Below are positions 1 to 64,000 of a DNA stretch of 64,000 nucleotides, in pieces; positions within the stretch are counted from its first letter, which is position 1, and every line of letters starts with the position of its first letter. Both the position numbers and the translations under genes were made by a program. The notes under the pieces are model-generated. The model was not told the origin of the DNA, searched no databases, and saw nothing but the letters and a program-made list of their open reading frames with translations. Source of the DNA: Acholoe squamosa (taxonomy: Eukaryota > Annelida > Polychaeta > Phyllodocida > Polynoidae); NCBI GenBank assembly GCA_949317995.1, contig OX439050.1, positions 50,035,777 through 50,099,776 of the forward strand. The letters are read 5' to 3'.

Positions 1-865
1 AAATATCTATTCATTAACAATTAACAAAAAATAACACATGTAAGTGCAATGTGTAATTATAGAGTCCTTACTTTGATCGCTCATTACTATGTATGCACAG
101 GTTCTAATGATGTTCCCTTTCTTTCACTCTGCCCCTATTGCTTCACTCATGAGGACTCTGAGAATCCAATTATCATGGGACGATAATTAGACCAGTGCTA
201 TCACGTGATGGGCCATATGATGCCCACCTGATCACGTGACCAGTCGGAAGCTGCATCTTTAAGTACCAAACTAAGACTTAAGTGGGTAGTGCTGTCTGAA
301 GACATCAGGAGGCATGAGGATTTGAGAGGAGTCTGTTACGTCCTAACAGCTTGTTAAATTTGTCCTTAATTTGTGCCAACTGATAATGAAAGACAGCATT
401 CTGCATCATTACCACCAAAGTGACTATAGAATACCCGTGCTGTACACTGAATAGCATGATTTGCCATCAACTTTAAACTGTACAATATTCTCCACGATGC
501 TCACAACTCAACAACTCAACTCTTTTACGCCACTGAATAATAGCCTTGAGTCGACTATTTTGTTAGCAACAATCGAATTTCTGTACCATACATCTCTGAA
601 TTTGAAATCTACTTTTACATCGGCAAATTAAAAGGACCAACATTTATAACATCCATGCTTATTAGCTTTGCCATCTGCCAAGGGCTATTCCAAACTTGGA
701 TGGTGATATTTTGTGGGTCCTTTGTTGTAATCTTTTTAGGTTAATCTGCGCACGAAATGCCATCAGATACCCGCCCACTGCATCCCCTACATGTGCAGAT
801 GGCACAGATCAGAGAGGTTGTTTCAGTGCTTCCTGCTTTCAGTAGATTGTTTTTCAATCGATGAT
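1..865. other. Non-coding stretch, no gene seen
   Basis: AT-rich sequence with no open frame showing coding character and no recognised repeat family. It leads into a CT microsatellite. Confidence 0.6.
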
Positions 866-878
866 CCTCTCTCTCTCT

Positions 879-973
<95 letters not shown>
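866..973. repeat. (CT)n microsatellite
   Basis: About 108 bp of nearly pure CT dinucleotides with a few CC and TC interruptions. It produces a spurious Ser-Leu open frame on the plus strand that is not a gene. Confidence 0.97.
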
Positions 974-976
<3 letters not shown>

Positions 977-1625
977 TCTTTTCCTCTTACCTATTTTTAA
1001 CAAGGATTGACAGAGGTTTCCATCGAATTTTGATAACTGGATTTCAGCGAACTAAAATTATACACACATTATGATTATGCAATATAAAAGAAAATTGCCA
1101 GCCCATTTTAGCACTGCACACTACTATTAATTTTGTTAATGTAATCTAAACTAAGCCAGATCCTGCTTATGCCTGCAGAAGCAATTGCCTCTCAGCTATG
1201 AGCAGGGTAACAAGCGGGACCATGGATCATGGATCTTCAAAGGAAGAGGGTCATCTGGTGTTTCCTGATGTCACATTACCTTAGATAATTTAATGTAGGC
1301 CTATGCTGAGATTACTATGTGATAAACTTGTATAGCCAAAAACGACTGCTAAATGATGTGTTTCCAATTATATACAAGATTATTTCAAACAGTTTAATAA
1401 CAGATTATAGTTTAACTTCATGTATCTGTAACTATAAAACTATGTGGCACCAGTATGATAACAACTGATAATGCCAAACTATGTTGCAGTGTTCCGACTG
1501 TTGATGTGGCGGTTGGCACATGAAGCCCTCTGCATGTACACATACAGGAATTTTAACCCATACCTTGTGCAATAAATATCCTTTTTTCTAAATGGATGTT
1601 GTTTCAATCTCTCCTTCATAAATAT

Positions 1626-1971
1626 TGTAATGGTTTGTTTTACCAGTTCAGTGGTTCGAGTCTTGGGAACGGGAAGGAAAAGACAAGACAGTGATTTGAG
1701 TGTATGCCAAAGGTTTTATTTAGCAACAACGGCTACCCGGAAGGTGTAGGTGGGGCAGCTTAATCTTTACTACAGTGAGGCCTAGAGGGCCTCTGACGTA
1801 GCGACTGAGCCCAGGGCTTTATATAGGAACCCTAGTGGTTGTCGCCAGATGACCCGCAGGTCCAGATCAGTGCTGCCACCTATCCGAAAGCCTAGGAACA
1901 TCCAGCGACTGGACTCACCCGCCACGCCAGACGACACCTTAATACAATACTCATACCGGTATACCTCTACA
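1626..1971 (-). mobile_element. Solo LTR of an LTR retrotransposon
   Basis: A 346-bp block with TG...CA ends: TGTAATGG on the left and CCTCTACA on the right, plus-strand reading. The flanks give a target repeat ATAT (1622-1625 and 1972-1975), or AATAT if one boundary A is shared. Read on the minus strand it has a TATA-like box (TATATAAAG) near 1817-1825 and an AATAAA signal near 1715-1720, the order expected of U3-R-U5. No internal coding region adjoins it, so it is a fossil left by LTR-LTR recombination. It does not resemble the LTR at 30256 or 59497. Superfamily not assigned. Confidence 0.7.
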
Positions 1972-4900
1972 ATATTGTTTGCATATGAGTTTATCTATAT
2001 CTGGTCAATTGCACTGAGTTGGGGTCACACAGGGCTCTTTAAGCGGTAAAGATTAAACTGCTTGGATTGTTTTGAAATTGTGTGTCCAAAATACTGGCGC
2101 ACTGAGGCACCTACCCTGAAAATTGGGAACACTAATATCAAAAATTGCTAATTTTTGAGTCAATTCCATTATTTAGCATTAGTTCCTATGGGACTCTGGT
2201 CCAAATAGGTTCATTTTTGGGGAGTTGATTTTTCCACGATCAAGTGAACACATTGATATGATATCATATTTTACATGATGCTGGGCATTGCCCTTTTATA
2301 ATAGTAATCTGTCATAATAACAAAATTTCTTAATTCATGATATTTCAGGCATACTACATATTGTGGCATGTATGGTTCCATGTGGCACATACGTTTCCTA
2401 ACATGGAAAAACTGTCATAGATTTCCATTGAGTTGTATAATGGGACTGTAATATTTACATGTAGATAGGTGCATAAGTGGTTAATCTTTATGACAATGCA
2501 TCTCTAGGAAATCCCATAACTATGCACTGGAGGAATCACTTTATGTGGCACGTATGGTTCCTCTAAAACTACACCAAATCACATTGCAATTTCAAATATG
2601 GCAATACTGAGGTATAATGTTAATGAATCTAAAATTCTTCACCTAATGACTGATAGTTGACACCTAAGGCTTTCTGATTATATTTTTGCATCTGATAAAT
2701 ATGATTTATTTCTCCCCACTATCATGTATTAAAGAATGAGGCACGTATGGTTCCACTTTACCTACACCACAAGGTTTTTAGCAATAACTCCAGGCAGATA
2801 AGGGGAATAATTCTTGAATTGATTATATATAATGCTAAATATTGAGGGCTAGTGGAAATATAAAAAATTCATACATTTCCAATGCATTTTCTCTTTACTT
2901 TGCCCCATACCAGTGGGAGCACTATAAAAAAAAAGTTCGAAATACCCCATAAAAAGCTTATATTTTGTAGTCTGCTGCTTTAAATATTAATGATACATGG
3001 GCAACCATAGTTTCCAAGCAGGATCCTGACCATACCCACCTAATTGAAATGAAAAATATCCAAAACGTTTAATCTTTAGTCACATTTACCCCCTTCCCAT
3101 GGTGAATAAAACCATAGTGTTGTAGATTTTAATACAATAGTAGAGAATAGTCCTGTGAGACATGGCGCGGCGACTTGTAATCTTGTGTCTAGTTTCAGTT
3201 GGTGAGACAGATAGGGCATACTATCATCTGGGCTTTTGGTAGTATATAGCACAAATTCAACCTGAACTACCCACTGCAGCTAAGTACTAATAGTCCATAG
3301 ACTTTCCATTCTGCATGCACCTCACTCAGCTGCCACAGGGACCTGTCTTATTCAATGTTCAATGCCATAGTCAACAGGTGTATCATTATGAGTGTACACT
3401 GTCTCAGATTGCCAGGGGCCTGCTCTGCCTCCCCCCCCCCACACACACACACACACACCCAACTGCCAATCACTTGTAATAGTCTGTACCTCGTCACGGG
3501 CCAGTGGTCAGCAAAACGGCCAGATCACTCCACCTCTCTGTAGAGGGGGAGCACAGTGTAAGTACCTCGGTGTATATACATGTTTTCAGTGTTCCACAAA
3601 ATCGTTTATATAATGAAAGGAGTAATCAAATTAATCTTTCATCACCAATAGTAGATACATATTCTGAGATAGCATTATTTCAATGTAAACTAAAAATTTT
3701 ACACAGAAAAGAATGTAGCAGTTCCACAAGGTGGCCTTACACTTCAACCTCCTCTGATTTACAAAAATGCACATATGGCAACACACACGTTAGCACTGAT
3801 TTCTCCATAGAGATCTTTGACAGTGAATACTTTGTTCAAATACAGAAAATATGATCCAATTGTACTATAACCCACTGAGATAAAACCTGTACTACATATA
3901 TATAGTAGTTTCAAAATGAACAATTCTTAAACAAAGGCTACAGGGATGCATTTCTGAATCTTAAAATGTTCTAATGCTAATCTGCCATAGGGCTCCAAAT
4001 GATGAAATGTCTTAGCTGCGAATAAAATCAAAAGTATGAGATATATTCTGAAAATTCCTTCACTGATAAGTAAAGTACACACACTGTTGTTATTACATTA
4101 GAATAGTGAGCAGGAATAGTCCATAGCAGAGGAGCCACAAACAAAAATAGATTGCAAGGCCTCCCTATCCCTTACACCGTGGCGACTGTGAACCATACAC
4201 TAGTCTACTCATCTCATGAGTAGTACTCACTAGTCGCCGTGCTAAAAATGGGTTTGTCCCCATCTCAGTGCAATTGACCATCTATAGAATGGCAACAAAT
4301 TCAACTTTCCAAGGTTATTTGAATAATTATTTATTAATTACAATTTGTGAGGTGTTACTGTGTCATTTGGCACCATTGGTATTTGACAAAAAGGGTATGG
4401 ATGAATAATCAGAGTTGATGCCTTTAAAAAAAATGGCTACCATAATTGATTTACTTCAATATGTCAATTTGATTTAGTTACACTCTTGTATCTTAAACAT
4501 TTATTTTGTATTTTCAGCTGGACAATTCATGCCCGGTACAATCCTTTTGGTCACATTCACCCAATTTTCAATTCGATGGCTTCATTAGTATAATCCAACT
4601 CTTACAGAGTCAAATTAATCGAATTAATCTCAACTTCACAGATTAAAATCACCTCATTTCGGCCCCTCTCTGCAATTAATTCACAATCAAGTACGCAGTA
4701 GTGCCAAAGGCTATACTTGTTCTGAAGTTCAAATGAATTTGTGAAACAAAGGTGACCTTTCTGACCTGAAATGGGAAGAAAAATCCCCATACACCTACAC
4801 CTGTTTAAAAAATACCTCCCCGCCCAGCCTATCATGAGATAACGAGGAAGTGCTCATGAGGAAGAGAGCCCTAGGTATAACAAGTGTTGTAACACGTTAC

Positions 4901-5443
4901 GGAACAGGAACAGGACATTACAATTGGTATTATTCACTAATTGTCCTGACGTCCGCAGATTGACGTCAACCTACACCATTGTCTATGTGTAGAGCTAAAC
5001 ATTGGTTCGGGCACTGGCGTTGATAAGATCATAGGCCGAGGTTCTGAGTAGTGTAGATCCATGTCATTTGGACTAGGCCGAAATACCTGCCTGCTCCCTC
5101 AGAGCGTCTACGGAGTAATTTGGACGTGCTGCCTCTCAATTATACCCATTTGTCTAATGGAGCAGCGATTCCCGGCTCAGTAGCATTAGATGGCGAGCCT
5201 ATCCATGTAGAGAATATAATAGTATTGTATAAATTATATAATTGAAGTAATGTCCTACCTCGACAATCTGATGAGGACTGGGTGACTTAAAATCCAAATG
5301 TAATGAGTCCATGCCTTCCATGTGCACGGCTGAGCTGCTAAAACTAGACTGACCCGAACTGACCAGAACATGAATAGGTTATGTATGGAGTGTAGAAAAA
5401 TCAACACTCCACTTGAAGTGGGGAGTGTGAAAATAGTGTTAAC
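1972..5443. other. Long non-coding stretch with a recurring 15-bp word
   Basis: No gene seen. The word GGCACGTATGGTTCC or a close variant recurs at about 2365, 2547 and 2740, spaced 180-195 bp apart, with another variant at 2384. A CA microsatellite lies at 3439-3458. Short open frames at 3355-3854 and 4602-4835 have no recognisable domain and I do not call them genes. Confidence 0.5.
3439..3458. repeat. (CA)n microsatellite
   Basis: A short run of C followed by about ten CA dinucleotides. Confidence 0.9.
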
Positions 5444-5511
5444 CACAGTCCACAGTCACGGCTCCGTACACTAATTGTTCACTGACGATTGAGCCTTGAC
5501 CGTGGACTGTG
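5444..5511. repeat. Inverted repeat, 21-bp arms
   Basis: Arms 5444-5464 and 5491-5511 match at about 19 of 21 bases in inverted orientation around a 26-bp loop. This is probably a small palindromic repeat or MITE core. No target duplication identified. Confidence 0.7.
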
Positions 5512-5635
5512 TTATGACAAGGGTAACAGAGAGGTGATTGTTATAGGGTTAATTGCAAGCCCATATTTTATTTACTAACCCATTGCCTTGTGAATAAGCT
5601 CCGGCTTATACATGATTATAGCTAACCATAGTGGG

Positions 5636-5811
5636 GCCCTTGATGGGGGGTCCCAATGTCCCATGTCGATTTTAAGAAATTGCCATGTCCCCATGTCGAT
5701 TTTAAGAAATTGCCACGTCACTGTGTCGATTTTAAGGAAGTGGCCATGTCACATGTCACTAGGGCAAAAAATGCTCATGTCGCCATGTCGATTTTAGGGG
5801 TCTAGAGCCAT
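5636..5811 (+). repeat. Tandem repeat block built on CATGTCGATTTTAAG
   Basis: Three to four imperfect units, each about 33 bp, centred on the word ATGTCGATTTTAAG, framed by a GGGCCCTTGATGGGGGG head and a TCTAGAGCC tail. The same block, head and tail included, occurs in reverse orientation at 41862-42034. It is therefore a dispersed repeat family and not a local expansion. Confidence 0.85.
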
Positions 5812-5843
5812 CATAGTTGCACCTCATTATGGCCTTAAGTTTA

Positions 5844-5965
5844 ATGTGTGCCTTATAGGCGGGGATTTTGTACTATAGAACATTACTAATCTGGCCATAA
5901 TTTCACCCCCATGCGCCTTGTAGGTTTGCTACAAACTCTGGGTGCGCCATATATTTGAAGTGTGT
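5844..5965. mobile_element. Degenerate copy of a GCGCCTTATA MITE family
   Basis: Contains TGTGCCTTATAGG, TACTATAGAACATTACTAA, ATGCGCCTTGTAGG and GGTGCGCCATATA. These match in order the interior of the clearer element at 15003-15248 (for example TACTATAGAACAGTACTAA there). Ends are eroded, so the boundaries are approximate. Confidence 0.55.
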
Positions 5966-7559
5966 CATTTATCAGCTAAGTTTCTATGGTCGGTTATTTC
6001 TAAACGGTACAGTTTTTTGTTTACATTAATGAAAATTTAATAACCAAAAATATGATACACTAATGAACAAGCCTTATAGATGTAAATCACTAATGCAATT
6101 TGCATATTAAAACGATATCTGGGATTTGAAAAATGTTTTAAGGTAAAGTCACAACTGCTGAACAAAGAAGGTTAGGTTGATGTGGCGTTTATTAAAGTGG
6201 AACAACGTTTCGGAAATTAGACGTCCTTCATTATGTGTCGAACTAGGATTATTCACCTGTGTTTCACTTCTGGAGAAACTAGCCTACATTGATCTAATTT
6301 TATTTCTTAGATCCTGTCGTTTAATCATCAGTTATGTTACAATTATCACAACAAACATATTTAATTGCAAATCAACCTTGAAGGCACAAGGTGTTTTTAT
6401 GTACGAGATGATGTATGAACACGGTCCTGGTGAGTGACTAGCAAGGAGCTTATTTCAAAATAGCTGACTCATGATTTGGCTGGAAATGCATGCTGAGGTC
6501 AATGGTTCCTCACTAAACTTGGTCTCTATGTGATAATGCATGTAAGATTTGATTGAGCAGCCGTAGCAAATCAAGCAGTAATGTAGGCTTGTTTATAAGA
6601 GTCTTGATGGATTTTATGATGATTCAGAGGCTGTGTTGTCGTTGGTCATATTGAAATAAGCCCCGGTTTGAAACCCTTAAAAGGTCCCTATGGTGCACTG
6701 AAATTCAGTACTAAGTTGTGTTGGCTCTTGGTCATTCTCTGCATTTTTCAGTGTAGAGCCCTTGATTTTAGACTAGGGGCCTCTCTGTGATCAATAGGCC
6801 TCTCCTTTGTTATTCTGCCACTGCATGCACCCGAATGGGCCTAGTCATTATAGTCCCACAATTGGCTTTCAGGTCATCTAATAGGGCTAGCCAGATGCCA
6901 CTAACTGGATTATGAGCGACTAGGAAGCACTGTTGTATACTCATGTTGCTACCATATGGTATCTAATTAGGGCCTCCCTCTGGATTGGTTCTACAGTCAA
7001 AGGCAGTTCACATGCATGGTTTTAGGATAGGGGAATATTAGTGACTGGTCGAAAATCCATCATACATATATACATATATCAGTTGGAGAAATGATTATAG
7101 TTACGTTTGATAAACCTGAAATGACATTGAAAGAGCAGCCTGAAAGTAAAAAAAAAAATAAAAAATAACACAATTATAAACACTGAAGAGCCTTCACTAG
7201 AAATTGTTGCCAATTGAATAGCAAAAGTCAACTCTGCATTGAAACAGAATCCCTGAACATAGGGATTATGATATCTATAAATCTATCTATTTTTTCCATT
7301 TCTCTCTCCAGTTGGCACTTCAGGCTTAGTTGTTATAAATTGCATCAGTCAATTGTCCTGAAACAACAAAACTATTAAGGAAATTGAAAAACAAAGGGAG
7401 AAATATAACCATGACATAAGAACACCCAATACACTGGGGTTAGTTCCAGTGCTTTGTGTACATAAATCATGCTTATAGAGCAGCTCTGTCTTTCTCCCCA
7501 GAGCAGCTCACTCGGTCTTACTCTCAAGCGTTAGATATTTTGTCTACTGTCAATAAGGG
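5966..7559. other. 3' flank of ALP-A, no other gene seen
   Basis: Downstream of the ALP-A stop codon on the minus strand. It may include the 3' untranslated region, whose end I cannot place. The 86-codon plus-strand frame at 6177-6437 has no recognisable feature. Confidence 0.5.
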
Positions 7560-10500
7560 TTAATGCATCAATTTAAGCAGTATCAATATGACTGACATAG
7601 CTACCACTGGTAAGGAAACAGCTGTGGAATGCAGGCCTACTCCAGCGCTAGGTGAATGGGTAGTGGTAGGTTGCATGGTAGGTAAAGGGCCTTGACATAG
7701 CCCCTGGTCTGGTCCGACACAGGAGGCATACATTAAGGCATGTGCTATATAATGCTGCTGGTGAACACCCTGGAAGAGGTAGGACATGGGACCCCGTGCA
7801 TAGATAGCAACATCCTCCCCACCATGTGTCTCATCATTTATCCTGATACCTGCATCAAATACATAGTCTGGACCAGCTGGAAGAGGAAACAAGGGTATGT
7901 AAGTTGGTAAGTAAGTAGGCATGTAAGCAATCAAGCAAGTAAGAATAAGTGATGATTCATGCCACTTTTATATGGCCAAAAAAATAAAGGTGTGTTTCCA
8001 GTTACATGACTTGAAAAGGGAGGGTCGGTAGGTCGGATTTTTTCTTTATTTTTTTAAATTTATATAGGAAATGTTAGGACACGTATCAAAGAATGTATCA
8101 AATTCTTTGATTTCATTGTAAAATAATGACGGGAAAATGACAACTGTGAGAGAGAAGAACACGAAAAGGATACAGAAAATGCATGAAAAAAATGAAATGA
8201 AAAATGAAAGAATGAAACAAATTTTCTTCAAGGCTGAAGTTATATTCAAAGTCATAAAACTAGATTAGCCAACAATGATTTTGATCAATATTTTGATATT
8301 GTAAGGACTTTTTTTGCATCAAATATCTTCTGGTCCTGGTCAAGTATTGTGTATTGTCCATGCAAAATTTTTAATCACTCTGCTCAGTATATTATAATGT
8401 GTAATCAATGCACTAGGATGATTTCAGCCCTGATGATTAACTCCCATCAGTGGATTAATGAGTTTCCAAATAAAGTTTCATCGGTGAATCATAAATTTAA
8501 ATGTTGTGTTAAAAATAACCAAGCAGTCAATAACCCATTAAGACTTACTTGTGTCTACTCCTGTGAGATTGATCCTCTGTTTAAGGCTGCCATCTGGTGT
8601 CTCTCTGTGCACCTTGTTCCCTGGTCCATTTACATATTGTAGGGTAGTGTAGGGCATCTTGTCATATGCCCCCCACACACTCGAAAATGTACCTAACACA
8701 CAAAGAATATACCCAGATGCCTATTTAAATTCTTGACAATTATTATTTTTAAAAGAGCCCTGGAAACAAAATCTTGTGTTTAACACGTGTTTGGAACCTG
8801 TCATATTGGTGAAAATATGGTGTCGTTCACGAGTATGAAACACAAGTATTCTTGTGATTCTGTGACCTGCCAGACTACTGAAATCACATGTTTTGAACAC
8901 ATGATTTATTCACATGAAATCACAAGATTTACACATGTTTTGGCATTGGTAATCAGCATAATTAATTAATACTATAGATTTATAAATGAGTGATATGTAG
9001 AAAAAAAAACAACTTTCATTTGATGGAGGGTCTGTGGTGGTGATGTATAAAGTGATAGCCACCTGATATAGGCATTGGTTATATGTGGATCAACACGGTA
9101 AAAGGTACGCCCGCGCACCCCCTTGCGGGCATACCTTTTACAGTGTTGATTCACATATATTGAGATTACCATTCTCTTATCTCAGAGAAAGGTAACCTCA
9201 CAAATATAGGTACTCCAATGCATCAATCATCAGCTTTTATTCATCACTTTTCTTAACAGTTCACTGAAAGTGCACCTGAGATGCACAAGCAATGGAGCCA
9301 TGTGATTTACAGATGGTGTTGGTGCCCAGGCATATATGAGCAGATTTTACACCCACAGAAATGGTGTCTGTGTCACCTTATTCATTGTTACTCTTTGTTT
9401 TAGCTGCTGCTTTTATGGTCAATAATCAATGCATGAAGATAATATCAAAAAGGTTATATACATATACAGAAGTAACTACAGGTTAGAGTATCAGTGAAGT
9501 ATTAGACTTAATAGATTAAGTTCTCAATGGTTTGAGGAAGATAAAAGACTGTCAAAACAGAATAGTGCTGCCACCTAGTGCAGAATGAATTTGACACGAG
9601 TATTTCTTGTGTTGATATCTTAAGACAAATTCACATGAAATTCTTGTGTTCTACACATGAATTGTCATGACACCAGATTTTCACCAAACTGACACGTGTC
9701 AAAGTGGTGGCAATCACGTGCCTTGTTTCCTGGGAGGGATATCTATATTTTTAACTGTCTTTTCAAAAATGTCTCTTTTTCTTCCTCACAAAAAATCTAA
9801 ATTTATTTCCATTTTATAAACACTCCTCTTATGAGTCTTAGGAGCTGAATGATATTCAAATGCACTATGCGCCCATTTGCCCTTATACATGAATCATGTT
9901 AACCCTAGGTTGTTAATATTTTCCAGGGTAATCAGCAAACAGGGAATGGAGACCTACCAAGGATGTTATTATCTATGTCTGCATAACCTGCTATGTTGAA
10001 CACATGTGAGTGATCTGCTGTGACTGCTATGAGGGTGTCCTCCTCACTTGTCAGATCCACTGCTCGTTGAACTGCCTCGCCCAATGAGATGGTCTCATCT
10101 AACGCCTTGAAGGGTTGGTTGGCATGGTGACCCTTGTCAATGAGGCCACCTTTGAAGATATATCAAAAATCCCATGATTTCTTAAATTATGTGAATTTAC
10201 AAAAGACATCAAGCTTACTTAAGGCCAAATGCTACAGGTGAACCTAAAATAATATAGAGGTAATTTTCTTTAAACCTGCTCTACAAAGTCTTTATAACCA
10301 TTTGTAATCAAAATATGAAAATAAAAAGCTGGAGTCCGAGTGCTATTTTTTCCACTGCAGGTCAATGTATGAAAATGGCATAACTATAGAATCCAATGGG
10401 CGAGCACCTGAAATAGGTTATTTCTGGTGAGTTTTACTAAATAAACCAGAAAGAAGACAAGGGATTTAAAAAATAGCACTTAAGATAAGCGTAGAAACAG

Positions 10501-13500
10501 TTAGGATAGTCATCAAACAAAAGGGCACATTGCATAATTCATCAATGGGGATTTGGGAGTAGGGTTCACCAAAGAGACTTGTGTTCTCTATCCTTCATGG
10601 TACATGAAAAAGCAATTCAGCATCCAAAGGAAAATCAATACTTCTAAATACCCTTCTTATCTATTATTGTTAGTGCTCTTTGTTAACAACGAATAGGCCT
10701 ACATTAGACCACAGAGAGACTTTCTCCTATAAGATATGGCCTTCCAACCTTCATATATAGCATGAGCACAGTCATGTGTACACATAGGCTTTACTTATCC
10801 TCTGGAGGCACAATTCTGTGACAGAATCTAGAGAAGAGATAAATTCAAACTGGGGCAGCAATCTCTGAATGGAACCAAAATGTCCTGCATGATGAATAAT
10901 GCTTCGAAAATACTTAAGGGTAGCAAAATGCAATCAAGCCTTCTCCCTATGCACATGCTTGGACACATAGAGCTGGGTGCTGATCTCTACCAGGCCGTCC
11001 AAGCAGCTTAGTGCCAGTAGGATAGATTCACCAAGAGACATCCACATACCTTTTATTTAGACATCCACCCCAAAAAATAACCATAAAAATTGGTTTGCTG
11101 CTGTATCAACACTAATTATCACCAATTTGGCAATGTTGATTCAGAATGGACTAAGATCCTAAGATCTTTATCAGTATGTTTAAGCACTCTATACCTCTTG
11201 AAGGGTTAAACAAAAGCTAGAAGCTTCACTTAAATGACATACCTTCTACAAACAGGAAGTAGCCCTTCTCTGAACGCTGCAGGATACACAGTGCCTTCTC
11301 CACCATCTCAGTCAGTGAGGGCTGTTCTGGGTAATTTTTCCTCTCATGTTCAAAGGCCATGTGACTGTCAGAAAACAATCCTGAAGTAAGATGAAGGGAA
11401 GAGTTTATTTCCCCTTTTCTTCATTGAAATGGAGTTCCCAATTCATTTTTGTTAATACAATTGTACTCTAGGAAATCACTTGGAAATATAGAAAAAGGAA
11501 AATCAGTATAATTAAATCACAATCATATAAAAATATGAAGACTATTATCCATGCAGGTAACTTAATACCTTGCATATAAGGTGCACCTCACATATAAGGT
11601 TCACCCCTATTTAAGTCAATCCTATAAGGTGCACCTGAGACCAAATTTTGGAGACTGTAATACTGCTATATAATTGAAAATCCATGCAGAACCCTAAATT
11701 TAACCAATCCTGCAAGGTGCAAGTGTATCTAAGAGAATTATGGCAAATAGACAAAAAAACAATCAATTAATCAATAGACTTTCACCCTTGTGTATGAGCT
11801 GCTCCTTGTATGTGAAGAATTGCAGTTATTCATAAATGCCAAGTATAACTTAACATTTACCTAGAATAATGTCCTGTGATTCTTCACTTACCAAGTAAAT
11901 AATCTGTTTTGTTTTCATTCAGACTCCTCAGTTCATTAGCAGTTGTAATGTATTTGTATGATTCCTTTGGTAGTGTTGCATTTCCCCTTGCATCTAGCCA
12001 TTCCTGATCAATGATAAAAAGAAATAAGCCATGACAAAAGGTGTGTATCCACATTTCGTCTCATGCCATCGGTCCAATTTAGTTCATTACTCAATGTTGC
12101 AGAAAATACATAGACAAAATTTTGACACATTTAAGGTTTCATGTTTATCGTTATCTCTGATGCGGAGGCTGTTATTAGTTCCCCACTATCCCAGTTGGGT
12201 GTAAAAATTCCACCACAGTTGGCAGGCTACATTTGAGATTGATGAAATATTAACATGTGCTGACATGAATCTTTTAGCAGTAGGTCACTCTGCAGCCCTT
12301 AAGAATTAAGAGACAAATAAGATATCCATCAACCCTTACACAAAATTTCCTGATTATTATTTTGGTCTTTATAGTGTTCAGCAATATTACTGTTGAATGT
12401 GAACATAATGCACCAACCTTTGTAATATTCCTCTCATCCAGCCTCTCTCCTTTTGTACATTTACCTGCATTGTCCTTATTGCATGGATATAATTTATTGC
12501 GACCTCCACCAAGGATAACCTGTAAGGGTTAACAAAAGCGCACATTTATTTCTTAGGCCATAGTGTATCATGCAATATATTTTAATGTAATTTTCAAGGA
12601 TATGCTGCTAATGAGACAACTTTGTAATATCATCAAGTTCTGATCCAGCACACAAGGGATGTCTCGTTGCAGTATGATTACTTTTTTTTAACTGCCTTAC
12701 TTCATTCTTGGTCAGAGGTTGGATCAAACTGAATGAGGAAAAAATGGCAATCATATAGAGAATGGCAAGAACTTCTTCAGGAATGCATGATTAATGGCAT
12801 AACAATCAATGCACTATATAGAGGGACATATTTTCTGTATCCCATGAATTAGACAATACTTATCGGGGTGAATTTTTACTGATCCGACTGATTTTTCTAT
12901 ACTTTTGCATTGTTATAAATTCTTAGATTAATGAAAATTTGCCGAACCGACGGCAGTGGAACCAATGGTTTAGCTGAAGAATGATGCAGATAAAGCATAG
13001 TTAAATACGAGTTTTGCTAATTGGGTATCTTTTGATATGCAATGAAGTATCTCACATAGCAGATTTAAAGGATGAACTTACCCTTATACCAAGGTTATCC
13101 TTTTCTACCAATTGTTGTGCTATGTCAGTACACTTTTCAGGCTCAATATTTTTGGCAGGGATGTTGGCCTCCCCATTCCGGTCAGCACTGTGTGCATAGG
13201 CAGCAGAGGGACTGGCATGTGTCACTCTCGTATTTGTCACCAGGCCTGTCCACTTACCTGCAAAATACTAGGTGAAAATATAGGGCTTTCAAAGGTCATC
13301 CTCAAATAAATCATTTACGACCCAGCTAGTGTTTCCAACGTTCATTGAATTCTGCTTGTCAGTATAACCATACACAGTCATTCATGCAGACCAAAACATC
13401 ATACTGTAGCCCAAACCGTTTCTCCTGACAGATTTTCACTGTACTTGTGCTTTCAGGTTGGCCATGAGGTAATAGACTTACTTACCTGCATCCATGGAGT

Positions 13501-16500
13501 GTTTGAGTGCTGACCTGAGTTTGGCCTCCTCTGTCAAAGCTGAACAATTGTTAAGAGGTACGGAGTCCTTGACACCCACAGTGTAAAAGTTCACTTTCTC
13601 CCCACACAGTATGGCTGTAGCCGCCCCTGCTGAATCTGCTGTCTGACGGTCTGATGTGTGTGTCTGCAGATTGGGAAGGAACAATGTTTTAGAAAATGGA
13701 GGATTTAGGGTTCCATAATCTTAAACATGATTTTGCCCATAGATTTTCACTGACAAAAAGGAACTAGTATAATGCTGAGCACCATGTAATTACCAGATAC
13801 AGCAAAAGAGTTCTTCCAGTGGGCTTCCAACATGTCGTGATTTACATCAAATACCTTTGGTGATCTTTACAAAGCTGTTGTATTTTCCCATATATGATGT
13901 GTCATCTGGGGAAATAAATGCCAGGACAAGTGAATCTCCTTGGTCTTACTTAAGGAACAAAAGTGCTGGCAGCAAGGGGTAAGATCTTAAGTGGCATAAA
14001 ACTGAAAGTTACATAAAGGGGCCCAGACGGTAAAAAGGTCCAAAACATACACTCTCAATGAAAGGATCCTCTGCTGGAGTCTTTTACATACTCTGGCATT
14101 GCATGAGTATTCTGAGAGGATCAGCTTGATACTACCCTCTGCCAAGCCATACTCACATGACCCTCTCCATGTGCACATGGATTGAGTAATATCTTCAGCC
14201 TGACACTGAAAGATTACTCAGACATGGTTCCATACTCAGTCTGAATCTAACTGAATACTTCAGTGAATCATGGGTCTATCCCCTACAATGATGTCAGAGA
14301 TTACATCATATCCTAGCACCAACCACACCACATGCCTCATTAGCTGAGGTCATAGGGTACTGGACTTTGCATCTGAAGGTGGCAAGTTCAAGTCCCATTG
14401 AGAATTTTTGTAAAGATTGCTTATTTTGGTAAGTCAATCTTATTGCTACAATGTGAGCATGAATATGTATTCATAATGGGTTTGTGAGAAAATTGTGTAA
14501 GCCCTATTAAGCCACCCATCCCACCCTGTCCTGCACATACTGAATATCCTTTCTATTATCCTCTAGTCCCTGTAAACATAATGTCTAAGAATATAATCAT
14601 ATCTAGCTGCTGATGCATGAGTGAATCATGCCCATAAGTAGGCAATGAAGTGCTGGTGAGCACTTCATTGATGCATCATGCTGAACCTCTGGGACAGTAT
14701 CAACCTCTAGGTTTGGCACAATGCATGAATGTAGCCCTGGCAAGTTAGCTGATCATCAGGGCTGCATCTATTTATCATGTCAACCAATGGGCATAATGCC
14801 TTTTATAATTTTAAGGTGGATGGTGGGGATAGACTAAAAGAGGTTAGATTTTCATCTTATTCCCATCAGAATTCCAAAATTATATGGTCTAAACATAGAA
14901 AATCAGCTTTCAACACGCAGAGAGGGAGCTGATCATATAAGACTTCAAGTGGAGATATCTTTTCATTTGGACTCCAAAAGCTTACAGAGTAGTGACCGAA
15001 TCTACCGTAATCTCCCGCGTATAAGGCGCATCTTATAGGCCAAACAAAATGCTGCTGGGTCTTATAGGTGGGAGGTAAATTGCCTTGAGTTTGGGGTGCG
15101 CCTTATAGGGGTTATTTTTTACTATAGAACAGTACTAAACTAACAAAAATCTGCCCTCAGAAGTGCGCCTTATACGTGAAACAGATCTCCTGGAGTCGGG
15201 GGTGCGCCTTATAGCCAGGCTGTGCCTTATACGCGAGAGATTACAGTAGTTGTGTTGGGAGCACATAAAGCTATTGTATACATACCATATCTATGCACAC
15301 CTGCCCAGAAACCTTCATGGTAGACCAGGTTTTGAAGGCCGCCATCCACCTTAAAGGTTTTCTGGTGCTGGTACTGTTGGATCGAGTGAGATCTAAATAC
15401 CACATCATGCTCCAATCCCCCCTATCTGCTAAGTATTGGCCTGCTGCCTGGTAGCTTGTGGATGAAATCTTCCCATGTGCTCTACTCCAGTCTGTGTTTC
15501 ATATTAGTCTACAGGGCCTCATATGACCAATGACATCTCACTGTAGTAGGTTTATGGTTGAAATAGCATATTAATAGTGCCACGATCAACACCTGCCTTG
15601 CTAGCACAGAAAGGAGAACAAAGGACTCACAATCAGGAGGTACCCAGTTCAAATACCACCAAGGAGCAATAAGGAAACTGAAACCAGGAATGCACAAACT
15701 ATTCATGGATTACTTAGACTGCTATAAGAAGTTGAGTATTCGACTATCTGAAATCCTTTTGTGTATGAAATAATGGGCTTTTGTCATAAGGTGCCCTTAA
15801 TTTCTATATTTATTTAACATGTTTGTCAAACCACTAAGGTGTAGGGCTTAATACACCCTACAGCTGAGTATTTTAATAAGTGCTACAAATGCAGGGCTAC
15901 ATAACCATTACAATTTAGACTGTTTGTAAGCCCTATATAACCCCTATGATGCAGTGCTGATTAGTCACTCATTAAGTGGGGTTATGCTTACTGGGCACTA
16001 TTGCTGGATTCACTCTGAAGGGAGAATCCAGCAAAGTGTGATCCTATGTATTGGGATACTTTGGCATTACATGACACCCGTGGTAAAAAAGACTCCTGCA
16101 ATGTTGGAGCCTGCTCAGGTAGGGTTCAGCATTGCCTGACCCAGATACTCAGGCAATGTCCTATTCTCTTCTATTATGTTACTCAAGTTAAGGTAAATGG
16201 GGTCCAGAGGGTAAAGGGGTTCATACAGTAAAGTAGTTGTTTTTGTTTTTTTTGCATCAAAATGTTTCACGTCTTTTCCCCATAACTGTTCATTTCTAGT
16301 TCCCAAATGGCATTTGAAGATTGCATTGGGAAGGTTATTGTGAAAATAGTCACAATCCTGTAGACACTCTAAAATGTCCAACCAAAATCACTCTGAATCT
16401 GTTAGGATATCAATAGGCTCATTTACTGATACAACCTAGGATGCATGTTATCTCCTAGAATTGACCAAGCTTTAAAACGCAGTGTAGGCAACCTACCTGA

Positions 16501-17663
16501 ATAATGCCTGTGATGGGGAAAGTTTCAAAACTAAGCTTTGTTTCGGTGACAGGTCTCTTCCTCTGCTGTGCAAGTAGAAAGCGTGCAGCAGTTATGTCCG
16601 ATGGTCCCATGCCATCACCGAGGAACACAATGACATTTTTAGCCACCCCAACCTTGGGGAAGTTGTAGATAGATGACTTGAGTTCATCTTGAGCCAGCTT
16701 CGCCCAGTCAGCACCTCGATTGATCCCTTGTCCTGCTGTTTGTAAATCATACATTACACCCAGTCAGTAGAGATACTCTGGCAGATCCTGAGGCTGGTCC
16801 ATGGAGGTTACTCTGGATCTGCCTGAGTATCATTCCAGCCAGACTAAGTCTCAAATCATACTCATTTTGGCGACATTGACTGAGTCTGGATCCAGACTCA
16901 AATGAGTAAGAATTCTTTTTAGTGTACCTTTATAAATGCACACACTGATATTGTATATAACTGTCATATATACTCATCAACCTTGCACCATTTCCAATTA
17001 CAATGTACTCAAGCAGGATTAAGTTAAAATGGATCACAGATGAGTGAGGCAGTATACTTGACCAGGTGTATCGCATTGTAAATTGCGCGCCATTGATGAT
17101 AATAATAGAACGAAATAGAGGAAATTTAAAAAGAAGATTGTCTTGAATGTCCCCTTAGCATGCGTTTTGATAATATATATTGCTTTTCTGGTATGTTTTT
17201 GCCTGATTTTACTTTTGTTTTTCATGTTTCTAAAAGATATTGCTAAAATACAGTAGGGAGTTTTGAACACAGCCAAAAACGTCCACAATTCGCAATATTC
17301 AGGGAAACTCGTCCAAAGTCGGGGGGGGGGGGCGGGGGGAATTCACCGAAAGTTCCTAAGAATGGGAATTAGTAAAGGGGGACGGTAGGTATTATTATGT
17401 AGATTGTCCAGAAAACTTTGCTTCTTCGGGGTGAAGTTCAGAAGAGAATTGCATGTAACGATTTGTAATGATTGGGATAATATTCTATATCTTAATCTTG
17501 GTAGAATACACTGGAAAGTAGAAGCATAGGACGTAAATCTACCTTAATACCTGGATGGATGTCATTGTGATTGAGATGACTTAAATGACTTACCTGGTAA
17601 TTGTTTAGTGTTCCCTGCACCCAAGAGGCAGGTGAGGATAACCAGGCACATAGATAGCTTCAT
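7560..17663 (-). CDS. alp: Alkaline phosphatase A (ten coding exons, complete)
   Basis: Zn/Mg phosphomonoesterase of the tissue-nonspecific ALP family, expected outside the cell on the plasma membrane. Exons, 5' to 3' on the minus strand: 17594-17663, 16497-16735, 13486-13663, 13082-13257, 12418-12519, 11892-12003, 11243-11380, 9958-10149, 8549-8692, 7560-7876. All junctions are GT-AG and all phases agree, giving 1668 nt and 555 aa. Residues 1-19 or so form a signal peptide beginning MKLSMCLVILTCLLGAG. Expected active-site residues are visible: Asp64 in FLGDGMG, nucleophile Ser114 in DSAGAA, His176/Ser178 in THASP, Arg189, Glu338, Asp343/His347 in IDKGHH, Asp384/His385/His387 in TADHSH, and His468 in THGGED. 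The spacings 338-343-347-384-387 equal those of mammalian ALPs. The end, LPVVAMSVILILLKLMH, is hydrophobic with no charged tail beyond one Lys and a His, as in GPI-attachment signals. Length is slightly above the usual 520-540. Function from family; expression not shown. Confidence 0.93.
8758..9734. mobile_element. Insertion with inverted ends inside ALP-A intron 9
   Basis: The left end CCCTGGAAACAA and the right end, read inverted, CCCAGGAAACAA match. Similarity continues inward patchily: TTGGTGAAAATATGGTGTCGT on the left against TTGGTGAAAATCTGGTGTCAT on the right, then matching CACAAG/CTTGTG words. No coding potential is seen, so this looks like a non-autonomous DNA element of about 977 bp. 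The same intron of ALP-B is only about 554 bp, which fits an insertion of this size in A. No clear target duplication. Confidence 0.6.
9081..9158. repeat. Hairpin, ~33-bp arms
   Basis: ATATGTGGATCAACACGGTA followed by AAAGGTACGCCCGC on the left pairs with the inverted GCGGGCATACCTTTTACAGT GTTGATTCACATAT on the right, with a small loop. It lies near the middle of the inverted-end element at 8758-9734. Confidence 0.85.
11569..11815. mobile_element. Diverged MITE of the CATATAAGGTGCACC type in ALP-A intron 6
   Basis: The left end (TTGCATATAAGGTGCACCTC, then ACATATAAGG) resembles the inverted right end (TTCACATACAAGGAGCAGCT, then CATACACAAGG) over about 35 bp. Internal repeats of CCTATAAGGTGCACC are present. 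It looks like an older relative of the elements at 5844 and 15003. Confidence 0.5.
14335..14470 (+). repeat. tRNA-derived SINE-like repeat in ALP-A intron 2
   Basis: Has an A-box-like stretch (TTAGCTGAGGTCATAGGG), then a B-box-like AAGTTCAAGTCCC about 45 bp later, the spacing of an internal Pol III promoter. The fold does not give a full tRNA, so I call it a SINE head and not a tRNA gene. Confidence 0.45.
15003..15248. mobile_element. MITE with 28-bp terminal inverted repeats in ALP-A intron 2
   Basis: The left terminus TACCGTAATCTCCCGCGTAT, continuing AAGGCGCA, matches the inverted right terminus TACTGTAATCTCTCGCGTAT, continuing AAGGCACA, at about 25 of 28 bases. The interior carries repeated GTGCGCCTTATA words in alternating orientation. 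No open frame. TA at each outer edge may be the target duplication. Relatives lie at 5844-5965 and 11569-11815. Confidence 0.85.
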
Positions 17664-17726
17664 GGTGACTGTCCACATGTAAATCACTGAATAATGTTAT
17701 CTTGCAAAGAGGGACACAGCATATGT

Positions 17727-17758
17727 AACACCTATAGGTATAGGGGCATAACTGGTCA
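17727..17758 (-). promoter_or_regulatory. Conserved block upstream of the ALP-A start
   Basis: Thirty-two bases, about 64 bp upstream of the ALP-A ATG, match 39020-39051 upstream of the ALP-B ATG at about 27 positions, including ACACCT, GGTATAGGGG and CTGGTCA. Introns and surrounding flanks of A and B are hardly alignable, so this block is more conserved than its surroundings. I infer core promoter or 5' UTR sequence. No classic TATA box is placed. Confidence 0.4.
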
Positions 17759-17766
17759 AGTAGAAG

Positions 17767-18320
17767 CTAATGTGTAGTATTCACCATGGCATGCCTGAGT
17801 TGACCTTTGTGTAGGTTGGGATAGAAAACTGCACTCCCTGACTGCTGGTGAAGTTGTGACCTTTTAATAGTTTCCCCTCTCCTCCTTTCCTGCTGACCAA
17901 CCTCTCTTTCATCGGACTGACCAGAGCCATACCTCTGGATATACACATCTGTAAACAATTGGGTGTCCAGGCTGCCCCTGGCCTCTGGGTTATGGAGGCT
18001 CCAGAGGTTCCATATCTTGGAGCAAATCTCGCAGTGTGAGAGCCTCCAGTACGAGGATCCCAAGGAATTCCTCTCTTTGTAATGTTTACTTCAATTGCAG
18101 ATTATTCAATTAGTTCACTATATTATGAAGAAATGATAGCATCTTTTAAAAGATTAAGGCCATGTCTCTGTTATATTTCATCATGAATAATAAAATCTCA
18201 TTCCTTGAGTGATATAGCCATGTGTAAAATAAACATGACAAAGAGAGAAACTGCCCGGAATCCTCGTAGTAGAGTGCGAGATTTGGCCTGAGAAATGCAA
18301 TCTCTGGAGCCTCTATACTT
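17767..18320. other. Upstream flank of ALP-A, no gene supported
   Basis: Two minus-strand frames (17767-18063 and 18146-18427) are open for 93-98 codons but show no domain or signal peptide. The second runs through the poly-C parts of a MITE. I treat both as chance frames. Confidence 0.5.
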
Positions 18321-18556
18321 AGGGAGTGATCATTTTTTAACAACAGGGGACGCTGCCCACCCCCCCCCCAAGGGTCAAAATCCTTTGACCTCCCCCCCCA
18401 TAAGGGACGATAATCATGTGCAAACACGCCCTAGCTGTCAACCTAAAGTAACACGCAGACTTTTTCACTGAAAACAGGTCAAATTATTTCGACTCCCCCC
18501 CAACACACTAGCCCCCCCCCCCCTCCCCTCTGTTGTTAAAAAAATGATCACGCCCT
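18321..18556. mobile_element. MITE with ~25-bp inverted ends and C-rich interior
   Basis: The left end AGGGAGTGATCATTTTTTAA, continuing CAACAG, matches the inverted right end AGGGCGTGATCATTTTTTTA, continuing ACAACAG. The inside has several poly-C runs and no open frame. Length 236 bp. Confidence 0.8.
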
Positions 18557-19050
18557 TATGCCAAGCCAGCACTCCAACATATAGGCCTTAATTATCATAT
18601 ACGCCCAGTGGGGCCGCCATTGCTTGCTCTAGTACATGTGTAAGCACGGGTAATAGGCAGCCTGTTGGGGGGCAGTTCTTAAGTATCCAATAAATTCAGC
18701 AACGTATATGGGGAATTATTTGATTGGTTGAAAATGCATTTATTTTGCTTTCTCCTAAGCATGCAAAGTAACACAGCAACACCCATATACCCCGCCCTAT
18801 TTACACACTCTCCGACCTAAATACCCTCGACCCTTACTCACAGATGCCTACCCTCCAAATCGTCCAATTCATCCCCACTGCTTGCCTATACATTGTATAT
18901 ATAGCACTCCCCCTCTACTCACAACACACCATTCAGAGGTCACTGATACAGTTACCAAATAACCTTACATCACTACAACTTCCTCAAAGCTGTACAGTTC
19001 AACCAGAACAAAAATAGAGCTACTTATTCTACTTCCACATTCAATAGAGC

Positions 19051-20075
19051 CAAAATTATTTGCGGAGTTTTCTTAGATTATAGCATAGCATAAATAGTGA
19101 TCAGAACCATGATGGCGACAAACACTGGTTAACCTGACACAGTCCTATAGAATCTGCTATTGATAACACATAGCCCTACCATGGAATGTACCCTGAATCT
19201 CACTATTGTGTAGGTATGCGCTGTCACTAATAAAACTCTATTACCTATATAATTGAAGTTTATCAAAATATTAGCCACTGTTCTAGGTCTGATGCAAAGT
19301 CCTGCAATTTAATTCCCTCATCATATATCATTATGATTACTATAGATTGTCATATACATTTTGCCCAAAGTATCAAGGTAGGTATTGCATTCAGATTGAT
19401 TTTCCTCCTAGAGATCATAAAAAGTGGAAGGCATAAAAAGGGATTGTTTAGACATACATTGGCGATCAAGATTGTAAAACTAGTTAGCATAATGATTGAT
19501 TGTAACTGAGTGACCGTTGCATAATAGTTGTACTTGGACCCATGTCTGTCAACCTGTGAATGTGAGACCCATCATACATAATACAAATGTACTACAGTGA
19601 ACACAGTCCACACACTACACTGTACTTCAGATAATGTAAGTGTTGAGTCTAATAATGTCTATTTGTGCTGTAAAAGAAGCCTATGCCGATTATGTTTTGT
19701 CCAAAATATATAGGAAGATCTAAAAGGTATTCTGATAGGTTTAATACGGCAAAACTACCCCAATGTTTTATTTGGTTGTGCCACCTAGTGGCTGTGAATA
19801 GTATCAAATCCCTATAATTACCCTTGCTCATGTCGTGTCACGGTAACTAAGACACTTCAAAAAAACCAAAGTGTAGTGAATCTTAGTGCTATTTTAGGAA
19901 AAAAGCTGAAGGCTTGATAGTGATGAGTTAGGGCATATATACAAAAGGGAAATAAGCATATATCATGAGTAAAATTAGGTAGTTTCAATTATTGGCCACC
20001 CAGGTGGCGATGGCATAGATTGTGGCATATACCTTTAACAAACATGTCACAGACACATGGTTCTATTGCCCATGG
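19051..20075. other. Intergenic, duplicated, no gene seen
   Basis: Part of the segmental duplication, matching about 47905-48928. No frame with coding features. Confidence 0.6.
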
Positions 20076-20083
20076 CTCTTAGC

Positions 20084-22595
20084 CAGGGCTGGATTACTTC
20101 CCTGGCGAAAGGTATTTCTTCCGGGAGAAACCTATTTTGTCCGGTTTCTCCCAGGTTTCTTCCGGAGGAAATGGAAGGAACTGGAAGAAACTCAGAACAC
20201 TCTTGGAAAAAGGTATGTAGGCCATGACTTTTGCTAAATTCACCTGCTATGGTGAAGAGACAGACTGATGGGGATCTATGAGAGCAAGACCTGACATAAG
20301 AATACTAATTTTCGTGCGACTGTAACTCAATTGCTTTCAAAATTTGGATCAATTTAGGGTCTACAACGCCCCTTTCATAAGACCACTCCCATAGTGTTAA
20401 AGTGTTAGCTCTAGCCTAGATAAGTGTATTAAATGTGCTCCCCTGTTGAACTGATTCTTACCCTCAGACCATATCAAGCCAAAGCACCAATTCTAACACT
20501 CTAGATATCAAGTGATGATTTGGTATGCAATGGCTTCTACTTTGTAGTTTGTTCAGGGTAATAAGAAAAACAAGGTGGGGAATAGGTGAAAGAAATGGGT
20601 TGCATCTATATCAAAGCCAAAAATACTGGGGAAATGCCCACAATCAAAACATAAGCCCAAGCTCTAATAGGCAGCATTACAGGCGGCATAGGTATTCCTT
20701 TGTTTGTTTGTTTTTGTTTACATCTAGATGCCAGTTTCGCTTGAATGTCTCGGTATTTCCCGTGTGTCGCTAAGAACAATGGATTTCAGCATGCCGACTG
20801 TAATGCTGCCGCCCTGTACCACATAGTGGAGCCCTAGCTATAGTCAAGAATGGTATCACACAGTAGGTCATGGCTCGTTCTATACAGGTTAAGTACCCAG
20901 GGTTAATTACCAGACTATACTTTCAATATCTCTTTGGCTGTTCATCTTTCACTTCCAGTATCTTAACATATGTGAGGATTATCTAGCCTTTACTCAGAAA
21001 AGGGAAAAAAGACACAATTAAGAGATGATGGTCAGTTTTCAGACAAATGTGCCAAACAGATATTAATAGTATAGTCTGGTAATTAACTCAGGGTAATTAA
21101 CCTGAATAGAACAATTATACTTGATCTATTGTGAATAAAAGAAAGGGGTCACTATATATAGCTTCATCTACAGAAATAATATTTGACTCTGTGTTAATCA
21201 GAGCGAGGTATTATCAATTACATTCTGTACTAGGTTGCAGTTAAGTACATGACCTGACTATTGACCTGGCTGTTCATCTTTCACCTTAAGTCAGTATCTT
21301 AACATTTATGTGATGATTATCTAGCTTTTACTCAGAAAATGTGTCTTGTATCCACACTGAAAACCCGCCGCTATTGGAAAGTTATCATATATGACTTGTT
21401 TAGGGTCGTCAGAGGGTCGTCAGGCCTAACTCGTCATACTGACCACCTTGGCTTTACTCTTAGTTTGTCTGTTTATCCTAAGAGGGTATTACTCAAATAC
21501 ATTTGATAAGCCCTGTTGTGTATACAGGCTCATATCTATAAATTATACTTATTGTATGTTTTTTTTATGAATGGGGAATATAAGAATCATTTGATATAAA
21601 TTTACCAGGAAAGGATGGGAATGTCATAGTAGAAATTTAGAAAAGAAGATAGATCATTCTGGCAATGACAACTCTCTTATGGCTAGTGCTAGAGTAACAT
21701 AGATATTGAGAGTGCCTTAGATGAAATACATGTAAGTAGATAAGTGCCATCACACTGCACTACATAATGTTTGACTGGAACCCATAATAGTAGGTTTAGA
21801 ATAAACACTGATTGATGGATAAAGGGGATAAGATATATATATATCTGTAACCACAAAACAGGACTGTAAAGGGTGGCCATAGTGACGACCTTAGGTCGTC
21901 AGTGATGACCCAAGTTTGTCATCTATGAGGACCCCATGATGACCTAAAGCTGTAGATTTAGGTATCGTCAACCTGAGGACCTAAAGCCGTCAGTATTGAC
22001 GAGTTTTTGTTCCTGTAGGTTTTCAGTGCATAAAAACAAACAAGCAAATTTCAAACACTTCACAACACAGACATCTTCCCCCGAATTTAGTTTCTTCCAT
22101 CACATTATTTTGTACAACCTTCACAAGCTTATAAATACCTTACCACCAAATAGCTATTGAATTCAGTCCTCCCTTATTACAGGTATAAAGTCAGTTTAAG
22201 TCACTCTATCTTCACCAAAGCTATGTGCCTTGAATAAAAAAAGGGCACAGTTGAAGTTAGTCTCACTTTGGAAAGAACTAGAAATGTCATTTTGTCCAGG
22301 TCACAAAACAGACAATAATTATCCACCCATAATTTGGTTTCCTCCATCATGATTTTGAAAAACCAATAACTCCCCAACCTAGAGATATTGAAAGGATACT
22401 TCTGTAATTATCTTTATTACACTTTAATTGGTATATGGTGACATTTTGAGTTATATTCTAAATGTTTAGAGACATTTTTCCAGTTTCTTCCATTTCTACC
22501 ACTTTGAGACGGACAAAACCTATTTCTTCCAGACGTTTTTTCCACGGTTTTTACCATTTATTTTTTTGCCCTCTGGAAGAAACCTCCCAACCCTG
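20084..22595. mobile_element. hAT-like element, non-autonomous, B-unit copy
   Basis: Ends read CAGGGCTGGATTACTTCC on the left and, inverted, CAGGGTTGGGAGGTTTCTTC on the right. Both belong to the CAGGG-type termini of hAT transposons. The flanks give an 8-bp target repeat, CTCTTAGC at 20076-20083 and CTCTTAGT at 22596-22603, the hAT length. Subterminal TTTCTTCC/GGAAGAAA words recur in both orientations. No transposase frame is visible over 2.5 kb. The allelic copy in the other unit is at 48937-51492. Confidence 0.75.
20877..21112. repeat. Nested palindromic element, ~43-bp inverted arms
   Basis: Arm 20877-20919 (GTTCTATACAGGTTAAGTAC onward) is matched in reverse by 21070-21112 (inverted: GTTCTATTCAGGTTAATTAC onward, both ending CCAGACTATA). 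It lies inside the hAT-like element and is present in both duplicated units, so it is older than the duplication. Confidence 0.75.
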
Positions 22596-22802
22596 CTCTT
22601 AGTCTTAGCAATCGCTGCCTCTTGGATGAATAAAAATTTGTAGGAAAATTTTCTCTCTCCCCATTGTTTAGTGTTGATACCATTAATGTCTGTATTATCG
22701 ATTTATTTTGAGAATGAGAATGAAGTTCTTAATGAAAGTATTGCCATACATATGTAGCTATTGCTAAAACTCTACACTAGACTAAAGTGCTGGTAACCGC
22801 AG

Positions 22803-23320
22803 GTACCAGCAGGGATTATCAGTGATGTCCCACTAGAGGGCCGGTAGACCCTTAGTGCCATCTATATCGGTACACTTGAAGCAGAACTCTTTGTTTGTAG
22901 TGAGGAAAACAATTGTCCCATTGATTATACAAATAATGAAACATGTAAACACAATATTTTTATTTGATACAAAGACTATCAAAATATGCTTCAACATTAA
23001 AACCAGTACAGAGGTCCTCCACACCCGGTGTGTTGTTGATAGGCTAGACATCAGACGCCAAAAACAACTGGCAATCTTCATGTACAAGCAAGCCACAAAA
23101 CTGGGCCTAAGGGCCACTGAGACCCAAAGGACCAGAGGTGACACGAAAATAAACTCCCCCAGAAGAAACCAAACCTTGAAAAGTTCAAGAAAAGTCCTTA
23201 TTACAGGGGTGTCCAACTGTGGAACAGAATTGATTCCAGAGCCCAGAAAGCAAAGACTATCGCAGAATTTAAAACCTTATACAGCAAGTATAACCTTGCC
23301 CCAGTCTTAATTGGCTAACA
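22803..23320 (+). mobile_element. LINE 3' end (5'-truncated non-LTR retrotransposon), B-unit copy
   Basis: Encodes the tail of a non-LTR retrotransposon ORF2. In the partner copy the open frame reads through RRQKQLAIFMYKQATKLG and a YYRGVQLWNRID motif, the C-terminal segment typical of CR1/Jockey/RTE-like proteins. In this copy a one-base loss near 23153 shifts the frame, so the last third reads differently. No reverse transcriptase core is present. A 62-bp stretch just upstream (about 22743-22804) is missing from the partner. Confidence 0.65.
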
Positions 23321-24828
23321 GCTAAGAATTACACCATGAGTCAATGGGCTCCTGTCTTTGTTTTGCTGGTAATCATTGAATTGATCATAGCCGCCCATCA
23401 ACTCTGGTGATACACTATGCACTGGTAAGGATACAACTACATTGAAGTAAAGCAAACATATTTCATATTTCACTTTGCTTTGAGCTGACCTGACCTTCCT
23501 AAAGAGAGCTATTAATGCCCCATAGATGTAGAAAATGCCCACACCACTGGGAAAATAACTACCATTATCATCACACCTCCACTTCACCTTAACTCATCCA
23601 AATATCTCCTATCTCACTGTCTGGATGGCATCAGCAGTGCACACTTTTATCTTTATCCTACCAACCTCCTTCTCCTACTATTCTATATTATTTGAATTCT
23701 ATCTGCATGACAAAATTATATATTGAATGTAAACTCCAGGAATATACTGTGCCAAGATTTGATTGAGGAAATAAAGGTTCAGCAGCCACATAAAATCATG
23801 AAAATGATGTGGTGAAGCTGGAACAAAAATAAAAAAAAATAATAATGCTATCATAAAAAAAGAGGCACTGTTGATACTCAGTAATTGCCTTTGTACAAAT
23901 CTAATTGCATATCATATTTAACCCTGTACAGTATAGTACAGTAGAGTAGAGTATAACTTAATGTACTCTGTTATTTTATCATTACAACATACTAATGCAG
24001 TGTAACTAGAGAGAATCTGTCACTAGCCCAGGCTTGGGGCAGTTCTGTTTAGGACACTGTGGATATTTCTCAATTCAGTTTTGGAACTTAATAGAATTAA
24101 AATATAACCCCAACTCTTCATTATTATATCATGATGAATAATGACATGGTGGAGGCTAATGATGATGATGCATCAATACATTAGTGGCTCTTAAAGGGTT
24201 ATAACCCCTAGAGGGTCATGATGATGATATTTGGACATTCAGTACCTTCAAATTGCTTAGTAGTGCAAAATGTATATGGGTAATGCCAACAGGATTTAAT
24301 AGTTAATTCATCAATTTCAGTAGTATCAACATAGTTGACATACTGTGGTCATAGATATTTTCACTGGTATAAATTTTCACTGTAAGAGTAAATAATGCAT
24401 TTTCACTGGTCTTTAAATTTGTGTATTTGTGAAAATAAAAAGTGTGTTTTAGATAGAATATGAAGTAATAGTATAGGCCTATAAACAGCTCAAATACATC
24501 AGTAACTAGGATAAGTCAGACATTCACAGGTGGGTATGCCTCCATGTTGTTCAAAGCTGCTTTGCTACTAGTAGGAGATTGTGTGAAAAACAAAGGTGCA
24601 TACACATTACAAACATAAATTGTAAATCTAATTAAAGATTGATTAGTGTCATTTAAAACATTATATTTCAATGTTTTCTTGTTAGGTCTTTCCAATACAA
24701 CTTGATATAGGCTACATGAAACATGTTCTGTTGACCAAACCTTCCAAAGTGAATCCCAATTAACGTGTGTTGTGACAATATATAAGCTCCTTAATTTTTA
24801 GACGTAAATTCTGTGAAATCCGTGGAAA
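23321..24828. other. Intergenic 3' flank of ALP-B, no gene seen
   Basis: AT-rich and duplicated at 52171-53537 and 54527-54655. Probably holds the ALP-B 3' UTR and polyadenylation site, not placed. Confidence 0.5.
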
Positions 24829-24830
24829 TA

Positions 24831-24925
24831 CCCAGTGGGCACACAACATATATCAATGTTGATTCAATGTTGATCTTTGTTGATCAACAATATTTGAACA
24901 TTGATTCCACTATGTGCCCACTGGG
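24831..24925. mobile_element. 95-bp MITE with TA target duplication, forming the ALP-B 3' coding end
   Basis: Perfect 13-bp inverted ends CCCAGTGGGCACA are flanked by TA at 24829-24830 and 24926-24927. The other unit has the empty site, one TA at the matching place (near 54650), so the insertion and its duplication are seen directly. The interior has repeated AATGTTGAT words. No open frame of its own. It supplies the last 13 codons and the stop codon of ALP-B. Confidence 0.93.
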
Positions 24926-25242
24926 TATATATAGCGCGCAACTAAATATGACCACAGTAGCTACCACTGGTAGGGAAATAGCTGTGGAGTGCAGGCCTAC
25001 TGCAGCACTGGGCGATTCGGTAGGGGTAGGAGTAGGTTGCATGGTAGGAAGAGGGCCTTGACAGAGCCCCTGGTCTGGCCCCACACAGGAGGCATACATT
25101 AAGGCATGTGCTATATAATGCTGCTGGTGGACACCCTGGAAGAGGTAGGACATGGGACCCCGTGCATAGATAGCCACATCTTCCCCACCATGCGTCTCAT
25201 CATCTATCCTGATACCAGCATCAAACACATAGTCTGGGCCAG
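24884..25242 (-). CDS. alp: ALP-B exon 10, with transposon-coded C-terminus
   Basis: Carries GPDYVFDAG, the metal-ligand motif THGGED, a Thr/Pro/Ser-rich linker and a hydrophobic segment (LPVVATVVIFSCALYI). The ten-base overlap with the target site is followed by PSGHIVESMFKYC and a stop, all read from the MITE at 24831-24925. Without the MITE the frame would continue as in ALP-C. Confidence 0.9.
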
Positions 25243-28200
25243 CTGGAAGAGGAAACATGGCTAAGTACAAAATGTATGTAAAGGATGTTGTGATTATAAC
25301 TTTTTGGGTAATTAAATGATGTTATCACTATATAAAAGCACAGGTTGTTATACTTTTTTAAGTGTTTTAAGAAAAACAAATTAAAATAAATTTGAGGTGA
25401 GCTTGTACCCAGGTGTAGGGTATAACAGTCGATTTTCTTCATTGATCAACACCCTACAACAGCAAACCATTGATATCTTCCTCTCCAGCTAGTGAATCTT
25501 AAAAAGCCTGTTGCATGAAGGCAACATGCTATCTTTGAAGGGTTAGCTAATGCTTACTTGTGTCTACCCCTGTGAGGTTGGTCCTCTGTTTTAGTTTGCC
25601 TTCATCTGTCTCTCTGTGTACCTTGTTCCCTGGTCCATTAACATATTGTAGGGTAGTGTAGGGCATCTTGTCATATGGCTCCCAGGTACTCATATATGTG
25701 CCTAGCATACAAAGAACATGGGTATATCTATTTTAAATTTCAACAATTCATTCTTCATGTGTGTTTCCTTCACAACAGTCTTTTCTATCGAAAGAACTTC
25801 AAATCTAGCTTCCCCTTAATGTTTTTCTTGACTGTATTGTTAGACTAGGGGGAACCTTCATTAATTTTCTTATTATATACCCTAATGGGTTATCAGCACT
25901 GCAGTGGTGTTGCATTGCATTGTGAGCCCATTATGATTCCATTAACTCAATTGATACATTATGATGCTCTCAAACAGGTATGTCAAACTGGATAGTGCTT
26001 ACATTATATTTATCATCAATGATATGCCTACCTTAACATGCCCTTTCTTGGTGCTACAGGATATTTTTCCATTAAATAATCAATACTGTTGTACACTATG
26101 CCCCTTGGTTATTTATAATTTTTGTATGGGGATGATTAGTGCTGCTGGAGGGATTAGCAAAATGCTGTAATCCACTGCTGACAAAATCACTTTCCAGCAC
26201 TGTGTTTCTGCATCATGATGACAAAACAATTATTAATAATGATGTGGAGACCTACCCAGAATATTGTTGTCAATATTTGCATACCCGGCTATGTTAAACA
26301 CATGTGAGTGATCTGCTGTCACCACAACGAGAGTGTCCTCCTCATTTGTGAGATCCAAGGCTCTTTGGACAGCCTCGCCCAATGAGATAGTCTCATCCAG
26401 TGCCTTGAAGGGTAGGTTGGCATGGTGACCCTTGTCAATTAGGCCACCTTTAAAAGACATTTCAGAAAACAAAATAATGTCAGTGCATTGGCCTGCATCA
26501 GAGCTGGAGCTTTGAAAGAGGGCATCTTTAAGCACTATAACTCTTGAGAAAAAGTACTGGTTTTGAATTATCTCTGGGGGTACAGTCTGCTTGGAATCTT
26601 TGGGCACCCCACTGCTTATATACGGGTGCACACCTCTATATTTCTTCAAGTAGGCAGATCTTAACTACTCTTTTACCTTATCAGGGCATAGTTCATTTAA
26701 GCATTATGCATCCCTAAAGAGATAAAAGAAAGCTGTAACTGAAATTGAATTAACTCACCTTCTATAAACAGGAAGTAGCCCTTCTCTGAACGTTGCAGGA
26801 TATGTAGTGCCTTCTCCACCATCTCAGTCAGGGAGGGCTGTTCTGGGTAGTTCCCCCTCTCATGTTCATAAGCCATATGACTGTCAGAAAACAACCCTGA
26901 AGAAGATGAAAATAATAATTCATTTCCCTTTTTCCTTATGAAAATCCTAGGTCTACATGGAATTGATTGATCAAAATTGAATTACATTGGGTTCTCATCA
27001 GATTTTCTTTCTATGTACCATGACACCCATGTAAGTCATTCATGTGTGGTAAGTAAAATTTCATAATTCAGCTAACAATATGTGCAGGGTTTGTCCACTT
27101 ACCAAGTACATAGTCTGTTTTTTTTTCATTCAGACTCCTTAGTTCTTCAGCAGTTGTAATGTATTTGTAAGATTCCTTTGGCAGCTTTGCTTTTTTCCTT
27201 GCATCTAGCCATTCCTGTTCAATTATAAAAAGAAAGTCAGGCGCACATGCATGTCTATATTTGCATGGTCTATTATGGATCTGCTGTCATGATACACAGA
27301 TAAAGAATCAGTAATTCTGATCAAAATACATCTGTGCATGATGTTGACAGTTGGGTAGAGAATCCTGCCAAGGTTGGCATTTTGATAAATCCCAAATTCA
27401 GGATTAATGAAGTACCCAATACCATCTGCATTCATACCCTAGTCTACCAAAGGACATATTACACTGGATAAAGAATTAACCCTTTAAGGGCAGAGCAAAA
27501 ATTGTTGCCCTGGCCATGGGGACGGCCTCTGAAAAAAGTATAGTTCCTAGAGGACGAGCCTATTTTCAATTCCTATACTAATCCTTTATAACTGGCATCG
27601 ACTATAGTCGATGCCAGGCCTGCCATGGTGTCGACTATAGTGGATGCTAGGCCTACCATGGTGTCGACTATAGTTGATGCTAGCCCTCAATGGGTTAAGA
27701 GAAAAGTAAAATGTCCATTGATACTGTCTGATTGGACACAATTAATTGATAGCTCAGTCTATGAAATGCTCAGCAATACTGTGTGCACTAACCTTTGTAA
27801 TATCCCTTTCATCCAGCCTATCCCCTTTTGTACATTTGCCTGCCTGTTTGACACAAGGATATAGTTTATTACGCCCTCCACCAAGGATGACCTGCAAGGT
27901 TAACAAAAGCATGCAGGGAGATTTTTTTATCAAATCTCTCATTTGCCTTATTATAATATAACTGGCATAATCTTTTCACAATTAGGACATCAATACTTAA
28001 GACACTTTTGCAATAACCGTCAGAAGATTGTTCTCATTTCTAATGCTAAGGGGTCGGATTTTGCAGTATGATGCAACTTTTAAGAATCTAACTGATTTAC
28101 ATCATTCTTGACTAAGTCAAATGAACAGAGGATAATTTTAGAGAGAACTGGAATGTACAGCTTCAGGAGCATTTAACACATCATTTGGGTTTAAGTAAAA

Positions 28201-31200
28201 TAAACAATAGCTAAACAAGCAATGCAATAGATAGACATGTTTTCTGTACCCTTTGAAGATATAGAAGTTAAAATGATTTGCAAAATTGTGGTAAATTTCA
28301 GATAATGATGAAGAGAAACCATAATCATCACTGTGAGATTGAAAGCCAGATATGAACTAACAATAGAATATAAGTATATCCTTACCTTAATGCCTAGGTT
28401 ATCTTCTTCCACCAATTGTTGTGCTATGTCAGTGCACTTTTCAGGCTCAATATTTGTGTCTGGGATGTTGGCCTCCCCATTCCGGTCTACACTGTGTGCA
28501 TAAACAGCAGAGGGACTTGCATGCGTCACTCTCATGTTGGTCACCAAGCCTGTCCATTTCCCTGCAAAAGTACCAGGTTAAAATGAAAAGCAAATTTCAC
28601 ACATTTCATGATAATGCCACTAAATTCCTCCATCATGACAACAAAGTGTCATAACTCATCAAACAGGTATGTGTCCTGCATGGGTTAAGACAGTATTTTA
28701 TAAAACGTTGTCAAGAGGAGACTTGTGAAGTAAACCTTATACAACCAAAAGCAGCGAACCACTCCCCAAAATTGTTAATAGTCAGAATTGGAGTAGACTG
28801 GTGAATATTGACTATAAAGTTAAAATAGACTTACCTGCATCCATGGACTGTTTGACTACTGATCTGAGTTTGGCCTCCTCGGACAGAGCTGAACAGTTAT
28901 ATAGAGGTACGGAGTCCTTGACACCCACAGTGTAGAAGTTCGCCTTCTCCCCACACAATATGGCTGTAGCTGCCCCTGCCAAGTCTGCTATCTGACGGTC
29001 TGATGTGTGTGTCTGGAAAATTGGAAAATGGAGTCGATGAAGAAAGGATGGCTTAGGGTTTCATTTTCTCAAGTAATTCCAATGTGCCTTTCCAATCAAT
29101 CTCGTTCTGTAATGTTCATCAAGTTTGTTTCTTACGTCCCTATGCCCGGTTATCTCAGTTTCTCTATTTTTTGTTTAAAAGTTTGGTTTTTATAGCCCTC
29201 TCCAGCAATAGCAAGATTGCTGGAAATTCTAGGGCTACTCTTTAGAGATAAAATGGAACTATAGACATTATACTGGACATAATGTAATTGCTGGACAGAT
29301 CAGAACCCAACAGTTGGTACCTCAACCTCCCAGTTGTGATCATTATCATCAACCATTTTAGCATGAAATGCTATTTTCAGGTAGGTTCTTTGCATCTTGT
29401 ACTTTCACAGCAGGGTATCAACCATGCATTACAATGTCATCATGACTTTCCAAAAATATTACTCTCTGTTGTAAAGCCATTCTTATCTAAAAATGTGACC
29501 CTGTGTTGGAGATCAAAAGACATGTCAGAGAGTCATTTTGACATTATTTCAACATCTTGGCCACATTTAGGTCAGTCTGGCATCCTAAACTTTCTCCTAA
29601 ATTCAAATCTCTAAATCTAAGGAAATTATACTGAGGGGCCTGTTTGGTGATATATCCTGGCATGTGTATATCACAGAATACTGGTACCTTAGGTAGCAGA
29701 GACACTTAGTGTGCATGCAGGCGGACACATAGGGTGCTAGGACATGTAGGGTGCAAACCACAGGACATTCAGGGTGCAAGGACATATAGGGTGCAACAGT
29801 AGGACATGTAGGGTGCAAAATAAAACTGGTTAAGAGTTCCTGGGCCCATGGCAGCACTATGGTTTGCCACTTTAAAGGGTCATAAAACATGTAGCAACAC
29901 ATAACCATTTATATAGGCACAAAAAATTATTCATGTAATCAGTGAGACAGACTCTTAATCATCTAAACTGCCAAATATCTTCATATAAACCACACCTGGA
30001 ATTTAGGAGTAAGATTAGCCTAAGCTACAAGAAGATTCTGATTTGCCTGAAATCCCCAGTTTATATGCATGAATTTATGGAAGGTAGACATGGAGTCAAA
30101 CTGCGGAATTATTAGGGGCCAAATGGTACCCATCTGATAGATATTATCAGTGATAACATGCTAGAAACCAGCTCCAGAAATGGCTGCACCCATTGTACAA
30201 CCCGCAACGTCATTTTGAGCACTGGGGGAGTTTATCTTGATGATAAAGTAGGCAATGTAGGGGCCGGTATCGTTGTATATATATACTAGTGCGGATCATC
30301 CGAGAGATGTGCTCGTGTCTTGCTTGTTCCTTCTATGCCAACCAGGTGTCGCTTCAAGATACCCATTTGGTACATGAGGGGGTAGCACCATGCCTCGCAT
30401 CCAGCTCCTACTAAGGAGCCGGACGATCCGCAGAAGGGGACTGGACCTCGTCCAGTCCACACGCGTTACCAGACCTTCTGAGTGAGCTGAACAATAAAGT
30501 CCATCTGAACAGATGAAGGATTGAGGGCTTTGCCCAACCCGAACCTTTCGTGTTGTGTTAATACCTATAGCCACTAAGCGAGCCTAAGAGCCACCCATAC
30601 ATAATGAAGGAACCACTACACTGATGCTGTGACCAGTTGGGTTGGGGGTGGAGTGCGGCCAGACGGCCGAAGGCCGCGGAAGACGGGATGCAAGTTCTTC
30701 AAGCTTAGGGCTGGAAGAATTCAAAGAGGATGGCATAGCCTCTCAGCAATTGTTGCTTGACTGGGAACCGGGTCGACAGTTCCTGATCGACTCGGCTGGT
30801 GTACAGAGAACATTCTCAACACCCAGTACAATGACCGAACCCAACATAATTGGGGATGGGGTCATGAAAGTATACCCGGGTACCACTAGCCACACGGCCT
30901 CAGATACCAGTTTGTTGGGTGGGTTGATCAAACCTGCTTGGTTGGATTTGAGCCATTTGTCTCAGGTAATAACCAGTAGACGCGAATTAGAATTGGGTAA
31001 TTCTGGAGGCGCCTCTAGTGTTTTAAAGACTCTGAAAGCCCAAAGTCCTATACAAAGGACAGGAACGCCAATCGTTGCATTAAAGTCAACCGAGGATAGG
31101 GTACCAAAAGGAACCCGAGTAGGGGGAGATCAACCCTTAATGACATCGTCAGATCACGAAAGCGATCAGGACGATAGAGGGGATGGTAAACACAATAGTG

Positions 31201-34200
31201 TTGAGACAGACGACGTTAATAACGGGTCTGTTCTAACCCGACCAGATATCAATCATACTACACTACCGAAAACCGCAGAAGTGTATACGCTGGGATAATC
31301 CTTAGATGAGGCTTTATCAGACTCAGTATTCAACCGGGGGGAGCCGTAAATCCAAACATGGTCGTCGGAAGGGCCCTGGATATAAGTCGACTACGGCTTA
31401 TCTCAAAGCCAGAGAGCAGGTAGAGCTACAAGCTAAGAAGCAACATGAAGCATTCATGGCTGCTCAGAAGAAAATTGAGAATGAGACCCGGGAATGAATC
31501 AGTAAACTTTGTTCTGTAGAACAGGAGGTGATTCTGAAAGAGTCCGATCTAAAGTACAGACTTTCCTCTCTAGCCCATAGAGTGCAATTGCAATCGACGG
31601 ACGAGAGGGGAAGGGAAAGTAAATTGGCAGAACTCGAAAAAGAGGAAGCTAATAGGGGGAGAGCAATTGATAAAGCTAGATCCAAGGAGGTTGCGAAAGC
31701 TCGGGATGTAAATAGACAGGCCAAGTTAAATGCAATGGAGGAGAAATTGAAGAAACTCCAATTACGTAAAGTTGAGCCGGAATCTAAGCTTGTCAGTGAA
31801 CAAGACGAGGTCTGTAGGGAAATGACTGAGTATCGGAGATCTCAGAAAGGAAAGAATGAAAAGTATCTGATGTTAAAAGATACTTTGAAAAAGGGAGGCA
31901 CAAGCTGCTCAACAAGAATGAAACCGACCCTTTGAGGACAATGAAAAGATTCGATCCAAAATCTTGTCTGAAAACGCTCAGTTACAGGAGGAACAGAGGA
32001 ATCTAACAACTGATGTTGCGACTCTGACTCTAAATAAGTCCGCTATGGAAAGCTACTTGCAGGAGAAGGAGAAGATAAATCCTCCTCCAGTGGGCTCAGA
32101 CCCGAGTCCGGATTGGACCTTTGTTAAACAGGGTGACTTCGGTACCTGTTCAAAGACGATACAACTTACGAGCGCCTACAATCCATTTGTGAATGACAAT
32201 GCCACTCGTAATGTGGATCAGGAAGGGGTCTATGTCAGAACCCAGGATCCAAATGGTAGAACTAGTAGGGTCCATATCAGAGAAGTTCCAATTGTCCATA
32301 ACTTGGACCCGGACTTCGTCCAAAGGGACAACTCGGATGCAAGTGCTGAGACTAGCGGGTTCCACATAAATGTGCATCAAGCCAGGACTGTCGGGTTGGA
32401 CACTGGCAACCCGGCCGCTTCACAAAGTGCGCAAGGTGGAGGCCAGCAAAGTCAAGCAGGGGGCATGCCTAATGCTGGCAGACACAATGGCACTGCCTAT
32501 ACAAGCAGTCAGGGGGTGAGTGGTACCTCAGGTACTACACCCAATGGACAAAGTAGCGGAGGTGGAAACACGGGGGCTGGACAGTCTCAGTGAGGCTATA
32601 TTCAAGCGCCCCCACCACCACGGAATAACAGTAGTTTTGGTGGATTGGGAGGCAATCGAACCTTGAATGAAACCAAGGTGATTGAATGGAGCAAACAACA
32701 GTGTTTAAGACTGACATATGCTCACAACTCAGCCAGGAGGGTAGCATTGTAATGGTTGGACGCCATACGAGGCGAAGCAACATTTAGTTAGATGCCTGAA
32801 GGCTGGCCCGGGTCGCATGGCCGTGGAGCAATGTCACACATGGTACGGCTTAGTAGGAAGCTTTGAGCAGTTAGTAGAAACTGCTAGTGGGCTGTTGTGG
32901 AACATGGTCAAGGAGGATCCAATGGTTTGTTTTACCTCATGGTATGGAGCTCCACGCTCTACTGAGTAAGGCCAGACCCGGGACAGAAAACCAAGACTGG
33001 TATATGGACGATTTGATAACACAATTCATCAAGGGGTTGAGAGACCCAGACATGCAGTTGGCTGCAAAAGACACCTGGAAGGAAGGATCCACGTTGCACG
33101 GCATGTTTAATGGTATAGATATGGCTGTGAAGAAATGAACCATGTTAGCAGGGGATGTACCTAACGTATCAGGTCACACCCCCATAGCCACTGCGCTACA
33201 TCGACCCAAGGAGACCAACAACTCGGATGACTTTGAGTTATATGAAATTGAGCAGGAGGATGGTACTTTCTTGCGCAATGCAATTTAAGAGAAACACCTC
33301 CGGTAGGAAACACATTCCTAGGAAGGTGTTTAATAAGTCAAAGGATACAAAGACAGTACCTGAGGCTTCAAGTGTGCCCAGAGCTAATGGCAAAATAGCA
33401 GCAAAGTCAGTTGATAACGTATCGAAGACAAGTGGTCAGTTACAAGACATGACAAAGGTAATGGAAGAAATGTGCAAGAAGATAACTGAAGCATGACAAG
33501 CCAGTCAGTCTAGACCCAGAGTGGATCGCCGAACTGTAAAATGGGGCACTACTCATCTGAGTGTACTGCTGCAAAACCAGTTATGGCAGCTTACTATGAA
33601 GCTGAAGACGATTCTAAAGAAAGACTGCAGGATGCACTAGCAGCAGATATTGTGGAAAATTAGAGGGGGTTGTATCCACGGCATTGGGTATAGCCCCATC
33701 TAGAAATGAATGCCAAAACACTACCGGGGGTAAACCGGTGGAAGAATTAGGATCAGATTTACCTGGAGGTCAGGTGACTATGGGTGCGCATCCCAGCATA
33801 CTGACCTGGGCCAGGGACCCTAGTGCAGAAATACAGACAAATGGGCGAATGGCCACACTGGGGGAGAGGAAGGATGGATTAAGGAGTTGATCCAATGTGT
33901 GGGACATGCCTTCCCCGAAGTCATCCTTGTCTGGAGTTTTTAAGAGGACTCGGATTGAATCTTGGTGATTCTGGAGACTTTCATCAGTTTACCAGCAACC
34001 CATCCCCATTGGGAGGGAGACGGTGGTATATATACCCGTAACTGTGGAAGGTCGGGTAGGAGAATTCTTAGTGGATACTGGAGCTAGCCATTCCTGTGTG
34101 TCCAAAAGGTTCTTCGACTTGATGGCCAGCAGTCATGAAAACCTCAAAACGGGGGTAAATGCTTGCACGGCCAACGGAAGCAGTATGAAGACTTTTGGGA

Positions 34201-37200
34201 GAACTTTTATGCCTATCCTTATAGGAGGTAAAGAATTTGTTCTTTCGCCTACTATAGCAGAGGTTACTGACGATGGAATCCTTGGGTTGGATTTTGCAAG
34301 CCTATATGGGGCAATGTTGGATCTGAGGGATGGGATGATGAGCATTCAGAACCCCTATGGCTTGCATGTACAGTGTGTATTGAGACAAGTGTCTTCAGTA
34401 GCCTCTGTTATACATACGGTGAAAATCCCTCCGGGTACCACTTGTGATGTCCTGTGTGGCGGATCAATGGGCCAAAAGGGTGAGATGGGTGAGTTTTTGA
34501 ACCCGACACGATATATTTATCGAGCTTCGGGTTAGACTCAGTGGATACGTTAGTGGCGAATGCAGCATGGTCTGTATTACCCATGACTAACCGAACTGGT
34601 TTGGTGGTTTACTTAAAATGAGGTGACGGTGTAGGGGTGATGAGTTCAGTGGAACATGTCACTGAAGCCGAGTTTAAGAAAGCATTAAAACCTGTTAGTA
34701 AGCATCCTTTGGATAAAGAATTTAAGAAACTGATAGATAAATCAGATTTGAAGGATGAAGAGGATAAAAGGCAACTAGGGGAACTCCTCCGAAGGTATGA
34801 GAATGCCTTCGGTACGGATGGAGGACCCATAGGTAGGACCGATAAGGTGTTACACACTATTGATGTGGGTGACCAGAGACCTTTTAAAATTCCGTATAGC
34901 AGAATTCCTCTGAAGAAGAAGTTAATATGCAAACAGGAAATACAAAAACAGCTGGAGCTAGGGGTAATCGTGCCAAGCACGAGCCCTTGGTCCAGCCCTG
35001 TATGTATGACCACAAAGAAATACAGTACTATCCGTTTCTGTATCAATTACTGGAAACTAAATGGAATGACAAAGAAAAACTTGTATCCCCTACCAAGGAA
35101 AGACGAGACTTTAGTTAGCTTGGGTGGGAACCAATGGTTCTGTACCCTAGACCTTCAATCCGGGTATTGGCAAATACCGATGCACCCTAAGGACAAAGAG
35201 AAAACCACATTCTCTAGTCACTTGGGATCGTTCGAGTATGTGTAACACACCAGCTACGTTTGAGGCTATGATGGAATAACTGGTCAGCGACTTGTTGTGG
35301 AAAAAATGTTTGGTTTACTTGGATGATGTTGTCGTGTTCGGCAAGTCATTCAAGAAATAACAAGCTAATCTGCAATTGGTCCTGGATAGGATTCTAGCAA
35401 ATGGCCTCAAACTCAAGCCTAAGAAGTGTAATTTGTTAAAGAAAACAATAACATCCTTAGGAAGAATTATTACCCCCGATGGGGTAAGTGCGGACCCGGA
35501 GAAGCTGGAAGCTGTGGAGAATTGGGAGAGGCCTATGTGTGCTAAGGAGGTCAGATCATTTTTAGGATTTTGTTCCTTTTACCATGATTTTATATCAAAT
35601 TACTCCCGTGCGAACTTTCCTATGCAATGCTTAGTCCATTGGACACCCGGTAGGGCTCGGGAACCCTTTCCATGGACCAATGAGCAGGAAGAATCTTTTG
35701 ATAAAATAAAAGATTTGTTTAGAAACACACCGATATTGAAATATCCCACACCCGAGGGACATTTCATACTAGACACCGATGCTAGCATTAATGCCATAGG
35801 GGCCGCTCTCTCTCAGGTCCAGAATGGAGTTGAAGTCCCATTAGCATTCGCTAGTAACACGTTGAGCGAGACACAGCATAATTATTGTACCACAAAAAGG
35901 GAACTATTAGCGGTAGTGGTGTATACGAAGAAGTATAAGCATTTCCTTTGGGGGTGTCAACGGACGGTTACAAGTGGTGAAGTGAATGTACACGGAATCC
36001 TGAGAAGTTCATTTGATCCTTTTATTGCATAGCTGACATGAGTGTTTCATAAAAGTGGTAACAATGATAACACTTGCCAATATCTAAGCTCTGCCTCCGA
36101 TCCTATAGCTCAACCTGTCGTAGGTTCTAGGTATAGGTGTAAGGTGTAAATTGGGAGAGATGATTGGGAGCTGCTCAAGCTGCCTTTTATATTAAGGGCT
36201 TGAGCAGCTCACAGTATTGCGAAATATTCTATACACGTGGCTCAATAAAATAGAGACACGTGTCATAGGGAGAGATTGCCACCTGTGGGTTAATCATGTT
36301 GATGAGGATTGAGAGGAGATTGTGAAATATCCTCTCAGCGGGGCTGTGTGGGTGTAGAAATGATTGGAATGTTATTACATCCGTGTACCTTATGTCACAG
36401 AGTCTCATGGAGGAAGTGGGTTTGTGATAACTTGTGGATCCTGGTTCTTGTTGGGGAATACAGGAGGTTGTTGAGTGTGGATCGTGAGCAGAGCCTAGGT
36501 TTTATATGGCGAAGAAATTAGTAAATATGAAAAATGATTATAATACCCAGAATGGTCCATTGACAGGGGACTGACTTTACTTTGCGAACAGACCATTCAT
36601 CCCTAAGGTGGCTTCTTAACTTTAAGGACACTGAGGGGATGATTGGATGATGGTTAGCTCAACTATCTGAACATATCTACACAAATGTGTTTTTACCCAA
36701 CCCTTAAGAAGTTAAAAGAACACAATTCTATTATTGCCTCCCCCCATCTATGACATTATTTCATCTTCACAAATGTGGTTTCCTCCCCACCCCCACCCTT
36801 AAGAAAAAAAAAAACATAATTCTATGAGTGCCCCCCCCCCATCTATGACATGTAAGATAATTTGTAGGTAGATGGAGCATATATATATAGACTGACTTGC
36901 ATTTTTCACCCTGCACCCTACCTGTCCTTTTTATGCACCCTAAGTGTCTGCTACCTAAGTGTCCTCGCACTCTACATGTCTGCACCCTAAGTGTCCTCGC
37001 ACCCTAAGATACCTGTTACCATCTCACACATAAGCCACAGGTCCACCCTTGCGAAATGGTGCTAAATTATCATTTCATGGCCATGTTGCATGCAAACAGG
37101 TTAAGCGAGGTACGTGGAAATGCATGCATAATGGACATTAAATACCTTCTATGGAAGATTTTTTTGTTTTCACTGAGAGACATGTTTGTAATCCGGGGCT

Positions 37201-38961
37201 ATAAGCTCCAATTAGGATAAACTTAATTGAATTGCATGTAGGTTACCTACCTTGGAAATTCCTGTGACAGGAAAAGTCTCAAAGCTGAGTTTTGTTTCCG
37301 TGACAGGTTTCTTCCTTTGCTGTGCAAGTAGAAAGCGTGCAGCTGTTACGTCCGAGGGCCCCATGCCATCACCGAGGAACACAATGACATTTTTAGCCAC
37401 CCCCACCTTGGGGAAGTTATAGATAGATGACTTGAGTTCATCCTGTGCCAGCTTCACCCAGTTAATACCTTGATTGATGCCTTGACCTGCTAACAGGATG
37501 AATCATTTTTACATCCTATCAGTGCCTCTGATAATATTCTCCACCCTAATCATTGTACGTATTAAGCCCAGACAGGAAATGGTCAATCTAGAGAGCCTGA
37601 AGTGGTGTCAACTCTCTCTTATGTGATTACATTTATGTCTATACCGAGGTAGCGCATTGTCCAATGGGCGTGGCCATTGCTGAAGCCTGTTACCGGCACT
37701 TATCACTGATAGCAGTTATCAGATAGGTACCACCCCCCCCGAGAGGCCTGCGGTGATTCTTTCATTTACTGATAATCCATCCCGCTAATTCGGTATATTA
37801 AAGTGGTCACATCAGTGATCATATAAGAAAGAGTGTAGACATGTCCTAGTAGTATATGAATTTTCTGTTAGACTAAACTGGAAATATCTTAGCTTATTAC
37901 ACGATTTCTTGGATTTTGGGTGCTTTTTCTGGATATCCCCATGCTGATACCTGTCAATATTGCACACCATGATGCATGCATCATGACTTTTGTAAGGTGT
38001 GCCTGATATCCATGGATAACAGGCACTAGTGCCTGATATCCATGGATATCAGCACACCTTACATGTCATATGTCACATGTTAAAACCCACGAAATAGTCC
38101 AGGCCAGGGTAGGGATCGAACCTGCAGTCAAAAAATCCCAAATCCAACTCCCTATGCATTGCGCCACAGGGACTGACAAGATACGCTCTGTTCGAACCAC
38201 GTCGGATATATACAAAGCCCTGGAAGGAGACGACTGCGGGCTGACCGCTACCATAACCGCGGGACACATTCAAAAATAGCCAAGCCGACACGGCCACTGC
38301 AGGAGGAGACGCGGTGGTCTAGCGGTTAGCGCTTTGCGCTCAGCCGTGAGAGGTACATGGATCGAGCCCCGGTCCGGGCGCTTCTTTTTTCGCCGTGTGC
38401 GCTGTCGCTGTCCGCTGCCGGGGGAGGAGGTGTATTCTACACAAACATAACCGCGAGACGCATTCAAAGCCTAGCTGTCCGCTGCCGGGCGACGAGATGT
38501 ATGTACACTATTTTTCGCCGTGTGCCGCCGCCGCCAAGCCTAGCCGAGACGGGGGCTGTCGCTGTCCGCTGCCGGGCGAGGAGGTGTATGTACCGATCGT
38601 GTACACACAATGGCTCGCTTCGAGTCCCGGGGAAGGATTTTTGTTTTCAACTTGTTTGTATTGATATTCTATTGATTATTTATTGATTTTTTATTGATTA
38701 ATCGTGTAATAAAGACAGTAAGGAATGGGCTATCGGGCACCTCGTTCAGTGTATCGTAGGATATCGTAACTTGTGGCCTACGGCCACTCGTTACAATATC
38801 CTACGATACACTGAACTTGGTGCCTGATAGCCCATTCATTACTCTCTTACTAGTAAATGCCAGTATAGTTGAGGAGTCCAATATGACTTACGTGGTAATT
38901 GCTTTGTGTTCCCAGCACCCAGGAGGCAGATGAGAATAATAAGGCATATAGATAACTTCAT
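24884..38961 (-). CDS. alp: Alkaline phosphatase B (ten coding exons, nucleophile Ser reads Leu)
   Basis: Paralog of ALP-A, nearly identical to ALP-C. Exons, 5' to 3' on the minus strand: 38892-38961, 37251-37489, 28835-29012, 28386-28561, 27793-27891, 27103-27214, 26759-26896, 26256-26447, 25558-25701, 24884-25242. GT-AG junctions and phases agree, giving 1707 nt and 568 aa with no internal stop. Signal peptide begins MKLSICLIILICLLGAG. Metal-site motifs FLGDGMG, HASP, IDKGHH, TADHSH and THGGED are all kept. The nucleophile motif reads ADLAGAA in place of ADSAGAA (codon 28980-28982, TTG; the partner has TCG). The C-terminal tail after the hydrophobic segment is MITE-derived. Intron 2 is 8.2 kb and holds nested elements. 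With the frame fully open and one active-site change, it is either a recent pseudoenzyme or a gene at the start of decay. Confidence 0.88.
27480..27694. mobile_element. 215-bp piggyBac-type MITE with TTAA target, in ALP-B intron 5
   Basis: Flanked by TTAA at 27476-27479 and 27695-27698. The other unit has a single TTAA at the matching site (near 57206). Ends CCCTTTAAGGGC and, inverted, CCCATTGAGGGC fit piggyBac-like termini. Inside are three ~33-bp tandem units, each holding a palindrome of the GCATCGACTATAGTCGATGC kind. piggyBac elements can leave without a scar, so absence from C could be either non-insertion or excision. Confidence 0.9.
28835..29012 (-). CDS. alp: ALP-B exon 3, active-site exon with Ser114 to Leu
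   Basis: Reads THTSDRQIADLAGAATAILC, whereas ALP-A has ADSAGAA and ALP-C ADSAGAA. The codon at 28980-28982 is TTG; ALP-C has TCG, a CpG, so one C-to-T transition explains the change. The rest of the exon is unaltered relative to ALP-C and keeps its splice sites. Confidence 0.93.
30256..30620 (+). repeat. 5' LTR of the B-unit Gypsy element
   Basis: 365 bp beginning TGTAGGGGCCGG and ending CCACTACA, similar throughout to 59497-59852 and 61692-62054. Contains an AATAAAGT signal. The sequence just after it is the presumed primer-binding site. Confidence 0.92.
30256..36032 (+). mobile_element. Ty3/Gypsy LTR retrotransposon, broken, B-unit copy
   Basis: Fossil element. The 5' LTR is 30256-30620, TG...CA. 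A gag-like region with a long charged coiled coil (31.3-31.9 kb) and a Gly/Gln-rich stretch (32.4-32.6 kb) is followed by an aspartic protease with DTGAS (34.0-34.5 kb), reverse transcriptase (34.6-35.4 kb) and RNase H with DTDAS (35.7-36.0 kb). No integrase and no 3' LTR were recognised on this copy. It is broken, with on the order of ten interruptions. The left flank GGCAA equals that of the C-unit copy, so it inserted before the segmental duplication. Confidence 0.9.
36033..36671. other. Unassigned segment after the B-unit Gypsy body
   Basis: Present in B and absent from C. Holds a hairpin with perfect 13-bp arms (GAGCTGCTCAAGC at 36168-36180 and its inverse at 36198-36210). It may be further element sequence or another insertion. 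No domain seen. Confidence 0.4.
36672..37816. repeat. Segmental duplication, B unit, distal part
   Basis: Matches 62521-63669, including ALP exon 2 and its flanks. Similarity stops at CACATCAGT in both; beyond it the C unit has unrelated sequence and then an AT microsatellite. Confidence 0.92.
37992..38062. repeat. Palindrome, ~35-bp arms, in ALP-B intron 1
   Basis: GTAAGGTGTGCCTGATATCC through CAGGCAC is followed by its near-exact inverse, ending CAGCACACCTTAC. The central TAGT acts as the loop. No coding sense. Confidence 0.85.
38103..38174 (-). repeat. tRNA-like sequence, SINE head or tRNA pseudogene
   Basis: The minus strand begins GTCCCTGTGGCGCAATG, resembling the start of arginine tRNAs, with a B box GGTTCGATCCC at the expected spacing. 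The anticodon arm does not pair cleanly, so I do not call a functional tRNA. Confidence 0.55.
38311..38632 (+). repeat. tRNA-derived SINE-like block with internal GC-rich tandem units
   Basis: The head has an A-box-like GTGGTCTAGCGGTTAGCGC and a B-box-like GGATCGAGCCC. It is followed by three units of CTGTCCGCTGCCGGG plus a GAGGTGTATGTAC tail (about 38409, 38477 and 38564), and a final TTCGAGTCCCGGGG. GC content is far above the surroundings. Confidence 0.5.
38724..38836. repeat. Hairpin MITE, ~48-bp arms, in ALP-B intron 1
   Basis: AATGGGCTATCGGGCACC and, further in, GTTCAGTGTATCGTAGGATA are matched by exact inverses on the right side. The loop is GTGGCCTACGGCCAC, itself a small palindrome. 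It ends about 55 bp from exon 1. Confidence 0.85.
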
Positions 38962-39019
38962 GGTTACTGTACGCAGGTAAATCTCTGAATGAAGTGCTAT
39001 CTTTGTAAGATAGGTATAT

Positions 39020-39051
39020 GACACCTGCAGGTATAGGGGTATAGCTGGTCA
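39020..39051 (-). promoter_or_regulatory. Conserved block upstream of the ALP-B start
   Basis: Matches 17727-17758 upstream of ALP-A, at nearly the same distance from the ATG (about 59 versus 64 bp). Shares ACACCT, GGTATAGGGG and CTGGTCA. Confidence 0.4.
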
Positions 39052-39279
39052 TGGATCATGTACCTAGCAAAAGTGGAGCATTCCTAAAGTCAAGGCTCCA
39101 CCAAATCAATATTGCACTGTAAAAAATAACTTGAATCTACCAGGGATCCTCGTAAAACTGAACCTTTGACCACTGTATTTGTAAAGCATCGAACCAGTGT
39201 AGATGACCTCTGGCAACTTTGGGGCGAGGAATGCGCCATTATTTTGACGACATTTCTTTTACAGTGTGGCTGTTGCACC

Positions 39280-39857
39280 CGGGGGGGGGCCACTTGAGGA
39301 AATTTGGAAACCATGTGCGTACAAAAAGTAGAGGGAAAGGGGGTACCTTATGGGCCCTAGGAGCGGACCCGCCTTGACCCATTAAAAGGGGTCCTTTTGG
39401 GCCCAAATTGGGCAAAAAGGGGTACCCTTTTTGAGGGCTTTCTAATGGTGAAAGAATTTTTGAAATATTCCAACTAGAACCAAAGTTAGGGTTTTAATAT
39501 CAACGGGCCATGTATTCCCAATTTTTTGAAGCAAATTTGTCAAAAATTTGCTGGAAAGGGGTACGTTTTTGCCCGGAAATTTTCTAAATCTGGCCGGGAA
39601 AGGGGTATCTTTTTCAGAAAAATCTCAAGGTATGCCTATAAAAGGGGTACACTTAATGAAAATATTACGTTGAAGGGGTGCCAAAATTGAGGCTTTGTCT
39701 CTTTAGATTCTAATAGCAGGGAAAGGGGTACTTTTTCAAAGTAATCCCCGTTAAAAGGGGTATAAATTTAGGGAAAATGGCCCCTCTATATGGGTCTCAA
39801 ATTTGGGGTGATGTACGCACATGGTTACTATAGAAAAGATACAGAGTGGCCCCCCCC
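39280..39857. mobile_element. 578-bp element with G-run ends and AAGGGGTAC repeats
   Basis: The ends CGGGGGGGGGCCACTT and, inverted, GGGGGGGCCACTCT are inverted repeats. An exact 12-bp direct repeat GGCTGTTGCACC flanks it (39268-39279 and 39858-39869). Inside, the word AAGGGGTAC or a close variant occurs about nine times in one orientation, spaced irregularly. No open frame. Family not recognised. Confidence 0.75.
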
Positions 39858-40020
39858 GGCTGTTGCACCACAAGGCGCCCTTTCTTGTTAAACTACACAA
39901 GGATATGATATAGCCGCATCCATGTATCTTTTAGGATCTCAAATCTCATCTCGTACTTTTTTAAAATGCAAACAACCATTTAGTGAGTGTGGGCTTTTAG
40001 TGATCCTCAAAACTGTGTCC

Positions 40021-40213
40021 ATGCTCTATTTGGTGCTACTTATAAGTAAAACGAGGCAGGTCGTCGTAAATAAAGATAAAGATATCTATGCTCTATTTGG
40101 TGCTACTTATAAGTAAAACGAGGCAGGTCCTCGTAAATAAAGATAAAGATATCTATGCTCTATTTGGTGCTACTTATAAGTAAAACGAGGCAGGTCCTCG
40201 TAAATAAAGATAT
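40021..40213. repeat. Minisatellite, 67-bp unit, ~2.9 copies
   Basis: Units start at 40021, 40088 and 40155 with ATGCTCTATTTGGTGCTACT. The only difference noticed between units is GTCGTCG versus GTCCTCG plus the shortened last unit, so the expansion is recent. Confidence 0.95.
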
Positions 40214-41861
40214 CTTACACTGCCTAGTATAAAAATGTACTCTGGTAAATGGACAAAATTGGAGAAATGATTCACAAAGATTTCCTCTCACTGCAAGTAA
40301 GCTCGCTGGCCCCTCCCCGTTTTTGTTTGTTTGTTTTAGTTTGTTGATGTTTCTTCGTGTTTTTGTTTTCTTCTTGTTTCCTTTTTGTGTGCTGTTGTTG
40401 CTGTTGTTGTTGTTGTGTTACTGTTTTTGTGTGCCCCCTTTCCTCAATTGCTTTTAAAATGCAGTAGACACTAAAATCAAAACAACCCTCGCCCCACCAA
40501 GATAACAAGGATGTATCAAAGGAGACGGAAATGCAAAGGCTATTGACATATTCTGCTGAATAGACACCTTTTTTGCTATTATTTTATTTCTCTTCATTAG
40601 GGAAATATTCTTTCCAGAGAAATGACTCAGCAAAACTATTGATACGAAATGGGATGGCGGTAAACACTGGGTGATCCATGACAGTACTATATTGAACTGT
40701 TAACTGATAACACACATTTACGTCTATACCATGGAACGTCGTCAAGTATATAATTAGTCAATAATCTGACTGATAAAACTATCGCTTAATTACTGTTAAA
40801 TTGGCCTGTAACTAATTCCGCTACCCTAATATGTAATCTAAGTCTATGAAAATAAGAGATCCTGTTCTAGCCAATGAACTCAGTTGTTTAGGCTAATAGT
40901 AAGACTAAGGGTAGGCCTATAATTCTTAGTCTTTTTTTAACAAATGGATCTACATTTTTGCTATATAAAAGGCTCAGGGAGCCAAATTTTCTTCTTTTTT
41001 TTATTCCTGTGAAAGAGACACAAAAGTGGCAATAACGATATAGATTCAAAAATGACGTAAGCTAGCAATAGTACAACAAGTGCATGTAGGGTTATTTCTA
41101 ATTATTACACCTTTTGCATGTAACTCAAGAGGCCATTTCTTAAGGCACTACGATCGCACACAGCACTGTCAATGTTTTTTTTTCCTATGGGAATGTTGGT
41201 ACGACTAGGAAGGTGCAGTCGTAGCCTGTTAAGAAATAGCCTTTCTGGCAGCATTGCATCAGAAAAGCACATTGTACCTGGATCTTCCAGCCCATGACCC
41301 CCTCTGTCTGTTTGTGTGGGACATATCGACCAATGTCCACAGTACACACAATACAGTATTACTTGCATCATCCCACTTTGTGTTGCGTTTTATCATGTTG
41401 TTCACAAACAATTGATTAATGTATGAAATACTGATTTTATCATTTTAATGATAATTATCATCAAATCAATTTACAAAAGGTAAAATCGTCAAAATCATTC
41501 CAAAGAGAGGAAATTATTATGGGAAAATTCTGTATTGTATCAGTATATTGCAGCCGAAAATCTGTCACCTTTGGACGCCTCCCTGTGAAGTAAAACATAT
41601 TTTCTGTAAATACAGAGATGAATATATAGACAGAGGTTCACAAATTCTACTCCAAACTGAGTGTTTCTTCATGAGATAGTCTCAACGCAGTATTCCACGA
41701 GGCAGAGCTGAGTGGAATACTGCTAAGATTCAAGAGAAAACCAGAGATATGTCCTCAAAAATTACTTTTTGATGTGGGGTTTGAGGCTATTTCGACCCAC
41801 CACAGTGGAGAATGGAGCCATGGAGAATGAGACTTTTCTTCATACCCCTGTGAGGAATATG
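40214..41861. other. Non-coding stretch, no gene seen
   Basis: Includes GTT-rich low-complexity DNA near 40318-40420, which gives a spurious polyglutamine frame on the minus strand, and a similar short frame at 41105-41371 with no recognisable features. Confidence 0.5.
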
Positions 41862-42034
41862 GCCCTAGACCCCTAAAATCAACATGGCAACATGAGCTTT
41901 TTTTGCTTAGTGACAGGGACATGACCATTCCTTAAAATCAACAAAGGGACATGACAATTTCTTAAAATCGACATGATGACATGGCCATTTTTTAAAATCG
42001 ACATGGGACATGGGGACCCCCCATCAAGGGCCCC
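41862..42034 (-). repeat. Inverted second copy of the CATGTCGATTTTAAG repeat block
   Basis: Reverse complement of the block at 5636-5811, with the same head (CCCCCCATCAAGGGCCC here) and tail (GGCCCTAGACCCC here) and the same repeating TTAAAATCGACATG core. Confidence 0.85.
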
Positions 42035-42150
42035 AGGAATGGGTTTTTCCATACAAATCTATAGTAAGGCTCATTCTCATCATGAAATAAAACCCTCACA
42101 CCCACCCCCACTTTTGAATTTCTTTGGTACTTCCAAGAACAAATGTGACC

Positions 42151-42710
42151 CATCAAGGGAGAACACCCCTCTGCAGGGGATTTTAATTCCCCATTTGGCC
42201 ACCAGGGGCCATTGGAGGGCAAAATTACTCTAAAATCATTATAAAAATACATTAAGGTAATTTTTGATGCAGAATTCAATGGTTTCATTTAAAATGCACC
42301 ATTTTCAGTAGAAATGGCCCATATCTGGATGGTAAAATGAGCATTTTTCACGAGAAATCAACCTACATGCCTGTTCCTGGTTGCCATGGCAACCATTCCA
42401 ATAATCGTTTTTGGGGATACTCACCAGAAACCTAAAACTGAAAACAGAAATGGAAAATTCCTTCTAGATCAAAATCACTGATAAAAAGCACTGATTTATT
42501 GTGTTTTTATTGTGTTTTTAGACATTATTATGGTTTATAATGTATTTAGAGCTTAATCATCGATTTCAGATATGAATAACAACCTTTGTTCAAGGAGGGG
42601 GTTCTGATATAACTACTAGGAATATTTAACCCAATGATGTCTCATTTTAATGATCTTGAGATGAACTTTGATAATGAATTTCCCTGCAGAGGGGTGTTTT
42701 GGCTTGACTG
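42151..42710. mobile_element. Candidate element with ~30-bp inverted ends
   Basis: CATCAAGGGAGAACACCCCT followed by CTGCAGGG at 42151-42178 is matched inverted at 42682-42710 (CAGTCAAGCCAAAACACCCC then TCTGCAGGG). No open frame inside. Boundaries outside the arms are not certain. Confidence 0.5.
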
Positions 42711-42753
42711 GTAACAAATAATCAATCTAAATGCACGCCTGCCATCCCCTTCA

Positions 42754-43440
42754 TGTTAGCGTCTGTTGGTGTCTCAGGTCAACTGATCACCATACATAGA
42801 TATATAGACCAATTTTGTAGGGTTTGTAGGTATAAATTCTGTAGGTATCAATATCCTATAGTAGTTAGCTCAACTCAGGGTGACTTTTGTGGTAACACTG
42901 CTATACTGTACCACAACATGTATTGCCCTGCTGCCATCTAGTGGCAAAGTCTTAAAATAAAAATCTTGATCCTACACCTAACTCAACTCCACATGTGTCT
43001 GTTACATCATGGTGACAGCGATGGGATCAAGAGGTTCCTCTGGACAGTCAATCACGTTTGTTAACAACCTTTGTCACACCTTTCGGACGCTTCTGCTTTA
43101 ACAGAATTCCCTTCGGGATATCATCAGCACCTGAGATATTCCAATGAACCATGTCAGGTATCCTACAGGGCTTGGAAGGCATAGTCTGTCACATGGACGA
43201 TGTCCTGGTCCATGCCCCGACACTGAACACGACCGCAGAGTCAGGATTGTCCTACGTCAACTGCAAAAAGCTGGTCTCACACTGAACGAGAAGTGTGAAT
43301 TCTCCAAGAAGACGATCAACTTCTTGGGGCACGTCATCACCCCAGAAGACATCCAAAGAGACCCTGAAAAGGTAAAAGCAATCTGTGAGTTTCCACCACC
43401 AACCAATGTCACCAAACTGCAGCGCTTCAACGGTGTCCTA
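42754..43440 (+). mobile_element. Ty3/Gypsy remnant (LTR plus reverse transcriptase piece)
   Basis: Fossil. A 253-bp LTR-like block with TG...CA ends (42754-43006, TGTTAGCG to CTGTTACA, with an AATAAA signal) is followed by a stretch coding for part of a Gypsy reverse transcriptase (HMDDVLV region and KTINFLGHVITP region, 43180-43440). Most of the element is missing and the remaining piece has at least one break. It differs from the family at 30256. Confidence 0.75.
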
Positions 43441-43620
43441 TGGGATTTAGCCTAACTCAGGGTGCATGCTATAGGCAAGGATTTAATGGTATATATCTAC
43501 TGACAGCGCCATGGACACTACACGTTGTTGTACCATGTATACCCATAAAAAGATTATTGTTCTCTTTTTTTTTTGGGGGGGGGGGGGAATTTCTTATCTT
43601 GTCTAGTCTTCCCCCAATAC

Positions 43621-44311
43621 AGTTCCCCACTATCCCAGTTGGGTGTAAAAATTCCACCACAGTTGGCAGGCTACATTTAAGATTGATGATTAACATGTGC
43701 TGACATGAATCTTTTAGCAGTAGGTCACTCTGCAGCCCTTAAGAATTAAGAGACAAATAAGATATCCATCAACCCTTACACAAAATTTCTTGATTATTAT
43801 TTTGGTCTTTATAGTGTTCAGCAATATTACTGTTGAATGTGAACATAATGCACCAACCTTTGTAATATTCCTCTCATCCAGCCTCTCTACTTTTGTACAT
43901 TTACCTGCATTATTTATTGGGGTGAATTTTTACTGATCCGACTGATTTTTCTATACTTTTGCATTGTTATAAATTCTTAGATTAATGAAAATTTGCCGAA
44001 CCGACTGCAGTGGAACCAATGGTTTAGCTGAAGAATGATGCAGATAAAGCATAGTTAAGTACGAGTTTTGCTAATTGGGTATCTTTTGATATGCAATGAA
44101 GTATCTCACATAGCAGATTTAAAGGATGAACTTACCCTTATACCAAGGTTATCCTTTTCCACCAATTGTTGTGCTATGTCAGTACACTTTTCAGGCTCGA
44201 TATTTTTGGCAGGGATGTTGGCCTCCCCATTCCGGTCAGTACTATGTGCATAGGCAGCAGAGGGACTGGCATGTGTCACTCTCGTATTTGTCACCAGGCC
44301 TGTCCACTTAC
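43621..44311 (-). pseudogene. Displaced fragment of ALP-A (exon 4 and part of exon 5)
   Basis: Closely matches ALP-A 12177-12476 and then 12865-13257, with the 390 bp between them missing. Exon 4 is whole at 44136-44311, with both splice sites and an open frame (NTRVTHASPSAAYAH). Exon 5 is cut at about 43858-43911, losing the VILGGGR coding half. No other exons are present, so it cannot make an enzyme. It abuts the start of the duplicated C unit after about 22 bp of filler. Confidence 0.9.
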
Positions 44312-45283
44312 CTGTTGATAATAAATGACCACTCCCTAATAGGCAGCCTGTTGGGGGGCAGTTCTTATGTAAAGTATCCAATAAATTCAGCAACGTATAT
44401 GGGGAATTATCTGATTGGTTGAAAATGCATTTATTTTGCTTTCTCCTAAGCATGCAAAGTAACACAGCAACAGCCGTATACCCCGCCCTATTTACACACC
44501 CTCCGACCTAAATACCCTCAACCCTTACTCACAGATGCCTACCCTCCAAATCGTCCAATTCATCCCCACTGCTTGCCTATACATTGTATAAGTTAATATG
44601 TTCGCTTGGGAATTAATAATAATAAATATTATAAGTTAATATGTCCGATTGGGAATATAATAATAAATATTATAATTATATTATAATAATATCACGAGTG
44701 GAATAAGAAGGAGACAGTGGGTTTGGTGAGAATTGACTTAGTCAATATCAATTCTGTACTTGCCTTTATTAATAAGACAATAATTTAATAATATAATAAT
44801 ACAGTAATACAATAGTAATACAATAACAATATAATACAATATATACAATAATAAGATTTAAAAGTTAAAATTTCCGGCACCACCCAGTGTGGTGTGTGCC
44901 GCTCGAAGGATATACGCCAACTGACGGTTAATTTGGATCCCGCAGCTTTTATAGGCGCTATTTGTTTCCCATGACGTCATACATACCAATGCGCGCCCTG
45001 GAGGAGAAAGTAGTACCACCCGCTGCACATATTCATTATATATATATACACGGGTGTATATAGTCCCATAAGTTAATATGTTCGCTTGGGAATTAATAAT
45101 AATAAATATTATAAGTTAATATGTCTGATTGGGAATATAATAATAAATATTATAATTATATTATAATAATATCACGAGTGGAATAAGAAGGAGACAGTGG
45201 GTTTGGTGAGAATTGACTTAGTCAATATCAATTCTGTACATGCCAAAAAAACCCGCCAAACACAATGGATACACCATTCCACA

Positions 45284-46174
45284 CTATAACATCACATCTA
45301 GAGCTAGATGTAAATAATTATATACCACATTAGATTTCCAATTTGCTCTCTTTTTAATATCATCGACCTTTAAACCAGAGGTTTTTAGAAGTGTTGCTCC
45401 ACCATGTCGGAGTGAATGAGTTGAAACTCTGTGGGGAATATCACATTTAATAGAAATAGCCTTCAACCTGGTATTAACAAAGTTGTAAGTCAGAGGTTTG
45501 TTACATATAGTGAACAAAAATCTACTTTTAGATTCCTTACAAATTTCCAAGTACCTAGCTGGACAAAGACCAGAATAATCATTTCTCTTCAAAAATACCA
45601 TGTAAGGTTTCCTACCATATTGGTCAGTCTTAGAAGATTTAACATCAATGCGAATGCAGTCAACAGATAAAGAAATATCCTTAGATCTCAAGTTATGAGG
45701 GGAATCGACTACATGACCCACCCTGAACACACCTCGGTAACACAACAAGATAGCTGACCAGAAGACTACATCCTCATACACAGACAAATCCAGATTAGAT
45801 TTGATATTTAACATATCACTGGGAGTTAAAGGATATGTTTTAATAGAAGAACATTTATAATTACGTTCAATACCATCCAAAGTCTTTTTTACAATAAAAT
45901 TACTACTATAATCAGAATAACCTTTTAATTTCTGATAATACCACACTGCAGACAAATAGTTCCTAACAGATAAAGTTTTCATTTTATCTGATAAATATAC
46001 ACTATACAACGAGGCCTGAGAAGGAGAACACGGTACGGGACAGAAATTAAATTTTTTACAAAATTTTGTGTACCTGCCAAACTGCTGTTTGCGAACCTTA
46101 CGTGTGGACTCAGCCACGCCCCTGTACAAAAACCTTCTCCTTCTCCGCTCTAGCTCCCTCAGATCTGGAAGCAT
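45284..46174 (-). CDS. Tyrosine recombinase of the Ngaro-type element
   Basis: 296 codons. Catalytic set in order: Arg in YRGVFRVGH (about residue 154), Lys in KSSKTDQYG (about 186), HSLRHGGAT (His-x-x-Arg, about 254), then a Trp and the nucleophile Tyr in NVVYNYL near the C-terminus. An N-terminal SAM-like core-binding region starts near residue 15. It catalyses integration of a circular DNA intermediate without target duplication. It overlaps the end of the RT frame by 65 bp in a different frame. Confidence 0.9.
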   Translation of the reverse strand: MLPDLRELERRRRRFLYRGVAESTRKVRKQQFGRYTKFCKKFNFCPVPCSPSQASLYSVYLSDKMKTLSVRNYLSAVWYYQKLKGYSDYSSNFIVKKTLDGIERNYKCSSIKTYPLTPSDMLNIKSNLDLSVYEDVVFWSAILLCYRGVFRVGHVVDSPHNLRSKDISLSVDCIRIDVKSSKTDQYGRKPYMVFLKRNDYSGLCPARYLEICKESKSRFLFTICNKPLTYNFVNTRLKAISIKCDIPHRVSTHSLRHGGATLLKTSGLKVDDIKKRANWKSNVVYNYLHLALDVML

Positions 46175-47441
46175 AGCAACACATGTTATAACTAGTTAAA
46201 ACATTTTTACATTTCAGAGGAACACCCTTGTAATTCAGTCTAGACAAATGGTCAGCTAGAACATTTTCCTCAGATTTAATATATGTTGAAAATATTTCAA
46301 TATTATGTATAAAACACAGCCAAAAAATTTCTCTCAACCAGGACATACACAACTTATTCTTGGATCTACCTGTATTTAACATGGCCAAGACCTGCATGTT
46401 GTCCGTAATACAATGAACCCTAGTGTTGGAAAACTTCTTCACCCAGCGTTTAAGACCTACCATTACCGGGTAGAGTTCATACACATTTATGTTCCTGTGG
46501 TGGATTTTGAGGCTATCAAGTTTAGGGGCCTGAACGAAATGACCCACACAGTCTAACATAGGATTAGAGTCGTCCCAAGTACCATAAAAATAGTCCTTAT
46601 CAAACCAGGCCCCAAAGCCCTGTATAGAGGAATCGGAATACATAGGAGTACATTCATTATCATTTAAAATGATATTTTTACAATTAAAAATCCTACAAAA
46701 ATCCCTCCACCACAACAGGTCATTCTGGGTTATCTCATTAAGTTTAATCACACCCTTATTCCTGGCTTTTGCACAAAGATCGAACAATCTCCTGCTGAAG
46801 GTTCTACCACCACGTACCACTTGGGAACAAAAGGACATCAAACCACCAATTTTTTGTAAGGTCTTTTTAGATACAAATTTCTTACCCAAGCAATCGTCTA
46901 TTGCTAGGCTCAGTTTATCTAGCTTCCTCTGTGGTAGCGACAACTCCATACACCTAGAATCAATGGTTATACCCAGAAAGATACACACCTGGCTGGGCTC
47001 CGTCACCTTCTCTTTCGACACAACGAACCCTAAATATTCCATACACTCAATGAGGATGTTCCTCTTACGTAAACATTCCTCTTCAGTCTGAGCTATGATA
47101 ATAAAATCATCCAGGTAGTTTACTATCCTATCTACACCATAAAATTTTGCAATAATAGTCAAAAAATCAGATATTCTACTAAATATATATGGAGCACACT
47201 TTAGACCAAATGTCAAACGGTTACTCTCAAAAAACTCGTCTCCATTACCAAAATTCCACCTGAAACCTTGATAGCCCACATGTGGGCCATAAACATTAAT
47301 ACTTCTATAAGCAGATTTTAAATCTACTACACACATAAAGTCATCTCTATCAAGTTGGCAGGTAACAGTGTTAATAGAGTTATACGAGAAGCTTTTGGAA
47401 GTTGTGCTCATGAAATTATTAATAGAAATATCCGCTGGCAT
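46110..47441 (-). CDS. Reverse transcriptase-RNase H of the Ngaro-type element
   Basis: 443 codons. RT palm motifs: FMCVVDLKSAYRSI (motif A, about residues 35-48), RLTFGLKCAPYIFSR (motif B) and IVNYLDDFII (motif C). RNase H follows, with MYSDSSIQGFGAWF and CITDNMQVLAML, then a C-terminal segment ending near the recombinase overlap. The first RT motifs of a full domain are close to the ORF start. Confidence 0.88.
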   Translation of the reverse strand: MPADISINNFMSTTSKSFSYNSINTVTCQLDRDDFMCVVDLKSAYRSINVYGPHVGYQGFRWNFGNGDEFFESNRLTFGLKCAPYIFSRISDFLTIIAKFYGVDRIVNYLDDFIIIAQTEEECLRKRNILIECMEYLGFVVSKEKVTEPSQVCIFLGITIDSRCMELSLPQRKLDKLSLAIDDCLGKKFVSKKTLQKIGGLMSFCSQVVRGGRTFSRRLFDLCAKARNKGVIKLNEITQNDLLWWRDFCRIFNCKNIILNDNECTPMYSDSSIQGFGAWFDKDYFYGTWDDSNPMLDCVGHFVQAPKLDSLKIHHRNINVYELYPVMVGLKRWVKKFSNTRVHCITDNMQVLAMLNTGRSKNKLCMSWLREIFWLCFIHNIEIFSTYIKSEENVLADHLSRLNYKGVPLKCKNVLTSYNMCCYASRSEGARAEKEKVFVQGRG

Positions 47442-47714
47442 GCTACATGCAAGTTAAAATTTCCGGCACCACCCAGCGTGGTGTGTGCCGCTCGAAGGAT
47501 ATACGCCAACTGACGGTTAATTTGGATCCCGCATCTTTTATAGGCGCTATTTGTTTCCCATGACGTCATACATACCAATGCGCGCCCTGGAGGAGAAAGT
47601 AGTACCACCCGCTGCACATATTCATTATATATATATACACGGGTGTATATAGTCCCATATATAGCACTCCCCCTCTACTCACAACACACCATTCAGAGGT
47701 CACTGATACAGTTA

Positions 47715-47904
47715 CCAAATAACCTCACATCACTACAACTTCCTCAAGGTTGTACAGTTCAACCAGAACAAAAATAGAGCTACTTATCCTACTTCCACAT
47801 TCAATAGAGCCAAATAACCTCACATCACTACAACTTCCTCAAGGCTGTACAGTTCAACCAGAACAAAAATAGAGCTACTTATCCTACTTCCACATTCAAT
47901 AGAG
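47715..47904. repeat. Tandem duplication, two 95-bp units
   Basis: Units start at 47715 and 47810 (CCAAATAACCTCACATCACT) and differ at one or two bases. The B unit has a single copy at about 18955-19050, so the doubling arose after the segmental duplication. Confidence 0.95.
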
Positions 47905-48936
47905 CCAAAATTATTTGTGGAGTTTTCTTAGATTATAGCATAGCATAAATAGTGATCAGAACCAAGATGGCGACAAACACTAGTTAACCTAAAACAGTCC
48001 TATAGAATCTGCTATTGATAACACATAGCCCTACCATGGAATGTAGCCTGAATCTCACTATTGTGTAGGTATGCGCTGTCACTAATAAAACTCTATTGCC
48101 TATACAATTGAAGTTTATCAAAATACTAGCCACTGTTCTAGGTCTGATGCAAAGTCCTGCAATTTAATTCCCTCATCATATATCATTATGATTACTATAG
48201 ATTGTCATATACATTTTGCCCAAAGTATCAAGGTAGGTATTGCATTCAGATTGATTTTCCTCCTAGAGATCATAAAAAGTGGAAGGCATAAAAAGGGATT
48301 GTTTAGACATACACTGGCGATCAAGATTGTAAAACTAGTTAGCATAATGATTGATTGTAACTGAGTGACCGTTGCATAATAATTGTACTTGGACCCATGT
48401 CTGTCAACCTGTGAATGTGAGACCCATCATACATAATACAAATGTACTACAGTGAACACAGTCCACACACTACACTGTACTTCAGATAATGTAAGTGTTG
48501 AGTCTAATAATGTCTATTTGTCCTGTAAAAGAAGCCTATGCCAATTATGTATTGTCAAAAATATATAGGAAGATCTAAAAGGTATTCTGATAGGTTTAAT
48601 ACGGCAAAACTACCCCAATTTTTTATTTAGTTGTGCCACCTAGTGGCTGGGAATAGTATCAAATCCCTAAAATTACCCTTGCTCATGTCGTGTCATGGTA
48701 ACTAAGACACTAAAAAAACCAAAGCGTAGTGAATCTTAGTGCTATTTTAGGAAAAATGCTGAAGGCTTGATAGTGATGAGTTAGGGCATATATACAAAAG
48801 GGAAATAAGCATATATCATGAGTAAAATTAGGTAGTTTCAATTATTGGCCACCCAGGTGGTGATGGCATAGATGGTGGCATATACCTTTAACAAACATGT
48901 CACATACACATGGTTCTATTGCCCATGGCTCTTAGC

Positions 48937-51492
48937 CAGGGCTGGATTACTTCCCTGGCGAAAGGTATTTCTTCCTGGACAGTGGAAGAAACCCGGGAGA
49001 AACCTCTTTTGTCCGGTTTCTCCCAGGTTTCTTCCGGAGGAAATGGAAGGAACTGGAAGAAACTCAGAACACTCTTGGAAAAAGGTATATAGGCCATGAC
49101 TTTTGCTAAATTCACCTGCTATGGTGAAGAGACAGACTGATGGGGATCTACGAGAGCAAGACCTGACATAAGAATACTAATTTTCGTGCGACTGTAACTC
49201 AATTGCTTTCAAAATTTGGATCAATTTAGGGTCTACAACACCCCTTTCATAAGACCACTCCCATAGTATTAAAGTGTTAGCTCTAGCATAGATAAGTGTA
49301 TCAAATGTGCTCCAGGTTCAGTAGATGATACGACAGTGTGCCCCTGTTGAACTGATTCTTACCCTCAGACCATATCAAGCCAAAGCACCAATTCTAACAC
49401 TCTAGATATCAAGTGATGATTTGGTATGCAATGGCTTCTACTTTGTAGTTTGTTCAGGGTAATAAGAAAAACAAGGTGGAGAATAGGTGAAAGAAATGGG
49501 TTGCATCTATATCAAAGCCAAAAATACTGGGGAAATGTCCACAATCAAAACATAAGCCCAAGCTCTAATAGGCGGCATTACAGGCGGCATAGGTATTCCT
49601 TTGTTTGTTTGATTTTGTTTACATCTAGATGCCAGTTTCGCTTGAATGTCTCGGTATTTCCCGTGTGTCACTAAGAACAATGGATTTCGGCATGCCGACT
49701 GTAACGCTGCCACCCTGTACCACATAGTGGAGCCCTGGCTATAGTCAAGAATGGTAACACACAGTAGGTCATGGCTCGTTCTATACAGGTTAAGTACCCG
49801 GGGTTAATTACCAGACTATACTTTCAATATCTCTTTGGCTGTTCATCTTTCACTTCCAGTATCTTAACATATGTGAGGATTATCTAGCCTTTGCTCAGAA
49901 AAGGGAAAAAAGACACAATTAAGAGATGATGGTCAGTTTTCAGACAAATGTGCCAAACAGATATTAATAGTATAGTCTGGTAATTAACTCAGGGTAATTA
50001 ACCTGAATAGAACAATTATACTTGATCTACTGTGAATAAAAGAAAGGGGTCACTATATATAGCTTCATCTACAGAAATAATATTTGACTCTGTGTTAATC
50101 AGAGTGAGGTATTATCAATTACATTCTGTACTAGGTTGCAGTTAAGTACATGACCTGACTATTGACCTGGCTGTTCATCTTTCACCTTAAGTCAGTATCT
50201 TAACATTTATGTGATGATTATCTAGCTTTTACTCAGAAAATGTGTCTTGTATCCACACTGAAAACCCGCCGCTATTGGAAAGTCATCATATATGACTTGT
50301 TTAGGGTCGTCAGAGGGTCGTCAGGCCTAACTCGTCATACTGACCACCTTGGCTTTACTCTTAGTTTGTCTGTTTACCCTAAGAGGTATTACTCAAATAC
50401 ATTTGATAAGCCCTGTTGTGTATACAGGCTCATATCTATAAATTATACTTATTGTATGTTTTTTTATGAATGGGGAATATAAGAATCATTTGATATAAAT
50501 TTACCAGGAAAGGATGGGAATGTCTTAGTAGAAATTTAGAAAAGAAGATAGATCATTCTGGCAATGACAACTCTCTTATGGCTAGTGCTAGAGTAACATA
50601 GATATTGAGAGTGCCTTAGATTAAATACATGTAAGTAGATGAGTGCCATCACACTGCACTACATTATGTTTGACTGGAACCCATAATAGTAGGTTTAGAA
50701 TAAACACTGATTGATGGATAAAGGGGATAAGATATATATATCTGTAACCACAAAATAGGACTGTAAAGGGTGGCCATAGTGATGACCTTAGGTCGTCAGT
50801 GATGACCCAAGTTCGCCATCTATGAGGACCCCATGATGACCTAAAGCTGTAGATTTAGGTATCGTCAAGCTGAGGACCTAAAGCCGTCAGTATTGACGAG
50901 TATTTGTTCCTGTAGGTTTTCAGTGCATAAAAACAAACAAGCAAATTTCAAACACTTCACAACACAGACATCTTCCCCCGAATTTAGTTTCTTCCATCAC
51001 ATTATTTTGTACAACCTTCACAAGCTTATAAATACCTTACCACCAAATAGCTATTGAATTCAGTCCTCCCTTATTACAGGTATAAAGTCAGTTTAAGTCA
51101 CTCTATCTTCACCAAAGCTATGTGCCTTGAATAAAAAAAGGGCACAGTTGAAGTTAGTCTCACTTTGGAAAGAACTGGAAATGTCATTTTGTCCAGGTCA
51201 CAAAACAGACAATAATTATCCACCCATAATTTGGTTTCCTCCATCATGATTTTGAAAAACCAATAACTCCCCAACCTAGAGATATTGAAAGGATACTTCT
51301 GTAATTATCTTCATTACACTTTAATTGGTATATGGTGACATTTTGAGTTATATTCTAAATGTTTAGAGACATTTTTCCAGTTTCTTCCATTTCTACCACT
51401 TTGAGACGGACAAAACCTATTTCTTCCAGACGTTTTTTCTGCGGTTTTTACCATTTATTTTTTTGCCCTCTGGAAGAAACCTCCCAACCCTG
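48937..51492. mobile_element. hAT-like element, non-autonomous, C-unit copy
   Basis: Second copy of 20084-22595 with the same CAGGG ends and the same flanking 8-bp repeat (CTCTTAGC and CTCTTAGT). It keeps a short subterminal stretch (TTCCTGGACAGTGGAAGAAA) that the B copy lacks. No transposase. Confidence 0.75.
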
Positions 51493-51642
51493 CTCTTAGT
51501 CTTAGCAATCGCTGCCTCTTGGATGAATAAAAATTTGTAGGAAAATTTTCTCTCTCCCCCATTGTTTAGTGTTGATACCATTAATGTCTGTATTATCGAT
51601 TTATTTTGAGAATGAGAATGAAGTTCTTAATGAAAGTATTAC

Positions 51643-52170
51643 CAGCAGGGATTATCAGTGATGTCCCACTAGAGGGCCGGTAGACCCTTAGTGCAATCTA
51701 TATCGGTACACTTGAAGCAGAACACTTTGTTTGTAGTGAGGAAAACAATTGTCCCATTGATTATACGAATAATGAAACATGTAAACACAATATTTTTATT
51801 TGATACAAAGACTATCAAAATATGCTTCAACATTAAAACCAGTACAGAGGTCCTCCACACCTGGTGTGTTGTTGATAGGCTAGACATCAGACGCCAAAAA
51901 CAACTGGCAATCTTTATGTACAAGCAAGCCACAAAACTGGGCCTAAGGGCCACTGAGACCCAAAGGACCAGAGGTGACACGAAAATAAAATTCCCCCAGA
52001 AGAAACCAAACCTTGAAAAGTTCAAGAAAAGTCCTTATTACAGGGGTGTCCAACTGTGGAACAGAATTGATTCCAGAGCCCAGAAAGCAAAGACTATCGC
52101 AGAAATTAAAACCTTATACAGCAAGTATAACCTTGCCCCAGTCTTAATTGGCTAACAGCTAAGAATTACA
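51643..52170 (+). mobile_element. LINE 3' end, C-unit copy with open frame
   Basis: A 154-codon frame (51691-52155) runs open to a stop after NLAPVLIG. It includes RRQKQLAIFMYKQATKLG and YYRGVQLWNRID, a typical ORF2 C-terminus of a non-LTR retrotransposon. No reverse transcriptase core is present, so it is a 5'-truncated insert. The minus-strand frame at 51669-52025 is its antisense shadow. Confidence 0.65.
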
Positions 52171-53725
52171 CCATGAGTCAATGGGCTCCTGTCTTTGTTT
52201 TGCTGGGTAATCATTGACTTATAGCTGCCCATAAACTCTGGTGATACACTATGCACCGGTAAGGATACAACTACATTGAAGTAACGCAAACATAATTATT
52301 TTATATTTCACTCTGCTTTGAGCTGACCTGACCTTCCCAAAGAGAGCTACAAATGCCCCATAGATGTAGAAAATGCCCACACCACTGGGAAAATAACTAC
52401 CATTATTATCACACCTCCACTTCACCTTAACTCATCCAAATATCTACTATCTCACTGTCTGGATGGCATCAGCAGTGCACACTTTTATCTTTATCCTACC
52501 AACCTCCTTCTCCTATTATTCTATATTTTTTTAATTCTATCTGCATGACAAAATTATATTGAATGTAAACTCCAGGAATATACTGTGCCAAGATTTAATT
52601 GAGGAAATAAAGGTTCAGCAGCCACGTAAAATCATGAAAATGATGTGGTGAAGCTGGAACAAAAATAAAAAATTTAAAAAATAATGCTATCATAAAAATG
52701 AGGCACTGTTGATACTCAGTAATTGCCTTTGTACAAATCTAATTGCATATCATATTTAACCCTGTACAGTATAGTACAGTAGCGTATAACTTAATGTACT
52801 CTGTTATTTTATCATTACAACATACAAATGCAGTGTAACTAGAGAGAATCTGTCACTGGCCCAGGCTTGGGGCAGTTCTGTTTAGGACACTGTGGATATT
52901 TCTCAATTCAGTTTTGGAACTTAATAGAATTAAAATATAACCCCAACTCTTCATTATTATATCATGATGACTAATGACATGGTGGAGGCTGATGATGATG
53001 ATGCATCAATACATTAGTGGCTCTTAAGGGGTTATAACCCCTAGAGGGTCATGATGATGATATTTGGACATTCAGTACCTTCAAATTGCTTAGTAGTGTA
53101 AAATGTATATGGGTAATGCCAACAGGATTTAATAGTTAATTCATCAATTTCAGTAGTATCAACATAGTTGGCATACTGTGGTCATAGATATTTTCACTGG
53201 TATAAATTTTCACTGAAGGAGTAAATAATGCATTTTCACTGGTCTTTAAATTTGCGTATTTGTAAAAATAAAAAGTGTGTTTTTGATAGAATATGAAGTA
53301 ATAGTATAGGCCTATAAACAGCTCAAATACATCAGTAACTAGGATAAGTCAGACATTCACAGGTGGGTATGCCTCCATGTTGTTCAAAGCTGCTCTGCTT
53401 CTAGTAGGATATTGTGTGAAAAACAAAGGTGCATACACATTACAAACATAAATTGTAAATCTAATTAAAGATTGATTAGTGTCATTTAAAACATTATATC
53501 TCAATGTTTTCTTGTTAGATCTTTCCAATACAACTTGTTATCTCACGATTTTGGCTTGGACAGTGCTTTTTTGCTCATAACCCCCGTGCATTATCAAGCC
53601 ATAACCCTACTCTCAGACCTTTTCTTCGTCTTCAAGAGGCTGCTGGTTTCAATCTGGACATGTTAATAAATTGGAGAAGTATACAAAGTCAACTCCTCCA
53701 TACATTTCCAGTTAAAACCGTTTAG

Positions 53726-53799
53726 GGTTCAACGGGGAATCGATCCCCGGCTGCTGTGGCAGGAGGCAAGCTCGCTGTCCATTATACCAAGCCGACCGG
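53726..53799 (-). repeat. tRNA-like sequence (glycine-like), probably a pseudogene or SINE head
   Basis: The minus strand has an A box TTGGTATAATGG, a CTGCCAC loop as in Gly-GCC tRNAs, and a well-paired T arm CGGGG-ATCGATT-CCCCG. The acceptor and anticodon stems do not pair, so I do not call it functional. Confidence 0.5.
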
Positions 53800-53953
53800 T
53801 GATACAAAGCTATCTACATCAAGGATTTGAAAAAGTTTTCCTACATACCTGAAGTTTACAGAGCTCGTTAGCATAGATTTCAATGGAGCCTGGTGGAGTT
53901 ATTAACAGAGAAAATTCCTTACATATCCTATATGAACATGCCATGCCTAATTT

Positions 53954-54178
53954 CTCCATTTTCTTCGAAATGAATAAGAATCCATTGATTTTCCACAGCG
54001 ATACTAGTCGGGACCCGCCCCGTTCGGCCATTCCTTGCTCGACGCGTGGCTGACCTAGTTCTTACATCCGGGCACCTCCCCGCTTTGTCAACAAGACGAA
54101 ATGGCCGTGTACCGGGCCGTGTGCGTTGGATCGTTATGGAACGTCAATGGATTCTTATTTATTTCGAAGAAAATGGAG
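53954..54178. repeat. Inverted repeat with 49-bp or longer arms and CpG-rich centre
   Basis: Arms 53954-54002 and 54130-54178 match at about 43 of 49 bases in inverted orientation. Weaker similarity extends inward to two ATGGCCG words facing apart. The centre is CpG-rich, unlike its surroundings. Confidence 0.85.
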
Positions 54179-54432
54179 ACAAAATGTATGCGAACACCAA
54201 CTAGAGATCGTATATTTGGCGGTGTTAGAAGTACAGGACTTGACATTATTGGATTATACCCGAAAAATGAGTGTAAAGGTGGAGGTATGTTGGGCAGAAC
54301 GACAACATGGCCACGGCGGCTTGGCAAACCGAGCGGATCATATGCACTTACAAAATATCTTCTCATGGATTAATTCTGGGGTTATAAGGTAAGAAATTGA
54401 TACAAAATGGAGGAATCTATGAGATAAATGCC

Positions 54433-54517
54433 TTAATGCATGTTATGGGAACGCACTCGTGTATTTACGGGTTAATAATCCGTAGATCCACTCGTGCGTT
54501 CCCATAACATACATTAA
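54433..54517. repeat. Hairpin, ~30-bp arms
   Basis: TTAATGCATGTTATGGGAAC then GCACTCGTG pairs with the inverse on the right (CACTCGTGCGTTCCCATAAC then ATACATTAA). An AT-rich loop with TTTACGG and CCGTAGA flanks lies between. Confidence 0.85.
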
Positions 54518-54581
54518 ACGCATAATATATAGGCTACATGAAACATGTCCTGTTGACCAAACCTTCCAAAGGGAATCCCAA

Positions 54582-57500
54582 TTAACGTGTGTTGTGACAA
54601 TATATAAGCTCCTTAATTTTTAGACGTAAATTCCGTGAAATCCGTGGAAATATATATAGCGCGAAACTAAATATGACCACAGTAGCTACCACTGATAGGG
54701 AAATAGCTGTGGAGTGCAGGCCTACTGCAGCACTGGGCGATTCGGTAGGGGTAGGAGTAGGTTGCATGGTAGGAAGAGGGCTTTGACAGAGCCCCTGGTC
54801 TGGCCCCACACAGGAGGCATACATTAAGGCATGTGCTATATAATGCTGCTGGTGGACACCCTGGAAGAGGTAGGACATGGGACCCCGTGCATAGATAGCC
54901 ACATCTTCCCCACCATGCGTCGCATCATCTATCCTGATACCAGCGTCAAACACATAGTCTGGGCCAGCTGGAAGAGAAAACATGGCTTAGTACAAAATGT
55001 ATGCAAAGGATGTTGTGATTATAACTTTTTGGGTAATTAAATGATGTTATCACTATATAAAAGCACAGGTTGTTATACCTTTTTAAGTGTTTTAAGAAAA
55101 ACAAATTAAAATAAATTTGAGGTGAGCTTGTACCCAGGTGTAGGGTATAACAGTCGATTTTCTTCATTGATCAACACCCTCCAACAGCAAACCATTGATA
55201 TCTTCCTCTCCAGCTAGTGAATCTTAAAAAGCCTGTTGTATGAAGGCAACATGCTATCTTTGAAAGGTTAGCTAATGCTTACTTGTGTCTACCCCTGTGA
55301 GGTTGGTCCTCTGTTTTAGTTTGCCTTCATCTGTCTCTCTGTGTACCTTGTTCCCTGGTCCATTAACATATTGTAGGGTAGTGAAGGACATCTTGTCATA
55401 TGGCTCCCAGGTACTCATATATGTGCCTAGCATACAAAGAACATGGGTATATCTATTTTAAATTTCAACAATTCATTCTTCATGTGTGTTTCTTTTGCAA
55501 CAGTCTTTTCTATCGAAAGAACTTCAAATCTAGCTTCCCCTTAATGTTTTTCTTGACTGTATTGTTAGACTAGGGGGAATCTTCATTAATTTTCTTATCA
55601 TATACCCTAATGGGTTATCAGCACTGCAGTGGTGTTGCATTGCAATGTGAGCCCATTATGATTCCATTAATTCAATTGATACATTATGATGCTCTCAAAC
55701 AGGTATGTCAAACTGGATAGTGCTTACATTATATTTATCATCAACGATATGCCTACCTTAACATGCCCTTTCTTGGTGCTACAGGATATTTTTCCATTAA
55801 ATAATCAATACTGTTGTACACTATGCCCCTTGGTTATTTATAATTTTTGTATGGGGATGATTAGTGCTGCTGGAGGGATTAGCAAAATGCTGTAATCCTC
55901 TGCTGACAAAATCACTTTCCAGCACTGTGTTTCTGCATCATGATGACAATACAATTATAAATAATGATGTGGAGACCTACCCAGAATATTGTTGTCAATA
56001 TTTGCATACCCGGCTATGTTAAACACATGTGAGTGATCTGCTGTCACCACAACGAGAGTTTCCTCCTCATTTGTGAGATCCAAGGCTCTTTGGACAGCCT
56101 CACCCAATGAGATAGTCTCATCCAGTGCCTTGAAGGGTAGGTTGGCATGGTGACCCTTGTCAATTAGGCCACCTTTAAAAGACATTTCAGAAAACAAAAT
56201 AATGTCAGTGCATTTGCCTGCATCAGAGCTGGAGCTTTAAAAGAGGGCTGGACTTTAAGCACTATTACTCTTGAGAAAAAGTACTGGTTTTGAATTATCT
56301 CTGGGGGTACAGTCTGCTTGGAATCTTTGGGCACCCCACTGCTTATATACGGGTGCACACCTCTATATTTCTTCAAGTAGGCAGATCTTAACTACTCTTT
56401 TACCTTATCAGGGCATAGTTCATTTAAGCATTATGCATCCCTAAAGAGATAAAAGAAAGCTGTAACTGAAATTGAATTAACTCACCTTCTACAAACAGGA
56501 AGTAGCCCTTCTCTGAACGTTGCAGGATATGTAGTGCCTTCTCCACCATCTCAGTCAGGGAGGGCTGTTCTGGGTAGTTCCCCCTCTCATGTTCATAAGC
56601 CATATGACTGTCAGAAAACAACCCTGAAGAAGATGAAAATAATAATTCATTTCCCTTTTTCCTTATGAAAATCCTAGGTCTACATGGAATTGATTGATCA
56701 AAATTGAATTACATTGAGTTCTCATCAGATTTTCTTTCTATGTACCATGACACCCATGTAAGTCATTCATGTGTGGTAAGTAAAATTTCATAATTCAGGT
56801 AACAATATGTGCAGGGTTTGTCCACTTACCAAGTACATAGTCTGTTTTGTTTTCATTCAGACTCCTTAGTTCTTCAGCAGTTGTAATGTATTTGTAAGAT
56901 TCCTTTGGCAGCTTTGCTTTTTTCCTTGCATCTAGCCATTCCTGATCAATTATAAAAAGAAAGTCAGGCGCACATGCATGTCTATATTTGCATGGTCTAT
57001 TATGGATCTGCTGTCATGATACACAGATAAAGAATCAGTAATTCTGATCAAAATACATCTGTGCATGATGTTGACAGTTGGGTAGAGAATCCTGCCAAGG
57101 TTGGCATTTTGAATAAATCCCAAATTCAGGATTAATGAAGTACCCAATACCATCTGCATTCATACCCTAGTCTACCAAAGGACATATTGCACTGGATAAA
57201 GAATTAAGAGAAAAGTAAAATGTCCATTGATACTGTCTGATTGGACACAATTAATTGATAGCTCAGTCTATGAAATGCTCGGCAATACTGTGTGCACTAA
57301 CCTTTGTAATATCCCTTTCATCCAGCCTATCCCCTTTTGTACATTTGCCTGCCTGTTTGACACAAGGATATAGTTTATTACGCCCTCCACCAAGGATGAC
57401 CTGCAAGGTTAACAAAAGCATGCAGGGAGTTTTTTTTTATCAAATCCCTCAGGGTAGTATTTCATTTGCCTTATTATAATATAACTGGCATAATCTTTTC

Positions 57501-60500
57501 ACAATTAGGACATCAATACTTATAGGATAATTATAGAGAGAACTGGAATGTACAGCTTCAGGAGCATTTAACACATTATTTGGGTTTAAGTAAAATAAAC
57601 AATAGCTAAACAAGCAATGCAATAGATAGACATGTTTTCTGTACCCTTTGAATATATAGAAGTTAAAATGATTTGCAAAATTGTGGTAAATTTCAGATAA
57701 TGATAAAGAGAAACCATAATCATCACTGTGAGATTGAAAGCCAGATATGATCTAACAATAGAATATAAGTATATCCTTACCTTAATGCCTAGGTTATCTT
57801 CTTCCACCAATTGTTGTGCTATGTCAGTGCACTTTTCAGGCTCAATATTTGTGTCCCGGATGTTGGCCTCCCCATTCCGGTCTGCACTGTGTGCATAAAC
57901 AGCAGAGGGACTTGCATGCGTCACTCTCATGTTGGTCACCAAGCCTGTCCATTTCCCTGCAAAAGTACCAGGTTAAAATGAAAAGCAAATTTCACACATT
58001 TCATGATAATGCCACTAAATTCCTCCATCATGAAAACAAAGTGACATAACTCATCAAACAGGTATGTGTCCTGCATGGGTTAAGACAGTATTTTATAAAA
58101 CGTTATCAAGAGGAGATTTGTGAAGTAAACCTTATACAACCAAAAGCAGCGAACCACTCCCCAAAATTGTTATTAGTCAGAATTGGAGTAGACTGGTGAA
58201 TATTGACTGTAAAGTTAAAATAGACTTACCTGCATCCATGGACTGTTTGACTACTGACCTGAGTTTGGCCTCCTCGGACAGAGCTGAACAGTTATATAGA
58301 GGTACGGAGTCCTTGACACCCACAGTGTAGAAGTTCGCCTTCTCCCCACACAATATGGCTGTAGCTGCCCCTGCCGAGTCTGCTATCTGACGGTCTGATG
58401 TGTGTGTCTGTAAATTTGGAAAATGGAGTTGATGAAGAAAGGATGTCTTAGGGTTCCATTTTCTCAAGTAATTCCAATGTGCCTTTCCAATCAATCTCGT
58501 TCTGTAATGTTCATCAAGTTTGTTCCTTACGTCCCTATGCCCAGTTATCTCAGTTTCTCTTTTTTTTTGTTTAAAAGTTTGGTTTTTATAGCCCTCTCCA
58601 GTAATAGCAAGATTGCTGCTGGAAATTCTAGGGCTACTCTTTAGAGATAAAATGGAACTACACATTATACTGGACATAATGTAATTGCTGGACAGATCAG
58701 AACCCAACAGTTGGTACATCAACCTCCCAGTTGTGATCATTATCATCAACCATTTTAGCATGAAATGCTATTTTCAGGTAGGTTCTTTGCATCTTGTACT
58801 TTCACAGCAGGGTATCAACCATGCATTACAATGTCATCATGACTTTCCAAAAATATTGACATTATTTCAACATCTTGGCCACATTTAGGTCTGTCTGACA
58901 TCCTAAACTTTCTCCTAAATTCAAATCTCTAAATCTAAGGAAATTATACTGAGGGGCCTGTTTGGTGATATATCCTGGCATGGGTATCTCACAGAATACT
59001 GGTACCTTAGGTAGCAGAGACACTTAGTGTGCATGCAGGCGGACACATAGGGTGCTAGGACATTTAGGGTACAAACCACAGGACATTCAGGGTGCAAGGA
59101 CATATAGGGTGCAACAGTAAGATATGTAGGGTGCAAAATAAAACTGGTTTAGAGTTCCTGGGCCCATGGCAGCACTATGGTTTGCCACTTTAAAGGCCAT
59201 AAAACATGTAGCAACACATAACCATCTATATAGGCACAAAAAAATATTCATGTAATCAGTGAGACAGACTCTTAATCGTCTAAACTGCCAAATATCTTCA
59301 TATTAACCGCACCTGGAATTTAGGAGTAAGATTAGCCTAAGCTACGGAATTATAAGGGGCCAAATGGTACCCACCTGATATATATTATCAGTGATAACAT
59401 GCTAGAAACCAGCTCCAGAAATGGCTGCACCCATTGTACACCCCGCAACCTCATTTTTAGCACTGGGGGAGTTTATCTTGACGATAAAGTAGGCAATGTA
59501 GGGGCCGGCATCGTTGTATATATACTAGTGCGGATCATCGTGTGCTCGTGTGTTGCTTGGTCCTTCTATGCCAACCAGGTGTCACTTCCGATAACTGTTT
59601 GGTACAAGAGGGGGCAGCACCACGCCTCCCATCCAGCTCCTACTAAGAAGCCGGACGATCGGCAGAAGGGGACTGGACCTCGTCCAGTCCACACGCGTTA
59701 CCAGACCTTCTGAGTGAGCTGAACAATAAAGTCTATCTGAAAGGATGAAGGATTGAGGGCTTTGCCCAACCCGAACCTTTCGTGTTGTGTTAATACCTAT
59801 AGCCACTAAGCAAGCCTAAGAGCCACCCATACATAATGAACGAACTACTATACTGGTGCCATGACCAGTTGGTTTGGGGATGGAGGGCGGCCAGACGGCC
59901 AAAAGCCACGGAAGACGAGATGCGAGTTCTTCAAGCTTAGGGCTGGAAGAATTCGAAGAGGATGGCATAGCCTCTCAGCAATTGTTGCTTGACTAGGAAC
60001 TGGGTCGACATTTCCTGATCAACTCGCCTAGTGTACAGAGAACATTCTCAACACCCAGTATGATGACCGAACCCAACATAATTGGGGATGGGGTCGTGAA
60101 AGTATACCTGGGTACCCCTAGCCACACGGCCTCGGATACCGGTTTCTTGGGTGGGTTGATCAAACCTGCTCGGTTGGACTTGAGCCATTTGTCTCAGGTA
60201 ACAACCAGTATGTGCGGATTAGAATTGGGTAATTCTGTAGGCGCCTCTAGTGTTTTAAAGACTCCGAAAGCCCAAAGTCCTATCCAAAGGACGGGAACGC
60301 CGAACGTTGCATTAAAGTCAACCGAGGATAGGGTACCAAAAGGAACCCGAGTAGGGGATGGTAAACACAATAGTGTTGAGACAGACGATGTTAATAACGG
60401 GTCTGTTCTAACCCGACACTACCGAAAACCGCGGAAGTGTATATGCTAGGATTATCCTTAGACGAGGCTTTATCAGACTCAGTATTCAACCCGGGGGAGC

Positions 60501-63352
60501 CGTAAATCCAGACATGGTCGTCGGATGGGCCCCGGATATAAGTCGACTACGGCTTATCTCAAAGCCAGAGAGCAGGTAGAGCTACAAGCTAAGAAGCAAC
60601 ATGAAGCATTCATGGCTGCTCAGAAGGAAATTGAGAATGAGACCCGGGAACGGATCAGTAAACTTCATTCTGTAGAACAGGAGGCGATTCTGAAAGAGTC
60701 TGGTCTAAAGTACAGACTTTCCTCTCTAGCCCATAGAGTGCAATTGCAATCGCCGGATGAGAGGGGAAGGGAAAGTAAATTGGCAGAACTCGAAAAAGAG
60801 GAAGCTAATAGGCGGAGAGCAATTGATAAAGCTAGATCTGAGGAGGTTGCAAAAGCTCGGGATGTAAATAGACTACAGGCCGAGTTAAATGCAATGGAGG
60901 AGAAATTGAAGAAACTCCAATTACGTAAAGCCGTGACGGAATCTAAGCTTGTCAGTGAACAAGACGAGGTCCGTAGGGAAACGACTGAGTATCAGAGATC
61001 TCAGAAAGAAAAGAATGAAAAGTATCGGATGTTAAAAGATCTTTTGAAAAGGGAGGCACAAGCTGCTCAACAAGAAGAAACCGAGCCGTTGAGGACAATG
61101 AAAAAATTTGATCCGAAATCTTGTCTGAAAACGCTCAGTTACAGGAGGAACAGAGGAATCTAACAACTGATGTTGCGACTCTGACTCTAGATAAGTCCGC
61201 TATGGAAAGCTACTTGCAGGAGAAGGAGAAGATAAATCCTCCTCCAGTGGGCTCAGACCCGAGCCCATGGGTTCAAAGTTTCAGCTTCCAACCCACGGGC
61301 ATATGAAGCTGAAGAAGTGGAGAGGTGACGACAGGAGGGAGAAGGAGAAACGTCACGAGTGGTTAGCCAGGCTGTACCCCCACCGACACCACCAGGTTTT
61401 CCTGCTGGACCTCAACACCCTCCAGGTGTGGACCCCAGCGACACGGGTGGTTGGCAGAGCTTCATGGGCCACAGCACTGGACACAGTGCACGGTGGGCCA
61501 GTGAGGACACTACTGATGAACAGCGCCGAGCATGCAAGTAGTATATGGCGAAGTTCCCTGCTATGGGACCTGCAGGGCCCAAATCACAAGTTCTTTAACT
61601 ACTATATCTTAGACTTACCTGTGTAAATAGTTAATATATGTTATGCGAAGGTTTAAATAGTCTATTGTAACACTAAGTCTAGGGGGGGGGGTGTAGGGGC
61701 CGGCATCGTTGTATATATACTAGTGCGGATCATCCGAGAGATGTGCTTGTGTGTTGCTTGTTCCTTCTATGCCAACCAGGTGTCGCTTCGCGATACCCGT
61801 TTGGTACAAGAGGGGGCAGCACCATGCCTTGCATCCAGCTCCTACTAAGGAGCCGGACGATCGGCAGAAGGGGACTGGACTTCATCCAGTCCACACGCGT
61901 TACCAGACCTTCTGAGTGAGCTGAACAATAAAGTCCATCCGAACGGATGGAGGATTGAGGGCTTTGCCCAACCCAAACCTTTCATGTTGTGTTAATACCT
62001 ATAGCCACTAAGCGAGCCTAAGAGCCACCCATACATAATGAACGAACCACTACAGGCAATAATGAAGACCTCATTTTCTCATATTTGATGCGGGATACAT
62101 TATTGCCCAAATTCCCTCCATTCAGTGCAGGGGGTATTATCTAAAACTACTTTTACAAATCATGTTACAACAAATCTCATTTTCCCAATTGATGTAATGA
62201 GTGGAAAGCTTAATACAATTTAAAAATATGTCTCCTTTGGTAATTTGAGATGAAAACAACTTTGATTAGAGTTCTTTTGTTGTTCAAAGGTAATTTGAAA
62301 TGGCAAACCTTAAACACCCCCAAAATATGCCATGCCCCATTTTATATATATATATATATATTTCTCCCCCTCCCCGGAAATCCATGTTTTGTCCCACCAA
62401 GGTTTGCAAGGACAGCTTTATTCACATGGCGACCTATTTGTTTCTGCATCCATTCTAAAGAACTCCAATGTCAGGCCTTTTCAGAACAGAAATTTCTTGA
62501 GTCTATGTAGATGATATTATCATATCTACACAAATGTGTTTTACCCACCCCTTAAGAAGTTAAAAGAACACAATTCTATTATTTACCCCCCCCCCATCTA
62601 TGACATTATTTCATCTTCACAAATGTGGTTTCCTCCCCCCCCCACCCTTAAGAAAAAAAGACATAATTCTATGAGTGCCCCCCCCCCATCTATGACATGT
62701 AAGATAATTTGTAGGTAGATGGAGCATATATATATATAGACTGACTGCACCCTAAGTGTCTTGCGTTTTTCACCCTGCACCCTACCTTTCCTTTTTATGC
62801 ACCCTAAGTGTCTGCTACTTAAGTGTCCTCGCACTCTACATGTCTGCACCCTAAGTGTCCTCGCACCCTAAGATACCTGTTACCATCTCACACATAAGCC
62901 ACAGGTCCACCCTTGCGAAATGGTGCTAAATTATCATTTCATGGCCATGTTGCATGCAAACAGGTAAAGCGAGGTACGTGGAAATGCATGCATAATGGAC
63001 ATTAAATAGCTTCTATGGACGATTTTTGTGTTTTCACTGAGAGACATGTTTGTAATCCGGGCTATAAGCTACAATTAGGATAAACTTAATTGAATTGCAT
63101 GTAGGTTACCTACCTTGGAAATTCCTGTAACAGGAAAAGTCTCAAAGCTGAGTTTTGTTTCCGTGACAGGTTTCTTCCTTTGCTGTGCAAGTAGAAAGCG
63201 TGCAGCTGTTACGTCCGAGGGCCCCATGCCATCACCGAGGAACACAATGACATTTTTAGCCACCCCCACCTTGGGGAAGTTATAGATAGATGACTTGAGT
63301 TCATCCTGAGCCAGCTTCACCCAGTTAGCACCTTGATTGTTGCCTTGCCCTG
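54582..63352 (-). CDS. alp: Alkaline phosphatase C (exons 2-10; exon 1 beyond window)
   Basis: Duplicate of ALP-B. Exons, 5' to 3': 63114-63352, 58230-58407, 57781-57956, 57302-57400, 56830-56941, 56486-56623, 55981-56172, 55283-55426, 54582-54967. Phases agree and no internal stop is seen. By comparison with ALP-B the 70-nt signal-peptide exon should lie roughly 1.4 kb or more upstream, past base 64000, giving about 577 aa. The nucleophile motif is intact (ADSAGAA; Ser codon 58375-58377, TCG), as are FLGDGMG, HASP, IDKGHH, TADHSH and THGGED. After the hydrophobic segment (SVVATVVIFSFALYIF) comes a 20-residue basic tail rich in Arg and Lys, unlike a GPI signal. This suggests a single-pass membrane protein or loss of anchoring. 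Intron 2 holds a nested LTR element. Confidence 0.9.
59497..59852 (+). repeat. 5' LTR of the C-unit Gypsy element
   Basis: 356 bp, TGTAGGGGCCGG to the downstream primer-binding region starting CTGGTGCC. Confidence 0.92.
61692..62054 (+). repeat. 3' LTR of the C-unit Gypsy element
   Basis: 363 bp, TGTAGGGGCCGG to CCACTACA, followed directly by the GGCAA target repeat. Confidence 0.95.
62060..62520. other. Intron 2 segment of ALP-C without B counterpart
   Basis: Lies between the 3' LTR target repeat and the point where B/C similarity resumes. Contains a short (TA)n run near 62344-62360. No gene seen. It is probably the original DNA to the right of the LTR insertion, since lost or replaced in B. 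Confidence 0.5.
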
Positions 63353-63669
63353 CTAAAAGGATGAATCATTATTACATCCTATCAGTGCCTCTGATAATAT
63401 TCTCCACCCTACTCATTGTACGTATTAAGCCCAGACAGGAAATGGTCAATCTAGAGAGCCTGAACTGATGTCAACTCTCTCTTACCTTTATGTCTATACT
63501 GAGGTAGCGCATTGTCCAATGGGCGTGGCCATTGCTGAAGCCTGCTACCGGCACTTATCACTGATAGCAGTTATCAGATAGGTACCACCCCCCGAGAGGC
63601 CTGCAGTGATTATTTCATTGGCTGATAATCCATCCTGCTAATTCGGTATATCAAAGTGGTCACATCAGT
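62521..63669. repeat. Segmental duplication, C unit, distal part
   Basis: Partner of 36672-37816. Confidence 0.92.
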
Positions 63670-63800
63670 TTTTTTTGGGTATGGGTATTGATGCAAAGCA
63701 CCAGCCCATTTATTTTATATTATCCTGGTTACAATAGAAAAAAGCTTGTTCAGCTTGAAAAATATTCCTTGCAACCAGCCTATCCACATAATTTCAAGTA

Positions 63801-63846
<46 letters not shown>

Positions 63847-64000
63847 CAAATAAGATACATCATGATTTATTATAGCAATACGTATTATGACATTCTCTAC
63901 CAAGTTCACTTAACTAAATTAAATACATTAATTTGTTTAAACAATACAATCTCTGTAAAACCGGTGTACTTAACCTCTCGAAAATAACTATCATTAAGCC
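63670..64000. other. Right edge, ALP-C intron 1, no coding sequence
   Basis: No similarity to ALP-B intron 1. Includes an AT microsatellite at about 63799-63844. Probably an insertion or diverged intron sequence; it runs off the window. Confidence 0.5.
63799..63844. repeat. (AT)n microsatellite
   Basis: About 23 uninterrupted AT dinucleotides. Confidence 0.97.

Follow-up and report, generated by a model that had tools for sequence, protein, structure and literature searches.

One of two tandemly duplicated alkaline phosphatase genes of Acholoe squamosa encodes leucine at the nucleophilic serine position

Replacement of the nucleophilic serine of alkaline phosphatase (ALP) has been described for Ser102 of the Escherichia coli enzyme, and the residual activity of such mutants is disputed. 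In the accessible part of one source, S102L and S102A are cited as 400- to 1000-fold slower than the wild type yet active, and S102L as capable of transphosphorylation (PMC8938923). In the accessible part of another, the activity of S102G and S102A is given as not detectable, Pi binding as tighter by at least 1000-fold in S102G and at least 10000-fold in S102A, and phosphate as not released in 100 h from the nucleophile-less (Gly, Ala) enzyme; the title of its Text S1 attributes the observed activity of Ser102 mutants to likely contamination with the wild-type enzyme (PMC3699461). For human TNAP, the excerpt available from a study of hypophosphatasia reports dominant negative effects of severe alleles (PMC2702372); an inactive subunit could therefore have consequences for a dimer in which it takes part. 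In the literature searched, no ALP pseudoenzyme appeared in titles and abstract openings, and the one further lead was to a silent Ser110 variant.

We analysed a stretch of 64,000 nucleotides from the polynoid annelid Acholoe squamosa (hereafter the window; contig OX439050.1, positions 50,035,777 to 50,099,776 of the forward strand). It carries ALP-A and ALP-B and most of ALP-C, all on the minus strand. An earlier note, made from the letters of the window, had described ALP-B as an open, correctly spliced frame with every metal ligand kept and leucine at the nucleophile position. The gene consists of 10 exons, from 38961 to 24884 on the minus strand; every internal splice site is GT/AG, and the spliced frame stays open over 567 codons. 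Its parts are as follows (window numbering).

38892..38961, minus strand: ALP-B exon 1, signal peptide MKLSICLIILICLLGAGNTKQLP
37251..37486, minus strand: ALP-B exon 2, with D63 (PLAP D42 position) within FLGDGMG
28835..29012, minus strand: ALP-B exon 3, the active-site exon with S113L
28980..28982, minus strand: ALP-B nucleophile codon TTG, precursor residue Leu113 (equivalent to PLAP Ser92 and E. coli Ser102)
28386..28561, minus strand: ALP-B exon 4, PLAP H153, S155 and R166 positions kept
27793..27891, minus strand: ALP-B exon 5
27103..27214, minus strand: ALP-B exon 6
26759..26896, minus strand: ALP-B exon 7, PLAP E311 position near the exon end
26256..26447, minus strand: ALP-B exon 8, PLAP D316, H320, D357, H358 and H360 positions kept
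25558..25701, minus strand: ALP-B exon 9
24884..25242, minus strand: ALP-B exon 10 up to the stop codon, PLAP H432 position kept, C-terminus altered by a MITE-like insertion

The product matched the Pfam family PF00245 with 418.5 bits over profile positions 1-422 of 423 (cut-off 24.4), next to 422.4 bits for ALP-C and 417.6 for ALP-A, and its best PDB match was TNAP 7yiv (E 1.7e-109). By these matches ALP-B is an alkaline phosphatase by descent. The expected residue was found at 13 of the 14 positions tested, the nucleophile being the sole exception; D63, H175, S177, R188, E336, D341, H345, D382, H383, H385 and H466 are kept, so that the residues predicted to form two zinc sites and a magnesium site are present together with the phosphate-binding Arg, in agreement with the earlier note. 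The roles of these positions are given in PLAP numbering, those of the D428/E429 gatekeepers after PMC11677397. ALP-B also retains its signal peptide and, close to the C-terminus, a hydrophobic stretch; it has lost the N284 sequon of A and C. No frameshift or stop codon was found in ALP-B before its tail. Given the 567 open codons and the GT/AG internal splice sites, we rejected the possibility that ALP-B is a pseudogene with frameshifts or faulty splicing. A stretch of about 580 bp that precedes the ALP-B start codon on its upstream side (39279-39858) is missing at the corresponding place of ALP-C; this difference could affect expression of B.

The plus strand reads CAA at 28980-28982, giving the minus-strand codon TTG (Leu) in the context ...DRQIADLAGAATAILCG..., within an exon that is in frame and bounded by AG and GT. 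The nucleophile motif is ADLAGAA in ALP-B and ADSAGAA in both ALP-A and ALP-C. ALP-B thus lacks the Ser nucleophile in a D-S-A motif that marks an active ALP. Alignment to human TNAP places VPDSAGTATAYLCG against IADLAGAATAILCG at the active site. The corresponding codon is TCG in ALP-C (GAC TCG GCA; exon 58407-58230, minus strand) and TCA in ALP-A (GAT TCA GCA; exon 13663-13486, minus strand), and the Leu change is therefore assigned to the B lineage. Most simply, the ancestor of B and C would have had TCG, and TTG would be a single C-to-T change at a CpG in the B lineage. The substitution and its one-step origin from TCG at a CpG were both anticipated in the earlier note, and both were confirmed.

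Many ALP loci are present in the genome (1.48 Gb in 63 contigs, the window lying on contig 16, of 65 Mb). Its COX1 agrees with the invertebrate mitochondrial code and resembles that of annelids, and the mitogenome measures 15.6 kb. Genome-wide, we found at least 19 active-site exons, a lower bound as the search scored best candidates only: 14 by protein search (ALP-B included), 3 from Pfam hits and 2 on contig 1. Ser is encoded in 18 of the 19 and Leu only in ALP-B; the count covers exons and not the intactness of genes, the exon at C1:85.17 Mb having stop codons nearby. The idea that Leu is common to other members of the family was rejected on this count. Two loci, C2:80.83 and C1:85.17, are blank at the nucleophile position in our residue table, and their exons read DSAGT and ESAGT; an apparent 'I' at that position in the C1:85.18 Mb locus was a tblastn over-extension, the exon itself reading ESAGT. 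Seven ALP active-site exons have ESA instead of DSA at the motif, at C16:49.48-49.52 Mb, C2:103.42 Mb and C1:85.17-85.18 Mb (L047, L048, L050, L052, L054, L024, L025). Both C1 loci show Gly at the H153 position in the residue table, which may be an alignment effect.

Self-comparison of 94 kb, reaching past the window end, identified ALP-B and ALP-C as daughters of a recent head-to-tail duplication of about 30 kb.

12177..43619, no strand assigned: first unit of the tandem duplication
43621 to 72540 (window numbering; ends past the window), no strand assigned: second unit of the tandem duplication
54582..63349, minus strand: ALP-C exons 2-10, the Ser-bearing recent duplicate of B, 576 aa
67914-67983 (window numbering; beyond the window end), minus strand: ALP-C exon 1
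7560..17663, minus strand: ALP-A, the older Ser paralog, 554 aa, by which changes were polarised
43621..44314, minus strand: relic of another copy of ALP-A, comprising exon 4, a part of exon 5 and flanking sequence

The duplication is defined to the base at its left edge, junction and right edge, a single extra base lying at the junction; no N or gap was found there or across the 94 kb examined. Head-to-tail units with such a gap-free junction have, as judged from the sequence, the character of tandem duplicates. The ALP-A relic is 97.6-97.8% identical to parts of 12177-13260. Mobile elements were also seen in both units. At 44588-47659, in the second unit and not in the first, lies a DIRS-like element with split direct repeats, a reverse transcriptase ORF (PF00078) and a tyrosine recombinase ORF (PF00589). 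Intron 2 of ALP-B contains LTR-retroelement remnants (30098-36032) with aspartyl protease and RNase H domains and a reverse transcriptase match that falls just below the cut-off. A homologous piece is present in ALP-C (59339-62054), and the single ORF scanned in it gave no family match.

B and C share 548 ungapped codons ahead of the tail, in which 24 bases differ, 17 of the differences being nonsynonymous (N) and 7 synonymous (S); the expectation without selection, weighted by the noncoding transition bias, is 17.2 to 6.8 (binomial p = 1.0). Omega was 0.16 for A/B (0.11-0.21) and 0.16 for A/C (0.12-0.21). In the B/C comparison, which the earlier note had proposed, it was 0.73, a neutral ratio with a bootstrap interval of 0.33-2.27; however, not one indel was found in the compared coding blocks of the pair. 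In very young pairs, omega is raised by unpurged polymorphism. Polarised with A and counted by codon, the changes were 4N:2S in B and 7N:2S in C by script, and 6N:2S and 9N:3S when five codons were assigned by hand (113 and 186 to B; 3, 195 and 97 to C) and codons 24 and 550 were left out. Both daughters are loose, B (about 6N:2S) and C alike.

Relative to the 47 indels in 14004 noncoding sites, about 5.5 were expected in the 1644 bp of coding sequence and none was found (P about 0.004), the count excluding the ALP-A blocks, the MITE in the coding tail of B and larger insertions between the compared blocks. Coding divergence (1.46%) was also lower than the noncoding divergence of 2.14% (300 of 14004 sites in the compared blocks; Poisson P 0.03, Fisher P 0.067). 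The zero coding indels and lower coding divergence indicate that the pair was somewhat constrained for much of its history. B and C were probably functional for much of their short life, S113L having come later. That ALP-B has no stop codon is uninformative (P = 0.49).

The last coding exon of ALP-B contains an insertion that is absent from ALP-C.

24831..24925, no strand assigned: palindromic MITE-like insertion, 95 bp, in the last ALP-B coding exon, supplying the stop codon of B

Its edges, judged by eye, fit a TA target duplication, and its family has the ends CCCAGTGGGCAC. Full-length (95 bases) matches at 83% identity or more were found at 24 genomic places, that in B counted; the search listed 65 rows, in many of which a palindrome was simply matched again on its other strand. 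After the hydrophobic stretch, the insertion replaces the last 22 residues of C with 13 others in B, and it affects only the ALP-B tail beyond residue 554. The tail past the hydrophobic stretch has 15 residues in ALP-B versus 4 in ALP-A; the ends of C (54582-54652) and B (24884-24945) both extend beyond the ALP-A end (KLMH, stop). The earlier note had named excess disabling changes elsewhere in ALP-B, together with absent transcripts, as a refuting outcome; the frame has no lesion before the tail, and the MITE alters the C-terminus.

ALP-C ends in a basic tail, PRISRNLRLKIKELIYCHNTR, after its hydrophobic stretch, which by its residues seems to resemble a type I membrane anchor more than a GPI signal. 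Two further substitutions were seen in ALP-C: D374E, at a position that is Asp in A, B and TNAP, and E464A at the PLAP E429 gatekeeper position. Human isozymes carry E, G, S or H at this gatekeeper in the accessible part of PMC11677397, and on account of this variation E464A counts for less as a mark of damage. Carrying both substitutions, ALP-C might also have altered properties.

With the serine gone, the phosphoseryl intermediate could not form in ALP-B. The protein, if made, probably folds and binds metal, to judge from its residues; it would bind zinc and magnesium and dimerise, and its phosphatase activity would be nil or about one-thousandth of normal. The earlier note had held the normal route to be blocked; this stands for the serine route, whereas total loss of activity is disputed for the E. 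coli mutants in the accessible parts of the two sources (PMC8938923 versus PMC3699461). By analogy with S102G and S102A, ALP-B, if made, may bind phosphate tightly: with the metals and Arg188 in place and no serine alkoxide, phosphate would perhaps be held far more tightly than in a normal ALP. The leucine side chain might, on the other hand, crowd the site and prevent such binding.

Early loss of function is, in our judgement and with moderate confidence, the most likely explanation, ALP-B being a young and redundant copy, under relaxed constraint and now without its nucleophile. We favour this reading because the duplicate is young, the ratio is neutral in both daughters, the change is a single CpG transition and a MITE lies in the last coding exon. 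ALP-B arose as one daughter when an animal membrane-type ALP gene was recently duplicated in tandem, and under relaxed constraint on the pair a CpG transition in B would then have changed the nucleophile Ser to Leu. Of the two readings offered in the earlier note, a gene just starting to decay thus fits the tandem duplicates, the neutral ratio and the MITE better than a pseudoenzyme does. A selected pseudoenzyme, binding phosphate or phosphoesters with no turnover as a secreted or membrane-anchored trap or sensor, or acting as a dimer partner tuning A or C, is improbable. The full-length frame with its metal ligands and Arg188, the indel-free coding blocks of the pair, the retained signal peptide and C-terminal hydrophobic stretch, and the failure of E. 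coli ALP with Gly or Ala to release phosphate in 100 h (PMC3699461, accessible part) are all in its favour; but the substitutions in B show no constraint peculiar to it, being about as loose as those in C, its key change is one transition at a CpG, the MITE rewrote its C-terminus, and leucine exceeds the measured Gly and Ala in size and may block the pocket. The B/C substitution comparison gave no sign of selection for an inactive form. We put slightly less trust again in the proposal that ALP-B is a natural nucleophile-less ALP that traps extracellular phosphate almost irreversibly or inhibits its active twin by dimerising with it, and in which one CpG transition would have removed the destabilising serine alkoxide and left the metal site in place.

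More weight than a selected function is due to the possibility that TTG is a null allele of ALP-B still segregating in the source population, or a base-call error, though we consider this unlikely too. Only one genome was examined, and CpG transitions are frequent here (52 of 183 noncoding B/C transitions); against this, no homopolymer or simple repeat lies at the codon, and the contigs are chromosome-scale, with no N across the 94 kb. The noncoding divergence of 2.14% between B and C lies in the range that haplotypes of outbred marine invertebrates can show. B and C could accordingly be alleles of a single gene that the assembler set head to tail, and the layout of the units would look identical; the gap-free, base-precise junction with its one extra base led us to set this aside as the main reading, and the exon search turned up no other near-identical copy in the 63 contigs (only A, B and C exceeded 46% identity), which makes such a haplotypic false duplication very unlikely. 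Least credible of all is a slow phosphatase or phosphotransferase in which metal-bound water or alcohol attacks the phosphate directly. The transphosphorylation cited for E. coli S102L and the rates cited for S102L and S102A, 400- to 1000-fold below the wild type (PMC8938923, accessible part), would allow it; the accessible part of PMC3699461, however, reports no detectable activity for the Gly and Ala mutants and, in the title of Text S1, blames contamination, and a thousandfold loss alongside other Ser-bearing ALPs would hardly matter.

The B/C tandem duplication, the ALP-A relic, the neutral B/C ratio and the MITE within the final coding exon of B are newly described here. The anatomy of ALP-B is real and the substitution is unusual. 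If fixed and expressed, ALP-B would provide a natural equivalent to the E. coli Ser102 mutants, adjoined by a Ser-bearing near-twin, ALP-C, as control, and would illustrate how a single CpG change can uncouple ligand binding from turnover in a metalloenzyme. Otherwise, it would be a clean case in which a tandem duplicate lost its active site ahead of its reading frame.

Among known systems, ALP-B resembles dead duplicate paralogs (pseudoenzymes) in having an open frame that no longer encodes the catalytic residue; the dead paralog of trypanosomatid deoxyhypusine synthase has a demonstrated role, according to the accessible part of PMC3663545, whereas any role of ALP-B is hypothetical. Like the animal ALPs (PF00245; human TNAP and PLAP), it is full-length and has a signal peptide, a hydrophobic stretch, the metal ligands and the phosphate-binding Arg, but its nucleophile is Leu and not Ser. 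The E. coli Ser102 mutants (S102G, S102A and S102L) are laboratory-made forms of a bacterial enzyme, and phosphate affinity is given for Gly and Ala, not Leu, in the accessible part of PMC3699461; ALP-B is altered at the same position as these mutants, and S102L carries the identical replacement (PMC8938923, accessible part).
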